Shown one piece after another: positions 1 to 55,611 of a DNA stretch of 55,611 nt (within the stretch, counting starts at the first letter, position 1; each line of letters begins with the position of its first letter). This stretch comes from Prevotella sp. Its GTDB lineage: Bacteria; Bacteroidota; Bacteroidia; Bacteroidales; Bacteroidaceae. Made by a program: the position numbers and the translations under genes. The stretch lies in NCBI GenBank assembly GCA_017847725.1, contig JAGAXW010000033.1, forward strand, positions 1 through 55,611, written 5' to 3'. The notes under the pieces are model-generated. The model had not been told where the DNA came from and made no database searches. It saw only the letters and a list, made by a program, of their open reading frames with translations.

Positions 1-85
1 ATTATATATATTATAATATATATAATTTTAATAATAAAATATATTTGGGCTCTTTTTTTCTCAAAAACAGTCCAAAAAACGGAAA

Positions 86-108
86 ATGTCACATGTCACA
101 ATGTCACA
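86..108. repeat. Three short ATGTCACA direct repeats
   Basis: ATGTCACA occurs three times almost head to tail (86-93, 93-100, 101-108) in the AT-rich, gene-free first 250 bases. It could be a binding site for a regulator of a gene left of the window or simple-sequence drift. No function can be assigned. Confidence 0.35.
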
Positions 109-194
109 AACATGCTAAGAAATCACATAACCTACTGATATCAGTGTAATTACAAGGATTCCCCAAGTGTCACGTTCGCTAATCACCCTTATAT

Positions 195-237
195 ACACAG
201 GGGAAACAGCGTAGTAATTTCGCCGTTTCCCCTGTGT
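195..237. terminator. Long hairpin downstream of the GH127/GH146 gene
   Basis: The arms 195-211 and 221-237 are 17 bp with one mismatch (ACACAGGGGAAAC pairs with GTTTCCCCTGTGT) around a 9-base loop. It lies 14 bp past the stop codon of the minus-strand glycoside hydrolase gene, where a transcription terminator is expected. There is no clear T-run on either side, so it may instead stabilise the 3' end of the mRNA. The rest of bases 1-250 holds no gene that can be supported. Confidence 0.55.
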
Positions 238-250
238 TTGCCTTATATTG

Positions 251-2566
251 CTAACGGCAAAGGCGCAGCTCACTGATGCGGGGCGACTGACCAGCGGCAG
301 CACTGACGACGAGTACGGACGTGGCGGGCAGCGACGAGGGCAGCTGGACGGTGGCAGCGCCCTGGGCGTCGAGGCGGACGGCAGGCAGCGGGCGACCGTC
401 GATGGTCAGCTGCAGCGTGGCGTCGTCGGCAAACCCCTTGAGACGCAGCAGGCGGGCACCCGTCGTACGCACCTGATAGCTGAACTGCTGCGTGGCGCGA
501 CGCCAGTGGACACCCTCGTCGGCACCCTGCTGCGAGCCTCCGTCGGCAAAGGCGTGGTCGCTCTCCGACTGCTGCTCGCCACAGAATATCTTGTCGACGG
601 TGGCGGCCTCGAGCGCCAGCTGGGCCTGCTCCTCGGCAGCCAGCTCGGCCTGGCGGCGGCTCCACTCGGCAGCGCTGTAGAGGGGGAAGTATATCTGGTA
701 GCGACACTCGTAGAGCTGGCTGAAGGGCTGCAGCGTCAGACCCTCGCTGGCGGGCAGGCTGACACCCGTGAGGCGGAACGTCAGCGGCTGTCCGTCGACA
801 GGCTGCACGTGGCGGCAGACATCGGCCCTGCTGCCTATCAGGGCCGGCAACTGCGTGAGCGGCAGGCGCGGCCCGTTGGCGATATGGCCGCCGCGGCTGT
901 CGTCGGCAAAGAGGCCGTCCTGCCGATCCGTGCCCGTCTTGGCGGCCAGCACGAGGGGGCCGTAGACGAAGGAATACTGCGGACGTCCGTCGGGCGTAGG
1001 CTCGGCAGTGAGGTGCATGGGCAGCGACAGGTCCACGCAGTCGGCGTCGCGCCACAGGCGGTCTATCTCGATGTAGCCGTCGACGGGGCGGGCATCGGCA
1101 GCAGCCCCATTGACGGCGACGGTCATGCCCTCGCACCACACAGGCTGGCGCACCAGCAGGCGGAAACGGCGCGGCTGGCGGAGGTGCAGCGTCAGGCGGC
1201 TGGAGGGCTGCTGGGGGAACGAGCCCGTCTGCTCCAGCGTCAGGTCGGCACTGGTCAGCGTAGAGGGAATGAACAGGTTGACCACCACGTCGCGCCCCCT
1301 GCGGGCATAGATCATCTCGCCGTAACGGGCAGGATTCTCGAGTCCCGTGCCCGCGCAGCACCACATGCTGGTGTGCGGCTGCGAGTAGACGCGGTAGTGG
1401 CCTGCACGCATGGGCGTGAAATAGACGAAGCCACCCTGCACAGGGTCCATCGCGGAGAGGATATGGTTGTAGAGCGCCCGCTCGTAGTAGTCGATGTAGC
1501 GGCGGTCGCCGCTGGTCAGGTAGAGCATCTTCGAGAGGCGCATCATGTTGTACGTATTGCAGCTCTCGGGTCCCTGCTCAGAGGCCAGCAGCTGGCTGAA
1601 GTCGTCGGCCGGGTGGAAGTGCTCGCGCATCGAGTTGCCACCGATGGAGACGCTGCGGTGTCCCACCACCTCGTCCCAGAAGTAGGCGGCGGCGCGATGC
1701 CAGTCGGCCAGTCCCTCCACGTCGGCAATGCGCTTATAGCCGATGACCTTGGGAATCTGCGTATTGGCATGCATGCCCGTCAGCACGTCGCGGCCCTCCA
1801 TGAGGGGGCGCAGCAGGCGCTGGTCGCTGAACTGGCGGGCCAGCCGCAGGTAGCAGCGGTCGGCCGTGATGGCGGCCACGTCGGCAAACACCTCGTTCAG
1901 TCCGCCATGCTCGCTCACCAGCATCTCCTGTATCTGGGCGTCGCTGAGCGCAGCCACCTCGCCCACCATCCAGTCGGCAAAGGCCACGAGCATGCGGCGC
2001 GCCTCGGCCCGCCCAGCCACTAGCCAGGCATCGCGCAGGCCTGCATACATCTTATGGATATTATAGAGGGGCACCCAGCGGTCGTTGAGGGCAAAGGTGG
2101 CGGCACGGATGTCGCCACGCGCTATCTCGCCCCACAGCGCCGCCGACTGCGGCACGCCGCCCAGATAGCCGCTGCCGCCAGCCTGCTGGCACTGCTGCAG
2201 CTCGCTGAGCACGTAGTCGAGGCGGCGCCCTATCTCCTCGTGGCCCGTGGCAGCCCACATGTAGCTGAGGGCCGACAGGTAGTGGCCGCCCATGTGGCCG
2301 TCGAGGCCCGTGTTCTCCCAGTTGGTATAGTTGGCAGCCTTGGGTGCCAGCCCCGCCTCCTTGCGGTATGGCGCCAGCAGGCGGTCGGCATCGAGGGCCA
2401 GCAGGTAGCTCACGTCGAGGCGCTGGCGGTGCAGGAAGTCGCTCTCAGCGAGCCTCACCTCACTGATGGCTACAGGCTCTACGACGGGTTTTATCGCGCT
2501 GGCGCGCACGACGGCTGTCAGGCTGAGGGCAGCCACGACACACAGACACTTTGAGACGTTCATCAT
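251..2566 (-). CDS. Exported GH127/GH146-family beta-L-arabinofuranosidase-like protein
   Basis: A predicted secreted or periplasmic glycoside hydrolase of the DUF1680 superfamily (GH127/GH146), whose characterised members remove terminal beta-L-arabinofuranose from plant glycans. The first ~23 residues are a Sec-type signal peptide (hydrophobic run ending near RASA). An (alpha/alpha)6-barrel-type domain fills roughly residues 35-560. The hallmark residues are visible: the REHFHP segment (candidate acid/base Glu, ~315), ESCNTYN near 335 (zinc-ligand Glu and Cys), and WCCAGTG near 403, holding the nucleophile and zinc-ligand cysteines. The C-terminal ~200 residues look like a beta-rich accessory domain. 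At 771 residues it fits the family. The REHFHP/ESCNTYN spacing resembles GH146 more than GH127. It is monocistronic and divergent from lpxA. The start may be either of two adjacent ATGs. The exact substrate is inferred from the family. Confidence 0.88.
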   Translation of the reverse strand: MMNVSKCLCVVAALSLTAVVRASAIKPVVEPVAISEVRLAESDFLHRQRLDVSYLLALDADRLLAPYRKEAGLAPKAANYTNWENTGLDGHMGGHYLSALSYMWAATGHEEIGRRLDYVLSELQQCQQAGGSGYLGGVPQSAALWGEIARGDIRAATFALNDRWVPLYNIHKMYAGLRDAWLVAGRAEARRMLVAFADWMVGEVAALSDAQIQEMLVSEHGGLNEVFADVAAITADRCYLRLARQFSDQRLLRPLMEGRDVLTGMHANTQIPKVIGYKRIADVEGLADWHRAAAYFWDEVVGHRSVSIGGNSMREHFHPADDFSQLLASEQGPESCNTYNMMRLSKMLYLTSGDRRYIDYYERALYNHILSAMDPVQGGFVYFTPMRAGHYRVYSQPHTSMWCCAGTGLENPARYGEMIYARRGRDVVVNLFIPSTLTSADLTLEQTGSFPQQPSSRLTLHLRQPRRFRLLVRQPVWCEGMTVAVNGAAADARPVDGYIEIDRLWRDADCVDLSLPMHLTAEPTPDGRPQYSFVYGPLVLAAKTGTDRQDGLFADDSRGGHIANGPRLPLTQLPALIGSRADVCRHVQPVDGQPLTFRLTGVSLPASEGLTLQPFSQLYECRYQIYFPLYSAAEWSRRQAELAAEEQAQLALEAATVDKIFCGEQQSESDHAFADGGSQQGADEGVHWRRATQQFSYQVRTTGARLLRLKGFADDATLQLTIDGRPLPAVRLDAQGAATVQLPSSLPATSVLVVSAAAGQSPRISELRLCR

Positions 2567-2602
2567 ACGAGATATGGTTTTGTTATTGAAAGGTTAATGA
2601 TG

Positions 2603-2610
2603 CAAAAGTA
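2603..2610 (-). promoter_or_regulatory. Bacteroidota -7 element for the glycoside hydrolase gene
   Basis: The minus strand reads TACTTTTG, matching TAnnTTTG, about 37 bp before the start codon of the GH127/GH146 gene. A good -33 TTTG is not visible at the expected distance, so this is a moderate call. Confidence 0.45.
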
Positions 2611-2712
2611 CGAAAAAAGTGGAAATACAAGGGGCTAAAATATTTTTTTCTGCACCTTTGCCATTAAAATGGCGAAAATACTACGTTTCGGAAGAAAAAA
2701 CAAACGAGTTTT

Positions 2713-2743
2713 TTTGTTTTGCTCTCGATTTTTCGTAACTTTG
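2713..2743 (+). promoter_or_regulatory. Bacteroidota promoter of lpxA
   Basis: TTTG (2713-2716) and TAACTTTG (2736-2743) are separated by 19 bp, a close match to the primary sigma factor promoter of Bacteroidota. It lies about 40 bp before the lpxA start and probably drives lpxA, miaA and the penicillin-binding protein gene. Confidence 0.75.
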
Positions 2744-2783
2744 CAGCGTTTTATATTTTTAGAAACATAAATCATCATTTGAA

Positions 2784-3554
2784 ATGAACCAGATACACCC
2801 CATGGCCGTCGTTGACCCCGAAGCCCAACTGGGCGACGGCAACATCATCGGCCCGTTTTGTGTCATCGACAAGAACGTCGTCATCGGCGACAACAACAAA
2901 TTACTGAACAACGTAACCATACACTACGGAGCACGCATCGGCTCGGGCAACGAGTTCTTCCCGGGTGCCAGCATCTCCACCAAGCCGCAGGACCTGAAGT
3001 TCAAGGGCGAGGACACCCTCTGCGAGATTGGCGACAACAACTCCATCCGCGAGAATGTCACCATCAGCCGCGGCACGGCCTCGAAGGGCAAGACGGTGGT
3101 GGGCAACGGCAACCTGCTCATGGAGAACATGCACGTGGCCCACGACTGCGTCATCGGCAACGGATGCATCATCGGCAACTCCACCAAGTTTGCCGGCGAA
3201 GTGGTGGTAGAGGACCATGCCATCATCTCGGCCACCTGCCTCTTCCACCAGTTCTGCCGCGTGGGCAGCTACATCATGTTCCAGGGGGGCTCGCGCACCT
3301 CGCAGGACATTCCGCCCTACGTCATCGCAGGCAAGGAGCCCGTGCGCTATGCCGGCGTCAACATCATCGGACTGCGCCGCCGCGGATTTGCCAACGAGAC
3401 CATCGAAGCCATCCATAACGCCTACCGCATCATCTACTCGCACGGCGTACTGAAGGACGGACTGGCCGAGGCACGTGCCGTATACCCCAACGTCAAGGAG
3501 GTGGAATATATCTGCTCCTTCATCGAGGAGTCGAAGCGCGGTGTGATTAGATAA
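2784..3554 (+). CDS. lpxA: Acyl-ACP--UDP-N-acetylglucosamine O-acyltransferase
   Basis: It catalyses the first step of lipid A synthesis in the cytoplasm, moving a 3-hydroxyacyl chain from acyl carrier protein to UDP-GlcNAc. The N-terminal two thirds are left-handed beta-helix hexapeptide repeats (IGPF, VVIGDNN, IGSGNE, VIGNGC and similar). The catalytic His lies in the HVAHDC segment near residue 120. The helical C-terminal domain starts near residue 190 (GLRRRGF). Its 256 residues are standard for LpxA. In many Bacteroidales lpxA follows lpxD and a lpxC-fabZ fusion, but here it starts the run behind its own promoter. miaA follows after 9 bp, so the two are probably cotranscribed. Confidence 0.96.
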   Translation: MNQIHPMAVVDPEAQLGDGNIIGPFCVIDKNVVIGDNNKLLNNVTIHYGARIGSGNEFFPGASISTKPQDLKFKGEDTLCEIGDNNSIRENVTISRGTASKGKTVVGNGNLLMENMHVAHDCVIGNGCIIGNSTKFAGEVVVEDHAIISATCLFHQFCRVGSYIMFQGGSRTSQDIPPYVIAGKEPVRYAGVNIIGLRRRGFANETIEAIHNAYRIIYSHGVLKDGLAEARAVYPNVKEVEYICSFIEESKRGVIR

Positions 3555-3563
3555 GTCGGGCGC

Positions 3564-4472
3564 GTGGAGGGTGTGAAGACACTGGTGGTCATCACCGGAC
3601 CTACGGCTGTAGGCAAGACGGCACTCACTATTCGGGTGGCCCGCCACTACGGCATACCCGTCGTCAATGCCGACTCGCGGCAGATATACCGTGAGCTGAA
3701 GATAGGCACGGCGGCACCCACCGACGAGCAACTGCGGCAGGCACACCACTACTTCGTGGGCACCAAGAGCATCGACGACTACTATAACGCCTCGATGTAC
3801 GAGCAGGAGGTGATGCAGCTGACGGCCCACATGCCTCACGACACCGGCCTGCTCTCGGGCGGCAGCATGATGTACATCGACGCTGTGTGCAACGGCATCG
3901 ACGACATACCCACCATCCGCGACGACATCCGCGACGAGATGAAGAGGCGCTATGCCGAGGAGGGGCTCGAGGCCCTCTGCGACGACCTGCGCCGGCTGGA
4001 CCCCGAACACTATGCCATCGTAGACCGCCACAACTACAGGCGCGTCATCCATGCCCTGGAGATATGCTACCAGACGGGGCGCACCTACACGTCGTTCCGC
4101 ACACAGCAGCGCAAGGAGCGGCCCTTCCGCATCGTCAAGATAGGACTGAACCGCGACCGCGACGAGCTGTACAGACGCATCAACCAGCGCGTGGACGACA
4201 TGATGGCCGAGGGACTGCTCGACGAGGTGAAGGGCCTCTACGACAAGCGCAGCGCCAACGCGCTCAACACGGTGGGCTACAAAGAGCTGTTCGACTACCT
4301 CGACGGGCGCTGGACACTCGACGAGGCCGTGGAGCGCATCAAGGGTAACACGCGGCGGTATGCCCGCAAACAACTGACCTGGTTCAGGCGCGACAGCAGC
4401 ATGCGCTGGTTTCACCCCGACCAGGCCGACGACATCCTGAACTATATTACAACCTATGAAAAAATACATTGA
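3564..4472 (+). CDS. miaA: tRNA dimethylallyltransferase
   Basis: It adds a dimethylallyl group to N6 of A37 in tRNAs that read codons beginning with U. The P-loop GPTAVGKT is at residues 11-18, followed by the substrate-site motif [14 protein letters not shown] and a Bacteroidales-style [11 protein letters not shown] in place of the usual VGGTGLY. The conserved RLDP and [13 protein letters not shown] segments come next. Length (302) is typical. The start is a GTG 9 bp after the lpxA stop; no ATG fits the full P-loop domain. Its last 17 bp overlap the start of the penicillin-binding protein gene, which implies translational coupling. Confidence 0.95.
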
Positions 4473-6861
4473 ATTGGTACGCGACTATGCGGCACGCCTG
4501 TGGAGCCGCTATAAAGGTCTCTACAACGGGCGCCCCTGGTATGTCAAGACGGGCGCCGCACTCGCCACAAGCATCGTCGCCTTCATCCTCTACCTCTTCC
4601 TGGTAGACATCAACTTCCTCTGGCTCTTCGGACGCTCGCCAAGCCTCAGCGCCATCAAGAACCCTACCACCGTAGAGGCCTCAGAGCTCTATAGTGCCGA
4701 CGGCGTACTCATCGGCAAGTATTTCAGCGAGAACCGTACCCCCGTGGCGTACGACGAGATTAACCCCGTATTCTGGCAGGCACTGGTCGACACGGAAGAC
4801 GAGCGCTTCTACCACCACTTCGGCATCGACTTCCAGGCCGTCTTCGCCGCCCTCAAGGACTACGTCGTCCACCACGACGCCCGCGGCGCGTCGACCATCA
4901 CGCAGCAGCTCGTCAAGAATATGTTCCGCGTGCGTACGGAATACTCCACGGGTCTGCTCGGCAACATACCGGGCGTGAAGATGCTCATCATGAAGAGCAA
5001 GGAGTGGATAACGGCCGTCAAGATTGAGCTGTTCTTCACCAAGCGCGAGATACTCACCATGTATGCCAACACCGTCGACTTCGGCTCGAACGCCTTCGGC
5101 ATCAAGACGGCCGCCAAGACCTACTTCGGCACCACGCCCAAGGAGCTCACGGCCGACCAGGCGGCCATACTCGTAGGACTGCTCAAGGCCACCACCTACT
5201 ACAACCCGCGCATCAACCCGAAGAACTCGCTCAACCGCCGCAACGTGGTGCTGGGCAACATGCTGCACCGCGGCGACCTCACACAGGAGGCCTACGACAC
5301 ACTGGCGGCGAAACCCATCAAGCTGGACTTCAGCGTGGAGAACAACTACGACGGTCAGGCGCTCTACTTCCGCGAGGCCGTCAAGAACCACCTGCAGCGC
5401 TGGTGCGAGGAGAACGGCTACGACCTCTACCGCGACGGACTGAAGGTGTATACCACCATCGACACACGCATGCAGCGCTATGCCGAGGAGGCCGCCATCA
5501 AGCAGATGCGGCAGGTGCAGCGCAACTTCAACAACCACTGGGGCTCCACACCGCCCTGGCAGGACGAGCACCACGTCGAGATACCGAACTTCATCGAGGA
5601 CCTGGCCAAGAAGACACCTTACTACAAAGCACTGGCACAGCGCTTCAACGGCAATCGGGACTCTATCGACTACTACCTGAACGTGCCGCACCAAGTGCGA
5701 CTCTTCGACTACGAGAAAGGCACCGTCGAAAAGGAGATGTCGACACTCGACTCCATACGCTACATGGAGCATTTCATGCACTGCGGATTCGTAGCCATGG
5801 AGCCGCACACCGGCCACGTCAAGGCATGGGTGGGCGACATCGACTTCAAGACCTGGAAATACGACAAGGTGACGGCACTGCGCCAGCCGGGCTCCACCTT
5901 CAAGCTCTTCGTCTATGCCGAAGCCATGAACCAGGGCATCATGCCGTGCGAGACGCGTAACGACAGCTACTTCTCCATGAAGGTGATGGACAAAGGCAAA
6001 GAGGTGACCTGGGCACCCACCAATGCCGACGGGCGCTTCTCCGGACAGGACATCACCCTGAAGCAGGCATTCGCCATGAGCATCAACTCCGTGGCCGTAC
6101 GCCTCGGACAGGAGTGCGGCATCGACCGCATCGCCAAGACGGCACACGCCATGGGCATCAAGAGCCCCCTCCACCCGACACCCTCGCTGGCCCTCGGTGC
6201 CAGCGACGTGACCCTTGAGGAACTGGTCAACGCCTACTGCACGCCCGTCAATGGCGGCTCGTATCACGAGCCCGTTCTCGTCACCCGCATCCTCGACCGC
6301 GACGGCAACGTCATCTACAGCGCCCCCGAGAAGGGCGAGCAGGCCCTGTCGAGCCGCTCGGCATTCCTCGTACAGCAACTGCTCATGGGAGGCATGAGCG
6401 GCACCAGTTCGCGCCTGATGGGCTTCGTGGGCAAGCATGCGCGGGATACCGACTTCGGAGGTAAGACGGGTACGTCGAACAACCACTCCGACGCCTGGTT
6501 CGTCGGCACCACGCCACGCCTCGTGGTGGGTGCATGGGTGGGCGGCGAGTATCGCTGCATCCACTTCCGCACGGGTGAGCTCGGACAGGGCAACCGCACC
6601 GCACTGCCCATCTGCGGCTACTTCCTCCAGAGCGTACTCGACGACAAGAACTTCCCACAATACCACGCCAAGTTTGAGAAGCCTGCCGGCCTCGACATCG
6701 ACCGCGCACTGTACAACTGCAGCGGCTACTTCAAGGCCACACCCGACTCTACCGAACTGGCCACCGACAGTCTGGCTGCCGAGGGTGCTGCCGCGCCCAC
6801 CGAAGAGCCGGCCGCAGCAACGGAACCGGCTGCAGCAACGGAACCGGCTGCCGAACCATGA
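4456..6861 (+). CDS. Class A penicillin-binding protein (PBP1A-like transglycosylase/transpeptidase)
   Basis: A bifunctional peptidoglycan synthase of the inner membrane with its catalytic domains in the periplasm. A single membrane anchor covers about residues 32-55. The GT51 glycosyltransferase domain follows: [11 protein letters not shown] with the catalytic Glu near 114, then [12 protein letters not shown], then the [12 protein letters not shown] region. The transpeptidase domain carries PGSTFK (nucleophile Ser near 480), SINS (SxN motif) and KTGT near 670. The C-terminus is a low-complexity tail of repeated Ala-Thr-Glu-Pro units, probably a flexible periplasmic extension. It overlaps miaA by 17 bp. 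Confidence 0.93.
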
Positions 6862-6912
6862 CGACACGTGATACCTGTCAGCAATTATCAAACAAACTAT
6901 AAAAAACAGACT

Positions 6913-8493
6913 ATGGACAACAACGAGATTAGAGAGGCCCTGAAGGCCATGTATGGCGGCGAGAACAAGCAGATTACCGACGGCAGTTATGACCCGTCGC
7001 TGGCCGTCAAATGTATCAATGGCACCTTCGTAGGCAGAAAGAAGGAGAACATCATCACCTACAGGGGAATCCCGTATGTCGGCCAGCAGCCTGTTGGCAG
7101 CCTGCGCTGGAAAGCGCCTGTAGACACCACGCCCGACGACGGCGTCTACGAGGCTTACTACAACGCGAAGAGTGCCTACGGCAATGCGAACCTTGAAGTC
7201 GGTTCGATGTATTATTTTGATGAAAACTGCCTGTATCTGAATATATTCAAGTCGGATGACACATCAGACAAGAAGCCCGTCATGGTATGGATTCACGGCG
7301 GCGCCTTTGAGGCGGGCGGAACCATCGACCCTATGTTTGACTGCCATAATTTCGTGCAGGAGAATCCTGATGTCATCGTCGTTACCGTCGCTTACCGACT
7401 TGGCGTGATGGGCTTCCTGCATCTGTCGCACCTTGAAGACGGCAAGGACTATCCGGACTCACAGAACCTGGGACTTCTGGACCAGGTCAAGGCGCTGAAG
7501 TGGGTGCATGAGAACATCGCAGGCTTTGGCGGCGACCCCGACAATGTGACCATCTTCGGTGAGTCTGCCGGTGCTGCCAGCTGTAGCATGCTGCCGCTGA
7601 TTAAGGGCTCACACCAGTATTTCAAGCGCCTCATTGCCGAGAGCGGTTCCATCAACCAGACGAGAACGCCGGAAGAAGGCATCAAGTGTACCAACAAACT
7701 GATGGAGACACTCGGCTGCAAGACCGTTGCCGACCTCTTGAAGGTGGATGGCGACAAACTGCTGGAGGCCTCTGCCGTGGTATTCCTGCACCAGTTCCCC
7801 GAGAGAGACGGCATACACCTGCCCACCAATACCTTTGAGGCCTACGCCAACGGTGCCGCAAAGGATTTGGACATTCTTGTGGGATGCAACAAGGACGAGA
7901 TGGACTTCTTCGTGTTCTGCTGGGGAGTAGAAGGCTGGAACCAGTGGGTGGCCGAGCGTAAGAAGGAGAAGTTCGACCAGCTGCCTGCCGACGAGAAAGC
8001 ACTCGCTGAGAGCTATATGAAAGAGGTGGAGGGCGACAGCAGCTACGAGCCCGACAGCAAGCTGTTCAGCCAGAGCTGGTTTATCGCGCCTACCATCAGG
8101 ATATCGGAGGAGCAGACCAAGGCTGGCGGCAAGGCCTTCACCTACTACTTTACAGCAGAGTCGCCCGACCCCATCATGAAGAGCGGACATGCCATCGAGC
8201 TGGCGGTAGTATTCAATCATCCGGAGATGACCGAAGATACGGGACGGGCATTCGACGAGACCTTCTCGAAGACCATACGCAAAATGTGGGTGCAGTTTGC
8301 CAAGACGGGCAATCCGTCGCTCACGGCCGACCAGTCGCCCGACGGAAAGGCTAAGGAGTGGCCGCTCTACGACCTGAAAGACAAACAGGTGATGGTGCTC
8401 GACGAGCAGAACATCCATCCCGCAAAGGAGGCCGACGTGAAGATAGTGGATTGGGAGAGAACCTATCCCCTGACCAAGTATTATGTGCTTTAG
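6913..8493 (+). CDS. Type-B carboxylesterase, first tandem copy
   Basis: A predicted cytoplasmic serine hydrolase of the alpha/beta-hydrolase carboxylesterase family. The oxyanion-hole region WIHGGAFEAGG is followed by the nucleophile elbow GESAGA (Ser near 217) and a probable catalytic His in SGHAIELAVVF near 426; the acid residue is probably in the NKDEMDFF segment. An in-frame GTG at 6868 exists, but the ATG at 6913 gives an N-terminus (MDNNEIREALK) that parallels the next gene, so it was preferred. There is no signal peptide, although many bacterial homologues are exported. The next gene is a close paralogue 36 bp downstream. The substrate is unknown. Confidence 0.88.
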   Translation: MDNNEIREALKAMYGGENKQITDGSYDPSLAVKCINGTFVGRKKENIITYRGIPYVGQQPVGSLRWKAPVDTTPDDGVYEAYYNAKSAYGNANLEVGSMYYFDENCLYLNIFKSDDTSDKKPVMVWIHGGAFEAGGTIDPMFDCHNFVQENPDVIVVTVAYRLGVMGFLHLSHLEDGKDYPDSQNLGLLDQVKALKWVHENIAGFGGDPDNVTIFGESAGAASCSMLPLIKGSHQYFKRLIAESGSINQTRTPEEGIKCTNKLMETLGCKTVADLLKVDGDKLLEASAVVFLHQFPERDGIHLPTNTFEAYANGAAKDLDILVGCNKDEMDFFVFCWGVEGWNQWVAERKKEKFDQLPADEKALAESYMKEVEGDSSYEPDSKLFSQSWFIAPTIRISEEQTKAGGKAFTYYFTAESPDPIMKSGHAIELAVVFNHPEMTEDTGRAFDETFSKTIRKMWVQFAKTGNPSLTADQSPDGKAKEWPLYDLKDKQVMVLDEQNIHPAKEADVKIVDWERTYPLTKYYVL

Positions 8494-8529
8494 CAGGTCA
8501 TCATCTAAGAACAAAAAACAGATAAGACT

Positions 8530-10122
8530 ATGAATGAACTGGCAGAACAGGTGATGCCCCAATATGGGGAGAATCAAAAGATAACAGACGACAAGCACTA
8601 CGACCCCTCGCTGGCCGTCAAGTGCATCAACGGAACCTTCGTAGGCAAAAAGACGAAGAACATCATTGCCTACAAGGGCATCCCATTTGTCGGCGAACAG
8701 CCTGTCGGCAAACTGCGCTGGAAGGCACCACAGCCCTATGCTCCCAACGACGGAGTGTACGAGGCATACTACAATGCGAAGACCTGCTCACAGGCGCCTG
8801 GCGACATTGCGGCCGAGTATGTGCTGGGCGAGGAATGTCTGTACCTGAACATTTGGCGAGCTGACGATGCGACGACGCAGAAGAAGCCTGTCATGGTGTG
8901 GATTCATGGCGGCGCCTATGAAGTGGGCGGTACGGCCGACCCGAACTACGAGTGTCACAACTTCGTAGAGGAGAATCCCGACGTCATCGTCGTATGCGTG
9001 GGCTACAGACTGGGCGTGCTCGGCTTCTTCCACTTGTCTCACCTGTCGGACGGCATGGACTATCCGGACGCGCAGAACCTGGGACTTCTGGACCAGATAA
9101 TGGCACTGAAGTGGGTGCATGAGAATATTGCCGGCTTTGGCGGCGACCCTGACAACGTGACCATCTGGGGCGAATCTGCCGGTGCGGGATGCTGTACCAT
9201 GCTGCCCCTGATTGAAGGCACGCAGAAATATTATAAGCGCGTCATCGCACAGAGCGGCACCCCCGGCCAGACGAGAACACCGGAGGAGGCCATCCGATGC
9301 ACGGACGAGATGATGAAGGAGCTGGGCTGCAAGACCGTTGCAGACCTGCAGCAGGTCAGTGCCGAGAAACTGGTGGAGGCGTGGGGACGCCTGTACGGAC
9401 TGTTTCAGGTGCTCGGAATACGCACAGCCCCGGAGCGGGACGGAAAGATTCTGCCCCTGAACACGTGGGAGGCATACGCTAACGGAGCGGCAAAAGACAT
9501 CGCCTTCCTGCAAGGCTGCAACAAGGATGAGTTTAACACCTTCGTGCCTCCCTTCGGAGTGGATGGCTTCACCGAATGGGGCAAGCAGCGCAAGGCGGAG
9601 AACTTCGCCAGATTTACCGACAAAGAGAAAGCACTGGCCGAGAGCTACTGCCAGAGCATCCAGGGAGAGAGCTACGAGCCCTACGCCCGACTGTTCGGGC
9701 AGATGCTCTTTATCGCACCGCAAATCAGACTGTCGGAGGAGCAGACCAAGGCTGGCGGCAAATCGTACACCTACTACTTCACGACGGAGTCTTCCCTGCC
9801 TATTATCAAAGCCGGCCATGCGATAGAGGTCTCGACCGTATTCAAACATCCGGAGGACACTTGCTTCACGGGAAGGGAACTGGACGCGACCTTCGGGAAA
9901 ACGCTGCGCAAGATGTGGGTGCAGTTCGCCAAGACCGGCTGTCCGTCGCTCACGGCAGAACAGTCGCCCGACGGCAAGGCAAAGGAATGGCCGCTCTACG
10001 ACCAGAACGACAAACAGGTGATGGTGCTCGACGAGCAAGGCATCCATCCTGCAAAAGAGTCTGAACTGAAGATTGTAGACTGGGAGAGAACGTATTTCCT
10101 GACCAATTATTATATGCCCTGA
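8530..10122 (+). CDS. Type-B carboxylesterase, second tandem copy
   Basis: A paralogue of the preceding gene: both contain DPSLAVKCINGTFVG near the N-terminus, WIHGGA, GESAGAG (Ser near 216) and an AGHAIEVSTVF segment holding the candidate catalytic His, and both end in near-identical VDWERTY segments. It is 530 residues long, without a signal peptide. Where the first copy reads VFCWGVEGWNQW, this one reads VPPFGVDGFTEW, so the acyl pockets may differ and the pair may have divided substrates. Local gene duplication is the simplest explanation. The PLP decarboxylase gene begins 31 bp downstream. Confidence 0.88.
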   Translation: MNELAEQVMPQYGENQKITDDKHYDPSLAVKCINGTFVGKKTKNIIAYKGIPFVGEQPVGKLRWKAPQPYAPNDGVYEAYYNAKTCSQAPGDIAAEYVLGEECLYLNIWRADDATTQKKPVMVWIHGGAYEVGGTADPNYECHNFVEENPDVIVVCVGYRLGVLGFFHLSHLSDGMDYPDAQNLGLLDQIMALKWVHENIAGFGGDPDNVTIWGESAGAGCCTMLPLIEGTQKYYKRVIAQSGTPGQTRTPEEAIRCTDEMMKELGCKTVADLQQVSAEKLVEAWGRLYGLFQVLGIRTAPERDGKILPLNTWEAYANGAAKDIAFLQGCNKDEFNTFVPPFGVDGFTEWGKQRKAENFARFTDKEKALAESYCQSIQGESYEPYARLFGQMLFIAPQIRLSEEQTKAGGKSYTYYFTTESSLPIIKAGHAIEVSTVFKHPEDTCFTGRELDATFGKTLRKMWVQFAKTGCPSLTAEQSPDGKAKEWPLYDQNDKQVMVLDEQGIHPAKESELKIVDWERTYFLTNYYMP

Positions 10123-10153
10123 TGAGGGCATAAAAACTGAACCTGAATAGATC

Positions 10154-11329
10154 ATGAAAACTGTGAAAAGTTCCGGCTTCGAGAAGCTGGACCGCTGGGT
10201 GGAGATATGGCAGCAGACGCTGCCCAAGTATTTTGGCTATCCCTTCAACGAGGTGTCGCCGCTGCGCGACTTCTATGAGTGGTACTATGCCAACGGCATC
10301 AACCTGATGAACCTCAACAATGCCGGCGACCCGTTTACCGACACGCCGTGGGAGGTATCGTCGCAGGTGTTCGAGCGCGAGGTCATCGAGTATTTCGCAC
10401 CGCGCTACGACTTTGCACCCGATAACTTCTGGGGCCTCATCACCCACAGCGGCTCCGACGGCAACAACCACGGTATCTACTTCGGTGCCAACTACCTGAA
10501 GCACCTCACGGGCCTGCAGCCAATACTCTACGTGAGCGACGAGGCCCACTACTCGAACATGCGACTGGCCCACCTGCAGAATCTGGAGACACGGCTGGTG
10601 AAGAGCGACACCATGGGGCGCATGATAGCCGACGACCTGGAGCAGCAGCTCGACACGCAGCGCCCCGCACTGGTGGTCTATGCCGCAGGCTCCACATTCA
10701 AGGGAGCCATCGACGACATGCCCACGCTCAACGCCGTGCTTGCCCGCCACCCCGAGTTGCCTGCCGTCTATCGCCATGTGGATGCAGCCCTCTTTGGCGG
10801 TTATCTGCCGTTTACGGAGCACCGCCACCTGGTGAGCAGCCGTCTGATGGGCTTCGAGTCGATAGCCGTCAGCGGCCACAAGTTCTTCGGCATCGACTCG
10901 CCGTCGGGCCTCTTCCTGTGCACTCGCGAGGTGTACGACCGCCAGGACAACTTCAACATCCCCTATCTGAACAAGAACATGCGCATGATAAACTGTTCGC
11001 GCGACCCCATCAAGCCGCTCAAGTTCTGGTGGATTGTGCAGCGCGTGGGTGCCGAGGAGTGGAGCCGTCAGGCGCGTCGCATCCTGGAGCTGACGGCCTA
11101 CCTGAAGCAGCAGCTCGACCGCATAGGCCATCCTGCATGGGTCAACGACTATAGCAACACGGTGTTCATGCGCTGTCCGTCGCCTGAGCTGGCCCACCAG
11201 TACCAGTTGGCACAGAACGAAGACGAGCGCTTTGGCGGCCGTCTGGCCCACGTCGTCGTGATGCAGCACTTCACGGAGGAGAACATCGACGCCTTCGTTA
11301 GGGCACTACAGCAAGACGATATTCGCTGA
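10154..11329 (+). CDS. Group II PLP-dependent decarboxylase, histidine decarboxylase-like
   Basis: A fold-type I PLP enzyme. The cofactor Lys is in VSGHKFFG near residue 242, the Asp contacting the PLP ring nitrogen is in HVDAALFGGYLPF near 210, and HSGSDGNNHGIYF near 100 matches the phosphate-binding segment of histidine decarboxylases; DEAHYSNMRLAHL contains the stacking His. The length (391) fits group II histidine decarboxylases and related aminotransferase-like enzymes. The amino acid substrate cannot be settled from motifs. It follows two carboxylesterase genes on the same strand with short gaps and may share their transcript. Confidence 0.78.
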   Translation: MKTVKSSGFEKLDRWVEIWQQTLPKYFGYPFNEVSPLRDFYEWYYANGINLMNLNNAGDPFTDTPWEVSSQVFEREVIEYFAPRYDFAPDNFWGLITHSGSDGNNHGIYFGANYLKHLTGLQPILYVSDEAHYSNMRLAHLQNLETRLVKSDTMGRMIADDLEQQLDTQRPALVVYAAGSTFKGAIDDMPTLNAVLARHPELPAVYRHVDAALFGGYLPFTEHRHLVSSRLMGFESIAVSGHKFFGIDSPSGLFLCTREVYDRQDNFNIPYLNKNMRMINCSRDPIKPLKFWWIVQRVGAEEWSRQARRILELTAYLKQQLDRIGHPAWVNDYSNTVFMRCPSPELAHQYQLAQNEDERFGGRLAHVVVMQHFTEENIDAFVRALQQDDIR

Positions 11330-11367
11330 CTTCTTCAGTCATCTCGTTCAGAGCTACGCAATCGGAA

Positions 11368-14300
11368 ATGAACTCAAAGCCCAAACACTATGCCATAATA
11401 GACACGGAGGTAAGTCCCAGCGACCACAAGGTTCATGATATTGGTGTCTGGCGATATGATGGGGCGGTCTACCATGGTTGTTCGAGGGAGGCGGTGGACC
11501 GTTTCTTGGAGGGTATTGATTTCGTGTGCGGTCATAACATCATCCATCACGATGCACGGTATCTGTTCACCGACGAAGAGCACCTGCCGTTCGAACTTGT
11601 TGATACCCTATATGTGTCGCCACTGCTGTTTCCTGAGCGGCCCTATCATCGGTTGCTGAAAGACGACAAGCTCATCAGCGAACAGATGAACAATCCTGTG
11701 AACGACTGCGAGAAAGCCCGCGACCTTCTGATGGACGAGGTGACCTGCTGGCAGTCGCTGTCGGACAGGAAACGCAGGATTTTCGCAACCTTGCTGCATA
11801 GCGAGAAAGAGTTTCAGGGCTTTATGCACCTTGTGGAGGCGGAATCCTCCTGTACCAATCTGGCGGCGTTAATCTGGAACGAATACCGCGGGCGCATCTG
11901 CCAATATGCCGATGTAGTGGCCCTGATAGAACAATATCCTGTAGAACTGGCCTATGCGTTGTCGCTGATTGACACGACCGACAACCGAAGTATAACGCCA
12001 GGCTGGGTTCTCCACAACTATCCAGGTGTGGAATATGTCATCGGTATTTTGCGGCAGCGGCATTGCCAAGAGCCCGACTGTGAATACTGCCATTCGTTCA
12101 TGGACATACATACAGGGTTGAAGACCTTCTTCGGTTACGACCAGTTCCGCACCTATGAGGGTGAACCCCTACAGGAACGGGCAGCAAGGGCTGCTGTCGA
12201 AGGTCGGTCGCTGCTGGCCATCTTCCCTACTGGAGGCGGCAAGTCGCTGACATTCCAGCTGCCAGCGCTGATGGCCGGTCGCACCGTTCACGGTCTGACG
12301 GTGGTCATCTCGCCTTTACAGTCGCTGATGAAAGACCAAGTGGACAATCTCGCTGAGCGGGGTATCACCGATGCCGTCACCATCAATGGCCTGCTCGATC
12401 CCATCACCCGCTCGCTGGCCATCCAGCGGGTGCTGGACGGCGAGGCCTCGCTGCTCTACATCGCCCCCGAGATGCTGCGCTCGAAGACCATCGAGAAAAT
12501 ACTATTGGCCCGCCATGTGGTGCGCTTTGTCATCGACGAGGCTCACTGCTTCTCGTCGTGGGGGCAAGACTTCCGAGTGGACTATCTATACATCGGCAAG
12601 TTTATCCGAGAGTATCAGCGGAAAAAGGGTTGTTGGCAGAACATCCCTGTGTCATGCTTCACGGCTACGGCCAAACAGAAGGTGATACAGGACATCTGCG
12701 ACTACTTCAAGCAGACACTCTACCTCAACCTTGAGCTTTATGCCTCGCGGGCCACCCGTACAAACCTGCGCTATGCCGTGCTGCATGCCGACACCGACGA
12801 AGACAAATACCAAAAACTGCGTACGCTGCTGTCGGAATTCGACTGCCCTGCCATCGTCTATGTGGCCCGCACACGCCGCACCCATGAACTGGCAGCCCGA
12901 CTGACCCGCGACGGCTACCGTTCGCTGCCTTTCAACGGCAAGATGGACAACGATGAAAAGGTGAAGAACCAAGACGAGTTCATGTCGGGACAGGTACGCA
13001 TCATCGTGGCAACCTCGGCATTCGGCATGGGTGTCGACAAGAAGGACGTAGGGCTGGTGGTTCACTACAATATCTCCGACTCTTTAGAGAACTATGTTCA
13101 GGAGGCAGGACGAGCCGGTCGTGACCCATCGCTCAGCGCCCGATGCTACGTACTCTACAGCGATAGCGACCTCGATAAACACTTCGTATTACTCAACCAG
13201 ACCAAGCTCAGCATCAGCGAGATACAACAGGTATGGCAGGCTGTGAAACGGATGACCCGTCAGCGGCAGCAAGTGAGCTGCTCGTCGTTGGAAATTGCAC
13301 GTCAGGCCGGATGGAGCGATGCCGTGCCCGACATAGAGACCCGTGTACGCACGGCCATTGCGGCACTGGAACAGGCGGGCTATTTGGAACGCGGCAACAA
13401 CATGCCCCACGTCTATGCCACAGGTATCACGGTGCGCAATATGGAGGAGGCCCGCCAACGCATCATGCAGTCAGTGCTCTTCGACGAGGACGACCGCGAG
13501 AAGGCGGTGCGAATCATCAAGTCGCTCATCAGTCAGAAGCACATCGCCAAGGCGCAGGATGCCGAGGCGGAGTCACGAGTGGACTATCTGGCCGATATAC
13601 TGGGACTGACTCGTAGAGATGTGGTGTCGGCAGTGGTGCGTATGCGACAAGAGGGCATCCTGGCAGACAACAAGGACATTACAGCCTACTTGTCCGATAC
13701 TACTGGCCATAAGTCCGTGTTGCTCTTTGAGCGTTTTGCCAAACTCGAGCAATACATCTTGGAACGGATACCAGACGGCGGACTGACCGTTTCGTGTAAG
13801 CAACTCAACGACGATGCCGTGAACAGCGGTATCACCACCGCCAAGGAGAAGGACATCCGTACGCTGCTCTACTTCCTCGTGGTGAAAGGCTACATCCGTA
13901 AGCAGGAAGACCCAGCGAGGAACATGACACTGACACTCCAGAACGACGGGGAGACAACTCACAAGCGGAGCAAGCAACGATGGGAGATATGCCGCTTTGC
14001 CATCAAGTGGCTGTATGAAAAGACTGAAAGAAGAACGGAAGCAACTGTTGCCCAGACGCAAGGAGTGATGGTGCAGTTTTCTATCGTAGAATTGCTAACC
14101 CAACTTAAATCCGGCAGCCATTCGCTCTTCGACTCACTGGATAACGTGCAGATAGACGATGTAGAGGAAGCCCTACTCTATCTGTCGAACATCGGTGTTC
14201 TGAAACTCGACGGCGGCTTCATGGTGCTCTACAACGCAATGGACATCCACCGCCTGAAGGACATGAAACTGCGCTATAAGCAGGAGGACTACCGCATGCT

Positions 14301-16176
14301 CGATGATTTCTATAAGCAGAAAATTCAGCAGGTACACATCGTTGGAGAATATGCCAACCTCATGGTGCGTGACTATCAGGCAGCACAGCAGTATGTGCAG
14401 GACTATTTTCTGATGGACTACCGCCGTTTCATTGCCCGCTATTTCAAGGGCGAACGCAACGCAGAGATACAACGCAACGTCACCCCGGCCAAATACAAGA
14501 AACTCTTTGCCCAACTGTCGGAAAGCCAGCGAAAGATTATTGCCGACAAGGACTCAAACTGCATTGTCGTGGCGGCAGGACCCGGCAGCGGGAAAACCCG
14601 TGTGCTGGTGCATAAATTGGCTTCACTCCTGTTGCTTGAAGACGTGAAGCACGAACAGTTGCTTATGCTCACCTTCTCGCGGGCGGCAGCCACAGAGTTT
14701 AAGCAGCGGCTGATAGACCTGATAGGCGAAGTAGCCTATTATGTCGAAATCAAAACATTCCATTCTTACAGCTTCGACATTCTTGGGCGTGTGGGCAATC
14801 TGGAAGCGGCTGAGAACGTGGTGGCACGAGCTGCCGAGATGATTAGTCAAGGCGAGGTGGAGCCCAATCGCATCGGCAAGACGGTGCTCGTCATTGACGA
14901 GGCACAGGACATGAGTGTCGATGAATATAAACTCGTGAAGGCCCTGATGGCGCACAACGAGGACATGCGTGTTATCGCCGTGGGCGATGACGATCAGAAC
15001 ATTTTTGAGTTCCGTGGGTCTGACTCAAAGTATCTCTATCAGTTGTCGAAAGAGCCTGGCAGCCGCTTCGTCGAAATGACCGAGAACTATCGCAGTTCGC
15101 ATCATGTGGTCGATTTTGCCAATGCCTTTGCCCGCTGCATCGGCCAGCGTATGAAATCGACTCCCATTGTATCTATGAGCAGCGAGGACGGTCTGGTGGA
15201 GGTGACACACCATACGGCGCAGCACCTGTTCCAGCCGGTAATCAATGATGTGCTCCGACATCAGTCTGGCGGCACCTCGTGCATCCTCACACAGACCAAC
15301 GAGGAAGCTGTCATACTGATGGCTCTGCTGCGCAAGCATGGCATAAAAAGCAAATTGGTGCAGTCGATAGACGATATACGCTTTGCCAATCTGGCAGAGA
15401 TAAAATACATGCTACGCTATATCTCAAAGCGGCTCACCGCCCCACTAATCCCCGACGAACTGTGGGAGGAGGCGAAACAGGCCACTTTCCGTAAATACGA
15501 AGGTAGCCAGAGTTTGCCGTATGTCAGACGTTGCATACAGCAGTTCGAACAAACCAACCGCGCCAAATACCGCACCGATCTGTGGGAGTTCATCTACGAG
15601 TCGTCGGTCGAGGATTTCTGTGAGGTAACGGAGTCAGAAGTTGTGGTGTCCACTATCCACAAATCGAAAGGACGTGAGTTCAACGATGTATACATGCTCA
15701 TGGCCGACCGACCCAAGAAAGACAACCGCCTGTTCCGCCAGATTTACGTAGGCATAACACGGGCAAAACAACGTCTATTTATCCACAGCAACAGCGACCT
15801 ATTCAGCCATCTGCCTGCCGACCAACACACGACAGACAACCAGCAGTACCCTTTCCCTGATGAAATCGTGTTACAACTTACGCACAAAGATGTTAACCTG
15901 GGATTCTTCAAGCCCATCAAGCAGGAAGTGCTGGCATTACGCAGTGGCGATCCCCTCATTCTCGACCACAACTACTTCCTCCATTCCACATCCCGCAGGG
16001 CTGTCGCCAAACTGTCACAGGCCATGCAAACTACACTCGCCTCGTGGCTTGAGAAAGGCTATACGCCCCACACTGCCTCAGTCCGATTCGTAGTAGCCTG
16101 GAAGCCAAAGGATGCCCCGAAGGATGAGCCCGAGACAGCAGTCTTACTGATAGACCTGGAGTTATTGAAATCTTAG
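11368..16176 (+). CDS. Exonuclease-like/RecQ/UvrD fusion DNA helicase
   Basis: A 1602-residue protein with three DNA-processing parts. Residues ~5-190 resemble a DEDD 3'-5' exonuclease (DTEVS, CGHNIIHHDARYLF, NDCEKARDLL). A RecQ-type helicase follows: FPTGGGKSLTFQL near 285, IDEAHCFSSWG near 390 and QEAGRAGRD near 575, then a winged-helix-like region. The C-terminal third is a UvrD/PcrA-type SF1 helicase: AGPGSGKTRVL near 1070, LVIDEAQDMS near 1175, GDDDQNIFEFRGSD near 1210, HKSKGREF near 1430 and VGITRAKQRLF near 1465. RecQ and UvrD motors both move 3' to 5' in known examples. The likely role is recombination repair or removal of joint molecules. It stands alone and is in one frame. Confidence 0.85.
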   Translation: MNSKPKHYAIIDTEVSPSDHKVHDIGVWRYDGAVYHGCSREAVDRFLEGIDFVCGHNIIHHDARYLFTDEEHLPFELVDTLYVSPLLFPERPYHRLLKDDKLISEQMNNPVNDCEKARDLLMDEVTCWQSLSDRKRRIFATLLHSEKEFQGFMHLVEAESSCTNLAALIWNEYRGRICQYADVVALIEQYPVELAYALSLIDTTDNRSITPGWVLHNYPGVEYVIGILRQRHCQEPDCEYCHSFMDIHTGLKTFFGYDQFRTYEGEPLQERAARAAVEGRSLLAIFPTGGGKSLTFQLPALMAGRTVHGLTVVISPLQSLMKDQVDNLAERGITDAVTINGLLDPITRSLAIQRVLDGEASLLYIAPEMLRSKTIEKILLARHVVRFVIDEAHCFSSWGQDFRVDYLYIGKFIREYQRKKGCWQNIPVSCFTATAKQKVIQDICDYFKQTLYLNLELYASRATRTNLRYAVLHADTDEDKYQKLRTLLSEFDCPAIVYVARTRRTHELAARLTRDGYRSLPFNGKMDNDEKVKNQDEFMSGQVRIIVATSAFGMGVDKKDVGLVVHYNISDSLENYVQEAGRAGRDPSLSARCYVLYSDSDLDKHFVLLNQTKLSISEIQQVWQAVKRMTRQRQQVSCSSLEIARQAGWSDAVPDIETRVRTAIAALEQAGYLERGNNMPHVYATGITVRNMEEARQRIMQSVLFDEDDREKAVRIIKSLISQKHIAKAQDAEAESRVDYLADILGLTRRDVVSAVVRMRQEGILADNKDITAYLSDTTGHKSVLLFERFAKLEQYILERIPDGGLTVSCKQLNDDAVNSGITTAKEKDIRTLLYFLVVKGYIRKQEDPARNMTLTLQNDGETTHKRSKQRWEICRFAIKWLYEKTERRTEATVAQTQGVMVQFSIVELLTQLKSGSHSLFDSLDNVQIDDVEEALLYLSNIGVLKLDGGFMVLYNAMDIHRLKDMKLRYKQEDYRMLDDFYKQKIQQVHIVGEYANLMVRDYQAAQQYVQDYFLMDYRRFIARYFKGERNAEIQRNVTPAKYKKLFAQLSESQRKIIADKDSNCIVVAAGPGSGKTRVLVHKLASLLLLEDVKHEQLLMLTFSRAAATEFKQRLIDLIGEVAYYVEIKTFHSYSFDILGRVGNLEAAENVVARAAEMISQGEVEPNRIGKTVLVIDEAQDMSVDEYKLVKALMAHNEDMRVIAVGDDDQNIFEFRGSDSKYLYQLSKEPGSRFVEMTENYRSSHHVVDFANAFARCIGQRMKSTPIVSMSSEDGLVEVTHHTAQHLFQPVINDVLRHQSGGTSCILTQTNEEAVILMALLRKHGIKSKLVQSIDDIRFANLAEIKYMLRYISKRLTAPLIPDELWEEAKQATFRKYEGSQSLPYVRRCIQQFEQTNRAKYRTDLWEFIYESSVEDFCEVTESEVVVSTIHKSKGREFNDVYMLMADRPKKDNRLFRQIYVGITRAKQRLFIHSNSDLFSHLPADQHTTDNQQYPFPDEIVLQLTHKDVNLGFFKPIKQEVLALRSGDPLILDHNYFLHSTSRRAVAKLSQAMQTTLASWLEKGYTPHTASVRFVVAWKPKDAPKDEPETAVLLIDLELLKS

Positions 16177-16203
16177 ATATACGTCTTAAAGAACATTTGA
16201 AGA

Positions 16204-17154
16204 TTAGACAACATTTTGGGGATGTCCCGCAACGAAGGCTCTGACATTCTGGATGGCGACATCGAGTAGGCGGACGCGAGCTTCGTAGGTGGCCCATGCG
16301 ATATGGGGAGTAATGTAGGCCTGAGGCTGACGCAGTAGAGGATTGTCGACTCGCGGTGGTTCCTCGGTCAGCACATCGGCACAATAAGCGGAAATGACTC
16401 CCTGCTGTAAGGCCTCAGCGACATCGGCATCCGAGACAAGTGGGCCACGTCCGGTATTGATGAGAATAGCGGTAGACTTCATTTGCCGTAGGGTCTCCCT
16501 GTTTATCATGTGGTACGTGCTGTCAGTCAGCGGACAGTGCAGCGAGAGGACATCCGACGTGGCGAGCAGTTCCGTAAGGTCGGCCTTTTGGACATCTGCC
16601 GGAAGTTGGTCGACCGTCTTGCTGGTCAGAGCCTTCACACACATGCCAAAAGCAAGGGCGACCTCCCCTACCCGCTTGCCGATATGTCCGAATCCGACGA
16701 TACCAAAAGTCTTGCCAGCCAATTCCATCAGCGGCGTGTCCCAATAACAGAAGTCAGGACTATCGGTCCAACGTCCGTTACGGTTCTGAACAGTGTAGTG
16801 CTCCGTGCGGTTGGTCACCGTAAGCAAATGTGCAAACACCATCTGCACCACACTCTCTGTGCTGTAAGCCGGCACATTGGTAACGGTGATGCCATACTCA
16901 TGGGCGGCCTCGATGTCCACCACATTATAGCCAGTAGCCAACACCCCGATATACCGGAGCCGCGGTAGTTGCGCCATCTCGCTACGCCCCAGAACGACCT
17001 TGTTGGTCAGCACGATGTCAGCAGCGGCAGCCCTTGCCACAGTATCTTCAGCAGCGGTGCGGTCATAGACAGCCAGTTCACCTATCTCCCTGAGCCCCTC
17101 CCACGACAAATCGCCAGGGTTGGCTCCATATCCGTCGAGTACAACAATCTTCAT
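16204..17154 (-). CDS. D-2-hydroxyacid dehydrogenase (glycerate/hydroxypyruvate-type)
   Basis: An NAD(P)-dependent dehydrogenase of the D-isomer-specific 2-hydroxyacid family, probably reducing hydroxypyruvate or another 2-keto acid. The Rossmann motif is in IVGFGHIGKRVG; the catalytic triad is visible as NTGRGPLV (Arg near 234), ADVLTEEPP (Glu near 263) and TPHIAWA (His near 282). The start was taken at the Met beginning MKIVVLDGYG, two codons inside the longest frame. It follows the AlkZ-related gene by 13 bp. A glycerate kinase gene lies 6.6 kb away, so a glycerate role is plausible but not shown. Confidence 0.85.
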   Translation of the reverse strand: MKIVVLDGYGANPGDLSWEGLREIGELAVYDRTAAEDTVARAAAADIVLTNKVVLGRSEMAQLPRLRYIGVLATGYNVVDIEAAHEYGITVTNVPAYSTESVVQMVFAHLLTVTNRTEHYTVQNRNGRWTDSPDFCYWDTPLMELAGKTFGIVGFGHIGKRVGEVALAFGMCVKALTSKTVDQLPADVQKADLTELLATSDVLSLHCPLTDSTYHMINRETLRQMKSTAILINTGRGPLVSDADVAEALQQGVISAYCADVLTEEPPRVDNPLLRQPQAYITPHIAWATYEARVRLLDVAIQNVRAFVAGHPQNVV

Positions 17155-17167
17155 ACACATTCCTTCT

Positions 17168-17833
17168 CTAATGTCCTAAGAGTTTTTCTATCTGGCGGTC
17201 GGTGGCGGTGGGGAGAAGGGTCTGGAAGTGGGCCTTGAGACGGTCGTAGGACTGTTGCGGCGTGCGGTCGGTGACACAGGCTTCGCGCCCAAGGAGCAAT
17301 TCGGGTGTAGTGAGCAGCGACCAGCCCCAGCCGTATTCGTGGCCATGCTTGTCTGTGGGATAGACAAAGTCTTCGGTGACGATGTGGCAACCCATCTGCA
17401 GGCGGGTGATGTAACCGTCGAAGCGGCTGCGCATCTTGGGACCGTCGAAACCGCAGGCGGCACGCAGTTCGCGTGTGATGAGACTGCCTTGCTCGCGGAG
17501 CGTAGTAAGGATGGCATCCTCGATGGTGCCCTCTTCGGGCTGCGGATGACAGCTGCGACGGTAGTTGCAGAAGTCGGGCCACCACTCACGACTGACGAAA
17601 CCCGCTTTGCCGGCAAAGAACTTGCCGTAGACACAGTTGCCCTCGGTGACAATCTCGCCCTTCCACTTCCACAACGGCCAGTCCCATCCGCCATCGGGAA
17701 ATACTACGTAGCGGCAGTCGTCGGCAACAATCTCTTCTGCCGAGAAGCCCGCCACATCACCATTGAGCAACGGCAGGAAACCTGTCTGCTGAATATATGC
17801 CATCAACTCTGCTGCTGTATAAATCTCTTTCAT
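17168..17833 (-). CDS. AlkZ-related winged-helix protein
   Basis: A 221-residue protein resembling the AlkZ-related family of Bacteroidota, a short relative of the winged-helix DNA glycosylases that act on alkylated or crosslinked DNA. Visible features are the N-terminal GFLPLL segment, WDWPLWKWKGEIV, the YGKFFAGKAGFVS motif, WWPDFCNYRR, and a central LITRELRAACGF segment that looks like a winged-helix helix. Full-length AlkZ proteins are longer (~350-400 residues), and the catalytic Gln-x-Gln motif was not found, so enzymatic activity is doubtful. It lies between hrpB and the hydroxyacid dehydrogenase gene on the same strand. Confidence 0.6.
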   Translation of the reverse strand: MKEIYTAAELMAYIQQTGFLPLLNGDVAGFSAEEIVADDCRYVVFPDGGWDWPLWKWKGEIVTEGNCVYGKFFAGKAGFVSREWWPDFCNYRRSCHPQPEEGTIEDAILTTLREQGSLITRELRAACGFDGPKMRSRFDGYITRLQMGCHIVTEDFVYPTDKHGHEYGWGWSLLTTPELLLGREACVTDRTPQQSYDRLKAHFQTLLPTATDRQIEKLLGH

Positions 17834-17867
17834 CGTATCGTTGTATTTTTTTTGTGTTTTGTTATAG

Positions 17868-20342
17868 TTATTTTCGCTTCACGCCCCTTGTAGGCTGGGC
17901 ATCCAAGGGATTGTCGGGCCAGGCGTGTTTGGGGTAGCGGCGACGCAGTTCCTTGCGCACGTCGAAATAGGTCTCCTGCCAAAAACTGCGCAGGTCGCTG
18001 GTGAGCTGCACGGGTTTGAAACCGGGCGAGAGCAGTTCCATCAGCACGGGAGTGCCGTCAGCCTGTGGGGTGTCAATGAGACCAAAGCACTCTTGCAGAC
18101 GGACACGCAGCACTGGCACCTCAGCACCTATGCGGTATTCTAAACGAATGTGACTGCCAGTGGGTACGACGATGTGGGTCGGTGCCAAGCGGTCTATGGT
18201 CTGCTGCTGGTCGTAGGTGAGACGGCTCCAGATGATTTCCTTGAGGTCGAGTTTCTTCAGTTCTGCCGTAGTGGTGGCACGTCCGATGAAAAGCGGTCCC
18301 CATTCGAGTGCACGCCGGCAGAGTGCGTCGTTGTCGACTGAGGGAAGGTCTAATTCAGGATGACGGGTGGCGATGAAGGCAATGCGTCGCTGCAGGTTCT
18401 GTACCTCATCAGAAAAATTGAGCATCGAGGGACCGTCTTTGACGATGGCCTCGCAGATGGTGCGCTGTATGGTCTCGCGGTGGTCTCCCGACAATGGTTT
18501 CTCGTCTAACAGGATGGCTCCGATGCGATGCTCCTGACGGGCCACGATGGTGCCGGCCTTACCGTCCCAATAGATGTTCTCGCGCTTGGTAGTATAGGGT
18601 TGCAGGTCGGTGGGGTCGACGACGCAGGATAAGAACACCTTCCCGATGCCACCTTGCTTGCGGTGCATCGAGGCTGCAACAATCCAGTCGGTTTCCGCTG
18701 GTTCTTCTACCGATACGAGTGCACCGCTTGACAATTGATACACGCCCACGCCCTCTTTCCACGCTTTACCAATGCGCTCAGGATAGGCAGATGCCAGAAG
18801 AGCACCTGCTTCGTAAGGATTGACGGTGGTGTTGTCGTCTTTGGCATGAATCATCTCAGCATACTGGCGGGCAATCTTGATGATGCGCCCCCAGCGGCCT
18901 CCGTGTCCGCTTCTGCGTTCGCGTCGCAGCGCATCGAGGCGGGTGGCTATCGAAATATCACCGATGCCAGCCAGCGGGTCTTTCTCTTCTAAAAGGGCGG
19001 CGATGTCGGCAGCAAGAGATTTGCGTTCAGGGCTGTCTGCCATGAGCAACATACGGGCAATACGTGGATGACAAGGCAGTTTCGACAGAGCTTTGCCTTG
19101 TTGTGTCACCTTGCTCGCCTCATCCAATGCGCCAAGCGATTGCAACAGTGTGCGGGCATGAACGACTGACGACTTAGGTGGCGATGTCAGCCACGGCAGA
19201 CGCTCCACTTCGCGCTCGCCCCAGATGGCGGCATCGAGCACCAACGACGTGAGGTCGGCATCCAGTATCTCCGGCCGTCGAACCATTTCCATCCGTGCCT
19301 CGGTGCCCTTGCTCCACAATCGGTTACATACGCCAGGAGCCACGCGCCCGGCGCGTCCTGTGCGCTGCGTCGCCATATCCATCGAGATGCGCACGGTCTC
19401 CAGGTGGCTCAGTCCGCTACGGGCGTCGAACACCATTTTTCTATGCAGTCCGCTGTCCACCACCACGCGCACGCCCTCGATGGTGAGCGACGTCTCGGCA
19501 ATGGGGGTGGCCAGCACCACCTTCCGTTCGCCAGATGCACTCGGAGCGATGGCCCGTGCCTGCTCATCGTTCGACAAGAGACCGTATAGAGGGAATATCC
19601 TCGTGCCGTCGAGGCTGTCCGCAATCATCTCCTCTACGCGGCGTATTTCGCCCTCGCCAGGCAGAAACGCCAGGATATCGCCCTCATGCTCACGATGGGC
19701 CTGCAAGATGGTTCTGGCCGTCAGTGACGACACATTCAGAACGTCTGCCTCTTCTGCTGTATGGATGACCTCGACAGGAAACATCCGTCCCTCGCTCTCT
19801 AAAACCGGACAGTGCAAAGCCTCGACGAGTGCAGCTGTATCGATTGTTGCCGACATCACCACGATACGTAGGTCGTCGCGCAGCAACTGCTGGCATTGAC
19901 GCGTCAGGGCAAATGCCTCGTCGGTGTTCAGGCTCCGCTCGTGAAACTCGTCGAACACCACCGAAGCAATGCCCTCCAGGGCCGGGTCGTCGAGCAACAT
20001 GCGTGTCAGTACGCCTTCGGTCACCACCTCGATGCGTGTCCGTTCAGACACCCGACTCTCGAACCTTATCCGATAGCCTACCGTGTCGCCCACGCTTTCG
20101 CCCATGAGCCACGCCATGCGCGCTGCTATCTGGCGTGCCGCCACCCGTCGGGGCTCCAGCACAATAATCTTTCCGTCGACGGCAGGGAGCATCGTCAGCG
20201 GCAACAGCGTCGACTTGCCTGCTCCGGGTGCCGCCGTCACAATCACTGCCGCAGAAGTGCTCAACGTCTCGTTGAGTGTCTCCGTTATTGCCATCACGGG
20301 CAGCCGTTCCAATTCCCGTTTCAGTCGGTCGGTCATCATCAT
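17868..20342 (-). CDS. hrpB: ATP-dependent helicase HrpB
   Basis: A DEAH/RHA-type RNA helicase of the HrpB family; the bacterial role is poorly defined but linked to RNA processing or decay. The P-loop APGAGKSTL is near residue 40. The family-specific DEFH box lies in VVFDEFHERSLNTDE near 130, then SATID (motif III) and TQRTGRAGRVAPG (motif VI). The C-terminal HrpB domain begins near 480 and the protein ends in a basic tail. Its 824 residues match E. coli HrpB. It heads a minus-strand trio; the gap to the AlkZ-related gene is 34 bp. Confidence 0.93.
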   Translation of the reverse strand: MMMTDRLKRELERLPVMAITETLNETLSTSAAVIVTAAPGAGKSTLLPLTMLPAVDGKIIVLEPRRVAARQIAARMAWLMGESVGDTVGYRIRFESRVSERTRIEVVTEGVLTRMLLDDPALEGIASVVFDEFHERSLNTDEAFALTRQCQQLLRDDLRIVVMSATIDTAALVEALHCPVLESEGRMFPVEVIHTAEEADVLNVSSLTARTILQAHREHEGDILAFLPGEGEIRRVEEMIADSLDGTRIFPLYGLLSNDEQARAIAPSASGERKVVLATPIAETSLTIEGVRVVVDSGLHRKMVFDARSGLSHLETVRISMDMATQRTGRAGRVAPGVCNRLWSKGTEARMEMVRRPEILDADLTSLVLDAAIWGEREVERLPWLTSPPKSSVVHARTLLQSLGALDEASKVTQQGKALSKLPCHPRIARMLLMADSPERKSLAADIAALLEEKDPLAGIGDISIATRLDALRRERRSGHGGRWGRIIKIARQYAEMIHAKDDNTTVNPYEAGALLASAYPERIGKAWKEGVGVYQLSSGALVSVEEPAETDWIVAASMHRKQGGIGKVFLSCVVDPTDLQPYTTKRENIYWDGKAGTIVARQEHRIGAILLDEKPLSGDHRETIQRTICEAIVKDGPSMLNFSDEVQNLQRRIAFIATRHPELDLPSVDNDALCRRALEWGPLFIGRATTTAELKKLDLKEIIWSRLTYDQQQTIDRLAPTHIVVPTGSHIRLEYRIGAEVPVLRVRLQECFGLIDTPQADGTPVLMELLSPGFKPVQLTSDLRSFWQETYFDVRKELRRRYPKHAWPDNPLDAQPTRGVKRK

Positions 20343-20377
20343 TGCATTCTTTTCTTAATGATGTATAAAAAACGATG

Positions 20378-20385
20378 CAAAGATA
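20378..20385 (-). promoter_or_regulatory. -7 element of the hrpB operon
   Basis: The minus strand reads TATCTTTG (TAnnTTTG) 36 bp before the hrpB start, in the 100-bp divergent region. No clear -33 box is seen. Confidence 0.5.
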
Positions 20386-20406
20386 CGAACTTTACGGGAT
20401 TTTTCG

Positions 20407-20414
20407 TAAATTTG
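20407..20414 (+). promoter_or_regulatory. -7 element of the uracil-DNA glycosylase-family gene
   Basis: TAAATTTG lies 28 bp before the plus-strand start codon and is divergent from the hrpB -7 element. The two face away from each other across about 20 bp. Confidence 0.55.
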
Positions 20415-20442
20415 CCTCTTCGTTTTAGGAACATTTATCAGT

Positions 20443-21078
20443 ATGCACCAGAAATCGTATCTGAACACCGAGAACATTGAGCGGAGCCACGACGGCGTAG
20501 AGTATCACCCGCTGCGGCCGTTTCTGCCAGAGAATGCACGAGTGCTGTTCCTGGGCAGTTTTCCGCCGCAGCGCAAGCGGTGGTGCATGGACTTCTACTA
20601 CCCCAACTTCATTAACGACCACTGGCGCATCGAGGGGGCGGTATTCTTTGGTGACCGTAACCGATTCGTGGACGAGGAGCACAAGCGGTTCCGGCTCGAT
20701 GACATCGTGGCGTTCTGCCATGAGAAGGGCATCGCGTTCTTCGACACCTCGACGGCCGTCAGACGTTTGCAGGACAATGCGTCAGACAAGTTCTTAGAGG
20801 TGGTGGAGGCAACGGATGTCCGGGCACTGATAGCCCACCTGCCTCACCTGCGAGCCGTCGTCACCACGGGCGAGAAAGCTACCGAGACGCTGTGTACGTC
20901 GCTCGACATTCCCACGATGCCAAAGGTAAACACATGTGTGGATATTCCTAACGTGAAGGCTCAAGACGGCGAGCAGATAGTGCTCTACCGGTTGCCGTCA
21001 TCTTCAAGGGCCTATCCCTTGGCGTTCGACAAGAAAGTAGAGGCGTACCGGCAGATGTTCGAGCGCTATGTGGATTGA
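20443..21078 (+). CDS. Uracil-DNA glycosylase-family protein
   Basis: A 211-residue protein of the uracil-DNA glycosylase superfamily, thought to excise uracil or related damaged bases. The core strand VLFLGSFPP near residue 30 takes the place of the canonical GxxPG loop. FYYPNFINDHWRI follows, and VVTTGEKATETL near 140 matches the second core strand. RLPSSSRAYP near the C-terminus corresponds to the DNA-intercalating H/R-P-S-S-type loop of the superfamily. It stands alone in front of pgeF (15 bp gap), with which it may be cotranscribed. Which base it removes cannot be told here. Confidence 0.75.
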   Translation: MHQKSYLNTENIERSHDGVEYHPLRPFLPENARVLFLGSFPPQRKRWCMDFYYPNFINDHWRIEGAVFFGDRNRFVDEEHKRFRLDDIVAFCHEKGIAFFDTSTAVRRLQDNASDKFLEVVEATDVRALIAHLPHLRAVVTTGEKATETLCTSLDIPTMPKVNTCVDIPNVKAQDGEQIVLYRLPSSSRAYPLAFDKKVEAYRQMFERYVD

Positions 21079-21093
21079 CAAAGATGAAACAAA

Positions 21094-21876
21094 ATGACTG
21101 AGGTACAATTACATCATTACGAGATGGGTGCGGACGTGGTGGCCTTCAGCACCACGCGACGGGGCGGATGCAGCACGGACAAGTACGCGTCGTTTAACAT
21201 CAACCGCTATTGTGGCGACAGCGAGGAGCATGTGGTGCGCAACCGCGAGGCACTGTGCCAACAGCTGGGCATCAGCAACGACCGCCTCATCATGCCCCAC
21301 CAGACGCACGACACCCGTGTGGTCTGTATCGACGAAGCACTCTTGTCGCTCACGATGACTGAACGACAGACGGCCTTGGAGGGTGTCGATGCGCTGATGA
21401 CCGACATGCCAGGCGTATGCATCGGTGTGAGCACGGCCGACTGCATCCCTCTCCTACTCTACGACCCTCGGCATCATGTGGTCTGTGCCATCCATGCCGG
21501 CTGGCGAGGTACGGTGGCACGCATCGTAGAGAAGGCAGTAAGCGCCATGACCAAGACCTACGGCACCCAGCCCTTCGACCTCGTAGCACAAATCGGGCCT
21601 GGCATCAGCCTCGACAGTTTCGAGGTAGGCCAAGAGGTCTACGATGCCTTTGCCGCTGCCGGTTTCGATATGAAGGAGATAAGCAGACTATATACGAAGT
21701 GGCACATCGACTTGCCCGAATGCAACCGTCAGCAGCTCATAACCAGCGGACTACGTACAGACCGCATCACGCTCAGTGGCATCTGCACGTACAAAGCCTG
21801 CGACACCTTCTTCTCTGCCCGACGACTGGGCATCGAGTCGGGGCGCATCTTCACCGGCATCCTAATAAACACTTGA
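21094..21876 (+). CDS. pgeF: Peptidoglycan editing factor PgeF (YfiH/laccase-domain family)
   Basis: A cytoplasmic purine-nucleoside phosphorylase-like fold enzyme that, in E. coli, removes wrongly built UDP-MurNAc-L-Ser. The metal-site residues are visible: MPHQTHDTRVV (His near 69), STADCIPLL (Cys near 117) and AIHAGWRGT (His near 134). Other family marks are IGPGISLDSFEVG and ICTYK near the end. At 260 residues it is standard. It starts 15 bp after the glycosylase-family gene and is followed 27 bp later by the transporter gene. Confidence 0.92.
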   Translation: MTEVQLHHYEMGADVVAFSTTRRGGCSTDKYASFNINRYCGDSEEHVVRNREALCQQLGISNDRLIMPHQTHDTRVVCIDEALLSLTMTERQTALEGVDALMTDMPGVCIGVSTADCIPLLLYDPRHHVVCAIHAGWRGTVARIVEKAVSAMTKTYGTQPFDLVAQIGPGISLDSFEVGQEVYDAFAAAGFDMKEISRLYTKWHIDLPECNRQQLITSGLRTDRITLSGICTYKACDTFFSARRLGIESGRIFTGILINT

Positions 21877-21903
21877 CAAAAAATCTAAATACACGTTATC
21901 AAA

Positions 21904-22830
21904 ATGAAGAAACTCTGTCGTTACATTTCCGACTATATGGCCGTACTGGTGTTGGCGGCTGCCGTGCTGGCACTGTGTTTCCCCGCGACGCTCGGGCAAA
22001 TCCGGCCCACGGTCATTAACTATCTGTTGGGCGTGGTGATGTTTGGCATGGGCATGACGCTCAACCTCCACGACTTCCGTATCGTATTCAGTCGGCCGAA
22101 AGATGTCATCACGGGCTGTCTGGCACAGTTTACGGTGATGCCGCTACTGGCATGGGCACTCACCCGCCTCTTCTCGCTCGACGAGGCGCTGGCGCTGGGC
22201 GTGGTGCTCGTAGGCTGCTGTCCCGGAGGCACGGCCTCGAACGTCATCACCTATCTGGCCAAGGGCGACCTGGCACTGTCGGTAGGCATGACGGGCGTCT
22301 CCACGCTACTCGCACCTTTCCTGACTCCGCTGCTTACATGGGCATTGGCGGGCAAGAGCGTCGACGTGAATGTGGCCAGCATGTTTCTCAGCATCCTCTG
22401 GGTGGTCATCCTGCCCATCGCCGTCGGTCTGCTGGTGAAGTGGCTGTGGCCGCGACTCACCGAACGGGCCACCGACTATCTGCCCGCCTTCTCGTCACTG
22501 GCCATCGCCTTCATCGTGTCCATCGTCATCGCCGCCAATGCCGAGAAACTGCTGGCGGGCGGACTGATCATCGTGCTTGTGGTCATGCTCCACAACGTCT
22601 GTGGACTCGCCCTAGGCTATCTCATCGGACAGGTGCTCCGGCTATCGGACCCGAAGAAGCGCGCCATCTCCATCGAGGTGGGCATGCAGAACTCGGGGCT
22701 GGCCAGCAGTCTGGCAACCATTCATTTCGCAGCCTATCCGCTGGCCACCATCCCTGGAGCCATCTTCAGCGTGTGGCACAACCTTTCGGGTGCTGCCGTG
22801 GCCTGGCTGTATCGGAGAAAGCATATTTGA
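21904..22830 (+). CDS. Bile acid:sodium symporter-family transporter
   Basis: An inner-membrane carrier of the BASS (SBF) family with about nine to ten hydrophobic segments across 308 residues. Family marks are GMGMTLNLHDF after the second segment, the GCCPGGTASNVITYLAKGD motif of the sodium-binding crossover, and EVGMQNSGLASSLA in the second half. Bacterial relatives carry bile acids, pantoate or other organic anions with sodium, so the substrate is open. It precedes bcp by 34 bp. Confidence 0.87.
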   Translation: MKKLCRYISDYMAVLVLAAAVLALCFPATLGQIRPTVINYLLGVVMFGMGMTLNLHDFRIVFSRPKDVITGCLAQFTVMPLLAWALTRLFSLDEALALGVVLVGCCPGGTASNVITYLAKGDLALSVGMTGVSTLLAPFLTPLLTWALAGKSVDVNVASMFLSILWVVILPIAVGLLVKWLWPRLTERATDYLPAFSSLAIAFIVSIVIAANAEKLLAGGLIIVLVVMLHNVCGLALGYLIGQVLRLSDPKKRAISIEVGMQNSGLASSLATIHFAAYPLATIPGAIFSVWHNLSGAAVAWLYRRKHI

Positions 22831-22864
22831 TGCACAAGAACATTTACCAAAAAAAAACAGTAAT

Positions 22865-23317
22865 ATGAACATTGGAGACAAGGCGCCCGAGATTCTGGGC
22901 AAGGACGAACAGGGACGGGACATCCGTCTGAGTGATTATCGCGGCCGCAAACTGGTACTGTACTTCTACCCAAAGGACAACACGAGTGGCTGCACCAGCG
23001 AGGCTTGCAGTCTGCGCGACCACTACGATGCGCTACAGGCGCAGGGCTACGAGGTGGTGGGCGTGAGCAAGGACTCTGCCGCCTCGCACCAGAAATTCAA
23101 GGAGAAGCACCAACTGCCTTTCCCCCTGATTGCCGACGTGGACAAGACGCTCATGGAGTCGATGGGTGCCTGGGGCGAGAAGTCGATGTACGGCAAGAAG
23201 GTGATGGGCACCATCCGCACCACCTTCGTCATCAACGAGGAGGGCATCATCGAGCAGATTCTGCAAGGCAAGCAGATTAAGACCAAGGAGCACGCTGGAC
23301 AGATTCTGGGGAAGTAG
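22865..23317 (+). CDS. bcp: Thioredoxin-dependent peroxiredoxin (Bcp/PrxQ)
   Basis: It reduces hydrogen peroxide and organic peroxides in the cytoplasm. The peroxidatic Cys43 is in YPKDNTSGCTSEAC, with the resolving Cys48 five residues later, as in classic Bcp. The start was taken at the ATG that gives MNIGDKAPEI; an upstream in-frame start would add residues absent from the family. The 150-residue length is right. Its last 41 bp overlap, on opposite strands, the 3' end of the MGMT-family gene. Confidence 0.94.
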   Translation: MNIGDKAPEILGKDEQGRDIRLSDYRGRKLVLYFYPKDNTSGCTSEACSLRDHYDALQAQGYEVVGVSKDSAASHQKFKEKHQLPFPLIADVDKTLMESMGAWGEKSMYGKKVMGTIRTTFVINEEGIIEQILQGKQIKTKEHAGQILGK

Positions 23318-23651
23318 CTTCATCCGGCTCCCACAAATGTCGCTGCATGTCCACATGGCCGTTAGCCTTGAACGTCACGCCCTCTGCCTCTAACAACAGA
23401 CGCTGGCGACTCCAGCCGGGAGCCGTGCGCCCCTCCTTGTTGACCACCCGATGGCAGGGCAGCAGCTCGGCACCGGGTGTATAGCGCAACGTGCGCCCCA
23501 CCATGCGGGAATGGCTGGGCCATCCAGCCCATGTCGCAATGGTGCCGTAGGTCGTCACCCGTCCACGCGGTATCTGACTGACAATGTTCAGCACGTCTTC
23601 CCGAAAACAGCGGACCTGTTCGGGCGTCATCTTGTCGGGATAGTATTCCAT
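23277..23651 (-). CDS. MGMT-family O6-alkylguanine repair protein (short form)
   Basis: A 124-residue protein with only the DNA-binding domain of O6-methylguanine-DNA methyltransferase. It keeps PCHRVV (Cys66), the alkyl-acceptor motif; alkyltransferase-like (Atl) proteins usually have Trp or another residue there. RGRVTTYGTIA and GRTLRYTPGAEL match the helix-turn-helix and arginine-finger region. It could be a true methyltransferase or a damage sensor. The C-terminus runs 41 bp into the opposite strand of bcp. A fragment matching its last ~33 codons recurs at 41,937-42,045. Confidence 0.85.
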   Translation of the reverse strand: MEYYPDKMTPEQVRCFREDVLNIVSQIPRGRVTTYGTIATWAGWPSHSRMVGRTLRYTPGAELLPCHRVVNKEGRTAPGWSRQRLLLEAEGVTFKANGHVDMQRHLWEPDEATSPESVQRAPWS

Positions 23652-23674
23652 CTTTCAAGAAATGTTTCAGCATG

Positions 23675-23682
23675 CAAATTTA
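23675..23682 (-). promoter_or_regulatory. -7 element of the MGMT-family gene
   Basis: The minus strand reads TAAATTTG, 24 bp before the start codon of the MGMT-family gene. A matching -33 box is not evident. Confidence 0.45.
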
Positions 23683-23760
23683 CCCATTTTCCTCTATATT
23701 CTTGCAATTCTTTGCAGTTATTTTATAAATATTGTATTTGATAATCAACAGAAAAGTTTT

Positions 23761-24858
23761 ATGCCTAAAATCATTGTAGCCATTGATTCGCTGAAGGGAT
23801 GCCTGACGTCGCAGGAGGCCAACCGGGCAGCAGCGGAGGGCATACGCAGAGTGTGGCCCGAGGCTGAGGTCGTGGAGGTGCCGGTGAGTGATGGCGGCGA
23901 GGGATTCCTGGAGGCATTCCGCGTGGCTATCGGTGGCGAAATGGTAGAGATGACGGTGCGCGACCCGCTGATGCGACCCATCAGGGCCGCCTACCTGTTG
24001 CACGACGACACGGCAGTCATTGAGATAGCACAGGCCTGCGGACTGACGCTGTTGACCGAGGAGGAGCGCAACCCGATGGTGGCGACGAGCTATGGTGTGG
24101 GGCAGTTAGTGGCGGATGCCATCAGAAGAGGCGCCAGGCATGTCATCGTAGGACTGGGCGGCAGTGCCACCAGCGATGCGGGCATGGGGATGCTGCGGGC
24201 ACTCGTCGACACATTCGCGAAAGGTGAATCATGGGACGACATCACGGTGCTGAAGCCCGTGCGCTTCACCATCGCCTCTGATGTCAGGAATCCGCTCTGT
24301 GGCGAAGAAGGGGCTGCCCATGTATTTGCGCCCCAGAAGTTTCCGGAGAGACTGGTGGAAAGGGGCATTGCGGAGGAGATACAAACCTTGGACCGCAGGG
24401 CCGCTAAGTTTGCAGAACTGTCGGCCAAGCATTTCGGGTTCAACCGCTCGAGTGCTGCCGGTGCCGGTGCTGCTGGCGGACTGGGTTACGCCTTCCTGCA
24501 ATACCTCAATGCCGACTGCCAGTCGGGCATCGACCTGCTGTTGGATACCATCCACTTCAAGGATACGGTCCGTGATGCCGACCTCGTCATCACCGGTGAG
24601 GGTGCTGCCGACCGCCAGACACTGATGGGCAAGTTGCCCGTGGGCATCCTCCGTCAAGCCGGTAGCGTGCCCGTCTGTCTGATAGCTGGGCGTATCTCCG
24701 ACAGGGCGGCACTGCTGCAAGCCGGTTTTGCCGATGCGGTATGCATCAATCCCCCCGCCCTGCCCCTCGCAGAGGCCATGCGCAAAGAGGTGGCGCAGCA
24801 GAATATTGCCAGGACTATCGGGGAATTAGTCCTTCAGACAGCCGATTGGAACCACTAA
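23761..24858 (+). CDS. Glycerate 2-kinase
   Basis: It phosphorylates D-glycerate with ATP (GarK/GlxK family). It begins MPKIIVAIDSLKG at an ATG at 23,761; upstream in-frame sequence is AT-rich and not conserved-looking. SDGGEGFLEAF near residue 42, GLGGSATSDAGMGML near 135, the GAGAAGGLGYAF segment and ITGEGAADRQT are all family marks. Length is 365 residues. It is the last clear core gene; base composition and gene content change just after it. Confidence 0.93.
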   Translation: MPKIIVAIDSLKGCLTSQEANRAAAEGIRRVWPEAEVVEVPVSDGGEGFLEAFRVAIGGEMVEMTVRDPLMRPIRAAYLLHDDTAVIEIAQACGLTLLTEEERNPMVATSYGVGQLVADAIRRGARHVIVGLGGSATSDAGMGMLRALVDTFAKGESWDDITVLKPVRFTIASDVRNPLCGEEGAAHVFAPQKFPERLVERGIAEEIQTLDRRAAKFAELSAKHFGFNRSSAAGAGAAGGLGYAFLQYLNADCQSGIDLLLDTIHFKDTVRDADLVITGEGAADRQTLMGKLPVGILRQAGSVPVCLIAGRISDRAALLQAGFADAVCINPPALPLAEAMRKEVAQQNIARTIGELVLQTADWNH

Positions 24859-24863
24859 AACGC

Positions 24864-24990
24864 CATCCTTCGGACGTTTGTAAGCATACTGAATATCTTC
24901 TATCACAAAGATTTTCTTCAATGCCTTGATATATGACGCCAATTTGGTTGTTTGGTAAGTTTTCGCTTGGTTATTTGGTAAGTATTCATT
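24864..24990 (-). pseudogene. Remnant of an ATPase gene resembling AAA/DUF4143 proteins
   Basis: A short minus-strand frame encodes LASYIKALKKIFVIEDI followed by QYAYKRP, which resembles the segment after the ATPase core in DUF4143-type ATP-binding proteins (pattern SYxxALxKIFVxED). No start codon or Walker motifs are present, so this is a fragment. It sits in the 411-bp gene-free stretch after glycerate kinase. Confidence 0.4.
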
Positions 24991-25056
24991 TGGTTATTTG
25001 TCCAGGTTCTATTCACCCATTTGACGAATAATTGTTCGCCTATTTGACGAGAAATG
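24942..25056. repeat. Degenerate 22-26 bp tandem repeats
   Basis: About five diverging units follow one another; the first three begin TTGGTTGTTTGGTAAG or TTGGTTATTTGGTAAG, and the last two contain ATTTGACGA followed by a TTCGC-like end. The array lies at the junction between the GC-rich core and the AT-rich island. Confidence 0.45.
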
Positions 25057-25064
25057 CTTTATTT

Positions 25065-25102
25065 TACTTCGGTAACCCATTTTTTTAGGCGTTACCGAAG
25101 TA
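25065..25102. repeat. Perfect 12-bp inverted repeat
   Basis: TACTTCGGTAAC (25,065-25,076) pairs exactly with GTTACCGAAGTA (25,091-25,102) around a 14-base loop. No T-run follows on either strand, so a simple terminator is not the best reading. It may be a transposon end, an attachment relic or a protein-binding site near the island edge. Confidence 0.5.
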
Positions 25103-25121
25103 GTATCATTATATTTGGGGA

Positions 25122-25223
25122 TTACACTTTTCCAGCAACTACCGCCGCCAGTGAATAGCCGCCAAATCCGAAGTCCATCAGATACCCAGCCATCCCGTTA
25201 TGATATGTATTGAGCTGCCTCAT
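25122..25223 (-). other. Tiny ORF or gene-end remnant
   Basis: A 33-codon minus-strand frame (MRQLNTYHNGMAGYL, then a Gly/Ala-rich end) has codon choices that look coding, but no family is recognised. It may be the 3' end of a lost gene. The rest of 24,859-25,269 holds only the repeats and the ATPase remnant listed separately. Confidence 0.25.
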
Positions 25224-25269
25224 TCCTTTTCTCTATATTGTCTCGTATGTTGCGATAATATCGCGACTA

Positions 25270-25500
25270 CTATTCATACTGGTTCTTCCTCCTATATTGT
25301 TCCGTCATTTCCAGAAGTTTTCTAAACTTCTCTACCCTCTCAGCCTTCATCTTTCCTGCATTCAAGGCTTTTCTATTAGCCTTCAGCCAATTCAAGTAGT
25401 CATGCTCCTCTATTCTATGTCGAGATGGATTCCGTTTGTTGGTCTCAATAAATGTCACCACCTCAATATATTTCACCATCCACCGTTCGTCTTGTGTCAT
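25270..25500 (-). CDS. Small helicase-associated (HA)-domain-like protein, copy 1
   Basis: A 76-residue basic protein that looks like one stand-alone helicase-associated domain: ERWMVKYIEVVTFIETN, then YLNWLKANRKALNAGKM, ending EQYRRKNQYE. In larger proteins HA repeats sit beside DEAD-box helicases and probably bind nucleic acid. Two relatives occur in this window: an intact one as the last gene of the module C run (44,499-44,735), and a broken one at 40,425-40,660. That pattern suggests an accessory part of defence cassettes. The gene stands alone here, downstream of module A. Confidence 0.6.
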   Translation of the reverse strand: MTQDERWMVKYIEVVTFIETNKRNPSRHRIEEHDYLNWLKANRKALNAGKMKAERVEKFRKLLEMTEQYRRKNQYE

Positions 25501-25667
25501 ATTTCAATTAACGTCGTATAAAAACTCTTTCTTTGTATATTTCCATGAGAAAGTTTGTATATATACAATTGAACCCTCCTCACCTATTGCGAGGGTAAAT
25601 ATATAAAGTTGAAGGATATTTGGCGGGGGAATATACTATGGTCAAGATTTTCGGTTAATCCACGCGG

Positions 25668-25874
25668 TTATACAAGTGACCCGTCCAGTCCGTTGGCGCA
25701 CCCGATACAATACTTCGTTCCTATAAACCGGGCATAGTCAGCCTCAAACTTCTCGTTCTCTTTTCCCTGGAGGTACCATCCCCCGTTCACCACGCGGCTC
25801 ACCGCCTCGTTAATCTCAGCTCCATGAAGAGCAGTAACGCCTTTCAAAGACAAAAAAGGAATTGTATTCATCAT
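25668..25874 (-). pseudogene. 5' stub of a DegT/DnrJ/EryC1-family sugar aminotransferase gene
   Basis: The 68 codons match the N-terminus of PLP-dependent nucleotide-sugar aminotransferases: IPFLSLKGVTALHGAEI, then GGWYLQGKENEKFEADYA and YCIGCANGLDG. The family is about 370 residues, so more than 80% is missing, including the cofactor Lys. It begins one base after the stop codon of the module A ATPase. A second, shorter stub of the same kind of gene lies on the other side of module A at 32,818-32,880. The 167 bp between this stub and the HA-domain gene hold nothing recognisable. Confidence 0.7.
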
Positions 25875-25875
25875 T

Positions 25876-27303
25876 CTATATTCTTTCTATTTTCATTTTC
25901 TTGATTGTTTCTTCAAGCTTCCTAAGCACATGTATAGAAGCCTTTATTTCTTTTTCCGTCAGGTCTGGCAAACCTTCGTGACCGTGAGAGGCCTGATGCA
26001 GGGCCACCTTTTGATAGATACTCATCGCCTGTAGGTTCTCCGATAGTTTATCAGCAGAGTTGGCCGGATTCTTGAACTTATCTATAGCACGTTTCACTTT
26101 TTCCCACTGTCTGTCAGCAGGTGCATCCTTCATAATCTGTTCTATATCTCCAAAAAGCGTTCTCAAGTCACTGATACCATGCTCATCTACATGAAATATG
26201 CGCTTCTCGCCTTTCTTCGTCACTTCATAGAGCAGTTTCGAAGTCTCTTCCCTCGCTCCTGCCATCAACATCATGGCAAACTGATGGAGCAGTACTTCAA
26301 AATATTGGCGGACATCGTTTCCTATATCTGCCACTCTTCCAGGATTGGCTTTCAACTCGTCTTCTATCTGTTTCAATCTGTCACCTCCCTGCTTTGCATA
26401 TACGTAGTGTTGATGGTTGTATTCATAGATACCCTGCCTCAACCAACAGGTGTCCTTTTCTGGATTCTCCTTTAGAAAATGGTCGCACAGATTATAGAAA
26501 CTGGTGTTATGTGTGAAAATCAACACTTGATACTTGTCAAAACAGGAGATGATATACTGATATAGAAAACTTCTGTTGGCAGTGTCGAGGCTTGTGATAA
26601 AATCATCAAGCACCAAGATTTTCCTCTTGTTCTGCCCCGTTGGAGCCAAAAGCATGATGCTTGACAGTGCCAACAAGAGATTGATAAGATGAAGTTTAGC
26701 TTCGTTAAAGTGCAGGCCAAGGTCATCATCGTATTCAAGTCCTTGTTTTTCATCCACTACTTTCAGACGGTATTCTGCATTCTGTGACTTCTCCAACCTT
26801 ACGTCTTCATAGAAATACTCCTCCAACACGCTGTTTGCCTCTCCAAGTATTGTATCGAAGAATTCTCCCGTCACATCTTGATCAATGTCATGCTTTCCCA
26901 GATACATGGATTTCAAAAGCCTCTTGATATCTATCTGCTTACGCTCTTCAAGGTTCTCACTTGCTATCATATACACATGATAATCCGAAGTGTCAAAAGA
27001 AGTGTACGGCTCATTGTTGATGGTAATTGCAGCAGCGTTGGTGGATTTCTTGTTTTTGTAGTTAATCAGCACCTGTTGCCTGGCATTCTCTCTTGCCAGC
27101 CCTGTAAGGTGGGGTGCTATTCGCTCGCGCTCGATCCTTTCACGATGGAAAACATATTTGAGTGCTTCAAATACCGAACTCTTTCCTGCCCCATTCTCAC
27201 CGTAGCACAGTATGTTCATGGGCTTACCTTCAGATGTCTCGCCGCCAAACTCTGCACCAGCCTGACCGAAAGCCTTAAAATTGGCTAATATGAGTTTCTT
27301 CAT
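25876..27303 (-). CDS. RecF/SMC-like AAA ATPase of module A
   Basis: A 475-residue P-loop ATPase: KLILANFKAFGQ opens the protein as in RecF/OLD-type ATPases, Walker A is CYGENGAGKSS near residue 40, and Walker B is KILVLDDFITSLD near 230, followed by an IFTHN segment like the H-loop. No long coiled-coil arm or nuclease domain is obvious; the C-terminal ~200 residues are helical and of unknown role. It overlaps the DUF262 gene upstream by 4 bp (ATGA), so they are translationally coupled. In defence operons such ATPases usually act as sensors or regulators of a nuclease partner; that role is inferred. Confidence 0.75.
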   Translation of the reverse strand: MKKLILANFKAFGQAGAEFGGETSEGKPMNILCYGENGAGKSSVFEALKYVFHRERIERERIAPHLTGLARENARQQVLINYKNKKSTNAAAITINNEPYTSFDTSDYHVYMIASENLEERKQIDIKRLLKSMYLGKHDIDQDVTGEFFDTILGEANSVLEEYFYEDVRLEKSQNAEYRLKVVDEKQGLEYDDDLGLHFNEAKLHLINLLLALSSIMLLAPTGQNKRKILVLDDFITSLDTANRSFLYQYIISCFDKYQVLIFTHNTSFYNLCDHFLKENPEKDTCWLRQGIYEYNHQHYVYAKQGGDRLKQIEDELKANPGRVADIGNDVRQYFEVLLHQFAMMLMAGAREETSKLLYEVTKKGEKRIFHVDEHGISDLRTLFGDIEQIMKDAPADRQWEKVKRAIDKFKNPANSADKLSENLQAMSIYQKVALHQASHGHEGLPDLTEKEIKASIHVLRKLEETIKKMKIERI

Positions 27304-28961
27304 TTCCCAATTCCTTTAACAAAAAAATCTTCAAACACCTTTTCAATATCACTCATCCTGCTCTCAAAAAGTTTACGGGTAAAGCCCGCAGGTGATGTTA
27401 TCAGACTTGTGACATCTTCAATCTGTGAGTTTGAATATGACTTAAAACGCTGCACAACGGGTGTATTTCGCTGGGGCATATCTAGTACAATACTATTGCC
27501 AAGGCTATTCAGGTCATCGTCCAATGTGGCTTGTGGCCATGCGCTGCCAAGAGAAGATACATCTACAGGTTTATTGATTTTGTCCACTTTGTAGTTTATA
27601 ACCGCCTTTTGGTCAGGATATTTCAAGTATAGATACAGTAAGGATAGCCCTTTGCGGAGTCTGCCAGGGTATTTCCACATCCACGAGTCTATTCCTTTCA
27701 CCATATAATCGTCAACTTCCATATTTGCTGCGACACGGTAAATGATGTTGTATATTTCAAATTTCACCGACATGGTGGAACCTTTATAATAGCAGTAGCG
27801 CAGCACTTTCTTCAGGAATTCTATCTGCTCTTTGTCAGTGGCATCCTTGTGGAAATAGAGGTAAACAATATAGGCATACACGGGGTTCTGGTTTGTGTAT
27901 TGTCCCAACACTTGCAGCCAAGCTGCCAAGCGGGTCGCTTCTGTGCGACGGGTATAGTAAAGCTCTATCACGTCAAGCGTCTCTTTCAATGCTTCAAGCA
28001 CCACCTCATATCCACCCGTCTTGAAAGGTGACTTGGGGTCTTTCTGGAAGAATTCACGCAAACGTTTCTCTGCAACAACGATGCCCTCTTTTCCTCTGAT
28101 GATATGGTAGTAATAACGGAACAAATCGTCTATTTTCAACTCCAAGTCATCACATCGGTTAGAAAGTGCCTTCCACTGGTCCTTAAATTCCTCTCCTTTC
28201 CCAGCTGCAAGCGACATATTATAGAGTTTTGCCTTGAATATGTCAGCATCCTGCAAGTCCATGCCTCGGTTATTAATAGTCTCAAACACCATAAGCGCAT
28301 TAGCGCGAGCTTCGTCCAGATCATCATCTTTCAGCACTATAGGCAGTACATAGACTTTTCCGATGAAATAGTCCACAAACTTGGACTGCTGAACATCATC
28401 TAAACGGGAAAAATATTCCTTCATCAGGGCATATATGGCGGCAGCATTATCTTCCACTTGTTTTGGACTGCTCTTATAATAGCTTTGCTCACCTCGAATC
28501 TTATACTCTTGATAGGATTTTTCAAAACTATCTTTACCCTTGTTCAGTATAATATCTATCTGCTCCTGATCCAGCACCTCCTTCACGTCAGAGTAGATGG
28601 CACTTACATAAGGCCCCCCTTCCTCTTCCTCATACGCCTCTACTTGTATCATCCGTTTCAAGCGGTTGTTCTGGGGATGAAGAATGTGAATCACTTTTAA
28701 GAACAGCCACAGCGTTATCAAACGTTGCTGCCCGTCCACTACCTCCGGACGATCATCATGCTCGTCTTCTGCAAGCACAATGTTGCCCAAAAAATATGAC
28801 CCCGCCTCACTATCAAATGCATCCATCACATCATCATACAACTGGCGGCATTGCTCCATTGTCCATGAGTAATGGCGCTGATAATAAGGGATAATATACC
28901 TGTTGTCGTTAGCAAATAGCGATTTCAGGTTCTTTTGTTCTGCTGATAAATATAATGCCAT
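27300..28961 (-). CDS. DUF262 (GmrS-like) protein with degenerate DUF1524-like C-terminus
   Basis: The N-terminal DUF262 domain has the signatures YIIPYYQRHYSW near residue 22 and EVVDGQQRLITLW near 75; the DGQQR motif binds and hydrolyses nucleotide in GmrSD-type enzymes. The C-terminal part keeps the frame of a DUF1524 HNH nuclease domain (SAWPQATLDDDLNSLGNS then MPQRN), but the catalytic His-x-x-Pro type motif is not found, so it may be nuclease-dead. Length is 553 residues. It lies 11 bp after the PD-(D/E)xK gene and overlaps the ATPase gene by 4 bp. The nuclease role may have passed to its neighbour. Confidence 0.75.
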   Translation of the reverse strand: MALYLSAEQKNLKSLFANDNRYIIPYYQRHYSWTMEQCRQLYDDVMDAFDSEAGSYFLGNIVLAEDEHDDRPEVVDGQQRLITLWLFLKVIHILHPQNNRLKRMIQVEAYEEEEGGPYVSAIYSDVKEVLDQEQIDIILNKGKDSFEKSYQEYKIRGEQSYYKSSPKQVEDNAAAIYALMKEYFSRLDDVQQSKFVDYFIGKVYVLPIVLKDDDLDEARANALMVFETINNRGMDLQDADIFKAKLYNMSLAAGKGEEFKDQWKALSNRCDDLELKIDDLFRYYYHIIRGKEGIVVAEKRLREFFQKDPKSPFKTGGYEVVLEALKETLDVIELYYTRRTEATRLAAWLQVLGQYTNQNPVYAYIVYLYFHKDATDKEQIEFLKKVLRYCYYKGSTMSVKFEIYNIIYRVAANMEVDDYMVKGIDSWMWKYPGRLRKGLSLLYLYLKYPDQKAVINYKVDKINKPVDVSSLGSAWPQATLDDDLNSLGNSIVLDMPQRNTPVVQRFKSYSNSQIEDVTSLITSPAGFTRKLFESRMSDIEKVFEDFFVKGIGK

Positions 28962-28972
28962 TTCCTTCTCTT

Positions 28973-29599
28973 TTAATTTCCACTTTTATTCTCAATCATT
29001 CCAACAAAGCTCATCCAAAGGTGATATAACACTATTTGACCGGGGCTGGTATGATTGGACTCAAATCCTGCAACCCTCTCTGTCGTCGTACCTACCTGTT
29101 TAAGATATTCTTCGACAGCCAGATTGTCATTTACATATTTCACCGTATCATCCAGATTTACGGGACACACAATAAACCCCAGCATGGCATTACAGCCTAG
29201 ATTCGAAGGGTATTTACCCGTAGTAAACCTTCGTATGCCGTTCACCACATACTCTTTGGAAAGATGCCTTTTCCCGTCAAGTCGCTTACATTCTATTCCG
29301 AAAAAATAGTCTTGAACTGCATAACAGTTTGGCGACAGAAAACGCATATCAACGCGTCCGGAAGTATTCTGGAGACTTACCTCATAGTCGTAGTAATAAT
29401 ACCTTGCCGTACTGGTTGTCATTTTGTAGTTTTGACAGGAAAAATACTTTCCAAACTCATTGCGGATGATATTCTCATTGTTTGGTAACTTAACACCACT
29501 CTGTATAATCTGTTCGTATGTCAAACATATATCATGCAATATTCCACTAAGTTGTGAGCGATAATACGCTTCGTTGTATCCAAATACTGATGCATCCAT
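28973..29599 (-). CDS. Predicted PD-(D/E)xK restriction-type nuclease
   Basis: A 208-residue protein of no named family that I recognise. It shows a restriction-endonuclease-fold active site: GRVDMRF (Asp84) followed by FFGIECKRL (Glu103-x-Lys105), then HLSKEYVVNGIRRFTTGKY, which resembles the helix after the core strand. It is packed between the methylase gene (5 bp gap) and the DUF262 gene (11 bp gap), so it is the likely DNA-cleaving part of module A. Cleavage specificity would have to come from the methylase or the DUF262/ATPase pair. Confidence 0.6.
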   Translation of the reverse strand: MDASVFGYNEAYYRSQLSGILHDICLTYEQIIQSGVKLPNNENIIRNEFGKYFSCQNYKMTTSTARYYYYDYEVSLQNTSGRVDMRFLSPNCYAVQDYFFGIECKRLDGKRHLSKEYVVNGIRRFTTGKYPSNLGCNAMLGFIVCPVNLDDTVKYVNDNLAVEEYLKQVGTTTERVAGFESNHTSPGQIVLYHLWMSFVGMIENKSGN

Positions 29600-29604
29600 C
29601 TCCT

Positions 29605-32589
29605 TTAATTCTTAAAATTCGACAGTATAGCATCTACAAATTCCTGCACGTCCACGTATGCAACAGCCTTGTGCCACAAGCATTGGTCACAAGGTTTGAT
29701 GACGTAGAAACCGTCCTTCTCAAAACCACGTATATCTTTACGAAGATACAATTGGTCAGAAAGATTCTCTACTGACAAAGTGAGCAGGAGGGCGTATAAA
29801 CCACTTGTCTCGCTTTTCACAAAGGATATTGACCTCTTTCCCTTCTCAACCTTAAAACGCACGGATACATAGTCAGAAGCTATCTCGCATTGGCAATTGA
29901 GATAGTTTCCTTCACCCAATTGTCCATCAAACCGTTCGAGAAACACACCAGCATAATCTTGCAACATTTTTCTGCCCTTGGGATTGTTTGATACAGATTC
30001 CGACACAGCATGACCAGTGGCCAACGGTATTGAATAATGGATGGCATAGTCAATCAGAGCTGATTCCACCTCCGTCAATTGCAGTTCCTTTGCAATCACT
30101 TTGTCTATCTTCAACCTCTCGTTTGCTATGAAAATTTCTGCCGCATCCCGTGGCTGGAGCGGGTTCTTTTCCAAGTCATCATACTTGCGTTCTATCGCTT
30201 TCACGTGACTGGCCATACCTCCGCTGACGTATGGCATGGAGAATTTCTCCTTTTTTAGCCCCTGTTCGCGTTCTACGCCTGCGGAACTCATGCACATCAG
30301 GGCATAATAGCTGAAAAGGCTACTGTTGAGCACACCAACCATATTACGCAGTACGTTGATGTCATCTCCATGCACTCCGGTTATGGCATCCTTATAAATG
30401 GCATCACCTTCATAAACCGATGAACGACAAGAGAAGTCTGTACTGTCTATGCCTTTCCTCGTCAACAGCAAGGGACCCTTGAACAGAACAGGGCGGCGTC
30501 CCCACTGCGCCTTAGGAAGTGTCCATCGCACAGTTGACGGCAGAATATGGTAGGGTTCTATCTGTCCATATTCAATTTCCCGCTTACCCACATAAGAGCG
30601 GATGTCATACTGGCGGGTATGCTCTTTCCCACATGTCACGCCGTTGCCCGTCTCATATCCTCTTTCCTTTATCTCCTGCTGAATGGTTTTCATACCTCTC
30701 AAACGACTCACAAAAAGGAAATCCAGATAAGACCCATAAAGGAGAATCTTCCACAATTCATCGTGCTCTCTCAGCAAGTCTTGACGAACATGCTGGATGT
30801 CTGACTTCTCAATGGTCAGCACCTTGAACAGGGTAAAAAAGACGCTTGGCTTCAACGCTGCATGCTTCACTGTATGAACACCACTGCCTCTATCAGGTTT
30901 CTTTTGATAGAACAAGACACACGCTGGCGCTATAGCGGGATCGCTCGATTGTGAGAACACTTCCCTCCTCACGGATGACAGCTCCAGTACGGTATTCAGT
31001 TGTACCCTATCCAGCAAATATTCTCGGAACAACTTGCTCTGTCCGTTGTATAGGACTTTACTTGTAAGCACCAATGCAGTCTGCGTACGAGAGTTCATGA
31101 AATCCATCGAACGTAGAACAAAAGCCTGTGCAATCTCCTTATTACCCACAATCCGTCTTTCTTCGTTCTTCTCACGGCGTGCCACATACCGCTGGTACTC
31201 GGGAATAATCTCATTCCCTTCGTCATCCATTTCCTTGCGGCCACGATTCCACGGTGGATTACCAATAATAAAGTCGAAGCCTATGCCCTCAAAATATGTA
31301 TGGTTGAAGGTATCCTGACATCTCAAGTTAGAGCCTATCAGGTTCGGAAAGCGGAAAGAGGATATGTCGGCAGGCTTCTGATAATCGAGCAGGGTGAGAT
31401 AAATAGAGAATGCTGCTACCTGAATAGCACTCTCATCGCTGTCTATCCCATAGATGTTGTCGACCACCAGTTCACGTAGTTTTTCTTGAAAAGCAGTTCC
31501 TTGTATGTCTTCTCCAGCGTTATGATGGATAAAGTGGTTAATAATTCGTCGCAGAGATTCCACGAGGAAAATTCCCGAACCGCAAGCTGGATCAAGCACA
31601 CGACATTCGCTTACTTGTGAAACTGCCAAATGCCTGCCCACAGTATTCTCTACCACATAGTCCACTAAAAAGCGTGGTGTGTAATAGGCTCCTTCCTTCT
31701 CTTGGTTTTCCTTACCAATGAAACGCTCATAGACATTGCTTATGAATTCTACAGGGAGAATGGAAAAGTCATAGACATCAAACAGCGACATATTGCCGTC
31801 CTCAAGGTTGTCGCTTTTCAACAGGCGCACCAGTACATCCAAAGCCTTAGATGGCACTCGTGATAGCTCTTCTCTGGTAATCCTGAACAGATCTCCGTTG
31901 AAACCCTTATCTTTGTCTTGAAGTGTTTCAAATAGCAACGACAGTCGTTGTTTATCCTGTAGCAAGACTATCAAGTCGTCATTCGTCAGTGAACGTTTCT
32001 GATCCTCGAAATTCAGCACAACATGGCGGTCAGTCAGATAGCGTAGAAATATAATCTTACCTATCAGCCGGTTGGCAAGATTATGTGACACACCCGTATT
32101 CTGGATTTGTTTCTGAGCAAACTGGATGTTGTTTAACAGATAATAGTCCACACGATTGTGATACGACAATTCTTTCTGATAAACCTCCCAACCTTTTCCA
32201 GTGACAAGTTTGAAGTACGAAAACTGGTCCAGGACTTCATCTTTGCCTATTAATTGTAGTGATGACAACTCCTTCTCGTATGCAAAACCATTGTAAACCT
32301 GCACACTGTCGTTGCAGATCATAATAACTACCGGCACTTCATTCAGGTTCCAAATGGCTTTATGTAGAGATGTGACATCCTTGGGATTGTCATAGAAGAA
32401 TATCAGTGGCTTTCCTCCAAAACAGAATAAAGCTGATGCTTCGCTCAGTGGATTCTGAGGGTCTTGCAACAGATACAATACCCGCTCAGGCAACTTCACC
32501 TTATTGACCCATTCAGAATCATTTAAGGTCACGAAGCCACCCTTGTCGCTTATGGCCAGCATTTCGTATATGTCTTCTATTCTTCTCAT
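29605..32589 (-). CDS. N6-adenine DNA methyltransferase (Eco57I/type IIG-like)
   Basis: A 994-residue class I methyltransferase. The AdoMet-binding motif VLDPACGSG is near residue 333, preceded by EGAYYTPRFLVDYV, and the catalytic NPPW motif is in IIGNPPWNRG near 444. The C-terminal half resembles the target-recognition region of type IIG enzymes (LTRKGIDSTDFSCRSS and similar). The N-terminal ~300 residues are helical and show no clear PD-(D/E)xK nuclease, so cleavage seems to be done by the separate downstream gene. It is the first gene of module A and presumably protects host DNA. Confidence 0.8.
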   Translation of the reverse strand: MRRIEDIYEMLAISDKGGFVTLNDSEWVNKVKLPERVLYLLQDPQNPLSEASALFCFGGKPLIFFYDNPKDVTSLHKAIWNLNEVPVVIMICNDSVQVYNGFAYEKELSSLQLIGKDEVLDQFSYFKLVTGKGWEVYQKELSYHNRVDYYLLNNIQFAQKQIQNTGVSHNLANRLIGKIIFLRYLTDRHVVLNFEDQKRSLTNDDLIVLLQDKQRLSLLFETLQDKDKGFNGDLFRITREELSRVPSKALDVLVRLLKSDNLEDGNMSLFDVYDFSILPVEFISNVYERFIGKENQEKEGAYYTPRFLVDYVVENTVGRHLAVSQVSECRVLDPACGSGIFLVESLRRIINHFIHHNAGEDIQGTAFQEKLRELVVDNIYGIDSDESAIQVAAFSIYLTLLDYQKPADISSFRFPNLIGSNLRCQDTFNHTYFEGIGFDFIIGNPPWNRGRKEMDDEGNEIIPEYQRYVARREKNEERRIVGNKEIAQAFVLRSMDFMNSRTQTALVLTSKVLYNGQSKLFREYLLDRVQLNTVLELSSVRREVFSQSSDPAIAPACVLFYQKKPDRGSGVHTVKHAALKPSVFFTLFKVLTIEKSDIQHVRQDLLREHDELWKILLYGSYLDFLFVSRLRGMKTIQQEIKERGYETGNGVTCGKEHTRQYDIRSYVGKREIEYGQIEPYHILPSTVRWTLPKAQWGRRPVLFKGPLLLTRKGIDSTDFSCRSSVYEGDAIYKDAITGVHGDDINVLRNMVGVLNSSLFSYYALMCMSSAGVEREQGLKKEKFSMPYVSGGMASHVKAIERKYDDLEKNPLQPRDAAEIFIANERLKIDKVIAKELQLTEVESALIDYAIHYSIPLATGHAVSESVSNNPKGRKMLQDYAGVFLERFDGQLGEGNYLNCQCEIASDYVSVRFKVEKGKRSISFVKSETSGLYALLLTLSVENLSDQLYLRKDIRGFEKDGFYVIKPCDQCLWHKAVAYVDVQEFVDAILSNFKN

Positions 32590-32705
32590 ATCTACGCCCT
32601 TTATATTAGCAGTAGAACACCAACCCTTTCTGCCAGATTTGGTCGACGGTCTTTTCGTCCTATAAATCTAATAATGCCATAATACAATCAAACTTGTTTC
32701 GTCTG

Positions 32706-32713
32706 CAAAATTA
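32706..32713 (-). promoter_or_regulatory. Possible -7 element of module A
   Basis: The minus strand reads TAATTTTG (TAnnTTTG), 117 bp before the methylase start. It implies a long leader; no -33 TTTG is seen at the right distance. Confidence 0.35.
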
Positions 32714-32817
32714 ACGCTTTACTACGAGATTTATTGTTTTTTTATAATCTTTTGTGCTTTTTTGGCTCTTTTAAGGCTGTTCTACCGCTATTTTCCCTTT
32801 TATATTGAGTTTTCTGC

Positions 32818-32880
32818 CGCCTCGTTAATCTCAGCTCCATGCAGAGCCGTCACATCTTTCAATGATAAAAATGGAATCAT
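32818..32880 (-). pseudogene. Second 5' stub of a DegT-family aminotransferase gene
   Basis: The minus strand encodes MIPFLSLKDVTALHGAEINE, a near-match to the stub at 25,668-25,874. The shared ~63 bp differ mostly at third codon positions, so they are two old homologous gene copies rather than a fresh duplication. It lies upstream of the module A methylase gene, in the 753-bp stretch 32,590-33,342 that otherwise holds only remnants and repeats. Confidence 0.6.
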
Positions 32881-32908
32881 AATAAACTATCGTTATCTTT
32901 AATTTTCT

Positions 32909-32964
32909 TCTGTGATTTCTGTGTGACTAAAAAAATCTGTGTTATCTGTGATTTCTGTGTGACT
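32909..32964. repeat. Two exact 20-bp direct repeats
   Basis: TCTGTGATTTCTGTGTGACT occurs at 32,909-32,928 and 32,945-32,964, spaced 36 bp apart. On the minus strand this reads as the His-Thr-Glu-Ile-Thr repeat that I recall from spurious ORFs in Bacteroidales genomes, so it is probably an interspersed intergenic repeat. Confidence 0.5.
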
Positions 32965-32969
32965 CTTTC

Positions 32970-33060
32970 CTACTGCACAAAATGACTTGGTTTCAGCACC
33001 TTTGCCCATAGCCCATATATGAATTCCTCCCACGCGCTGTCGGGATAGCAGAGGCGGTTC
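32970..33060 (-). pseudogene. 3' end remnant of an unidentified gene
   Basis: About 29 minus-strand codons reading NRLCYPDSAWEEF and ending KPSHFVQ with a stop look like a genuine protein C-terminus but have no start. The fragment abuts the broken transposase gene at 33,061. The parent family is not recognised. Confidence 0.35.
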
Positions 33061-33226
33061 TTCCAGAGGGAGTACCATCAGGCTCATACGACAGAGCCAT
33101 CATGTCCAAGGTATTAAGAAACTGATAATAGTCCTCCTGCTCCTCAAAAATGTTCTGGTGATTTATACCACGCATCATCACATGATATATACCAGTTCTT
33201 GATGCTTGTCTCGCCTGCCTTGGCAT
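33061..33226 (-). mobile_element. Truncated RAYT transposase gene, 5' part only
   Basis: The frame starts MPRQARQASRTGIYHVMMRG and runs to DGTPSGR, matching the first ~55 residues of the intact RAYT at 42,054-42,845 almost residue for residue. It lacks the HUH motif and the catalytic Tyr. The match continues ~50 bp upstream of the start codon, into a relic of the end of the small gene also found before the intact copy (GDGYLFH). Confidence 0.75.
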
Positions 33227-33342
33227 TCTCAACTATTGATTATTGCTGACTCCTATTATTCGTGAAACAAGTATCCGTCCCCCCGTTCTTCGTTCTTCAG
33301 GTTTCTTCATAACTGGGAAAACTGTTTGATAATTAGTATTCA

Positions 33343-33810
33343 CTATTTTCTCTTATAAGCATTATGTCCACGATCGAACATAACCAGATAGAACACACCC
33401 ATGTACAGAAGTCCTATCAGACGAGCCTCTTCAAACACCTTCACCTGATAGGGAGTCAGGTCTCCCTTTCTCTCACCACTTCCATAAACACACTTGTTGA
33501 AATCCGACTCCTTCACAGTCACATCCTGCCATTTCACATCGTGGAAATGAAACTGCGACTCACGGTTCAGTGTCTCGTATGTGTTCTGCGACAAACGTTT
33601 CAGCCCTTTCATCAGTTTCTTGTAGTCGGCTGCTCCTAACGCACCAGTAAAACTGAATTCCGAGGCATCCTCGCATAGATAGTCAAAGGCGAAAACGGGT
33701 TTTAGATGCTTGATGGCTTCAAACTTGTCACTGCCCAAGCCAACCTTATACTTCCCGTCTTCCTTAGGCTGAATGTTATTCTGCTCTAATGCTTCAAACC
33801 GCCTTGCCAT
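33343..33810 (-). CDS. Putative toxin paired with a Panacea antitoxin
   Basis: A 155-residue soluble protein of no family I recognise. It has no signal peptide or membrane segment; notable segments are FHFHDVKWQDVTVKESDF and the C-terminal VMFDRGHNAYKRK, rich in His, Arg and Lys. Its start overlaps the end of the Panacea-domain gene by 17 bp. Panacea proteins are known to pair with many unrelated toxins encoded next to them, so by position this is the candidate toxin. Mode of action is unknown. Confidence 0.5.
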   Translation of the reverse strand: MARRFEALEQNNIQPKEDGKYKVGLGSDKFEAIKHLKPVFAFDYLCEDASEFSFTGALGAADYKKLMKGLKRLSQNTYETLNRESQFHFHDVKWQDVTVKESDFNKCVYGSGERKGDLTPYQVKVFEEARLIGLLYMGVFYLVMFDRGHNAYKRK

Positions 33811-34279
33811 AGAATCTCCTCATCGTCTCTTCACTGATTACACGATTGCCATTCTCTATCGGGCTCAGACCCTGACGAGCCTCCATCCACGGTTCCTCTT
33901 GATGGGTCAGCAGTTCCAGCTGAAGTGATGTTATCTGGCCATACTTGTCAAATACAGCATCCACCAGATCCATCTTCTCGCCACAGCCTTCAGCCACCTG
34001 CTTCTCTCTGAAACCGTCTACAATTGCCAGAGCCTCTTCCTCGGTCATATCGTTATCGATGAGGTTAAATCCATATTTCTTATATGCCTGATACACCGCC
34101 GGACATACCGGACCGTGTACCCAGGCCTCAAAATCGTCTTTCAGGATGCCGTCCTTAAAGTACACAAGTCCCCACGCCTTTACGTAGTATAAAAGCTTCT
34201 GCAACTTCTTGTTTGTAATACCGTCCCCTGCCAGATTGCTCTTGGCGATGATATACGGCGAAAGAGTCAATGCATCCAT
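33794..34279 (-). CDS. Panacea-domain (DUF4065/SocA-like) antitoxin
   Basis: A 161-residue protein with the Panacea fold signature: ILSP-type opening (TLSPYIIAKSNLAG), TNKKLQKLLYYVKAWGLV near residue 22, then FEAWVHGPVCPAVYQAYKKYG near 50. The ~50 C-terminal residues (GNRVISEETMRRFYG) probably contact the toxin. Panacea domains act as interchangeable antitoxins in two-gene operons; here the unknown 155-residue gene follows with a 17-bp overlap. Two matching 22-bp near-palindromic sites upstream could be operators. Confidence 0.72.
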   Translation of the reverse strand: MDALTLSPYIIAKSNLAGDGITNKKLQKLLYYVKAWGLVYFKDGILKDDFEAWVHGPVCPAVYQAYKKYGFNLIDNDMTEEEALAIVDGFREKQVAEGCGEKMDLVDAVFDKYGQITSLQLELLTHQEEPWMEARQGLSPIENGNRVISEETMRRFYGKAV

Positions 34280-34323
34280 AATTCTGTATTTTAAAGTTCC
34301 TTTTCGTTCAATTCGAGCGATTT

Positions 34324-34461
34324 ATGGTGAGTATATCGAACCATTCGTGTTCGCTCCATTCTCGTTGCAAAATTACATATTTTCTTCCAATCCCCGATAA
34401 AATTAACAGTTATTAATAGAAAAATCCTCCGTCCCATCCATGGTGAGTTCATCGAACCATT
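34324..34461. promoter_or_regulatory. Pair of 22-bp operator-like sites upstream of the Panacea pair
   Basis: ATGGTGAGTATATCGAACCA (34,324 on) and ATGGTGAGTTCATCGAACCA (34,440 on) share 20 of 22 positions over their full length, each with ATGGT/ACCAT arms. The first site lies between a -7 element (TAATTTTG on the minus strand, 34,368-34,375) and the antitoxin start, a good place for repression. The second lies 116 bp farther up, beyond the promoter. Confidence 0.5.
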
Positions 34462-34477
34462 AACCCTGAATCCCGTA

Positions 34478-34503
34478 ATCCTGAAACCTGGAACCTGAAA
34501 CCT
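34478..34503. repeat. Short AACCTGGAACCTGAAACCT-type tandem repeat
   Basis: CCTGAAACCTGGAACCTGAA is a run of about four 6-7 base units just before the stop codon of the Dam-like gene. It looks like intergenic simple sequence; no hairpin forms. Confidence 0.35.
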
Positions 34504-35361
34504 CTAAACTTTAATCTTGCAGATTTCCGTCTCCGGCACCACCAGCCCATCCGAATACACCATAATCTCCTTCCCTTTCGCCGGATTCCCCGCGCTATAG
34601 CTCAGATAGTATTCCTTCTGTTTGTACTCCTTATAGAGGTCACTGATAAACGGCACAGCATCATACGAGATAATCCACTTGCCTTTATATTTTTTAATGG
34701 CCTTCGCTATCGCCCGGTGGTCATCGTCCGTGTAGTAGTTCAGATACAAGTCCCGGCCTTTCACATAGTACGGCGGATCCAGATAGCAGAACGTCTTCGC
34801 CTTTGGGGCTCGCTTATACCGCTTTATCAGCTCCACGGCATCCATACTCGTCAACTCTATCCTGTCCTTGTATTCCGCCACGCTCTCTATTCTCTCTATC
34901 AGGTCCGCCTTGTTATACCGGGCATCTATCTTCCATTTTCCGTCTTGGTTCTTGCCGCCTATCACGCCCCCACTCAATATCCCGCTGCGGTTTGCCCTGT
35001 TCAGGAAAAATGTCGAAAAGCCCAACTCCAACAGCCCTGCGTCAGCCTTTCGCACCTGTACTTCCCGCTGTGCCTGCCAAACATCCATAGTAACCGGCGT
35101 ATCGCTAATCATCCGGCATAAGTCCTCTGTTTCCTCCAGCACCGAGTGCCAGAAAGCATAGATAGAGCGGTCTATGTCGTTTATCTTTATCCGGCTCGCA
35201 TACTCACTGAACAGCAGCGTCAGTGCCACGCTCGCCCCGCCCGCATACGGCTCTATATATGTCCCGTCCATCAGGTCGTTCACCTCAAACAGCCGTTTGA
35301 TGTAGTCAACCACCTTCAGTTTCCCGCCGGGATACCGCAACGGACTTACAAACTTGTTCAT
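34504..35361 (-). CDS. Dam-like D12-class DNA adenine methyltransferase
   Basis: A 285-residue N6-adenine methylase of the D12 class. It begins with SPLRYPGGKLK (AdoMet-binding loop), then IEPYAGGASVAL, and has the catalytic motif FCYLDPPYYVKG near residue 195. Similar enzymes modify GATC or related sites as stand-alone or restriction-linked methylases. It overlaps the ParB-like gene upstream by 4 bp (ATGA). In module B it may mark host DNA so that the nuclease partners spare it. The site recognised cannot be read from the sequence. Confidence 0.82.
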   Translation of the reverse strand: MNKFVSPLRYPGGKLKVVDYIKRLFEVNDLMDGTYIEPYAGGASVALTLLFSEYASRIKINDIDRSIYAFWHSVLEETEDLCRMISDTPVTMDVWQAQREVQVRKADAGLLELGFSTFFLNRANRSGILSGGVIGGKNQDGKWKIDARYNKADLIERIESVAEYKDRIELTSMDAVELIKRYKRAPKAKTFCYLDPPYYVKGRDLYLNYYTDDDHRAIAKAIKKYKGKWIISYDAVPFISDLYKEYKQKEYYLSYSAGNPAKGKEIMVYSDGLVVPETEICKIKV

Positions 35362-36779
35362 TTCCTGTTATCATTGATAGCCTTCCAGACGGCTACGATA
35401 AATGGTTCAATATTGTCCCACGACAGCATCAGCGTCTCTGGGATAGGGTTGAAAGTCAGGTTATGCACGTAGGCATTCAGGGTATCTATACTGAAAACCG
35501 ACTTGTCGTTATTGATTTCTGTCCTGATGCCCTTAGCTTTGGCCTGGTCCAGATAGATTTTCTGCTGAATCATTTGGTTGATGACCTCATTGGTCTTCTG
35601 TTTCAGGTCTCTCGGATCTTTCGAGGCACTGACGGCACCGTTCTTCAGCAGATGGAATTCTTCTAAATAGCAATCTACCGACAGCTCCAAAAACACTCTC
35701 ATCATCACTGCACAGGCGTTGGGCATAGCCACGTGCGACAACTGTTTCAGCTCACTTAGTATCCTGTTGCTTCGCTCATTCGGGATTGCCAGCTTTAGTC
35801 CGTCCGGCACAAAATGCCAACGTCTTGTCGGACGTTGGTCGTTGTCCGTACCCGCCGTATTGTCGTCAACAGCTCCTGTTGCCGTATCATCCTCCTTTAC
35901 GCCAGACTTTCCCTGAACACCACGCTGCGAACTGTAGTCTTTCAGCAGCCAAGTGTCGGTTGCCCTTCTTGATGTGTCTGGCAGTTCCTCTGGTGGAATA
36001 CTGCCCATAAAAGACAGACGATCATCCTTATGATAAATCTGACTAACATTGAAATCATCCTGCGACAGGCGTTTCACGATGGCCTTCAACCCCTTCAACA
36101 CCTCTTCACATTCGTATTTCGATGTAAACTCACCGTGGTTATATAGCAATCCTAAATCCGAACACACCTCAGGAGTCGAAATAAGACGTTCCAGATTCGT
36201 GGCTTTCACCTTTCTCAATTGTTCTGTAAATTCCGCATCTCCCTCCGTAGCAGCTTTCATAAAGTCTATCAGCTGCACAGCCCGCGTGTCCTTGCCGGTC
36301 TTGCTGGCCCGGAAACGGGCAGACTGCTCTGAGTTCCACTTCACCGTTCCGGCACCGTTCATTTCGCCCTCGTGCTTGCGCTCTATCCAGATGTTCGCCT
36401 CCTCACGTGTATCTACCACCAGACACTCTATGCTCTTCAAAGCAAAATCCTTGTGCTTCTCGTGCAGCTTTGCATACTTCTGTCGCAGACTGTTACTTGT
36501 CAGGATTGAGGGCTTCTTAAACAGCTTCAGGGCGGCTATTCTGCGGTTCCCTTCTAAAACAATGTAGCCGTTAACCTTCTCCTTGTCAGGCATCACGATG
36601 GGGATGTCCGACAGGTTCAGTCCTCTGGCTATGATGTCTCGCAGCAGCACCAACAACTTCTCCTTCTGCTCCTCCGCAATGGTATTCAGCGCCTCGTTCT
36701 GCGAACGCTGCTCTTCATACCTTGGATTGTGCAAATCAAGATATAGATTTGATAGCTTTATATTTAACTTACGTGACAT
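35358..36779 (-). CDS. ParB-N-domain protein of module B
   Basis: A 473-residue protein. The N-terminal part (LSNLYLDLHNPR, then VLEGNRRIAALKLF near residue 65) is a ParB/Srx-like fold as in DNA-binding or nucleotide-hydrolysing ParB relatives. A central linker near 280-320 is rich in Asp, Thr and Gly. The C-terminal ~130 residues (ANERSNRILSELKQL-type region to the end) are helical and unassigned. The start was taken at MSRKLNIKLS; ten more in-frame codons exist upstream from an ATG at 36,809. It may specify DNA sites for the coupled Dam-like methylase. Confidence 0.65.
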   Translation of the reverse strand: MSRKLNIKLSNLYLDLHNPRYEEQRSQNEALNTIAEEQKEKLLVLLRDIIARGLNLSDIPIVMPDKEKVNGYIVLEGNRRIAALKLFKKPSILTSNSLRQKYAKLHEKHKDFALKSIECLVVDTREEANIWIERKHEGEMNGAGTVKWNSEQSARFRASKTGKDTRAVQLIDFMKAATEGDAEFTEQLRKVKATNLERLISTPEVCSDLGLLYNHGEFTSKYECEEVLKGLKAIVKRLSQDDFNVSQIYHKDDRLSFMGSIPPEELPDTSRRATDTWLLKDYSSQRGVQGKSGVKEDDTATGAVDDNTAGTDNDQRPTRRWHFVPDGLKLAIPNERSNRILSELKQLSHVAMPNACAVMMRVFLELSVDCYLEEFHLLKNGAVSASKDPRDLKQKTNEVINQMIQQKIYLDQAKAKGIRTEINNDKSVFSIDTLNAYVHNLTFNPIPETLMLSWDNIEPFIVAVWKAINDNRK

Positions 36780-36806
36780 AAGTATATTTCTATTATTAAC
36801 AATCTG

Positions 36807-36851
36807 CAAAAATACTGTTTTTTACAGAAACTAACGATTTGTTAACAGTAT
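36807..36851 (-). promoter_or_regulatory. Internal promoter and inverted repeat before the ParB-like gene
   Basis: The minus strand has TATTTTTG (36,807-36,814) about 28 bp before the ParB-like start. Next to it AATACTG (36,811-36,817) and CAGTATT (36,845-36,851) form an inverted repeat. The 88-bp gap is the widest inside module B, so the ParB-Dam pair may be transcribed and regulated separately. Confidence 0.4.
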
Positions 36852-36867
36852 TTAACTCTTAGATAAT

Positions 36868-38442
36868 TTATAGCCCAAATTCTTCAGCTAACATTCCTCG
36901 TTCCTTGATGATTCTTTTTATCATCTTCTCAAAATCTGCCACGAAGGCATCCACCAAATCTTGATGGCTTTTCTTCCAGTACTTCATCATCTTGTGGGCA
37001 GTTGTTCCCCACACCTCTTTTATGCATTGACTCTGGAACCAGGCCTTCGCTTTCTCCCGGTTGCTCAACTCGTTGTAATGATAATCCCTGAAGCAGTACT
37101 GTCTGGTGTAGCCAGCGTTAATTGACTTCCAGAAGGGATCCCTATCCGACAGTCCGTTTATCCAGTCAGCAATCAGTTGTTCGGGCGACTTTGGCCCCGG
37201 CAGCAACAAAATCTTACTGACCACATGGTTGTAGTGCTCATTCTTATCCACATCACCATCCAAAATTACAAGTCCTTCTGGCGGATAAAAGCATGGGATT
37301 CTTGCCTCAATCAGGTTAATATATTCAGTACATCCCAATTTTGCTTTCACATGCTTCATCACGCCCTTGTACTTGGCTGGAACCATATTATATACAAACA
37401 ACCAACCCTCATTGTCCTCAGTATAAATGTTTATCTTTGTGTTGGGTGCTTTCTGTAATGCCACGCATAAGTCGTTTTCTATAGTGCCGTATCCCACTTG
37501 CTCTTTTATGGCTATATGGTCGTCTTCCCTCTTTAGAAACACCACATTCACCTGTCCTTTTCTTGCCCTGTTCGTCTCGCACTCCTCCTGCAACTGACAA
37601 GCTTCTTTTATCAACGTCAGCGAATGGGTTGTGAAGATAATCTGCACTTTCAGCTTGCTTGCATAAGATAACAAACTCTTCAATATCTTGATTTGTGAAG
37701 CAGGAAACAGCGTTGTGTCCAATTCGTCTATTGCCAATATCCCGCCTTTATAGTCGTGCGGATAGTTTTCCTTTAGCCGCTTAAAGGAAAACAATGCCAA
37801 TACTATCTTTCCCAGATTGTCCTGCCCGGCAGAGTTTGCTCGCCAGTCGTATGTCGGGGTATTCACGCCTATTGTTTGTTTCTCAGTACCTTCTATATAC
37901 AGAGGTTGGGCATCATCGTACACATTAAACAACACGTCATCGTGAAACTTCTTGTACTCCTTCTTCTCTGCTTCCGTCAAATCCACCTCGTGTGACTCGT
38001 CCACTTTAGCATCCTCTCCAAGTGGGAACAGTCTTCTAAGACTCAAATACAACACCGGATATTGTATGTAACCTGATCCCGCCTCGTGGGTTCCTTTCTG
38101 CCAGAAACGTATCGTTCCCTTCTTCTTATCGCGCCAAATGCTTGTTGCTGTAAAGTCTTCCATTCCTTCAAAACACAGCGTCCATTCGTGTTCGCCGGCC
38201 TTATCAAAGGATGGCGAAAATTTGAATTTATTGGAAAAGTCAGACTTGTAGTTCCCGCCTATCAGCGGTTTTTCACCGCCCATGGCCGTCTTCGGGTCAA
38301 GCGTAAACATCTGGGTAAGCATACCCAGTAGCGTGGTCTTCTGCGTACCATTTTGGCCGGCTATCACCGTGAGGTTTGTCCCTATCTTAAAGGATACGTC
38401 CCTGAATCCACGATATTTATGTATCTTGATTTCTTTTAGCAT
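36868..38442 (-). CDS. OLD-like ATPase with TOPRIM-type C-terminal nuclease domain
   Basis: A 524-residue protein. The ATPase begins IKIHKYRGFRDVSF; the P-loop is AGQNGTQKTTL at 28-38, in which Gln replaces the usual Gly before Lys. A Walker B-like segment GGILAIDELDTTLFP is near 240, followed by IIFTTHSLTLI. The C-terminal third has a TOPRIM pattern: NIYTEDNEGWLF (Glu) and LVILDGDVDKN (Asp-x-Asp). OLD-family enzymes are ATP-dependent DNA nucleases in phage P2 and in Gabija GajA. It lies 36 bp after the HEPN gene. It is the best candidate for the DNA-cutting part of module B. Confidence 0.75.
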   Translation of the reverse strand: MLKEIKIHKYRGFRDVSFKIGTNLTVIAGQNGTQKTTLLGMLTQMFTLDPKTAMGGEKPLIGGNYKSDFSNKFKFSPSFDKAGEHEWTLCFEGMEDFTATSIWRDKKKGTIRFWQKGTHEAGSGYIQYPVLYLSLRRLFPLGEDAKVDESHEVDLTEAEKKEYKKFHDDVLFNVYDDAQPLYIEGTEKQTIGVNTPTYDWRANSAGQDNLGKIVLALFSFKRLKENYPHDYKGGILAIDELDTTLFPASQIKILKSLLSYASKLKVQIIFTTHSLTLIKEACQLQEECETNRARKGQVNVVFLKREDDHIAIKEQVGYGTIENDLCVALQKAPNTKINIYTEDNEGWLFVYNMVPAKYKGVMKHVKAKLGCTEYINLIEARIPCFYPPEGLVILDGDVDKNEHYNHVVSKILLLPGPKSPEQLIADWINGLSDRDPFWKSINAGYTRQYCFRDYHYNELSNREKAKAWFQSQCIKEVWGTTAHKMMKYWKKSHQDLVDAFVADFEKMIKRIIKERGMLAEEFGL

Positions 38443-38478
38443 ATATCACAGTGTTACTCTCTCACATTTTTTCTTTCT

Positions 38479-39150
38479 CTAAGTCCTTTTATACCCCCTT
38501 CCCTCAACAAATTTCTTCGTCGTCTCAATCACGATGGGCAGAAAGGCTGTAATATCCTGCCGCATCTTGTCTAAGTCTTTATACAGATAGTTCGAACCAC
38601 ATTGCGAAAAACTCTCATTCCCGTGCGCCAGCCTGTTCCGCTTGCTTTTCACCGTAAGGAAACTGTCACCATAGTCTTCGCGCTTGTCCTCCGCTATCGA
38701 ACAGCCATGCTTCTCAAACGCCTCGTAAATCTTCCTTATATCTATGCTGCCCGAAGTATTGATGGCCAGCGCCTGAAACACAACCTTCAGCGGCATCTTC
38801 GATGCTTCATCAAGACTTCCTTCCGGCTGCTTCTTCCGCTTGCACGACTGCGTCCACATCCGTCGCATTTCGTCCGTCAGCTCCGCGTATGTCAATTCGT
38901 CGTCAGCCACATTGTCATAGATGTAGTTCAGGCACTCACATACGGTCGATTCCACCATATTGTATAGCACCACCAGCGTCTGCCCTTTCATACAGCACTG
39001 CATCTGCAAGTCCACAAACAACTCTCGCCCGCTGTTGCTATCCACGACCGGTTTTTGTTTGTGACTCTCTACGCCACTGATAAACTCAAGACAACGGAAG
39101 TGTGCATCCACGTCATCCTTCCGTTGTAAAAAATGATTGTCTAATATCAT
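38479..39150 (-). CDS. HEPN-family nuclease (MAE_28990/MAE_18760-like)
   Basis: A 223-residue protein with an N-terminal segment typical of the MAE_28990-type HEPN group (LQMQCCMKGQTLVVLYNMVE) and the catalytic R-x4-H motif in SKRNRLAHGNESF near residue 173. HEPN proteins with this motif are usually metal-independent RNases in toxin-antitoxin or abortive infection systems. The gene overlaps the DUF262 gene by 4 bp (ATGA). A DUF262 protein coupled to a HEPN RNase suggests sensor and effector. It is a likely toxic component, so the DUF262 partner may restrain it. Confidence 0.75.
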   Translation of the reverse strand: MILDNHFLQRKDDVDAHFRCLEFISGVESHKQKPVVDSNSGRELFVDLQMQCCMKGQTLVVLYNMVESTVCECLNYIYDNVADDELTYAELTDEMRRMWTQSCKRKKQPEGSLDEASKMPLKVVFQALAINTSGSIDIRKIYEAFEKHGCSIAEDKREDYGDSFLTVKSKRNRLAHGNESFSQCGSNYLYKDLDKMRQDITAFLPIVIETTKKFVEGRGYKRT

Positions 39151-40226
39151 CGCAGACAGACATCCTTTACATACTCTATACGCTGCCTGATCTTTCCCGC
39201 TGTATGCGTTCTGTATCTTCCGTCAAGCATATTGCAGAAGTCATTCCGATTTTTCTTATCCACAACTAATTCGGGATAACTCTTAGGCTCTAAATCCGGA
39301 TTATTATCCAACGCCAGCGAGACCCCTACTGCAATGGCCTCAAAATAAGGACGTGAAACACCAACAGCATTAATCTTCTTCGTAAAGCCCTGTCTTGGGT
39401 AAGCCTTTTCCATATAGTCCAGCAACTGACAGAAAACCCGTTTCATATTCGTTTTTTCCGCCTCGTCAAATGTCCTGTTCTTCTGAGCCAGGTAATTGTC
39501 AAGATAAGTGGCCACTCCCTTTGTCTCAACTGCGCTATAACTTGGATATGCCTCTCTAAAGGCAAAGAGGCGAAGTAACAGTTCTTCTTCCTCCCTTCTG
39601 TTCTCCAAATATTTGCCCACAGGACAAAGCTTCTTGAAACGTGCATCCTTAGCCAGTTCTGCCAGAAACTCCGTGAAATCGCCTCTATATACGCCACGTC
39701 TGGTCTCCATTGGGAGCAACGGCACACTGCTGGTGTTGATGCGGTCAAACATCTCATTCCTCACCTCCTCTGTCGCCTTCGACGATAGTACAATCATCCG
39801 AATGGAAATATTCTTGAACGACCGCTGCAAGGCGTTGGGCAAATCCTTATAGTAGCAGTCATTCATCAAGGTCAGTTTCTGAAGCGAACACAGCCTCAAC
39901 TCGTTGTCCATGAATGCTGCCAATGTTCTGATGCGCTGCGAGCCATCCACTATCTCCAGTCTGCCGGTTTCTTTGATTTCAGCGGAGAAGATAAAAGGAA
40001 CCGGCAAGCCTAAGAACAAACTTTCAATGAAACGTGACTGATGCTTGAAGTCCCAAATGAACTCACGTTGATAGTCGGGCACATAGAGTTCATTGTCGTC
40101 TGTCTCTATACCTTTCAAATACTTGTCTACGTAATATTCCAACGTAAACTCCCTAATATCATACGCTATTGCGCTCTGTTGCTGGTCAAGTTGTTCTTCC
40201 AGCTGTTTCTTCTTCTCTTCCGTCAT
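39147..40226 (-). CDS. DUF262 protein of module B
   Basis: A 359-residue DUF262 protein: YVPDYQREFIWDFKHQSRFI near residue 47 and LEIVDGSQRIRTLAAF near 93, where Ser replaces the first Gln of the usual DGQQR motif. RINTSSVPLLPMETRRG matches the conserved helix of the family. There is no DUF1524 nuclease domain, so it needs a partner for any cutting. The first ~20 residues are charged (KKKQLEEQLDQQQ). It is the first gene of module B and overlaps the HEPN gene by 4 bp. No convincing promoter is visible before it. Confidence 0.78.
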   Translation of the reverse strand: MTEEKKKQLEEQLDQQQSAIAYDIREFTLEYYVDKYLKGIETDDNELYVPDYQREFIWDFKHQSRFIESLFLGLPVPFIFSAEIKETGRLEIVDGSQRIRTLAAFMDNELRLCSLQKLTLMNDCYYKDLPNALQRSFKNISIRMIVLSSKATEEVRNEMFDRINTSSVPLLPMETRRGVYRGDFTEFLAELAKDARFKKLCPVGKYLENRREEEELLLRLFAFREAYPSYSAVETKGVATYLDNYLAQKNRTFDEAEKTNMKRVFCQLLDYMEKAYPRQGFTKKINAVGVSRPYFEAIAVGVSLALDNNPDLEPKSYPELVVDKKNRNDFCNMLDGRYRTHTAGKIRQRIEYVKDVCLR

Positions 40227-40424
40227 ATTTGGTTATCAATTATTGGTTCTAAAATCGTATTGTGTATAAAGAACGAATAAATCTCTATTTTATTGTACTA
40301 TCCTCTCCATTCTTCTTTCTTACTTCACGTTTATCCGCAGGTTTCCCTTTCGTTAATGCAGCTAAATCTCCTTTTCACCATGTCCACTAATCCATCCCCA
40401 TCATTCGTCTTCACTCTTCACTAA

Positions 40425-40660
40425 TCAAACGTACTGATTCTTTCTCCTCACTTCTTCCCCCCTCTCCCACAGCTCCTTAAAAAGCGGAATACGTTCTTCC
40501 CGCAGCCCGCCTGCATTCAAGGCTTTACGGTTAGCCTTGATTCAGTTGAGATACTTCCCCCCCTTTCCTCTTCATCATGCTTCGATGGATTCCGCTTATT
40601 AGTCTCAATAAATGTCACCACCTCAATATATTTCACTATCCATCGTTCATCTTGAGTCAT
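40425..40660 (-). pseudogene. Broken copy of the HA-domain small gene
   Basis: The frame begins MTQDERWIVKYIEVVTFIET, very close to the intact gene at 25,270-25,500, then loses frame after NPSKHDEE, and the conserved YLNW becomes YLN-stop. The rest (IKANRKALNAG to RRKNQY) is still readable in another frame. It lies in the 1,029-bp stretch 40,227-41,255 that has no intact recognisable gene. Confidence 0.8.
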
Positions 40661-40686
40661 TGCATCTCTTTCACTTTATCCCTAAC

Positions 40687-40857
40687 TCATTCTCCCCCTT
40701 CATTCCCCCACATCCCCCACATGGGGCATTTCTCCAACTCAGAATAATCCCCGTACTGGGCCTGGGCATCACAGAGCATGTCTGTGAAGCGGGAGCTGCA
40801 GTGCAGGTCACCGAAGAAATCGGTTTCGAGGTTAAACACTTCCAGGTTGATATCCAT
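40687..40857 (-). other. Small ORF of unknown function (56 codons)
   Basis: The frame reads MDINLEVFNLETDFFGDLHC and ends in a Trp/Gly-rich tail (CPMWGMWGNEGGE). The first ~40 residues look protein-like, the tail less so. It lies between the REP-like hairpins and the broken HA-domain gene and may be a gene fragment. Confidence 0.3.
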
Positions 40858-40872
40858 CTCATCTAAAAACCT

Positions 40873-41011
40873 ATCGCTCGCCCTTTAGGGCACAGGCTTC
40901 GCGAGCGATACCAGAACTTTGAGAATGAGGGATTCTCGAAATTCTCAATTTTTCCCTCGCCTGAGGAGAGGGAATACGGGGAGAGGTGGAGCCCCTCTTG
41001 GCTAAGAGGGG
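40873..41011. repeat. Cluster of four REP-like hairpins
   Basis: Four palindromes are packed into 139 bp: ATCGCTCGC/GCGAGCGAT (40,873-40,909, with CCCTTTAGGG inside); GAGAAT/ATTCTC (40,921-40,937); TTCCCTC/GAGGGAA (40,952-40,974); CCCCTCTT/AAGAGGGG with loop GGCT (40,992-41,011). Such clusters resemble the REP/BIME elements mobilised by RAYT transposases, and one RAYT gene lies 1 kb away. Confidence 0.6.
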
Positions 41012-41020
41012 ACGGGGGAA

Positions 41021-41141
41021 ATCGGAAAAAAGCCATAAATAGCAGATGAACCTTCTCTGCCAGTTCTACACTCATCCCGTCCAACATCTCATGAAGAGTT
41101 TTCAGTGTAATGCGCTTCTGCTTGATATCCGTCTCTTGCAT
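41021..41141 (-). other. Gene start interrupted by the hairpin cluster
   Basis: A minus-strand frame reads MQETDIKQKRITLKTLHEML, then ELAEKVHLLFMA, and then runs into the hairpin cluster, where the sequence becomes low complexity. It is probably the 5' part of a gene disrupted by repeat insertion. The family is not recognised. Confidence 0.35.
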
Positions 41142-41255
41142 CCTTATGCCATTTCTAAAAACCGACAAACGGCCATATCACTATTGAAAATTCTTTCAAA
41201 CCAATAGTTCCATGACCGACTTGTCTGTATCTTGCTACGCAGATAACATCATCCT

Positions 41256-41849
41256 TCACCCATCATACCGAGCAGCAATCACCTTCCAGTCCACAATCTG
41301 CCAAAGTGCTGCAAGATGAGCAGCACGACGGTTCTGGTAATCCAGATAATACGCATGCTCCCAGACATCAAAGGTCAACAGCGGCTTCAGTCCCTTCACC
41401 ACAGGATTGGATGCCCCATGCTCCTGCGTGATGACCAAGTTGCCATCAGCATCTGCCGATAGCCATACCCAGCCAGAGCCAAACAGACCTACGCCTTTTA
41501 CTTCAAGCTCAGCCTTGAAAGCCTCCACACTACCCCACTGCTTCTCTATCTGTGCAGCAAGTGCTCCCTCAGGGCCTTGAGCAGCCTCACCGGCAGGTTT
41601 AAACTGCGCGAAATACATCTCGTGATTCAGTATCTGTCCTGCATTGTTGAATACAGTCCCAGCCGGAGCCTTTCGTACGATCTCTTCCAGCGTCATACCC
41701 TCATATTCACTGCCAGGAAGCAGCTTATTGAGATTATCCACATACGCCTGAAGATGTTTCCCATGATGGAAACCTATAGTCTCCTTACTAATCACTGGCT
41801 CCAATGCATCTGGAGCATACGGCAATGCCATCAATTCAAACTTTCCCAT
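41256..41849 (-). CDS. sodB: Superoxide dismutase (Fe/Mn family)
   Basis: It converts superoxide to peroxide and oxygen in the cytoplasm. The metal ligands are visible: His28 in GFHHGKHLQ, His in ILNHEMYF near 76, and Asp and His in DVWEHAYYLDYQNRR near 160. The 197-residue length is typical. The Fe/Mn preference is not certain from these motifs; Bacteroidales enzymes are often cambialistic. It is the one housekeeping-type gene inside the island and has its own promoter, so the defence modules may have gathered around it. Confidence 0.94.
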   Translation of the reverse strand: MGKFELMALPYAPDALEPVISKETIGFHHGKHLQAYVDNLNKLLPGSEYEGMTLEEIVRKAPAGTVFNNAGQILNHEMYFAQFKPAGEAAQGPEGALAAQIEKQWGSVEAFKAELEVKGVGLFGSGWVWLSADADGNLVITQEHGASNPVVKGLKPLLTFDVWEHAYYLDYQNRRAAHLAALWQIVDWKVIAARYDG

Positions 41850-41880
41850 ATTACATCGTTTTTAGTTATTCTTTACGGTG

Positions 41881-41888
41881 CAAAGATA
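41881..41888 (-). promoter_or_regulatory. -7 element of sodB
   Basis: The minus strand reads TATCTTTG 31 bp before the sodB start, with an ATTG at about the -33 position (18 bp spacing). Confidence 0.55.
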
Positions 41889-41936
41889 GGAATTAATATG
41901 ACGCCACAATACTATTCGCCATTTATTTATAGTATT

Positions 41937-42045
41937 TTATGAATCCGGCTCCCAAAGGTGCCGTTTCATATCCACATGCCCATTAGGTTTAAACGTGACA
42001 CCTTCTGCCTCCAACAACGTCCGCTGCCGGTTCCACCGTCATCTT
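41937..42045 (-). pseudogene. C-terminal fragment of an MGMT-family gene
   Basis: The minus strand encodes LLEAEGVTFKPNGHVDM then KRHLWEPDS and a stop, matching the tail of the MGMT-family protein at 23,277-23,651. The two differ at many third positions, so this is an old remnant of a homologous gene. Its upstream edge is 3 bp from the shared RAYT-copy sequence starting at 42,048. Confidence 0.75.
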
Positions 42046-42053
42046 CTGTTTCA

Positions 42054-42845
42054 TCACATGCGATAAATCATGCTTTTACTGATTCCTGTCAATCTCTCCA
42101 ACTGACGCAATGATGCTCTTTTACCCTTCAATTCTATTAATACAGACTTCTTTATATCTGTAGGCAATTGTTGAAAAGCGCTGCTATTCGTTACGCCGGT
42201 CTTTTCTTTTATCAGCATCATAACCTGATCATCTGAAGGTCGTCCTTTAGAAGCATCCTCTATATCAAGGCAAGCGACTTCATCAGAAATAGGCTCATTT
42301 ACAAGCTCACTCAACTCATTCAATGGTATTCTGTTCAAAACAGTATGAGTATCACACAACGGGAACAAAGTACTGTTCTTATCCATGTATTCACCCCAAC
42401 TACTGAACTCATAATCTTTAACCTCACTAACCATCCCTGCCTTCACTGGGTTTTGGTGTATATACCTCAAAAGTGTCACGAAATAAGCCATATCGTTCAC
42501 AGGCTCACTTTTAAAACGCTCGCGGAACAGATGACCGTCTCTTGAATACTTGTGATTATAATAGTATACATATGAGGAAGCAATCCTTTTTATAGCCATT
42601 CCAATTGTGTCCTCGCGTTCACGAATGAGAAGATGAATATGATTAGACATCAGACAATAAGCATACAGAATATAGTTCCTTCCTGCAGGTGTACCATCAG
42701 ATTCGTACGACTGAGCCATCAAATCTAATGTATTAAGAAACTGGTAATAGTCCTCCTGCTCCTCAAAAATGTTCTGGTGATTTATACCACGCATCATCAC
42801 ATGATATATACCAGTTCCTGATGCTTGTCTCGCCTGCCTTGGCAT
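42054..42845 (-). mobile_element. RAYT (REP-associated tyrosine) transposase, intact
   Basis: A 263-residue Y1 (HUH) transposase of the TnpA-REP group. The HUH motif is MSNHIHLLIRE near residue 67; the conserved Tyr lies in the SSYVYYYNHKYSRDG segment, followed by LLRYIHQNPVKAG. RAYTs process REP hairpins; hairpins of that kind occur at 40,873-41,011. A second copy of its 3' end begins at 55,381 and a 5' fragment lies at 33,061-33,226, so three copies mark the island. All are on the minus strand. Confidence 0.88.
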
Positions 42846-42870
42846 TGCTCAACTATTGATTATTACTGAC

Positions 42871-43065
42871 TTAGTTTTTTCTGTGAAACAGGTACCCGTC
42901 CCCCTGTTCCACAGTAAATCCCTGCATAAGGTAATATGGCTCTACTGCCCTTAGTTTCCGCTGGCCAGTTGTCCCATCGTTATTAACCCTAACAGCAAAG
43001 ATACAGAACGTCTTATCATGATCTATATCACCACTATGTCGTATTGTCTCTTTCTTGAAATCCAT
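42871..43065 (-). CDS. Small protein of unknown function (64 residues)
   Basis: It begins MDFKKETIRHSGDIDHDKT and ends VEQGDGYLFHRKN. Segments VRVNNDGTTGQRKLRAVEPY suggest a small beta-rich fold, but no family is recognised. It follows the AbiGi-like gene by 14 bp and may be its partner. A relic of its last codons (GDGYLFHE) is preserved before the broken RAYT gene at 33,226, so the pair of this gene and RAYT once existed twice. Confidence 0.5.
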   Translation of the reverse strand: MDFKKETIRHSGDIDHDKTFCIFAVRVNNDGTTGQRKLRAVEPYYLMQGFTVEQGDGYLFHRKN

Positions 43066-43079
43066 AGTCTATTTTAAAT

Positions 43080-44390
43080 CTAATCCAACTTTGTTGTGAC
43101 ATAGAATTGCTGTCCAAGTTCCCTTTCAAGAAAAGCGGCAGCAGCCTCTGCTCCGATTGTTAGCAAATCCAGATTACTCGTTCTGTATTCTTTAATGCTC
43201 AATCGATATATGCCATCAGCGTAAGTATGTGATAATCCTGAATTCTGTAGGGCTTGTGTTGTTTCCGTTTGGTCATTCGTACAGACATAGGCCCACCCCC
43301 AGAACCCTTTTTGTTCATCAAAGTCTGGGTTTTGTTTTAAGAACTCAGCAACGGCATCAATAGAAACCTTTCCTGCTGCTACGACAGCATTCTTTACTTT
43401 TTCTTCCAATTCTGAGGCTACTTTAAAGGTCGGCATAACTGCCATCTGCCGAGTAGGCAAGTCTTCTATACGAATATGTTGCATATCTATATTCTGCATC
43501 TTGGCTATCGTTTCTAAAGAAACCACTCGCGTTGCAGCTATCTTATTTACATCATACTCATGCCCTAACCCCGTCGAACCTGCATCATACAGGTTCTTCA
43601 GATGCATGATAGTTTCTATTTGCTCTTCGTCTGTACCTACTATAACTATAATTTCGGAGAAGAAATCTGCATAGTTCTTACTCAAGAAGAAGGGTATACC
43701 TGGCACACCAAAATCGCCATCTGGTAAAGCCCATCGCCATTCTCTTTCGTGAGTCCAATCTATAGGATATTCTACGTAGGCATATCGTTTTTGTAATTTT
43801 GTCGCAACGTATCTGTATTGTTCATGAATGGATATTCCCGTTTTCTCCACATCCAATATTCTCCCTTGGTAAATACCTTTTGGCGTTTTCTCTGCCTCAA
43901 TATGAGCACCACTTAGTCCATAAATAACAGGACGACCACCTGCAGCAAATAACTCATTCCTTTTGAATGCAATACCGTAGTTTCCGACATAGCCAGAATA
44001 CGCGCCTCTGAATTTTGCATATTGTATTAGAGCATATAGCGGCATTTCCGTAAAACACACTGCTGTTTTAGGTCCATATATAGCTGGTGCCATGTTCCTT
44101 ACCGACCAACTGGAATGTATAAAACCATCATGCAAGATTTTCAATAACACCTCAAAGGCCGGTGCATCGGAAGCGATGTCATAATACTTTTCATCATACC
44201 CCGATAGGACATTATGTCCTTTACCTTCTGCATCGTAATAGTCAGGTAGGCGAACATCGTCATCGTACCCTTCCAGTTCTGCAATTTCCTGCAAGTCATC
44301 AAAGTTATCCTCAGGCTTACGATTATGTACAAAATGGATTACCCATTCTGAAAGGTCACTTCTATACTGTATATTCTTATTCTTCATCAT
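43080..44390 (-). CDS. AbiGi-like abortive infection protein (tentative)
   Basis: A 436-residue protein. Its central part (AVCFTEMPLYALIQYAKF near residue 110, YGIAFKRNEL, RPVIYGLSG, then THEREWRW near 215) follows the pattern of the AbiGi/DUF2971-type proteins, in which CF-D/E-PL, YGI-x-F and R-E-W are conserved; the layout also recalls ADP-ribosyltransferase folds such as DarT. The C-terminal ~120 residues (AGKVSIDAVAEFLKQNP) are separate and helical. With the 64-residue gene downstream it could be a two-gene defence or toxin-antitoxin unit. Function is inferred from resemblance only. Confidence 0.4.
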   Translation of the reverse strand: MMKNKNIQYRSDLSEWVIHFVHNRKPEDNFDDLQEIAELEGYDDDVRLPDYYDAEGKGHNVLSGYDEKYYDIASDAPAFEVLLKILHDGFIHSSWSVRNMAPAIYGPKTAVCFTEMPLYALIQYAKFRGAYSGYVGNYGIAFKRNELFAAGGRPVIYGLSGAHIEAEKTPKGIYQGRILDVEKTGISIHEQYRYVATKLQKRYAYVEYPIDWTHEREWRWALPDGDFGVPGIPFFLSKNYADFFSEIIVIVGTDEEQIETIMHLKNLYDAGSTGLGHEYDVNKIAATRVVSLETIAKMQNIDMQHIRIEDLPTRQMAVMPTFKVASELEEKVKNAVVAAGKVSIDAVAEFLKQNPDFDEQKGFWGWAYVCTNDQTETTQALQNSGLSHTYADGIYRLSIKEYRTSNLDLLTIGAEAAAAFLERELGQQFYVTTKLD

Positions 44391-44415
44391 ATCAAAACCT
44401 CATTATTAAACCACA

Positions 44416-44454
44416 AATGGCTCTCCCTTCTCGCATGAGAAGTGGAAAGCCATT
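44416..44454 (-). terminator. Strong hairpin after the last gene of module C
   Basis: AATGGCT (44,416-44,422) pairs with AGCCATT (44,448-44,454), and within it CTTCTC pairs with GAGAAG around a 4-base loop, giving a long, nearly continuous stem. It lies 45 bp past the stop codon of the HA-domain gene and probably ends the 11-gene transcript, insulating the AbiGi-like gene. Confidence 0.65.
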
Positions 44455-44498
44455 GTTATATATCCCACTAAAATGATGTATCGTGAATTCTTCATAAC

Positions 44499-44735
44499 CT
44501 AAACCCATTGGTTCTTTCTTCGATATTTCTCACACAGTGCAAGTAGCTCTATAAACCGCCCTCGTCGTTGCTCATTTAACTCACCTTGATTCATCTGCTT
44601 CCGATTATGTTTCATCCACGTATACAGCCGTTTTTCGTTCAAGTCATATTTCGATAAGTTCCTGTGGTTCTCATTTAAGAACCTCAAAACCTCTTCATAG
44701 TTAGCTTGCCACCGTTCCTCTTGCGTCATAATCAA
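44499..44735 (-). CDS. Small helicase-associated (HA)-domain-like protein, copy 2
   Basis: A 78-residue basic protein resembling one HA domain: ERWQANYEEVLRFLNENHRN, then LYTWMKHNRKQMNQGEL and CEKYRRKNQW. It is a clear relative of the gene at 25,270-25,500 and of the broken copy at 40,425-40,660. Here its start overlaps the end of the HNH nuclease gene by 4 bp (ATGA), so it is made in fixed ratio with the HNH protein. That makes it a likely functional subunit, perhaps a DNA-binding clamp or a regulator. Confidence 0.65.
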   Translation of the reverse strand: MIMTQEERWQANYEEVLRFLNENHRNLSKYDLNEKRLYTWMKHNRKQMNQGELNEQRRGRFIELLALCEKYRRKNQWV

Positions 44736-45442
44736 AGATATTCTTCAAAATTGCACTTTATCAGCAACGTATGCTGGCCTTCAGCGATTTTCTGATTCAC
44801 AAAACTCTTCACCTTGTTCTGCGCCAAAGCTTCATTGGGTGTGTTACGCGAAAGTTCAGCTAAATCTACAAATGCATTAATCTCATTATAGATTCCCCGT
44901 CGAGGCTCATCCAACTCCTTTCGATCCAAGCCATAATACTCTATCGATGCCTTACCCTCATCAGTCAGTCCACTGATATTGATACCATCAAACTTCAAGT
45001 GTTTCTCAGGCTCTCGTTCTTCGTATGGATTAATCAGAAGAGGTTCCTCCTCTGAAATATCCTTAACATCTGGATTAAACCGCTTCGCAGGGTCTTTTAA
45101 AGGAAAGTAATTATGCTTGTATATCCTGTTGCACCATTCACAGGCATACAGCATATTTTCCCACTTGTAAGCCAACCAATAATAACCTGGTTGATGCAAT
45201 TCATTATCGTTCTTATCCTGTTGCCATCCACCTTTTGGTCGGAAGTGTTCTACATCGCCAGGGCAAGAAGCTTGATAATGAGTCTCACAATAGCAACAGA
45301 TTCCATGCTGCAAACGATTCAAGGCATTCTTAACGTCAGCGTGTGCGTAAACGCTCTTTTGTACAGCATCCCCGGACGTCGGAGCTGCCTGCCCTTGCAA
45401 ATTTGCTGGTACACCCACTCTACTCCTGTCTATATACTTCAT
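44732..45442 (-). CDS. HNH endonuclease of the PtuB/TIGR02646 type
   Basis: A 236-residue HNH nuclease. GICCYCETHYQ near residue 50 gives the first Cys pair, then DVEHFRPKGG with the catalytic His, and LYACEWCNRIYKHNYFP near 100 gives the second Cys pair and the Asn/His. This arrangement is that of PtuB in Septu and of the HNH protein found with PtuA-like ATPases in Ec78-type retrons. No reverse transcriptase is present here. It overlaps the ATPase gene by 4 bp and the HA-domain gene by 4 bp. It is the predicted cutting subunit. Confidence 0.82.
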   Translation of the reverse strand: MKYIDRSRVGVPANLQGQAAPTSGDAVQKSVYAHADVKNALNRLQHGICCYCETHYQASCPGDVEHFRPKGGWQQDKNDNELHQPGYYWLAYKWENMLYACEWCNRIYKHNYFPLKDPAKRFNPDVKDISEEEPLLINPYEEREPEKHLKFDGINISGLTDEGKASIEYYGLDRKELDEPRRGIYNEINAFVDLAELSRNTPNEALAQNKVKSFVNQKIAEGQHTLLIKCNFEEYL

Positions 45443-47034
45443 AGATGCCCCTCCTTTCTCAGCTTCTCTGCCATTTGGTGTATATATACCATAGCCTCTA
45501 CGTCTGCCATTGTTTCGCCCGTTGGTAAATAGCCAAACTCATCTGCCTCTGTCCTCAAGCTATTACTGTCAACGTTTTTCTTTTCCCCGCTGACAAACGC
45601 TTTTCTACGCTTCATAAATTCATCAAGCGATGCAGGCCGCGACGATGGCAAGTCGAAATACTTGCTCATCAGCACTTGGTCTATACGCCAGTTATTAAGC
45701 ACTTCTTCCTCGTCTGTATCTATCTGTATATTCCCATCCTCATCACGTTTGAATAAAAGCAAATCTACATCCTTATTACCACGTGTGTTTGCTTGTACCA
45801 GCAGCGGACTATGGGTCGAAATAAAGAAAGCCTTACTCTTTTTATCTTCTTCAGTATTAGACAAAACCAATATATTCTTGATATAATTCCGTTGCCACAG
45901 AGGATTGATATGTGTATCTGGTTCATCCAGCAGAAAGAGCGTCTCATCTTGGCTGCTGTGAGCTAAGGCAATGAGGCCCATCACCGTTAGATATTGCTGT
46001 TCTCCTTCACTCAGTTGCAGATAGGGATAGCGTTCTCTCTCTCCTTCTTTGTGAAGAAAGATGTCAAAATCCTCTACCATTTTCAACACAAAGCACTCTT
46101 CCAATGCATTCAGGAATTCCATTGGCGTAGGGAACCTGTCGTAAAGCAGTTCCTTGAAATTATCATCTGTGGGGATGCCTTCAATTTCAAAGTATTCTCT
46201 GACCCCTTGCTTAGCAGGCATGATGCCATAGTTCCGACTATTATCGATGAAATAATATAGTAAAAATCGTAATAACTTGTCAACGACACCCCTAACACCC
46301 CAAAATATGGGGGTTTCTTCAAGATTATATCCCTGCAAAAGCATATCCCGATAGTATTCAAGCGTCAGTCCTTCCTTTCGCAGATTGGTGGTTATGGCAA
46401 TTTGGGGACTGCGAAACTTTAAATGAATTCTGTCCCAATTCTCCAAATGAACGATATCTTGCAGCACCTTCTTGATGTTTTCACCATATCGGCGGTGATC
46501 CTTATAGAGAAAAAGTGTTGTAAGCACCAACATAGAGTGTCGGTTTTCCGCAAAGAACAGCTTTCGTGGTCTATTTCCCTCCTCATTGCCCCTTGCATAC
46601 TGTATACGCTTTGACCTTTCCTCGCTTTGGATATGCTTATGCACCAACTGCCTTATTCGTTTGTTCTCGCCTGAATAATAGCCTATAATCTGGTTGGGCA
46701 GCTCTAAATCTTTTATATCTATCAGATGAATGTCTTCAGGATTGTCTGCTCTGATAGTATATTCCGAGATGTTGTGTTGCTCTGTCATTTTGGTTATCGC
46801 AAAATTCCGCCCCTTACACTCATATTCCATCTCGTAGTGAATGGATTGCGTCTCTGCACGCTTACCTTTTGTTTTCAATTGGTACAACTCATCGAATATC
46901 AAAAGCAATGCCTCCAAAAGATTCGATTTCCCCATACCGTTCTGACCGACCAATAATGTTATTTGGTCGGCATTCAGTTTTAGATTAACTGTCACGTTCT
47001 TATATACGGGGATAACCAGTCTTTTAATTTTCAT
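45439..47034 (-). CDS. PtuA-like AAA/ABC-type ATPase
   Basis: A 531-residue ATPase. Walker A is LLVGQNGMGKSNLLEAL near residue 30, the ABC-like signature is LSEGEQQYLTVMG near 350, Walker B is TLFLLDEPDTHINP near 375, followed by FFISTHSPLLV. These are the marks of PtuA-type ATPases, which pair with HNH proteins (PtuB) in Septu. It overlaps the specificity-subunit gene upstream by 4 bp and the HNH gene downstream by 4 bp. In Septu the ATPase is thought to hold the nuclease inactive until triggered. Confidence 0.8.
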   Translation of the reverse strand: MKIKRLVIPVYKNVTVNLKLNADQITLLVGQNGMGKSNLLEALLLIFDELYQLKTKGKRAETQSIHYEMEYECKGRNFAITKMTEQHNISEYTIRADNPEDIHLIDIKDLELPNQIIGYYSGENKRIRQLVHKHIQSEERSKRIQYARGNEEGNRPRKLFFAENRHSMLVLTTLFLYKDHRRYGENIKKVLQDIVHLENWDRIHLKFRSPQIAITTNLRKEGLTLEYYRDMLLQGYNLEETPIFWGVRGVVDKLLRFLLYYFIDNSRNYGIMPAKQGVREYFEIEGIPTDDNFKELLYDRFPTPMEFLNALEECFVLKMVEDFDIFLHKEGERERYPYLQLSEGEQQYLTVMGLIALAHSSQDETLFLLDEPDTHINPLWQRNYIKNILVLSNTEEDKKSKAFFISTHSPLLVQANTRGNKDVDLLLFKRDEDGNIQIDTDEEEVLNNWRIDQVLMSKYFDLPSSRPASLDEFMKRRKAFVSGEKKNVDSNSLRTEADEFGYLPTGETMADVEAMVYIHQMAEKLRKEGHL

Positions 47035-47666
47035 AGTGCTTTACTAAAAACCTGATGCAGCCAGGATTTTTTCATCATCTCCACCTGCTGTTGCAAGTTT
47101 TCACTTGCAGCTTTCAAACCTTTATTATCCAGAGCCGTGGCCAATTCTTTCAATCGCAATGCTTTCGACTTCGTTTCGTCAGCCAACGTCTCTATGCGCT
47201 GATATTTTTCAGCTATATCTCTCTGTATATCAATATCTGGAACAGGTATCAACAAATCCTTCAGATACCTCACATCCAAATGACCAACGGCTGTACCTCT
47301 TTTCCTGTTCTGAAAATCATCATAGCAGTAAGCCAGATAGCAATATAGATAGTCTAAGGAAATATCATTACTAACCTGCGACAATATAATAAATGTAGAA
47401 GCCGCAACGCCTTCCTTTCCATGAAAAACCTTACCACTGCGATGCCCATCCTTCACCATTACCAAGTCTTGTTTGCTCATGATGAAGTTAGAAGCCTCGG
47501 TATATCTGCATGGAGAAGCCGTTTCCAAAGCCTTGATATCTATATAAGGCACCGACCCATTAAAGGGGTATTCCTCCACCCTCTCTGGTCTTCTTGCAGA
47601 GCGTACCCAAACAAGTTCCGCCAGAGGAATTTCGCGTATCGATTCTTTATATACGTTGTCAACCAT
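47031..47666 (-). CDS. Half-size type I restriction specificity (HsdS-like) subunit
   Basis: A 211-residue protein with one target-recognition domain (YIDIKALETASPCRYTEAS, then DLVMVKDGHRSGKV and GTAVGHLDVRYLKDLLIPVP) and one coiled-coil arm (EKYQRIETLADETKSKAL to the end). Normal HsdS has two such units (~400 residues); half-size forms can act as homodimers that read a palindromic site. Its start overlaps the methylase-like gene by 8 bp. No HsdR gene exists in the window, so its recognition seems to serve the ATPase/HNH pair instead. Confidence 0.8.
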   Translation of the reverse strand: MVDNVYKESIREIPLAELVWVRSARRPERVEEYPFNGSVPYIDIKALETASPCRYTEASNFIMSKQDLVMVKDGHRSGKVFHGKEGVAASTFIILSQVSNDISLDYLYCYLAYCYDDFQNRKRGTAVGHLDVRYLKDLLIPVPDIDIQRDIAEKYQRIETLADETKSKALRLKELATALDNKGLKAASENLQQQVEMMKKSWLHQVFSKAL

Positions 47667-49419
47667 TGATTTCTTTCTCCATTTTCGACAATAGGCTACG
47701 GATTTCCCTTACCACCTTATTGGCTTCCGATAGGTAATACGATGGCGTTTCCATCTTCTGCTTTTCACTATCGTTGTCAACACCAAAGTTTATTTGATAA
47801 TCATCATTGCGCAATTGATCCAACGAAAGGAAATAACCTTTTTTTTCAAACACCCCGTCATGGTATGCTTTGATAAATCCATCGAAAACTGAAACGTCCT
47901 GTAACCGTTCTGGTTTCAGCTTCTCCGACTGCATATCATATATCAGCACCTTTCCGCCTTCGCTAGGCCTACATCTCAGGAAAATGGCGCACATCGAAAT
48001 GTTGGTGTTTGGATAAATACCTTTAGGCAATCGTAGTATAGCGTGATTGCTATATTGTTCGAATAAGAATTTGCGAATATGTCTATATTCCCATCCTGAT
48101 TTATACAGGAAACTCTCAGGCAGCAACATAGCCGCACGACCTTCAAACTGGTAACTGAGGGACTTCAGGATCAATTCTACAAACTCCAATTGTTTGTTCT
48201 TATAGGTCCCAGAACTTTGCTTCCCTGCCAAAGAGAACATCTGAATAGGCGGCTCACAGATAATGCCGTCATACTGCTGATAATCTACAGCCTCCAACGA
48301 ATCACCGTGCTTCACATCACACCACAGCCCGTGAAACCTTGTATTGCAGAATCCTATTCTGGCAGCTTCTCTTTGGAATTCCATGCCCGAAAGGGCTTCC
48401 GTGATTTGAAACTTTCTTTCCTCCTCTGTCAGAGTCTGATATTTGTCATTGCTGTCTCGCAGATACTTGTCTATTTCTACCAAGAAGCCTGAGAATCCTG
48501 CAGCGGGGTCATGCCAATGCTCGCCAAGTTTCGGTTGCATCACCTTCACTAATAGTTGAGCCAGCACTTTAGGAGTTGTATTTTGAAAAGCACCGCCATC
48601 TTTTGCTTTGCTGTTTTCTTGCAGCATCAGGTCAAATAGCGCAGCGATATTTTCTTGTTTGGCACATTTTGACACCACTTTAATGGCTTCGCTGAGAACG
48701 GATGCCGAGTATATGCGAGTCTGTTGTTTGGTCCGACGAATTGCTTCCTGATATAAATGCAACAGGTCATCACCTGCCGTTTGTTCCAGTTTCTTCCATC
48801 TTTCAGCTTCCTTCTCATCATAGAAAGTCATCCACCTCAGATACAGCATATTTGCCATCTCATAGAGGAATTGATAAGAGGACACGCCCGCATCAAGTAA
48901 ACCTTCACGAAGATTCCATAGGTTCCGGTACTGTACTTCAGCCATCGTGATGATTTTATGATGTACTTTCAAATCATCAGTCCCATATCGTTCTCTCAGC
49001 CAATGCTGCACTTCATGCACATATTTGAACTTCTGTTCCTCTACAAGGGCGCGCAATGTCGTACCATCCTCCTCAGTCACTCTACCCAAGGCATCCATAA
49101 AGTAAGTATAGTCTGTACTATGTACAGGAATCTCATCATCAGGTCCTATTATTGAAGCAGCTATGATAGGGTCATAGTAAACATTCCCTGCATGCTTTTT
49201 GCTGATAGGCAAAGGTAGAATCTCGCTGGCTGATACAGTTTCATTAAGTTCATTTAGCGAGACCTTACCATCCTTTTCCACCTCTGCTACCACAAAGGCG
49301 TTGTCACTGAACCATAGTTGTCCTTTCAACTCTTCAAACTTAGAATCTCCAAGTCTGACTATATCGTTTCTTTGATATTCCACCATTTCCTTTACGAACA
49401 TATTAATACTCATTTCCAA
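47659..49419 (-). CDS. HsdM-like N6-methylase with altered catalytic motif
   Basis: A 586-residue protein with the layout of type I modification subunits: an N-terminal helical domain, then GAFQNTTPKVLAQLLV (usually GEFYTP), the AdoMet loop HDPAAGFSGFLVEID near residue 310 (usually DPACGTGGFL), and GIICEPPIQMF near 390 where NPPF is expected. Glu replaces the catalytic Asn, so base methylation is unlikely. RLPKGIYPNTNISMCAIFL is still typical of HsdM. It probably serves as a scaffold for the HsdS-like subunit. It starts 26 bp after the preceding gene and overlaps the HsdS-like gene by 8 bp. Confidence 0.8.
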   Translation of the reverse strand: MEMSINMFVKEMVEYQRNDIVRLGDSKFEELKGQLWFSDNAFVVAEVEKDGKVSLNELNETVSASEILPLPISKKHAGNVYYDPIIAASIIGPDDEIPVHSTDYTYFMDALGRVTEEDGTTLRALVEEQKFKYVHEVQHWLRERYGTDDLKVHHKIITMAEVQYRNLWNLREGLLDAGVSSYQFLYEMANMLYLRWMTFYDEKEAERWKKLEQTAGDDLLHLYQEAIRRTKQQTRIYSASVLSEAIKVVSKCAKQENIAALFDLMLQENSKAKDGGAFQNTTPKVLAQLLVKVMQPKLGEHWHDPAAGFSGFLVEIDKYLRDSNDKYQTLTEEERKFQITEALSGMEFQREAARIGFCNTRFHGLWCDVKHGDSLEAVDYQQYDGIICEPPIQMFSLAGKQSSGTYKNKQLEFVELILKSLSYQFEGRAAMLLPESFLYKSGWEYRHIRKFLFEQYSNHAILRLPKGIYPNTNISMCAIFLRCRPSEGGKVLIYDMQSEKLKPERLQDVSVFDGFIKAYHDGVFEKKGYFLSLDQLRNDDYQINFGVDNDSEKQKMETPSYYLSEANKVVREIRSLLSKMEKEING

Positions 49420-49444
49420 TCAGCCAACAAACCATTGACTATGA

Positions 49445-49483
49445 ATCACACCAAATCTTTAACTCTATGTAATGTTTTCAACA
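49445..49483. repeat. 39-bp direct repeat, left copy
   Basis: An exact 39-bp match to 55,126-55,164 (it starts ATCACACCAAATC). Here it forms the last 12 codons and stop of the 328-residue gene. The two copies bracket the CBASS genes and the two nuclease-like genes. Confidence 0.9.
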
Positions 49484-50432
49484 CTTCTGCATACCTATTG
49501 AGTGTATCCACCCATCCTTCTAACGGCAGTCGCAAATCATATCCTTCATTATCATACAGATGGACAACATGTGCAGGCTGAAAATAAATATCCACCCGAA
49601 ACCTCAAAGCTTCAATCGTTCCAAGCCTTGCCAGCAATTCTATGGGTAGTCCTCCCAAATCAGGCATAATTCTTATCTCAGCCTCCTCATGCTTACAACG
49701 TTTCTGTATACTAGCCCATTTTCTATATTCGGTATTTGTAACCAATAAAGAATTTCTCATATCGGCTTCTGGATGCCTGGTTCTTACTGCCGCTAAAATG
49801 CCCTCGTCCAATATGTCATTGGGATACTCACGCTGAAGGTGAACGTTCTGTTCTTTCTCTCTCCGTTCTTCTTTATTCGCTGGCTCCTGTGAGTTCATTT
49901 TATAATCCTCTTTGAAATCCCTGAAATACACAATCTCAGCAGGAACCTGGTGTCCGTAAACATCTTGGTTTAAAACGACATGCTTAACCACTTTCACTTT
50001 GTCTACATCAAGGATTCTTATGACATGATAATACTTCCTTATTTCATCAAAAAGAAGCTTGATGTTATCTTGTGTCAAACGGTGAAATTCTATCTGTTCT
50101 TCAATATTATACTCACCCCAGTCATCCCAACCTAGAAAATGGAAGTCAAGGGCGAGTTCTGTTTCATTCAATTTCAACAAAAGCAGTGGTTTGTTGCCTA
50201 AATGATCCTGTGCTTTTGCTGAATGAATGATTTCCATATATTTCAACCATTCATCCTCTTTCAGGAACTCGTCATCAACAACCTTTACCAAACACACTGC
50301 ATTATCCACCGGCGTTTCAATGGCTATGTCATAGAGAACGCTATTGGCTTGCGTTATCTTAATCTGATCATTCATCCTCAGCAACAAAGACGCTGCCAGT
50401 TGGATTATCCTTATTTGTTTAACCTCGTTCAT
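49446..50432 (-). CDS. Uncharacterised protein linked to CBASS, nuclease-fold-like N-terminus
   Basis: A 328-residue protein of no family I recognise. Its N-terminal segment (LYDIAIETP, then CLVKVVDDE near residue 45) parallels the AFDIYVEI...LVQVKATD active-site region of the preceding gene, but key residues do not line up, so it may be a nuclease-dead relative. A charged linker near 190-205 (ANKEERREKEQ) separates the C-terminal ~110 residues (LGGLPIELLARLGTIEALRF, then YFQPAHVVHLYDNEGY). It overlaps the previous gene by 4 bp (ATGA). Its final codons are one copy of a 39-bp repeat found again just before capV. Confidence 0.5.
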   Translation of the reverse strand: MNEVKQIRIIQLAASLLLRMNDQIKITQANSVLYDIAIETPVDNAVCLVKVVDDEFLKEDEWLKYMEIIHSAKAQDHLGNKPLLLLKLNETELALDFHFLGWDDWGEYNIEEQIEFHRLTQDNIKLLFDEIRKYYHVIRILDVDKVKVVKHVVLNQDVYGHQVPAEIVYFRDFKEDYKMNSQEPANKEERREKEQNVHLQREYPNDILDEGILAAVRTRHPEADMRNSLLVTNTEYRKWASIQKRCKHEEAEIRIMPDLGGLPIELLARLGTIEALRFRVDIYFQPAHVVHLYDNEGYDLRLPLEGWVDTLNRYAEVLKTLHRVKDLV

Positions 50433-50923
50433 AATTGGCTTATAAAACTATCTTTAAAATTTGCAGTATTCAAGCTCTGCCAGTAATTCATAACATCCCT
50501 TTTTAGTAAGCGTAGAACGCCTGCTGTCGCATTCCGGTTATTCAAATCCAGAGTATGATTCACTGGAATTCCATTCCTATAGGATGTCTTCATATTAAAA
50601 GCAGGAGCCAAATACATCTTCAAATCTCTCAGGTCGAACCCTGCCACGTATGTTGGCACCAGCCTATCTATGAGCCACTTCAATTTTTCATCAGGCACAG
50701 GGGTATTGATACCATTTCGACTATATCTTTTATCCTTATCCGTTGCCTTCACTTGTACAAGGAAAGGATAAGGATGCGTTTTATCGCTAATTTCAACATA
50801 AATGTCAAACGCCTCTACAGTTTCACCTAATAATTGGACACGAAACATCTCGTCCGTCTGTAACATGACGCTTGCTAGCATTTCGCCTTGGCTTCCTATT
50901 ATTCTTGTATCATGATATCGCAT
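50429..50923 (-). CDS. DUF4365-like PD-(D/E)xK nuclease
   Basis: A 164-residue protein with a restriction-fold pattern: IIGSQGEMLASV (Glu), AFDIYVEIS (Asp) and FLVQVKATDKD (Q-x-K), as in DUF4365-type nucleases. The ATG at 50,923 was chosen; a TTG at 50,956 would add 11 residues. It lies 34 bp after cap3 and overlaps the 328-residue gene by 4 bp. Known type II CBASS operons do not normally include it, so it may be an added effector or a separate two-gene system in the same transcript. Confidence 0.55.
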   Translation of the reverse strand: MRYHDTRIIGSQGEMLASVMLQTDEMFRVQLLGETVEAFDIYVEISDKTHPYPFLVQVKATDKDKRYSRNGINTPVPDEKLKWLIDRLVPTYVAGFDLRDLKMYLAPAFNMKTSYRNGIPVNHTLDLNNRNATAGVLRLLKRDVMNYWQSLNTANFKDSFISQL

Positions 50924-50957
50924 AGTAATATAAAACGTCTGTTCTTTGATTCCCAAA

Positions 50958-51407
50958 TCATACTATTACAGGTTCAATCTCCTTAAACCTGTCACCATTA
51001 TACACGCTAATATAAATAGATTCCGTCCCAACTATTACCATAAACAAAAACGGAGCTGCGTGCGTTGCAGTTAGATAATTATTCTCAATAGACTGCATGT
51101 CAACTCCCGATGGTGTTGGATTGTTTTCAGGATGTGTATGCCACTCTCCCATGTAGGTTCTTGTTTGTTCAGATGCCTCATAATCATCTGTTAAGAACTG
51201 GTTGGCCAACTCGGCATCGCGCAGACAACCACATCGCGAATGACTCCTAACACAAGGCGGCGACAATTTACATATTCTGAAAGTGTTGTCACCGACTTTT
51301 ATTCCGGTCAACACCCCACATAGTTCGTTTCCTTCATGTTGGGCATAGTTTTTCAGCATATCCACAACCTCATCTTTTATTTCAAACTGAAACTCATCAA
51401 TATTCAC
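50958..51407 (-). CDS. cap3: CBASS Cap3-like JAB/JAMM isopeptidase
   Basis: A zinc peptidase of the JAB/MPN family that in type II CBASS removes the CD-NTase from its conjugates. The JAMM residues are present: Glu in GNELCGVLTG, HTHP in YMGEWHTHPENN, and Ser and Asp in TPSGVDMQ. The GTG at 51,407 overlaps the cap2 stop as GTGA and gives 149 residues; the open frame extends to 51,512 with an ATG at 51,500, but that would overlap cap2 by ~100 bp. Full metal site, so likely active. Confidence 0.82.
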   Translation of the reverse strand: MNIDEFQFEIKDEVVDMLKNYAQHEGNELCGVLTGIKVGDNTFRICKLSPPCVRSHSRCGCLRDAELANQFLTDDYEASEQTRTYMGEWHTHPENNPTPSGVDMQSIENNYLTATHAAPFLFMVIVGTESIYISVYNGDRFKEIEPVIV

Positions 51408-53125
51408 AAAGGCAGACTCTGCACCATGCCTTTTGACAAGCTTGACAATGAAACAAGTTCGATGTTTCTTGCAGTTGCTATATCTACGTTTCCTACCCAT
51501 CGGCGACAGCATGAATTTGAAGGTTTATCCAACAATTGGTCAATTATCGGGAATACTGCAGAAAGGAACATCGTCACATCATTGGCAGAATACAATGCGT
51601 AACTGCCATTGCATCCGACATCGCGACGTGTCAATTTCTCTCTGTTGTCATATTCTTCTCGTTTTATCAGGCAGTAATCTAAGAAGCTGTCTGCAGCCTT
51701 TCCTTTCAAGCGCCTAATTGAATCCTTATCATCAGGATTCACATATATCATTATGCCGGAAATCCCGTATGGCTCCAACCACAAAAGAAATGCAGGTTTA
51801 TCAATGTTCCCCTCATCCATCTTATCTAACAGCCACTTTTCCGACATTACATCACCCGTGCAAACAAAGATAGCACTGGCCTCATTGATCTTCTCCGTTT
51901 CAAGTTGTTGCAGATATTTACAGTATGCCACCACATTCCTATCTGGGCGATATTGCTGCAAATAGTTGGCCACTGCATGTACTTTATGCTGACCTATAGA
52001 TTCAAAGCCCAACAGATGCCTGCCAATATTATCCACAGATAGCCAGTCTCGGTCTGCCAAAGTAAACTCAGCATTGTTATAACCATTCAAGTAGTAGCAA
52101 AGATTACTGCCTATGCTACCAAGCCCTGCTATCAGGAATGATCTCTTTGTCATCATGCCTCCCGCTGTTCGTTCTGCCATTCTACGGTCATTGTAAACAG
52201 AGAGGTGTAATCTGTCTAATTTCTTATTTTTGTTTTCGAATTGGGTCAGAACGGTAAATGCTTTGAGCATCCCCTTTCTGTATCCATTCCTATTCACCTT
52301 CAATCCGTAAATATGCACTCCTCCAAGGGCATAGTCCAAACCTATAGGGAAAAGCACATACCCCGAACCATGACTGTTGATAAAACTCTTGAAAAAAACT
52401 CGGTCATCTGCTTCCGTAATACTGTCGATTAGCTGCTGACCCGTCATGCAGTAAGGAGGTGTATTCGGTATTTTCAGAGACGCAAGATATATTACTGACA
52501 ACTCTTTAGTCTCATGATTATCTTTGAAATACGCTATTGTCGGGTTGTTTTCGTCAGATGAAACCAGGAACATTGCATTTACTTCGCCGTCTTTAAAATT
52601 ACGCTTAGCATAGGCCAAACCAATCATTTCACAAGTGCTTACTGGTATCTCCCCCACAAGTGTCCAATAGTCACTCACTATAGCCTCATCTTCATAGTCT
52701 TCATTCCAGTAGTTCCTTATTTCCTGAACATATTCGTCCGTATTGTCTCGACCATAGTAATGCTCAATCCATTTTCTCGTTTTTTCTATATTGTCGCGTA
52801 TAATCCCTTCTATATTCTCTGCGTCATAGACCACATCGTCTTCGTATAGGCACAACTTACGGGTTCCTACTGAGATATGAGGCAAGTATTTGAACCGGTC
52901 GTCTAGGAGTATAACGCAGGGCATGGAATACGGGAAGTCTTTGGGGTATCGGATGTATGCTTCTACGTCTTCTGCCCTTCCAGCAACCAAAGCTGTTATC
53001 TGTATTTTCCAGATTCGAACATGGGAGTGGTTTTTCAAATTTGGAATTGAATCAACCTCCTCAATGTCGAATTCTCTCGACAATACTTTATAGCAAGCGT
53101 CCAAAGCCGCCTTAACGTCTAGCAT
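51404..53125 (-). CDS. cap2: CBASS Cap2-like E2-E1 fusion enzyme
   Basis: A 573-residue bacterial ubiquitin-transfer-like enzyme. The N-terminal E2-like domain has FPYSMPCVILLD and the catalytic Cys92 in GTRKLCLYEDD. The C-terminal E1/ThiF domain has the nucleotide loop AGLGSIGSNL near 335, DRDWLSVDNIGRHLLG, and the second catalytic Cys in DVGCNGSY near 505. Cap2 joins the C-terminus of the CD-NTase to a target and thereby primes signal synthesis. The chosen ATG overlaps the CD-NTase gene by 14 bp; an ATG 60 bp upstream is also open. Confidence 0.88.
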   Translation of the reverse strand: MLDVKAALDACYKVLSREFDIEEVDSIPNLKNHSHVRIWKIQITALVAGRAEDVEAYIRYPKDFPYSMPCVILLDDRFKYLPHISVGTRKLCLYEDDVVYDAENIEGIIRDNIEKTRKWIEHYYGRDNTDEYVQEIRNYWNEDYEDEAIVSDYWTLVGEIPVSTCEMIGLAYAKRNFKDGEVNAMFLVSSDENNPTIAYFKDNHETKELSVIYLASLKIPNTPPYCMTGQQLIDSITEADDRVFFKSFINSHGSGYVLFPIGLDYALGGVHIYGLKVNRNGYRKGMLKAFTVLTQFENKNKKLDRLHLSVYNDRRMAERTAGGMMTKRSFLIAGLGSIGSNLCYYLNGYNNAEFTLADRDWLSVDNIGRHLLGFESIGQHKVHAVANYLQQYRPDRNVVAYCKYLQQLETEKINEASAIFVCTGDVMSEKWLLDKMDEGNIDKPAFLLWLEPYGISGIMIYVNPDDKDSIRRLKGKAADSFLDYCLIKREEYDNREKLTRRDVGCNGSYALYSANDVTMFLSAVFPIIDQLLDKPSNSCCRRWVGNVDIATARNIELVSLSSLSKGMVQSLPL

Positions 53126-54101
53126 ATTGGCTGTTATCGCGTATAGTACCGGAAAATGCCTGATGTGTAGCGTCCTCATCCACATCCTTGGCCGAAGAGC
53201 AACTGAATCTATCGCCGAAATGCATTTGCCATTTCACGCAAGAATCATGCGGATTCGTTTTTTTTATTGCCAGTTCTGCATCTTTCTTAAATGCCTTCAA
53301 CTCTGATAGGAAATCATTCTTCCTTTTCTCTGAGTATGGCAAGAACAAATCCTCACCCTTTGGAAAAGTGGGGCGTAAACAATGGAAACCGTCATCTCCC
53401 GACAATTCATCATAAATGGCTGTGAGCAATTTCTGCATGGCCACATCATCGCGGTCATCAGCTTCATAGTGCCTCTCTGCAAGCATAGTCAAGATACAGC
53501 CAGTCGGCATCTTCTTATTCTTCTCAAAGCGCACATTCTCGCACCAAGCCTTCAGGTATCGTACTAAACGACGCAATTGCGGATGTTCTTCTTTGCCATT
53601 AAACCATTTGTAGAACTCTTTAGGGTCTGTGTCTATCCACCCATCTTTCTTATGAGCCAGTTTGGGGTGATCATCTCCTGTCTCACTCTTGAAATAGATG
53701 GGCAAATCCACATGATGCCCGTCAGCATAAAGCACAGTTACGCAAGGATCGTTATCCTCTTGTCCAGTTTTCGTATGACCTTCTATAGCCTCGTAGATTC
53801 TTTTATGATACTCATCTACTGAAAGACGGTCGGCTTCATCATCACTCAAGAAATACACACCGTCATCTAGGTCATAAGCGCCTGTACCATCAGTATCCCG
53901 AATCGGGTTCAGTATGGTATGCATGGCGTATGAACCTTGCATGTTAAACTTTGGCTGCACGTCATCAGGATAATTATCCTTATAGTACTTCCGTATCTTT
54001 TCTCTTATTGTTTCGCGGTTCTTTTTAAGCGTTTCTTTTTGAGTGTCCGTAACCGTGATGACATCGTTAAAAGCAATAAATTGTTCGTGGTTATTTGCCA
54101 T
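53112..54101 (-). CDS. CBASS CD-NTase (DncV-like cyclic dinucleotide synthase)
   Basis: A nucleotidyltransferase of the cGAS/DncV superfamily that makes a cyclic nucleotide signal on phage infection. The NMQGSYAMHT motif (Gly-Ser) is at 54-63, DLDDGVYF gives the metal Asp pair (77 and 79), and a third Asp is in GHHVDLPIYF near 125. About 329 residues. The start MANNHEQF was chosen, 4 bp after the capV stop; an ATG 24 bp upstream overlaps capV. The C-terminal end (SGTIRDNSQYARR) is the segment that Cap2 would conjugate. Clade and signal identity cannot be fixed here. Confidence 0.87.
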   Translation of the reverse strand: MANNHEQFIAFNDVITVTDTQKETLKKNRETIREKIRKYYKDNYPDDVQPKFNMQGSYAMHTILNPIRDTDGTGAYDLDDGVYFLSDDEADRLSVDEYHKRIYEAIEGHTKTGQEDNDPCVTVLYADGHHVDLPIYFKSETGDDHPKLAHKKDGWIDTDPKEFYKWFNGKEEHPQLRRLVRYLKAWCENVRFEKNKKMPTGCILTMLAERHYEADDRDDVAMQKLLTAIYDELSGDDGFHCLRPTFPKGEDLFLPYSEKRKNDFLSELKAFKKDAELAIKKTNPHDSCVKWQMHFGDRFSCSSAKDVDEDATHQAFSGTIRDNSQYARR

Positions 54102-54105
54102 AACT

Positions 54106-55125
54106 TTATATTTTTGAGGGGTCAATAGTTTTCTTTTCCGTATATAAATTCTTCACTATAGGGTCATTCTTAGCTATATTGCCCACTACCGACCCTATAC
54201 CTTTCAATATCGATAGCGATGCTTTACTTGCATTGTCCATCGTCACTTTCTTTGCTTGAATACAAGATATAGGATTGTTCTCTATTCTCTTAATCTCTAT
54301 TTCGAAATCAAGATGTGGCAAAATTTGCTTAATAAAGAAATCATTCGATTTACTTTGTCCTTCACCATAATCATCAAACAGAGTTGAAATCCATCGCATG
54401 AACGACCGTCTCTTCCGTTTTGCATAGTCACCTTTTGGCACCACACAACTGCTAATGGATAATATCTGTACTCCGTCAAAATCATCATCACCTCTTTCTT
54501 CTTTTGGTTTAATCCAATATCCATTGAACACGGCTTCTGTAATGCCCACGAGCACAGGATTGTTAGCATAAAGGCCACCGTCCACATATTGAACGCTGTC
54601 TATTTCTTGCACGGGGAAATAAGTTGGTGCTGCTGAGGTTGCAAGTGCCACTTCCACAAATGTTTTCTCATCATCCTGGTTCAAGTGTCTGTAATCCTTC
54701 TTGAATATTCTTGGTGATGAAGTGGTTATATTATAGGCTGGTATGCATAGCAGGTTTTGACTCGAACCAATTATCTTCGTTCCAAACACTGCCTCCAAGG
54801 CTTTCTTGAGTGACTTATCAGAATACTTCGATCTGACTATTGCCTGTTTCAAGGTAAACAACCACTCGCCCAGTTTCCCAATCTTCCATCTCTGAGTAAA
54901 TATTTTAGGGCCGTTGTCGAAATAGAACTGAACAACGTCCTTCATTGGAATACCAGCAGCCACACCAAGTGCTATTATACCGCCAGTTGAGGTACCACAA
55001 ACCAAATCAAAATGCTCTGATGTTGAGGATTTAAAAGCATCTTCAAACTCTGCTAAAACCTGAGCAGAGTAAACGCCTTTAATGCCTCCCCCATCGATGC
55101 ACAATATCTTAAACGGCTTTTTCAT
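54106..55125 (-). CDS. capV: CBASS CapV-like patatin phospholipase effector
   Basis: A patatin-fold lipase that, when bound by the cyclic nucleotide, degrades membrane phospholipid and kills the infected cell. The anion hole is CIDGGGIKGVYS at 9-20, the nucleophile Ser46 is in VCGTSTGGI, and the dyad Asp182 is in VDGGLYANNP. The 339-residue length fits CapV. It is the first gene of the operon. The 39-bp repeat ends directly at its start codon, which suggests that the sequence before it was replaced; no clear promoter is visible upstream. Confidence 0.9.
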   Translation of the reverse strand: MKKPFKILCIDGGGIKGVYSAQVLAEFEDAFKSSTSEHFDLVCGTSTGGIIALGVAAGIPMKDVVQFYFDNGPKIFTQRWKIGKLGEWLFTLKQAIVRSKYSDKSLKKALEAVFGTKIIGSSQNLLCIPAYNITTSSPRIFKKDYRHLNQDDEKTFVEVALATSAAPTYFPVQEIDSVQYVDGGLYANNPVLVGITEAVFNGYWIKPKEERGDDDFDGVQILSISSCVVPKGDYAKRKRRSFMRWISTLFDDYGEGQSKSNDFFIKQILPHLDFEIEIKRIENNPISCIQAKKVTMDNASKASLSILKGIGSVVGNIAKNDPIVKNLYTEKKTIDPSKI

Positions 55126-55164
55126 ATCACACCAAATCTTTAACTCTATGTAATGTTTTCAACA
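55126..55164. repeat. 39-bp direct repeat, right copy
   Basis: Identical to 49,445-49,483. Here it is non-coding or the tail of a lost gene and abuts the capV start codon. The repeat encodes the C-terminal KTLHRVKDLV of the 328-residue protein in the left copy. The rest of 55,126-55,380 holds only a 33-codon frame (MIKEIVKGVCAFCSY and on) that cannot be assigned. Confidence 0.9.
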
Positions 55165-55386
55165 TTCCCGCTCTTCGAGCGTCCCCATTGAGGCACAAAA
55201 AGGTATGAACAAAATGCACATACCCCTTTAACAATCTCCTTAATCATTTTTCTCTTTAGGATTCCGTCCTTTTCATGAGGAACAAACGGCCCCTACTTGC
55301 ACTCAAATATGCAGCTACCTGGCTCAATCGCTTCAAACTATGCCATTGGCCCTTCTCTGGAACCACCGGGACGGGTTCCAGTTTCA

Positions 55387-55611
55387 TCACATGCGATAAA
55401 TCATGCTTTTACTGATTCCTGTCAATCTCTCCAACTGACGCAATGATGCTCTTTTACCCTTCAATTCTATTAATACAGACTTCTTTATATCTGCAGGCAA
55501 TTGTTGAAAAGCGCTGCTATTCGTTGCGCCAGTCTTTTCTTTTATCAGCATCATAACCTGATCATCCGAAGGACGTCCTTTCGAGGCATCCTCTATATCA
55601 AGACATGCAAC
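55387..55611 (-). mobile_element. 3' part of a second RAYT transposase gene, cut by the window end
   Basis: From 55,381 to the end the sequence matches 42,048-42,278 with only about ten differences, so this is a close copy of the intact RAYT gene. It codes the same C-terminus (LRQLERLTGISKSMI-type end). Whether it is complete lies outside the window. Confidence 0.85.

Follow-up and report, generated by a model that had tools for sequence, protein, structure and literature searches.

The window examined here, a 55,611-nucleotide stretch of a Prevotella sp. contig, carries five consecutive, overlapping genes on its minus strand: an HsdM-like gene, M, for an apparent pseudo-methyltransferase (47659–49419; 586 aa from a TTG codon or 584 aa from an in-frame ATG at 49413); a half-length HsdS gene, S (47031–47666; 211 aa, one recognition domain); and genes for a PtuA-like ABC-type ATPase (45439–47034; 531 aa), a PtuB-like HNH nuclease (44732–45442; 236 aa) and a small HA-domain-like protein (44499–44735; 78 aa, TTG start). 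The host of the operon is a gut bacterium. All five reading frames lie where a preliminary description of this DNA had placed them, and their coordinates bear out the 4–8 bp overlaps claimed there: 8 bp between M and S, and 4 bp at each of the S/PtuA, PtuA/PtuB and PtuB/HA junctions. The HA gene has an alternative in-frame ATG six bases in, and choosing it removes the last of these overlaps. The strong hairpin reported at the end of the operon is also present, 3′ of the HA gene (approximately 44416–44454, minus strand; 17-pair stem), and is the probable operon end: a 106-nt stretch folds at −30.6 kcal/mol, whereas its shuffled versions average −19.2 kcal/mol (z = −3.78; none of 200 shuffles folded as well). 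The terminator scan had no entry for this hairpin. We regard the operon as confirmed.

Upstream of M lie two further minus-strand genes, and for both of them membership in the operon is unsure. The nearer, orf328 (49446–50432), is part of the same co-directional run and ends 26 bp before the TTG of M; it matched no family among the Pfam, PADLOC and NCBIfam models and, among 251 genomes, matched its own genome only. The other (50429–50956) is DUF4365-like, at 20.0 bits to PF14280 against a cut-off of 24.3. Neither gave a BLAST match in the stretches around the operon's three close relatives (L016, L017 and L018, from other Bacteroidales assemblies). Upstream of M, L016 and L017 carry a 350-aa gene in which we see, by eye, a PD-(D/E)XK-like signature, and L018 carries an rdrB-like gene. 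The window also contains CBASS genes; none of them had a BLAST match in the L016–L018 stretches, which include only 1.3 kb (L016) and 1.6 kb (L017) of sequence before M, and on these grounds we left CBASS out of the unit.

The order M-S-PtuA-PtuB is kept in all three close relatives, with 60–93% identity to the window for M, PtuA and PtuB and 53–86% for S. The HA protein is inconstant. Its family match is weak: at 25.4 bits it stays under the PF03457 cut-off of 28.4, which the L017 copy just passes at 28.6 bits. By BLAST, the protein is full-length in the window and L017, reduced to a 30-residue match in L016 and without a match in L018. This variable presence rules it out as a constant component, so that of the five-gene set described earlier, four genes recur in order in other genomes and the HA gene is a variable accessory. 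The unit is thus the four genes M-S-PtuA-PtuB. All four are under purifying selection (dN/dS for the window–L016 pair: M, 0.107; S, 0.244; PtuA, 0.099; PtuB, 0.128), and the value for M indicates that this gene is retained rather than decaying.

In 14 more distant loci, M and S likewise adjoin an ATPase of the same lineage, which makes the linkage of M/S with the ATPase and HNH genes an old one, in a layout that resembles the placing of PrrC within type I systems. No more than three candidates per genome were scored in the genome searches, so some loci may have been missed. At L021, the fourth gene is unannotated and its limits were drawn by us. On an ATPase tree with 18 M/S-linked and 12 unlinked rows, the linked label changed twice, compared with 9.7 changes under shuffling (none of 500 shuffles came as low), and chance linkage is therefore rejected; L046, with an M-like gene 3.3 kb off and no S match, was scored as unlinked. 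A single clade of M/S-linked ATPases was not rejected (p = 0.335), and these ATPases form one clade or nearly one. The grouping of the close clade (the window copy and L016–L018) with L025 is starred in the PtuA tree only (99/99); support was 87/93 in the M tree and 85/88 in the PtuB tree, where L025 is flagged as a long row. Since the ordered set is conserved and the link tracks the ATPase lineage, M/S and PtuAB very likely cooperate, as judged from gene order and descent. Scans of viral contigs with the PtuA and M alignments returned 78 and 69 stretches, respectively, of which none was confirmed, and the phage records gave no match.

The effector pair resembles Septu. The best PADLOC matches of the ATPase and the HNH nuclease are the PtuA (PDLC00293, 248.5 bits) and PtuB (PDLC00339, 223.9 bits) models. 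The ATPase has Walker A, an SEGEQQ signature, a Walker B LLDEPD and a THS motif, all invariant or nearly so in five sequences, and in seven PtuB sequences H66, F67–K70, W94, N96, N105 and K109 are invariant, including the catalytic His/Asn expected of PtuB (H66 and N105). The motifs of both proteins thus look intact. The match to the solved Septu PtuA (8ee4) reached only 2.4e-4, and 9n69 (an unnamed AAA ATPase), the retron Ec83 ATPase and AriA all matched better. Among NCBIfam models, TIGR04435 was the best for the ATPase (113.5 bits; cut-off 300), ahead of the retron PtuA model NF041760 (33.3 bits; cut-off 500); PtuB likewise fell below the cut-offs of NF041761 (41.9 bits; cut-off 150) and TIGR02646 (33.3 bits; cut-off 52.15). 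The predicted structure of PtuA had a mean pLDDT of 67.9.

M belongs to the N6_Mtase family (94.9 bits), and its nearest solved structure by sequence is EcoKI HsdM (2y7c, 6.6e-37). Its motifs depart from those of a type I HsdM, which has NPP[FYW] and a normal motif I: the window protein reads EPPI at motif IV, DPAAGFSGF at motif I and QNTTP in place of GQYFTP. The same holds for all four close copies, with EPP[I/M/L] for NPPF, QNxTP for GQYFTP and a bulky F/Y at the T/S position of motif I. NPPF is present in all 12 of the more distant M/S-linked M proteins examined, a set that leaves out L048 and L042 (whose M ends at a contig edge), and in nine of ten HsdM-like proteins from related genomes, the tenth (L009) having no match to the motif IV pattern. 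The M protein of L025 also deviates in motif I (GTFG). Residues D302, G306, G309 and E345 are invariant in the four close copies, and EcoKI HsdM has a glutamate at the position aligned with E345. Active adenine methyltransferases of the gamma type are not known to us to carry EPP[IML]. M therefore appears unable to methylate DNA; because the AlphaFold model of M is poor (mean pLDDT 40), this conclusion is drawn from the motifs.

M also carries about 155 extra N-terminal residues for which no family was found: the four close copies have 151–161 residues ahead of the shared core, compared with 2–8 in the 12 distant proteins. When searched alone, the coding part of this extension (48934–49413, minus strand; 160 residues) had no plasmid match at E 0.1 and, among 247 genomes, matched its own genome only. 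The branch to the close clade, compared with that to its sister L025, is 2.88 versus 0.31 for M, 1.35 versus 0.69 for PtuA and 0.97 versus 2.09 for PtuB, indicating that M above all was remodeled.

S matches Methylase_S in a single stretch (45.8 bits), consistent with one recognition domain. It is 211–212 aa long in the four close copies, compared with 459–594 aa in the 14 other linked loci. Half-S proteins can function as pairs. Among the pairs listed, all with PtuA identity of at least 38%, the six within the close clade have S identities of 53–86% where M is 61–90% identical; in five other pairs with M at 56–84%, S identity is 28–47%. Residues 1–145, which we delimited ourselves as the recognition part, are conserved as much as or more than the rest of S in all six close pairs. 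The recognition domain thus seems to be frozen in the close clade. The preliminary description had joined an HsdM/HsdS recognition unit to a Septu-like pair, and the conserved linkage upholds this join. Its reading, in which M/S recognises a DNA site or state and licenses the pair, presupposes an ordinary HsdM/HsdS and is not supported in that form: the catalytic signature of M is lost, and S is a single, apparently fixed half. On the M motifs we reject an ordinary, methylating M/S unit.

The absence of HsdR noted earlier holds for the window, where tblastn with two HsdR queries found none. The genome itself, 80.6% complete, had no HSDR_N (PF04313) match, which leaves room for an HsdR of a different type or for one encoded in the remaining fraction. 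L025, the nearest M/S-linked relative of the close clade, is a complete HsdR-M-S-PtuA-PtuB locus, and HsdR occurs in four of the 14 distant linked loci (L024, L025, L043 and L048). It was not seen in the other ten, several of which have short flanks; HsdR therefore need not be ancestral. Since the close clade amounts to four sequences on one branch, its degenerate M, halved S, extended N-terminus and lack of HsdR may go back to a single event and do not count as independent correlations.

Each of several known systems resembles part of this locus. Septu (type I of PADLOC) shares the adjacent ATPase and HNH genes with the expected motifs; it differs in being a self-contained two-gene system, whereas here M and a half S precede the pair in one operon in all four close copies, and the window ATPase belongs to the M/S-linked lineage. 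In retron type I-A, or Septu type II, PtuAB likewise stands under another module, in that case a reverse transcriptase, named PtuC in print (PMC8565338). No reverse transcriptase was found among the neighboring proteins (43080–53185 with Pfam, 43080–54125 with PADLOC), and M/S stands in its place. With type I restriction-modification systems the locus shares an M whose closest match among solved structures is EcoKI HsdM, and an S with a Methylase_S domain, but here no HsdR was found, NPPF is absent and S is halved. PrrC and RloC, as in EcoprrI, are ATPase-nuclease effectors encoded inside an HsdM-HsdS locus, as PtuAB is here, and HsdR is likewise present at L025 and L043; the differences are that the effector is PtuAB and that the window lacks HsdR and the methylation signature. 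The methylation-associated defence system (MADS) is matched only weakly, with the ATPase, S and M at 33.8, 23.0 and 26.8 bits to MAD3, MAD5 and MAD2 (NCBIfam cut-offs 420, 400 and 720) and no further Mad model among the matches listed for the operon proteins. Loci of the TIGR04435 type ('restriction system-associated AAA family ATPase'), such as Priestia L023 and Sphingobium L024, bring together M, S, an AAA ATPase and a further gene. The window ATPase scores below the TIGR04435 cut-off, and the fourth gene of L023 and L024 is not PtuB-like by BLAST and is separate in the tree. The combination had been put forward as one without a name, and in the open-licence PMC literature we found no named system of M-S-PtuA-PtuB make-up. 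The NCBI name given to a relative, 'restriction system-associated AAA family ATPase', qualifies this, as it shows that the association has already been noticed.

The reading we favor, though we would put it somewhat short of an even chance, is that a type I enzyme, now retired, acts as a fixed-target sensor or decoy that controls PtuAB. We infer that the unit probably descends from a type I restriction locus in which PtuAB was an in-built effector for suicide or guarding, as PrrC is in EcoprrI. The close clade would then have shed HsdR, half of HsdS and the methyltransferase signature, while M acquired its new N-terminal part. The dead M and half S would still assemble into a complex of one fixed specificity, binding DNA, a DNA mimic or a cofactor, and this complex would act as the sensor that keeps PtuA and PtuB latent. 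Phage DNA or a phage anti-restriction factor would alter it, PtuA would release cutting by the PtuB HNH domain, and cleavage of tRNA or DNA would stop the infection. Inhibition of EcoprrI is described as activating PrrC (PMC12707154), and in both retron-Eco7 and one Septu system the PtuAB effector is described as cutting tRNA-Tyr (PMC11555353, PMC13096335). A narrower form of this reading, which we consider doubtful, is a decoy proper: a type I complex that neither cuts nor methylates would be bait or a fixed sensor that triggers the linked nuclease. Its proposed triggers are the means by which phages counter restriction, such as DNA mimics and AdoMet hydrolases, or else a single specific feature of DNA.

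An alternative is a reading in which M/S supplies only DNA recognition and directs PtuAB to one set site on the phage genome, where PtuB cuts, the host being spared because the site is absent or masked by another enzyme. Purifying selection on S and the conserved recognition part would fit such site-directed restriction, as would the ten distant loci without a visible HsdR, for which PtuAB could substitute; one of these, L026, is isolated, with SusC/SusD-like genes to one side and an AraC-type regulator to the other. Self-protection is not obvious without methylation, however; HsdR accompanies the ATPase and its partner in four of the 14 loci, so that PtuAB is not simply its replacement; and a specificity frozen in this way contrasts with the other linked loci, where S diverges fast. 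We consider this reading unlikely.

The invariance of D302, G306, G309 and E345 in proteins that have lost the residues of motif IV and GQYFTP, the alignment of E345 with EcoKI HsdM and the added N-terminal part could instead point to a pseudo-M that binds AdoMet, or to an extension that reads a DNA modification, and that signals to PtuAB. The bulky F/Y at motif I may block AdoMet, and the model of M is of low confidence, which leaves such sensing improbable in our judgment. That PtuAB is a plain Septu beside an inert M/S would agree with the 12 unlinked ATPase rows, 11 of which have a B-like partner; it sits poorly with the single or nearly single linked clade, its two label changes, the shared gene order and overlaps, and the similar levels of identity in all four genes, and we hold it to be quite improbable. 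Least probable of all is an active M with an unusual catalytic motif, making the system an HsdR-less restriction-modification variant: the purifying selection on M speaks for it, but in all four copies motif IV has lost its N and its F, and GQYFTP its aromatic residue.

If the decoy reading is true, the locus would be a bacterial integrated decoy. The locus presents PtuAB-like pairs as effectors under differing modules: none, a retron reverse transcriptase or a type I M/S. Tools that look for PtuA and PtuB only would presumably call such loci plain Septu and list an orphan type I methyltransferase next to it. The close clade offers a natural case of a restriction enzyme that seems to retain assembly and target reading with its chemistry lost; if so, the holding and release of suicide effectors linked to restriction-modification systems, such as PrrC, would become testable in a pared-down system, free of background restriction or methylation.

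In the window, genes for an HsdM-like protein (M), a half-length HsdS (S), a Septu-like ATPase (PtuA), an HNH nuclease (PtuB) and a small HA-domain-like protein (HA) follow one another on the minus strand (44499–49419) with successive overlaps of 8, 4, 4 and 4 bp, and a 17-pair hairpin lies 3' of them; the preliminary description, which reported five overlapping genes ending at a strong hairpin, was correct on both points. Family scans assigned M to N6_Mtase and S, at half length, to one Methylase_S stretch, supported PtuA and PtuB through PADLOC models, and gave weak support for HA. The operon sits within a run of defence genes, and the GC content of the window by blocks is 0.54–0.64 before 25,000 and 0.41–0.47 after. 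A type II CBASS lies upstream in the same orientation (50958–55125; genes for a patatin-like phospholipase effector, a cGAMP-synthase-like CD-NTase, E1-E2 and JAB), and between it and M lie a DUF4365-like gene and orf328 (49446–50956, minus strand), the latter 26 bp from M, with no family match and with its own genome as sole match among 251 searched. The minus strand also carries a cluster (25876–32589) in which a type IIG-like enzyme is accompanied by a 208-aa gene without family, an SMC/MAD3-like ATPase and a GmrSD_N protein, a PD-Lambda-5-like pair (34504–36809; 462 bits for the A model and 411 for the B model), and a row of GmrSD_N (NsnA-like), HEPN-domain and AAA ATPase genes (36868–40226); on the plus strand, a 1602-aa protein (11368–16176) joins a DEAD-type helicase half to a UvrD-like helicase half. 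A second small HA-domain-like gene (25270–25500, minus strand; below cut-off at 23.8 bits; 53% identity with HA of the related locus L017) adjoins another defence cluster, and HA genes may recur at the tails of defence operons.

Scanning genome_contigs (84,980 species, with reach limited to close relatives) returned 27 pattern matches, and three loci, each from a Bacteroidales assembly, encoded a relative: L016 (identity to the window: M 90%, S 86%, PtuA 93%, PtuB 90%), L017 (68%, 65%, 64%, 60%) and L018 (61%, 53%, 61%, 63%). The proposed check of gene order in other genomes came out in its favour, M-S-PtuA-PtuB being the same in all three. This close clade is rare, since an alignment of M searched against 399 genomes of the family (E 1e-40) matched its own genome alone. 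The window's CBASS genes, DUF4365 gene and orf328 gave no BLAST match in the compared stretches of L016–L018, and the slot before M varies: orf328 in the window, 350-aa genes in L016 (263–1321) and L017 (589–1635) that are 77% alike, belong to no family and on visual inspection show a PD-(D/E)XK-like signature, and in L018 an rdrB-like (RADAR) gene that shares 8 bp with M; the RADAR-like genes of L017 are downstream of the cassette. The cassette may travel at the tail end of different defence operons. Divergent RADAR (rdrA/rdrB-like) pairs adjoin M-S-PtuAB in L018 (4773–10020) and L017 (6712–11606), on opposite sides and with a mutual identity of just 26–28%.

In all four close copies, motif IV of M is EPP[I/M/L], and QN.TP stands at the GQYFTP-like stretch. 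NPPF was present in all 12 of the M/S-linked M proteins examined from more distant loci, and in nine of ten HsdM-like proteins of related genomes, the tenth (L009) having no motif IV pattern match. Catalysis requires both the N and the F in motif IV. Motif I carries F or Y in the four copies vs. T or S in others, a difference that is not decisive alone because M of L025, the sister of the clade, departs at the next position (GTFG). D302, G306, G309 and E345 are invariant across the four, and 151–161 residues precede the shared core vs. 2–8 in the 12 more distant proteins; this extension had no match in Pfam, among plasmids or in the 246 other genomes of the order that were searched. The branch to the clade was ~9 times as long as the sister branch in the M tree, about twice as long in the PtuA tree and about half as long in the PtuB tree, where the sister was flagged as a long row; dN/dS between the window and L016 was ~0.1 for M, PtuA and PtuB. 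Together, branch lengths and dN/dS indicate that M was remodelled and afterwards held.

S is 211–212 aa long in the clade vs. 459–594 aa in 14 other linked loci (M and S beside the ATPase), of which the two checked with Pfam, L020 and L025, have two recognition stretches. Clade pairs are 53–86% identical in S where M is 61–90% identical; in five other listed pairs, S identity is 28–47% with M at 56–84%. Residues 1–145 of S were conserved equally to or more than the remainder in 6/6 clade pairs, and its dN/dS (window vs. L016) was 0.24. By these comparisons, the specificity of S seems frozen in the clade.

Searching plasmids with the window PtuA matched 15 records, all inspected: seven linked (H1–H5, H12, H15), including the top five by rank, and eight without M and S beside the ATPase. 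Among other genomes, 3 of 394 in one sample of the phylum matched (two linked), as did 8 of 392 in a sample of the order (five linked). The 14 linked loci beyond the clade span the window's phylum, Gammaproteobacteria, Alphaproteobacteria and Bacillota; 11 have a PtuB-like partner, and L023, L024 and L043 have a fourth gene of a different kind. The ATPase tree (18 linked and 12 unlinked rows) does not rest on a neutral sample, its rows having been found through their resemblance to the window PtuA, and some of the unlinked rows sit on long branches; M/S linkage nonetheless goes with ATPase lineage (2 label changes vs. 9.7 in shuffles, 0/500 as low; a single clade of linked rows not rejected, p 0.335).

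The preliminary description had seen no HsdR in the window operon. The clade's nearest relative, L025, reads HsdR-M-S-PtuA-PtuB, with an AAA_5 and then a McrBC-family gene next in line. The co-directional row there (3686–16136) holds several kinds of restriction effector (HsdR, PtuAB, AAA_5, McrBC-family). HsdR also occurs in L043 (HsdR-S-ATPase-X-M), L024 and L048, where an Abi-family gene intervenes; tblastn with two HsdRs, which other HsdR types could escape, found none in the other 10 of 14 loci, flanks being short in L020, L041 and L042. That M-S-PtuA-PtuB can exist as a free-standing unit follows from L026, a solitary copy flanked by an AraC-type regulator and SusC/SusD-like genes.

The ATPase motifs of PtuA and the HNH residues of PtuB are retained. 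The sequences pose a joint puzzle: effector motifs intact, methylation signature lost, and recognition kept yet seemingly frozen. A site-reading S would hardly persist in a restriction system unable to mark self, unless by some special arrangement, whereas retained binding and shed chemistry are what one would expect of a sensor. We tentatively favour, at somewhat under even odds, M/S as a retired type I complex that may serve as sensor or decoy for PtuAB, because in the nearest relative PtuAB is joined to a type I system that is complete, and because PrrC, encoded within the type I system EcoprrI, shows that a system of this type can hold a nuclease (PMC12707154). Site-directed restriction by M/S-PtuAB ranks second, at about one chance in four.

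The preliminary description knew of no named system with this combination. No name for it was found in the literature searched, and the excerpted account of a PADLOC search for Septu-associated genes names a reverse transcriptase and, as a system apart, Hma, M/S not being reported there (PMC8565338); the association itself had already been noticed, as the NCBI name of TIGR04435, "restriction system-associated AAA family ATPase", shows. As far as these searches go, the M/S-PtuAB set is thus a noticed yet unnamed arrangement, and the pseudo-methyltransferase clade is a new form of it.
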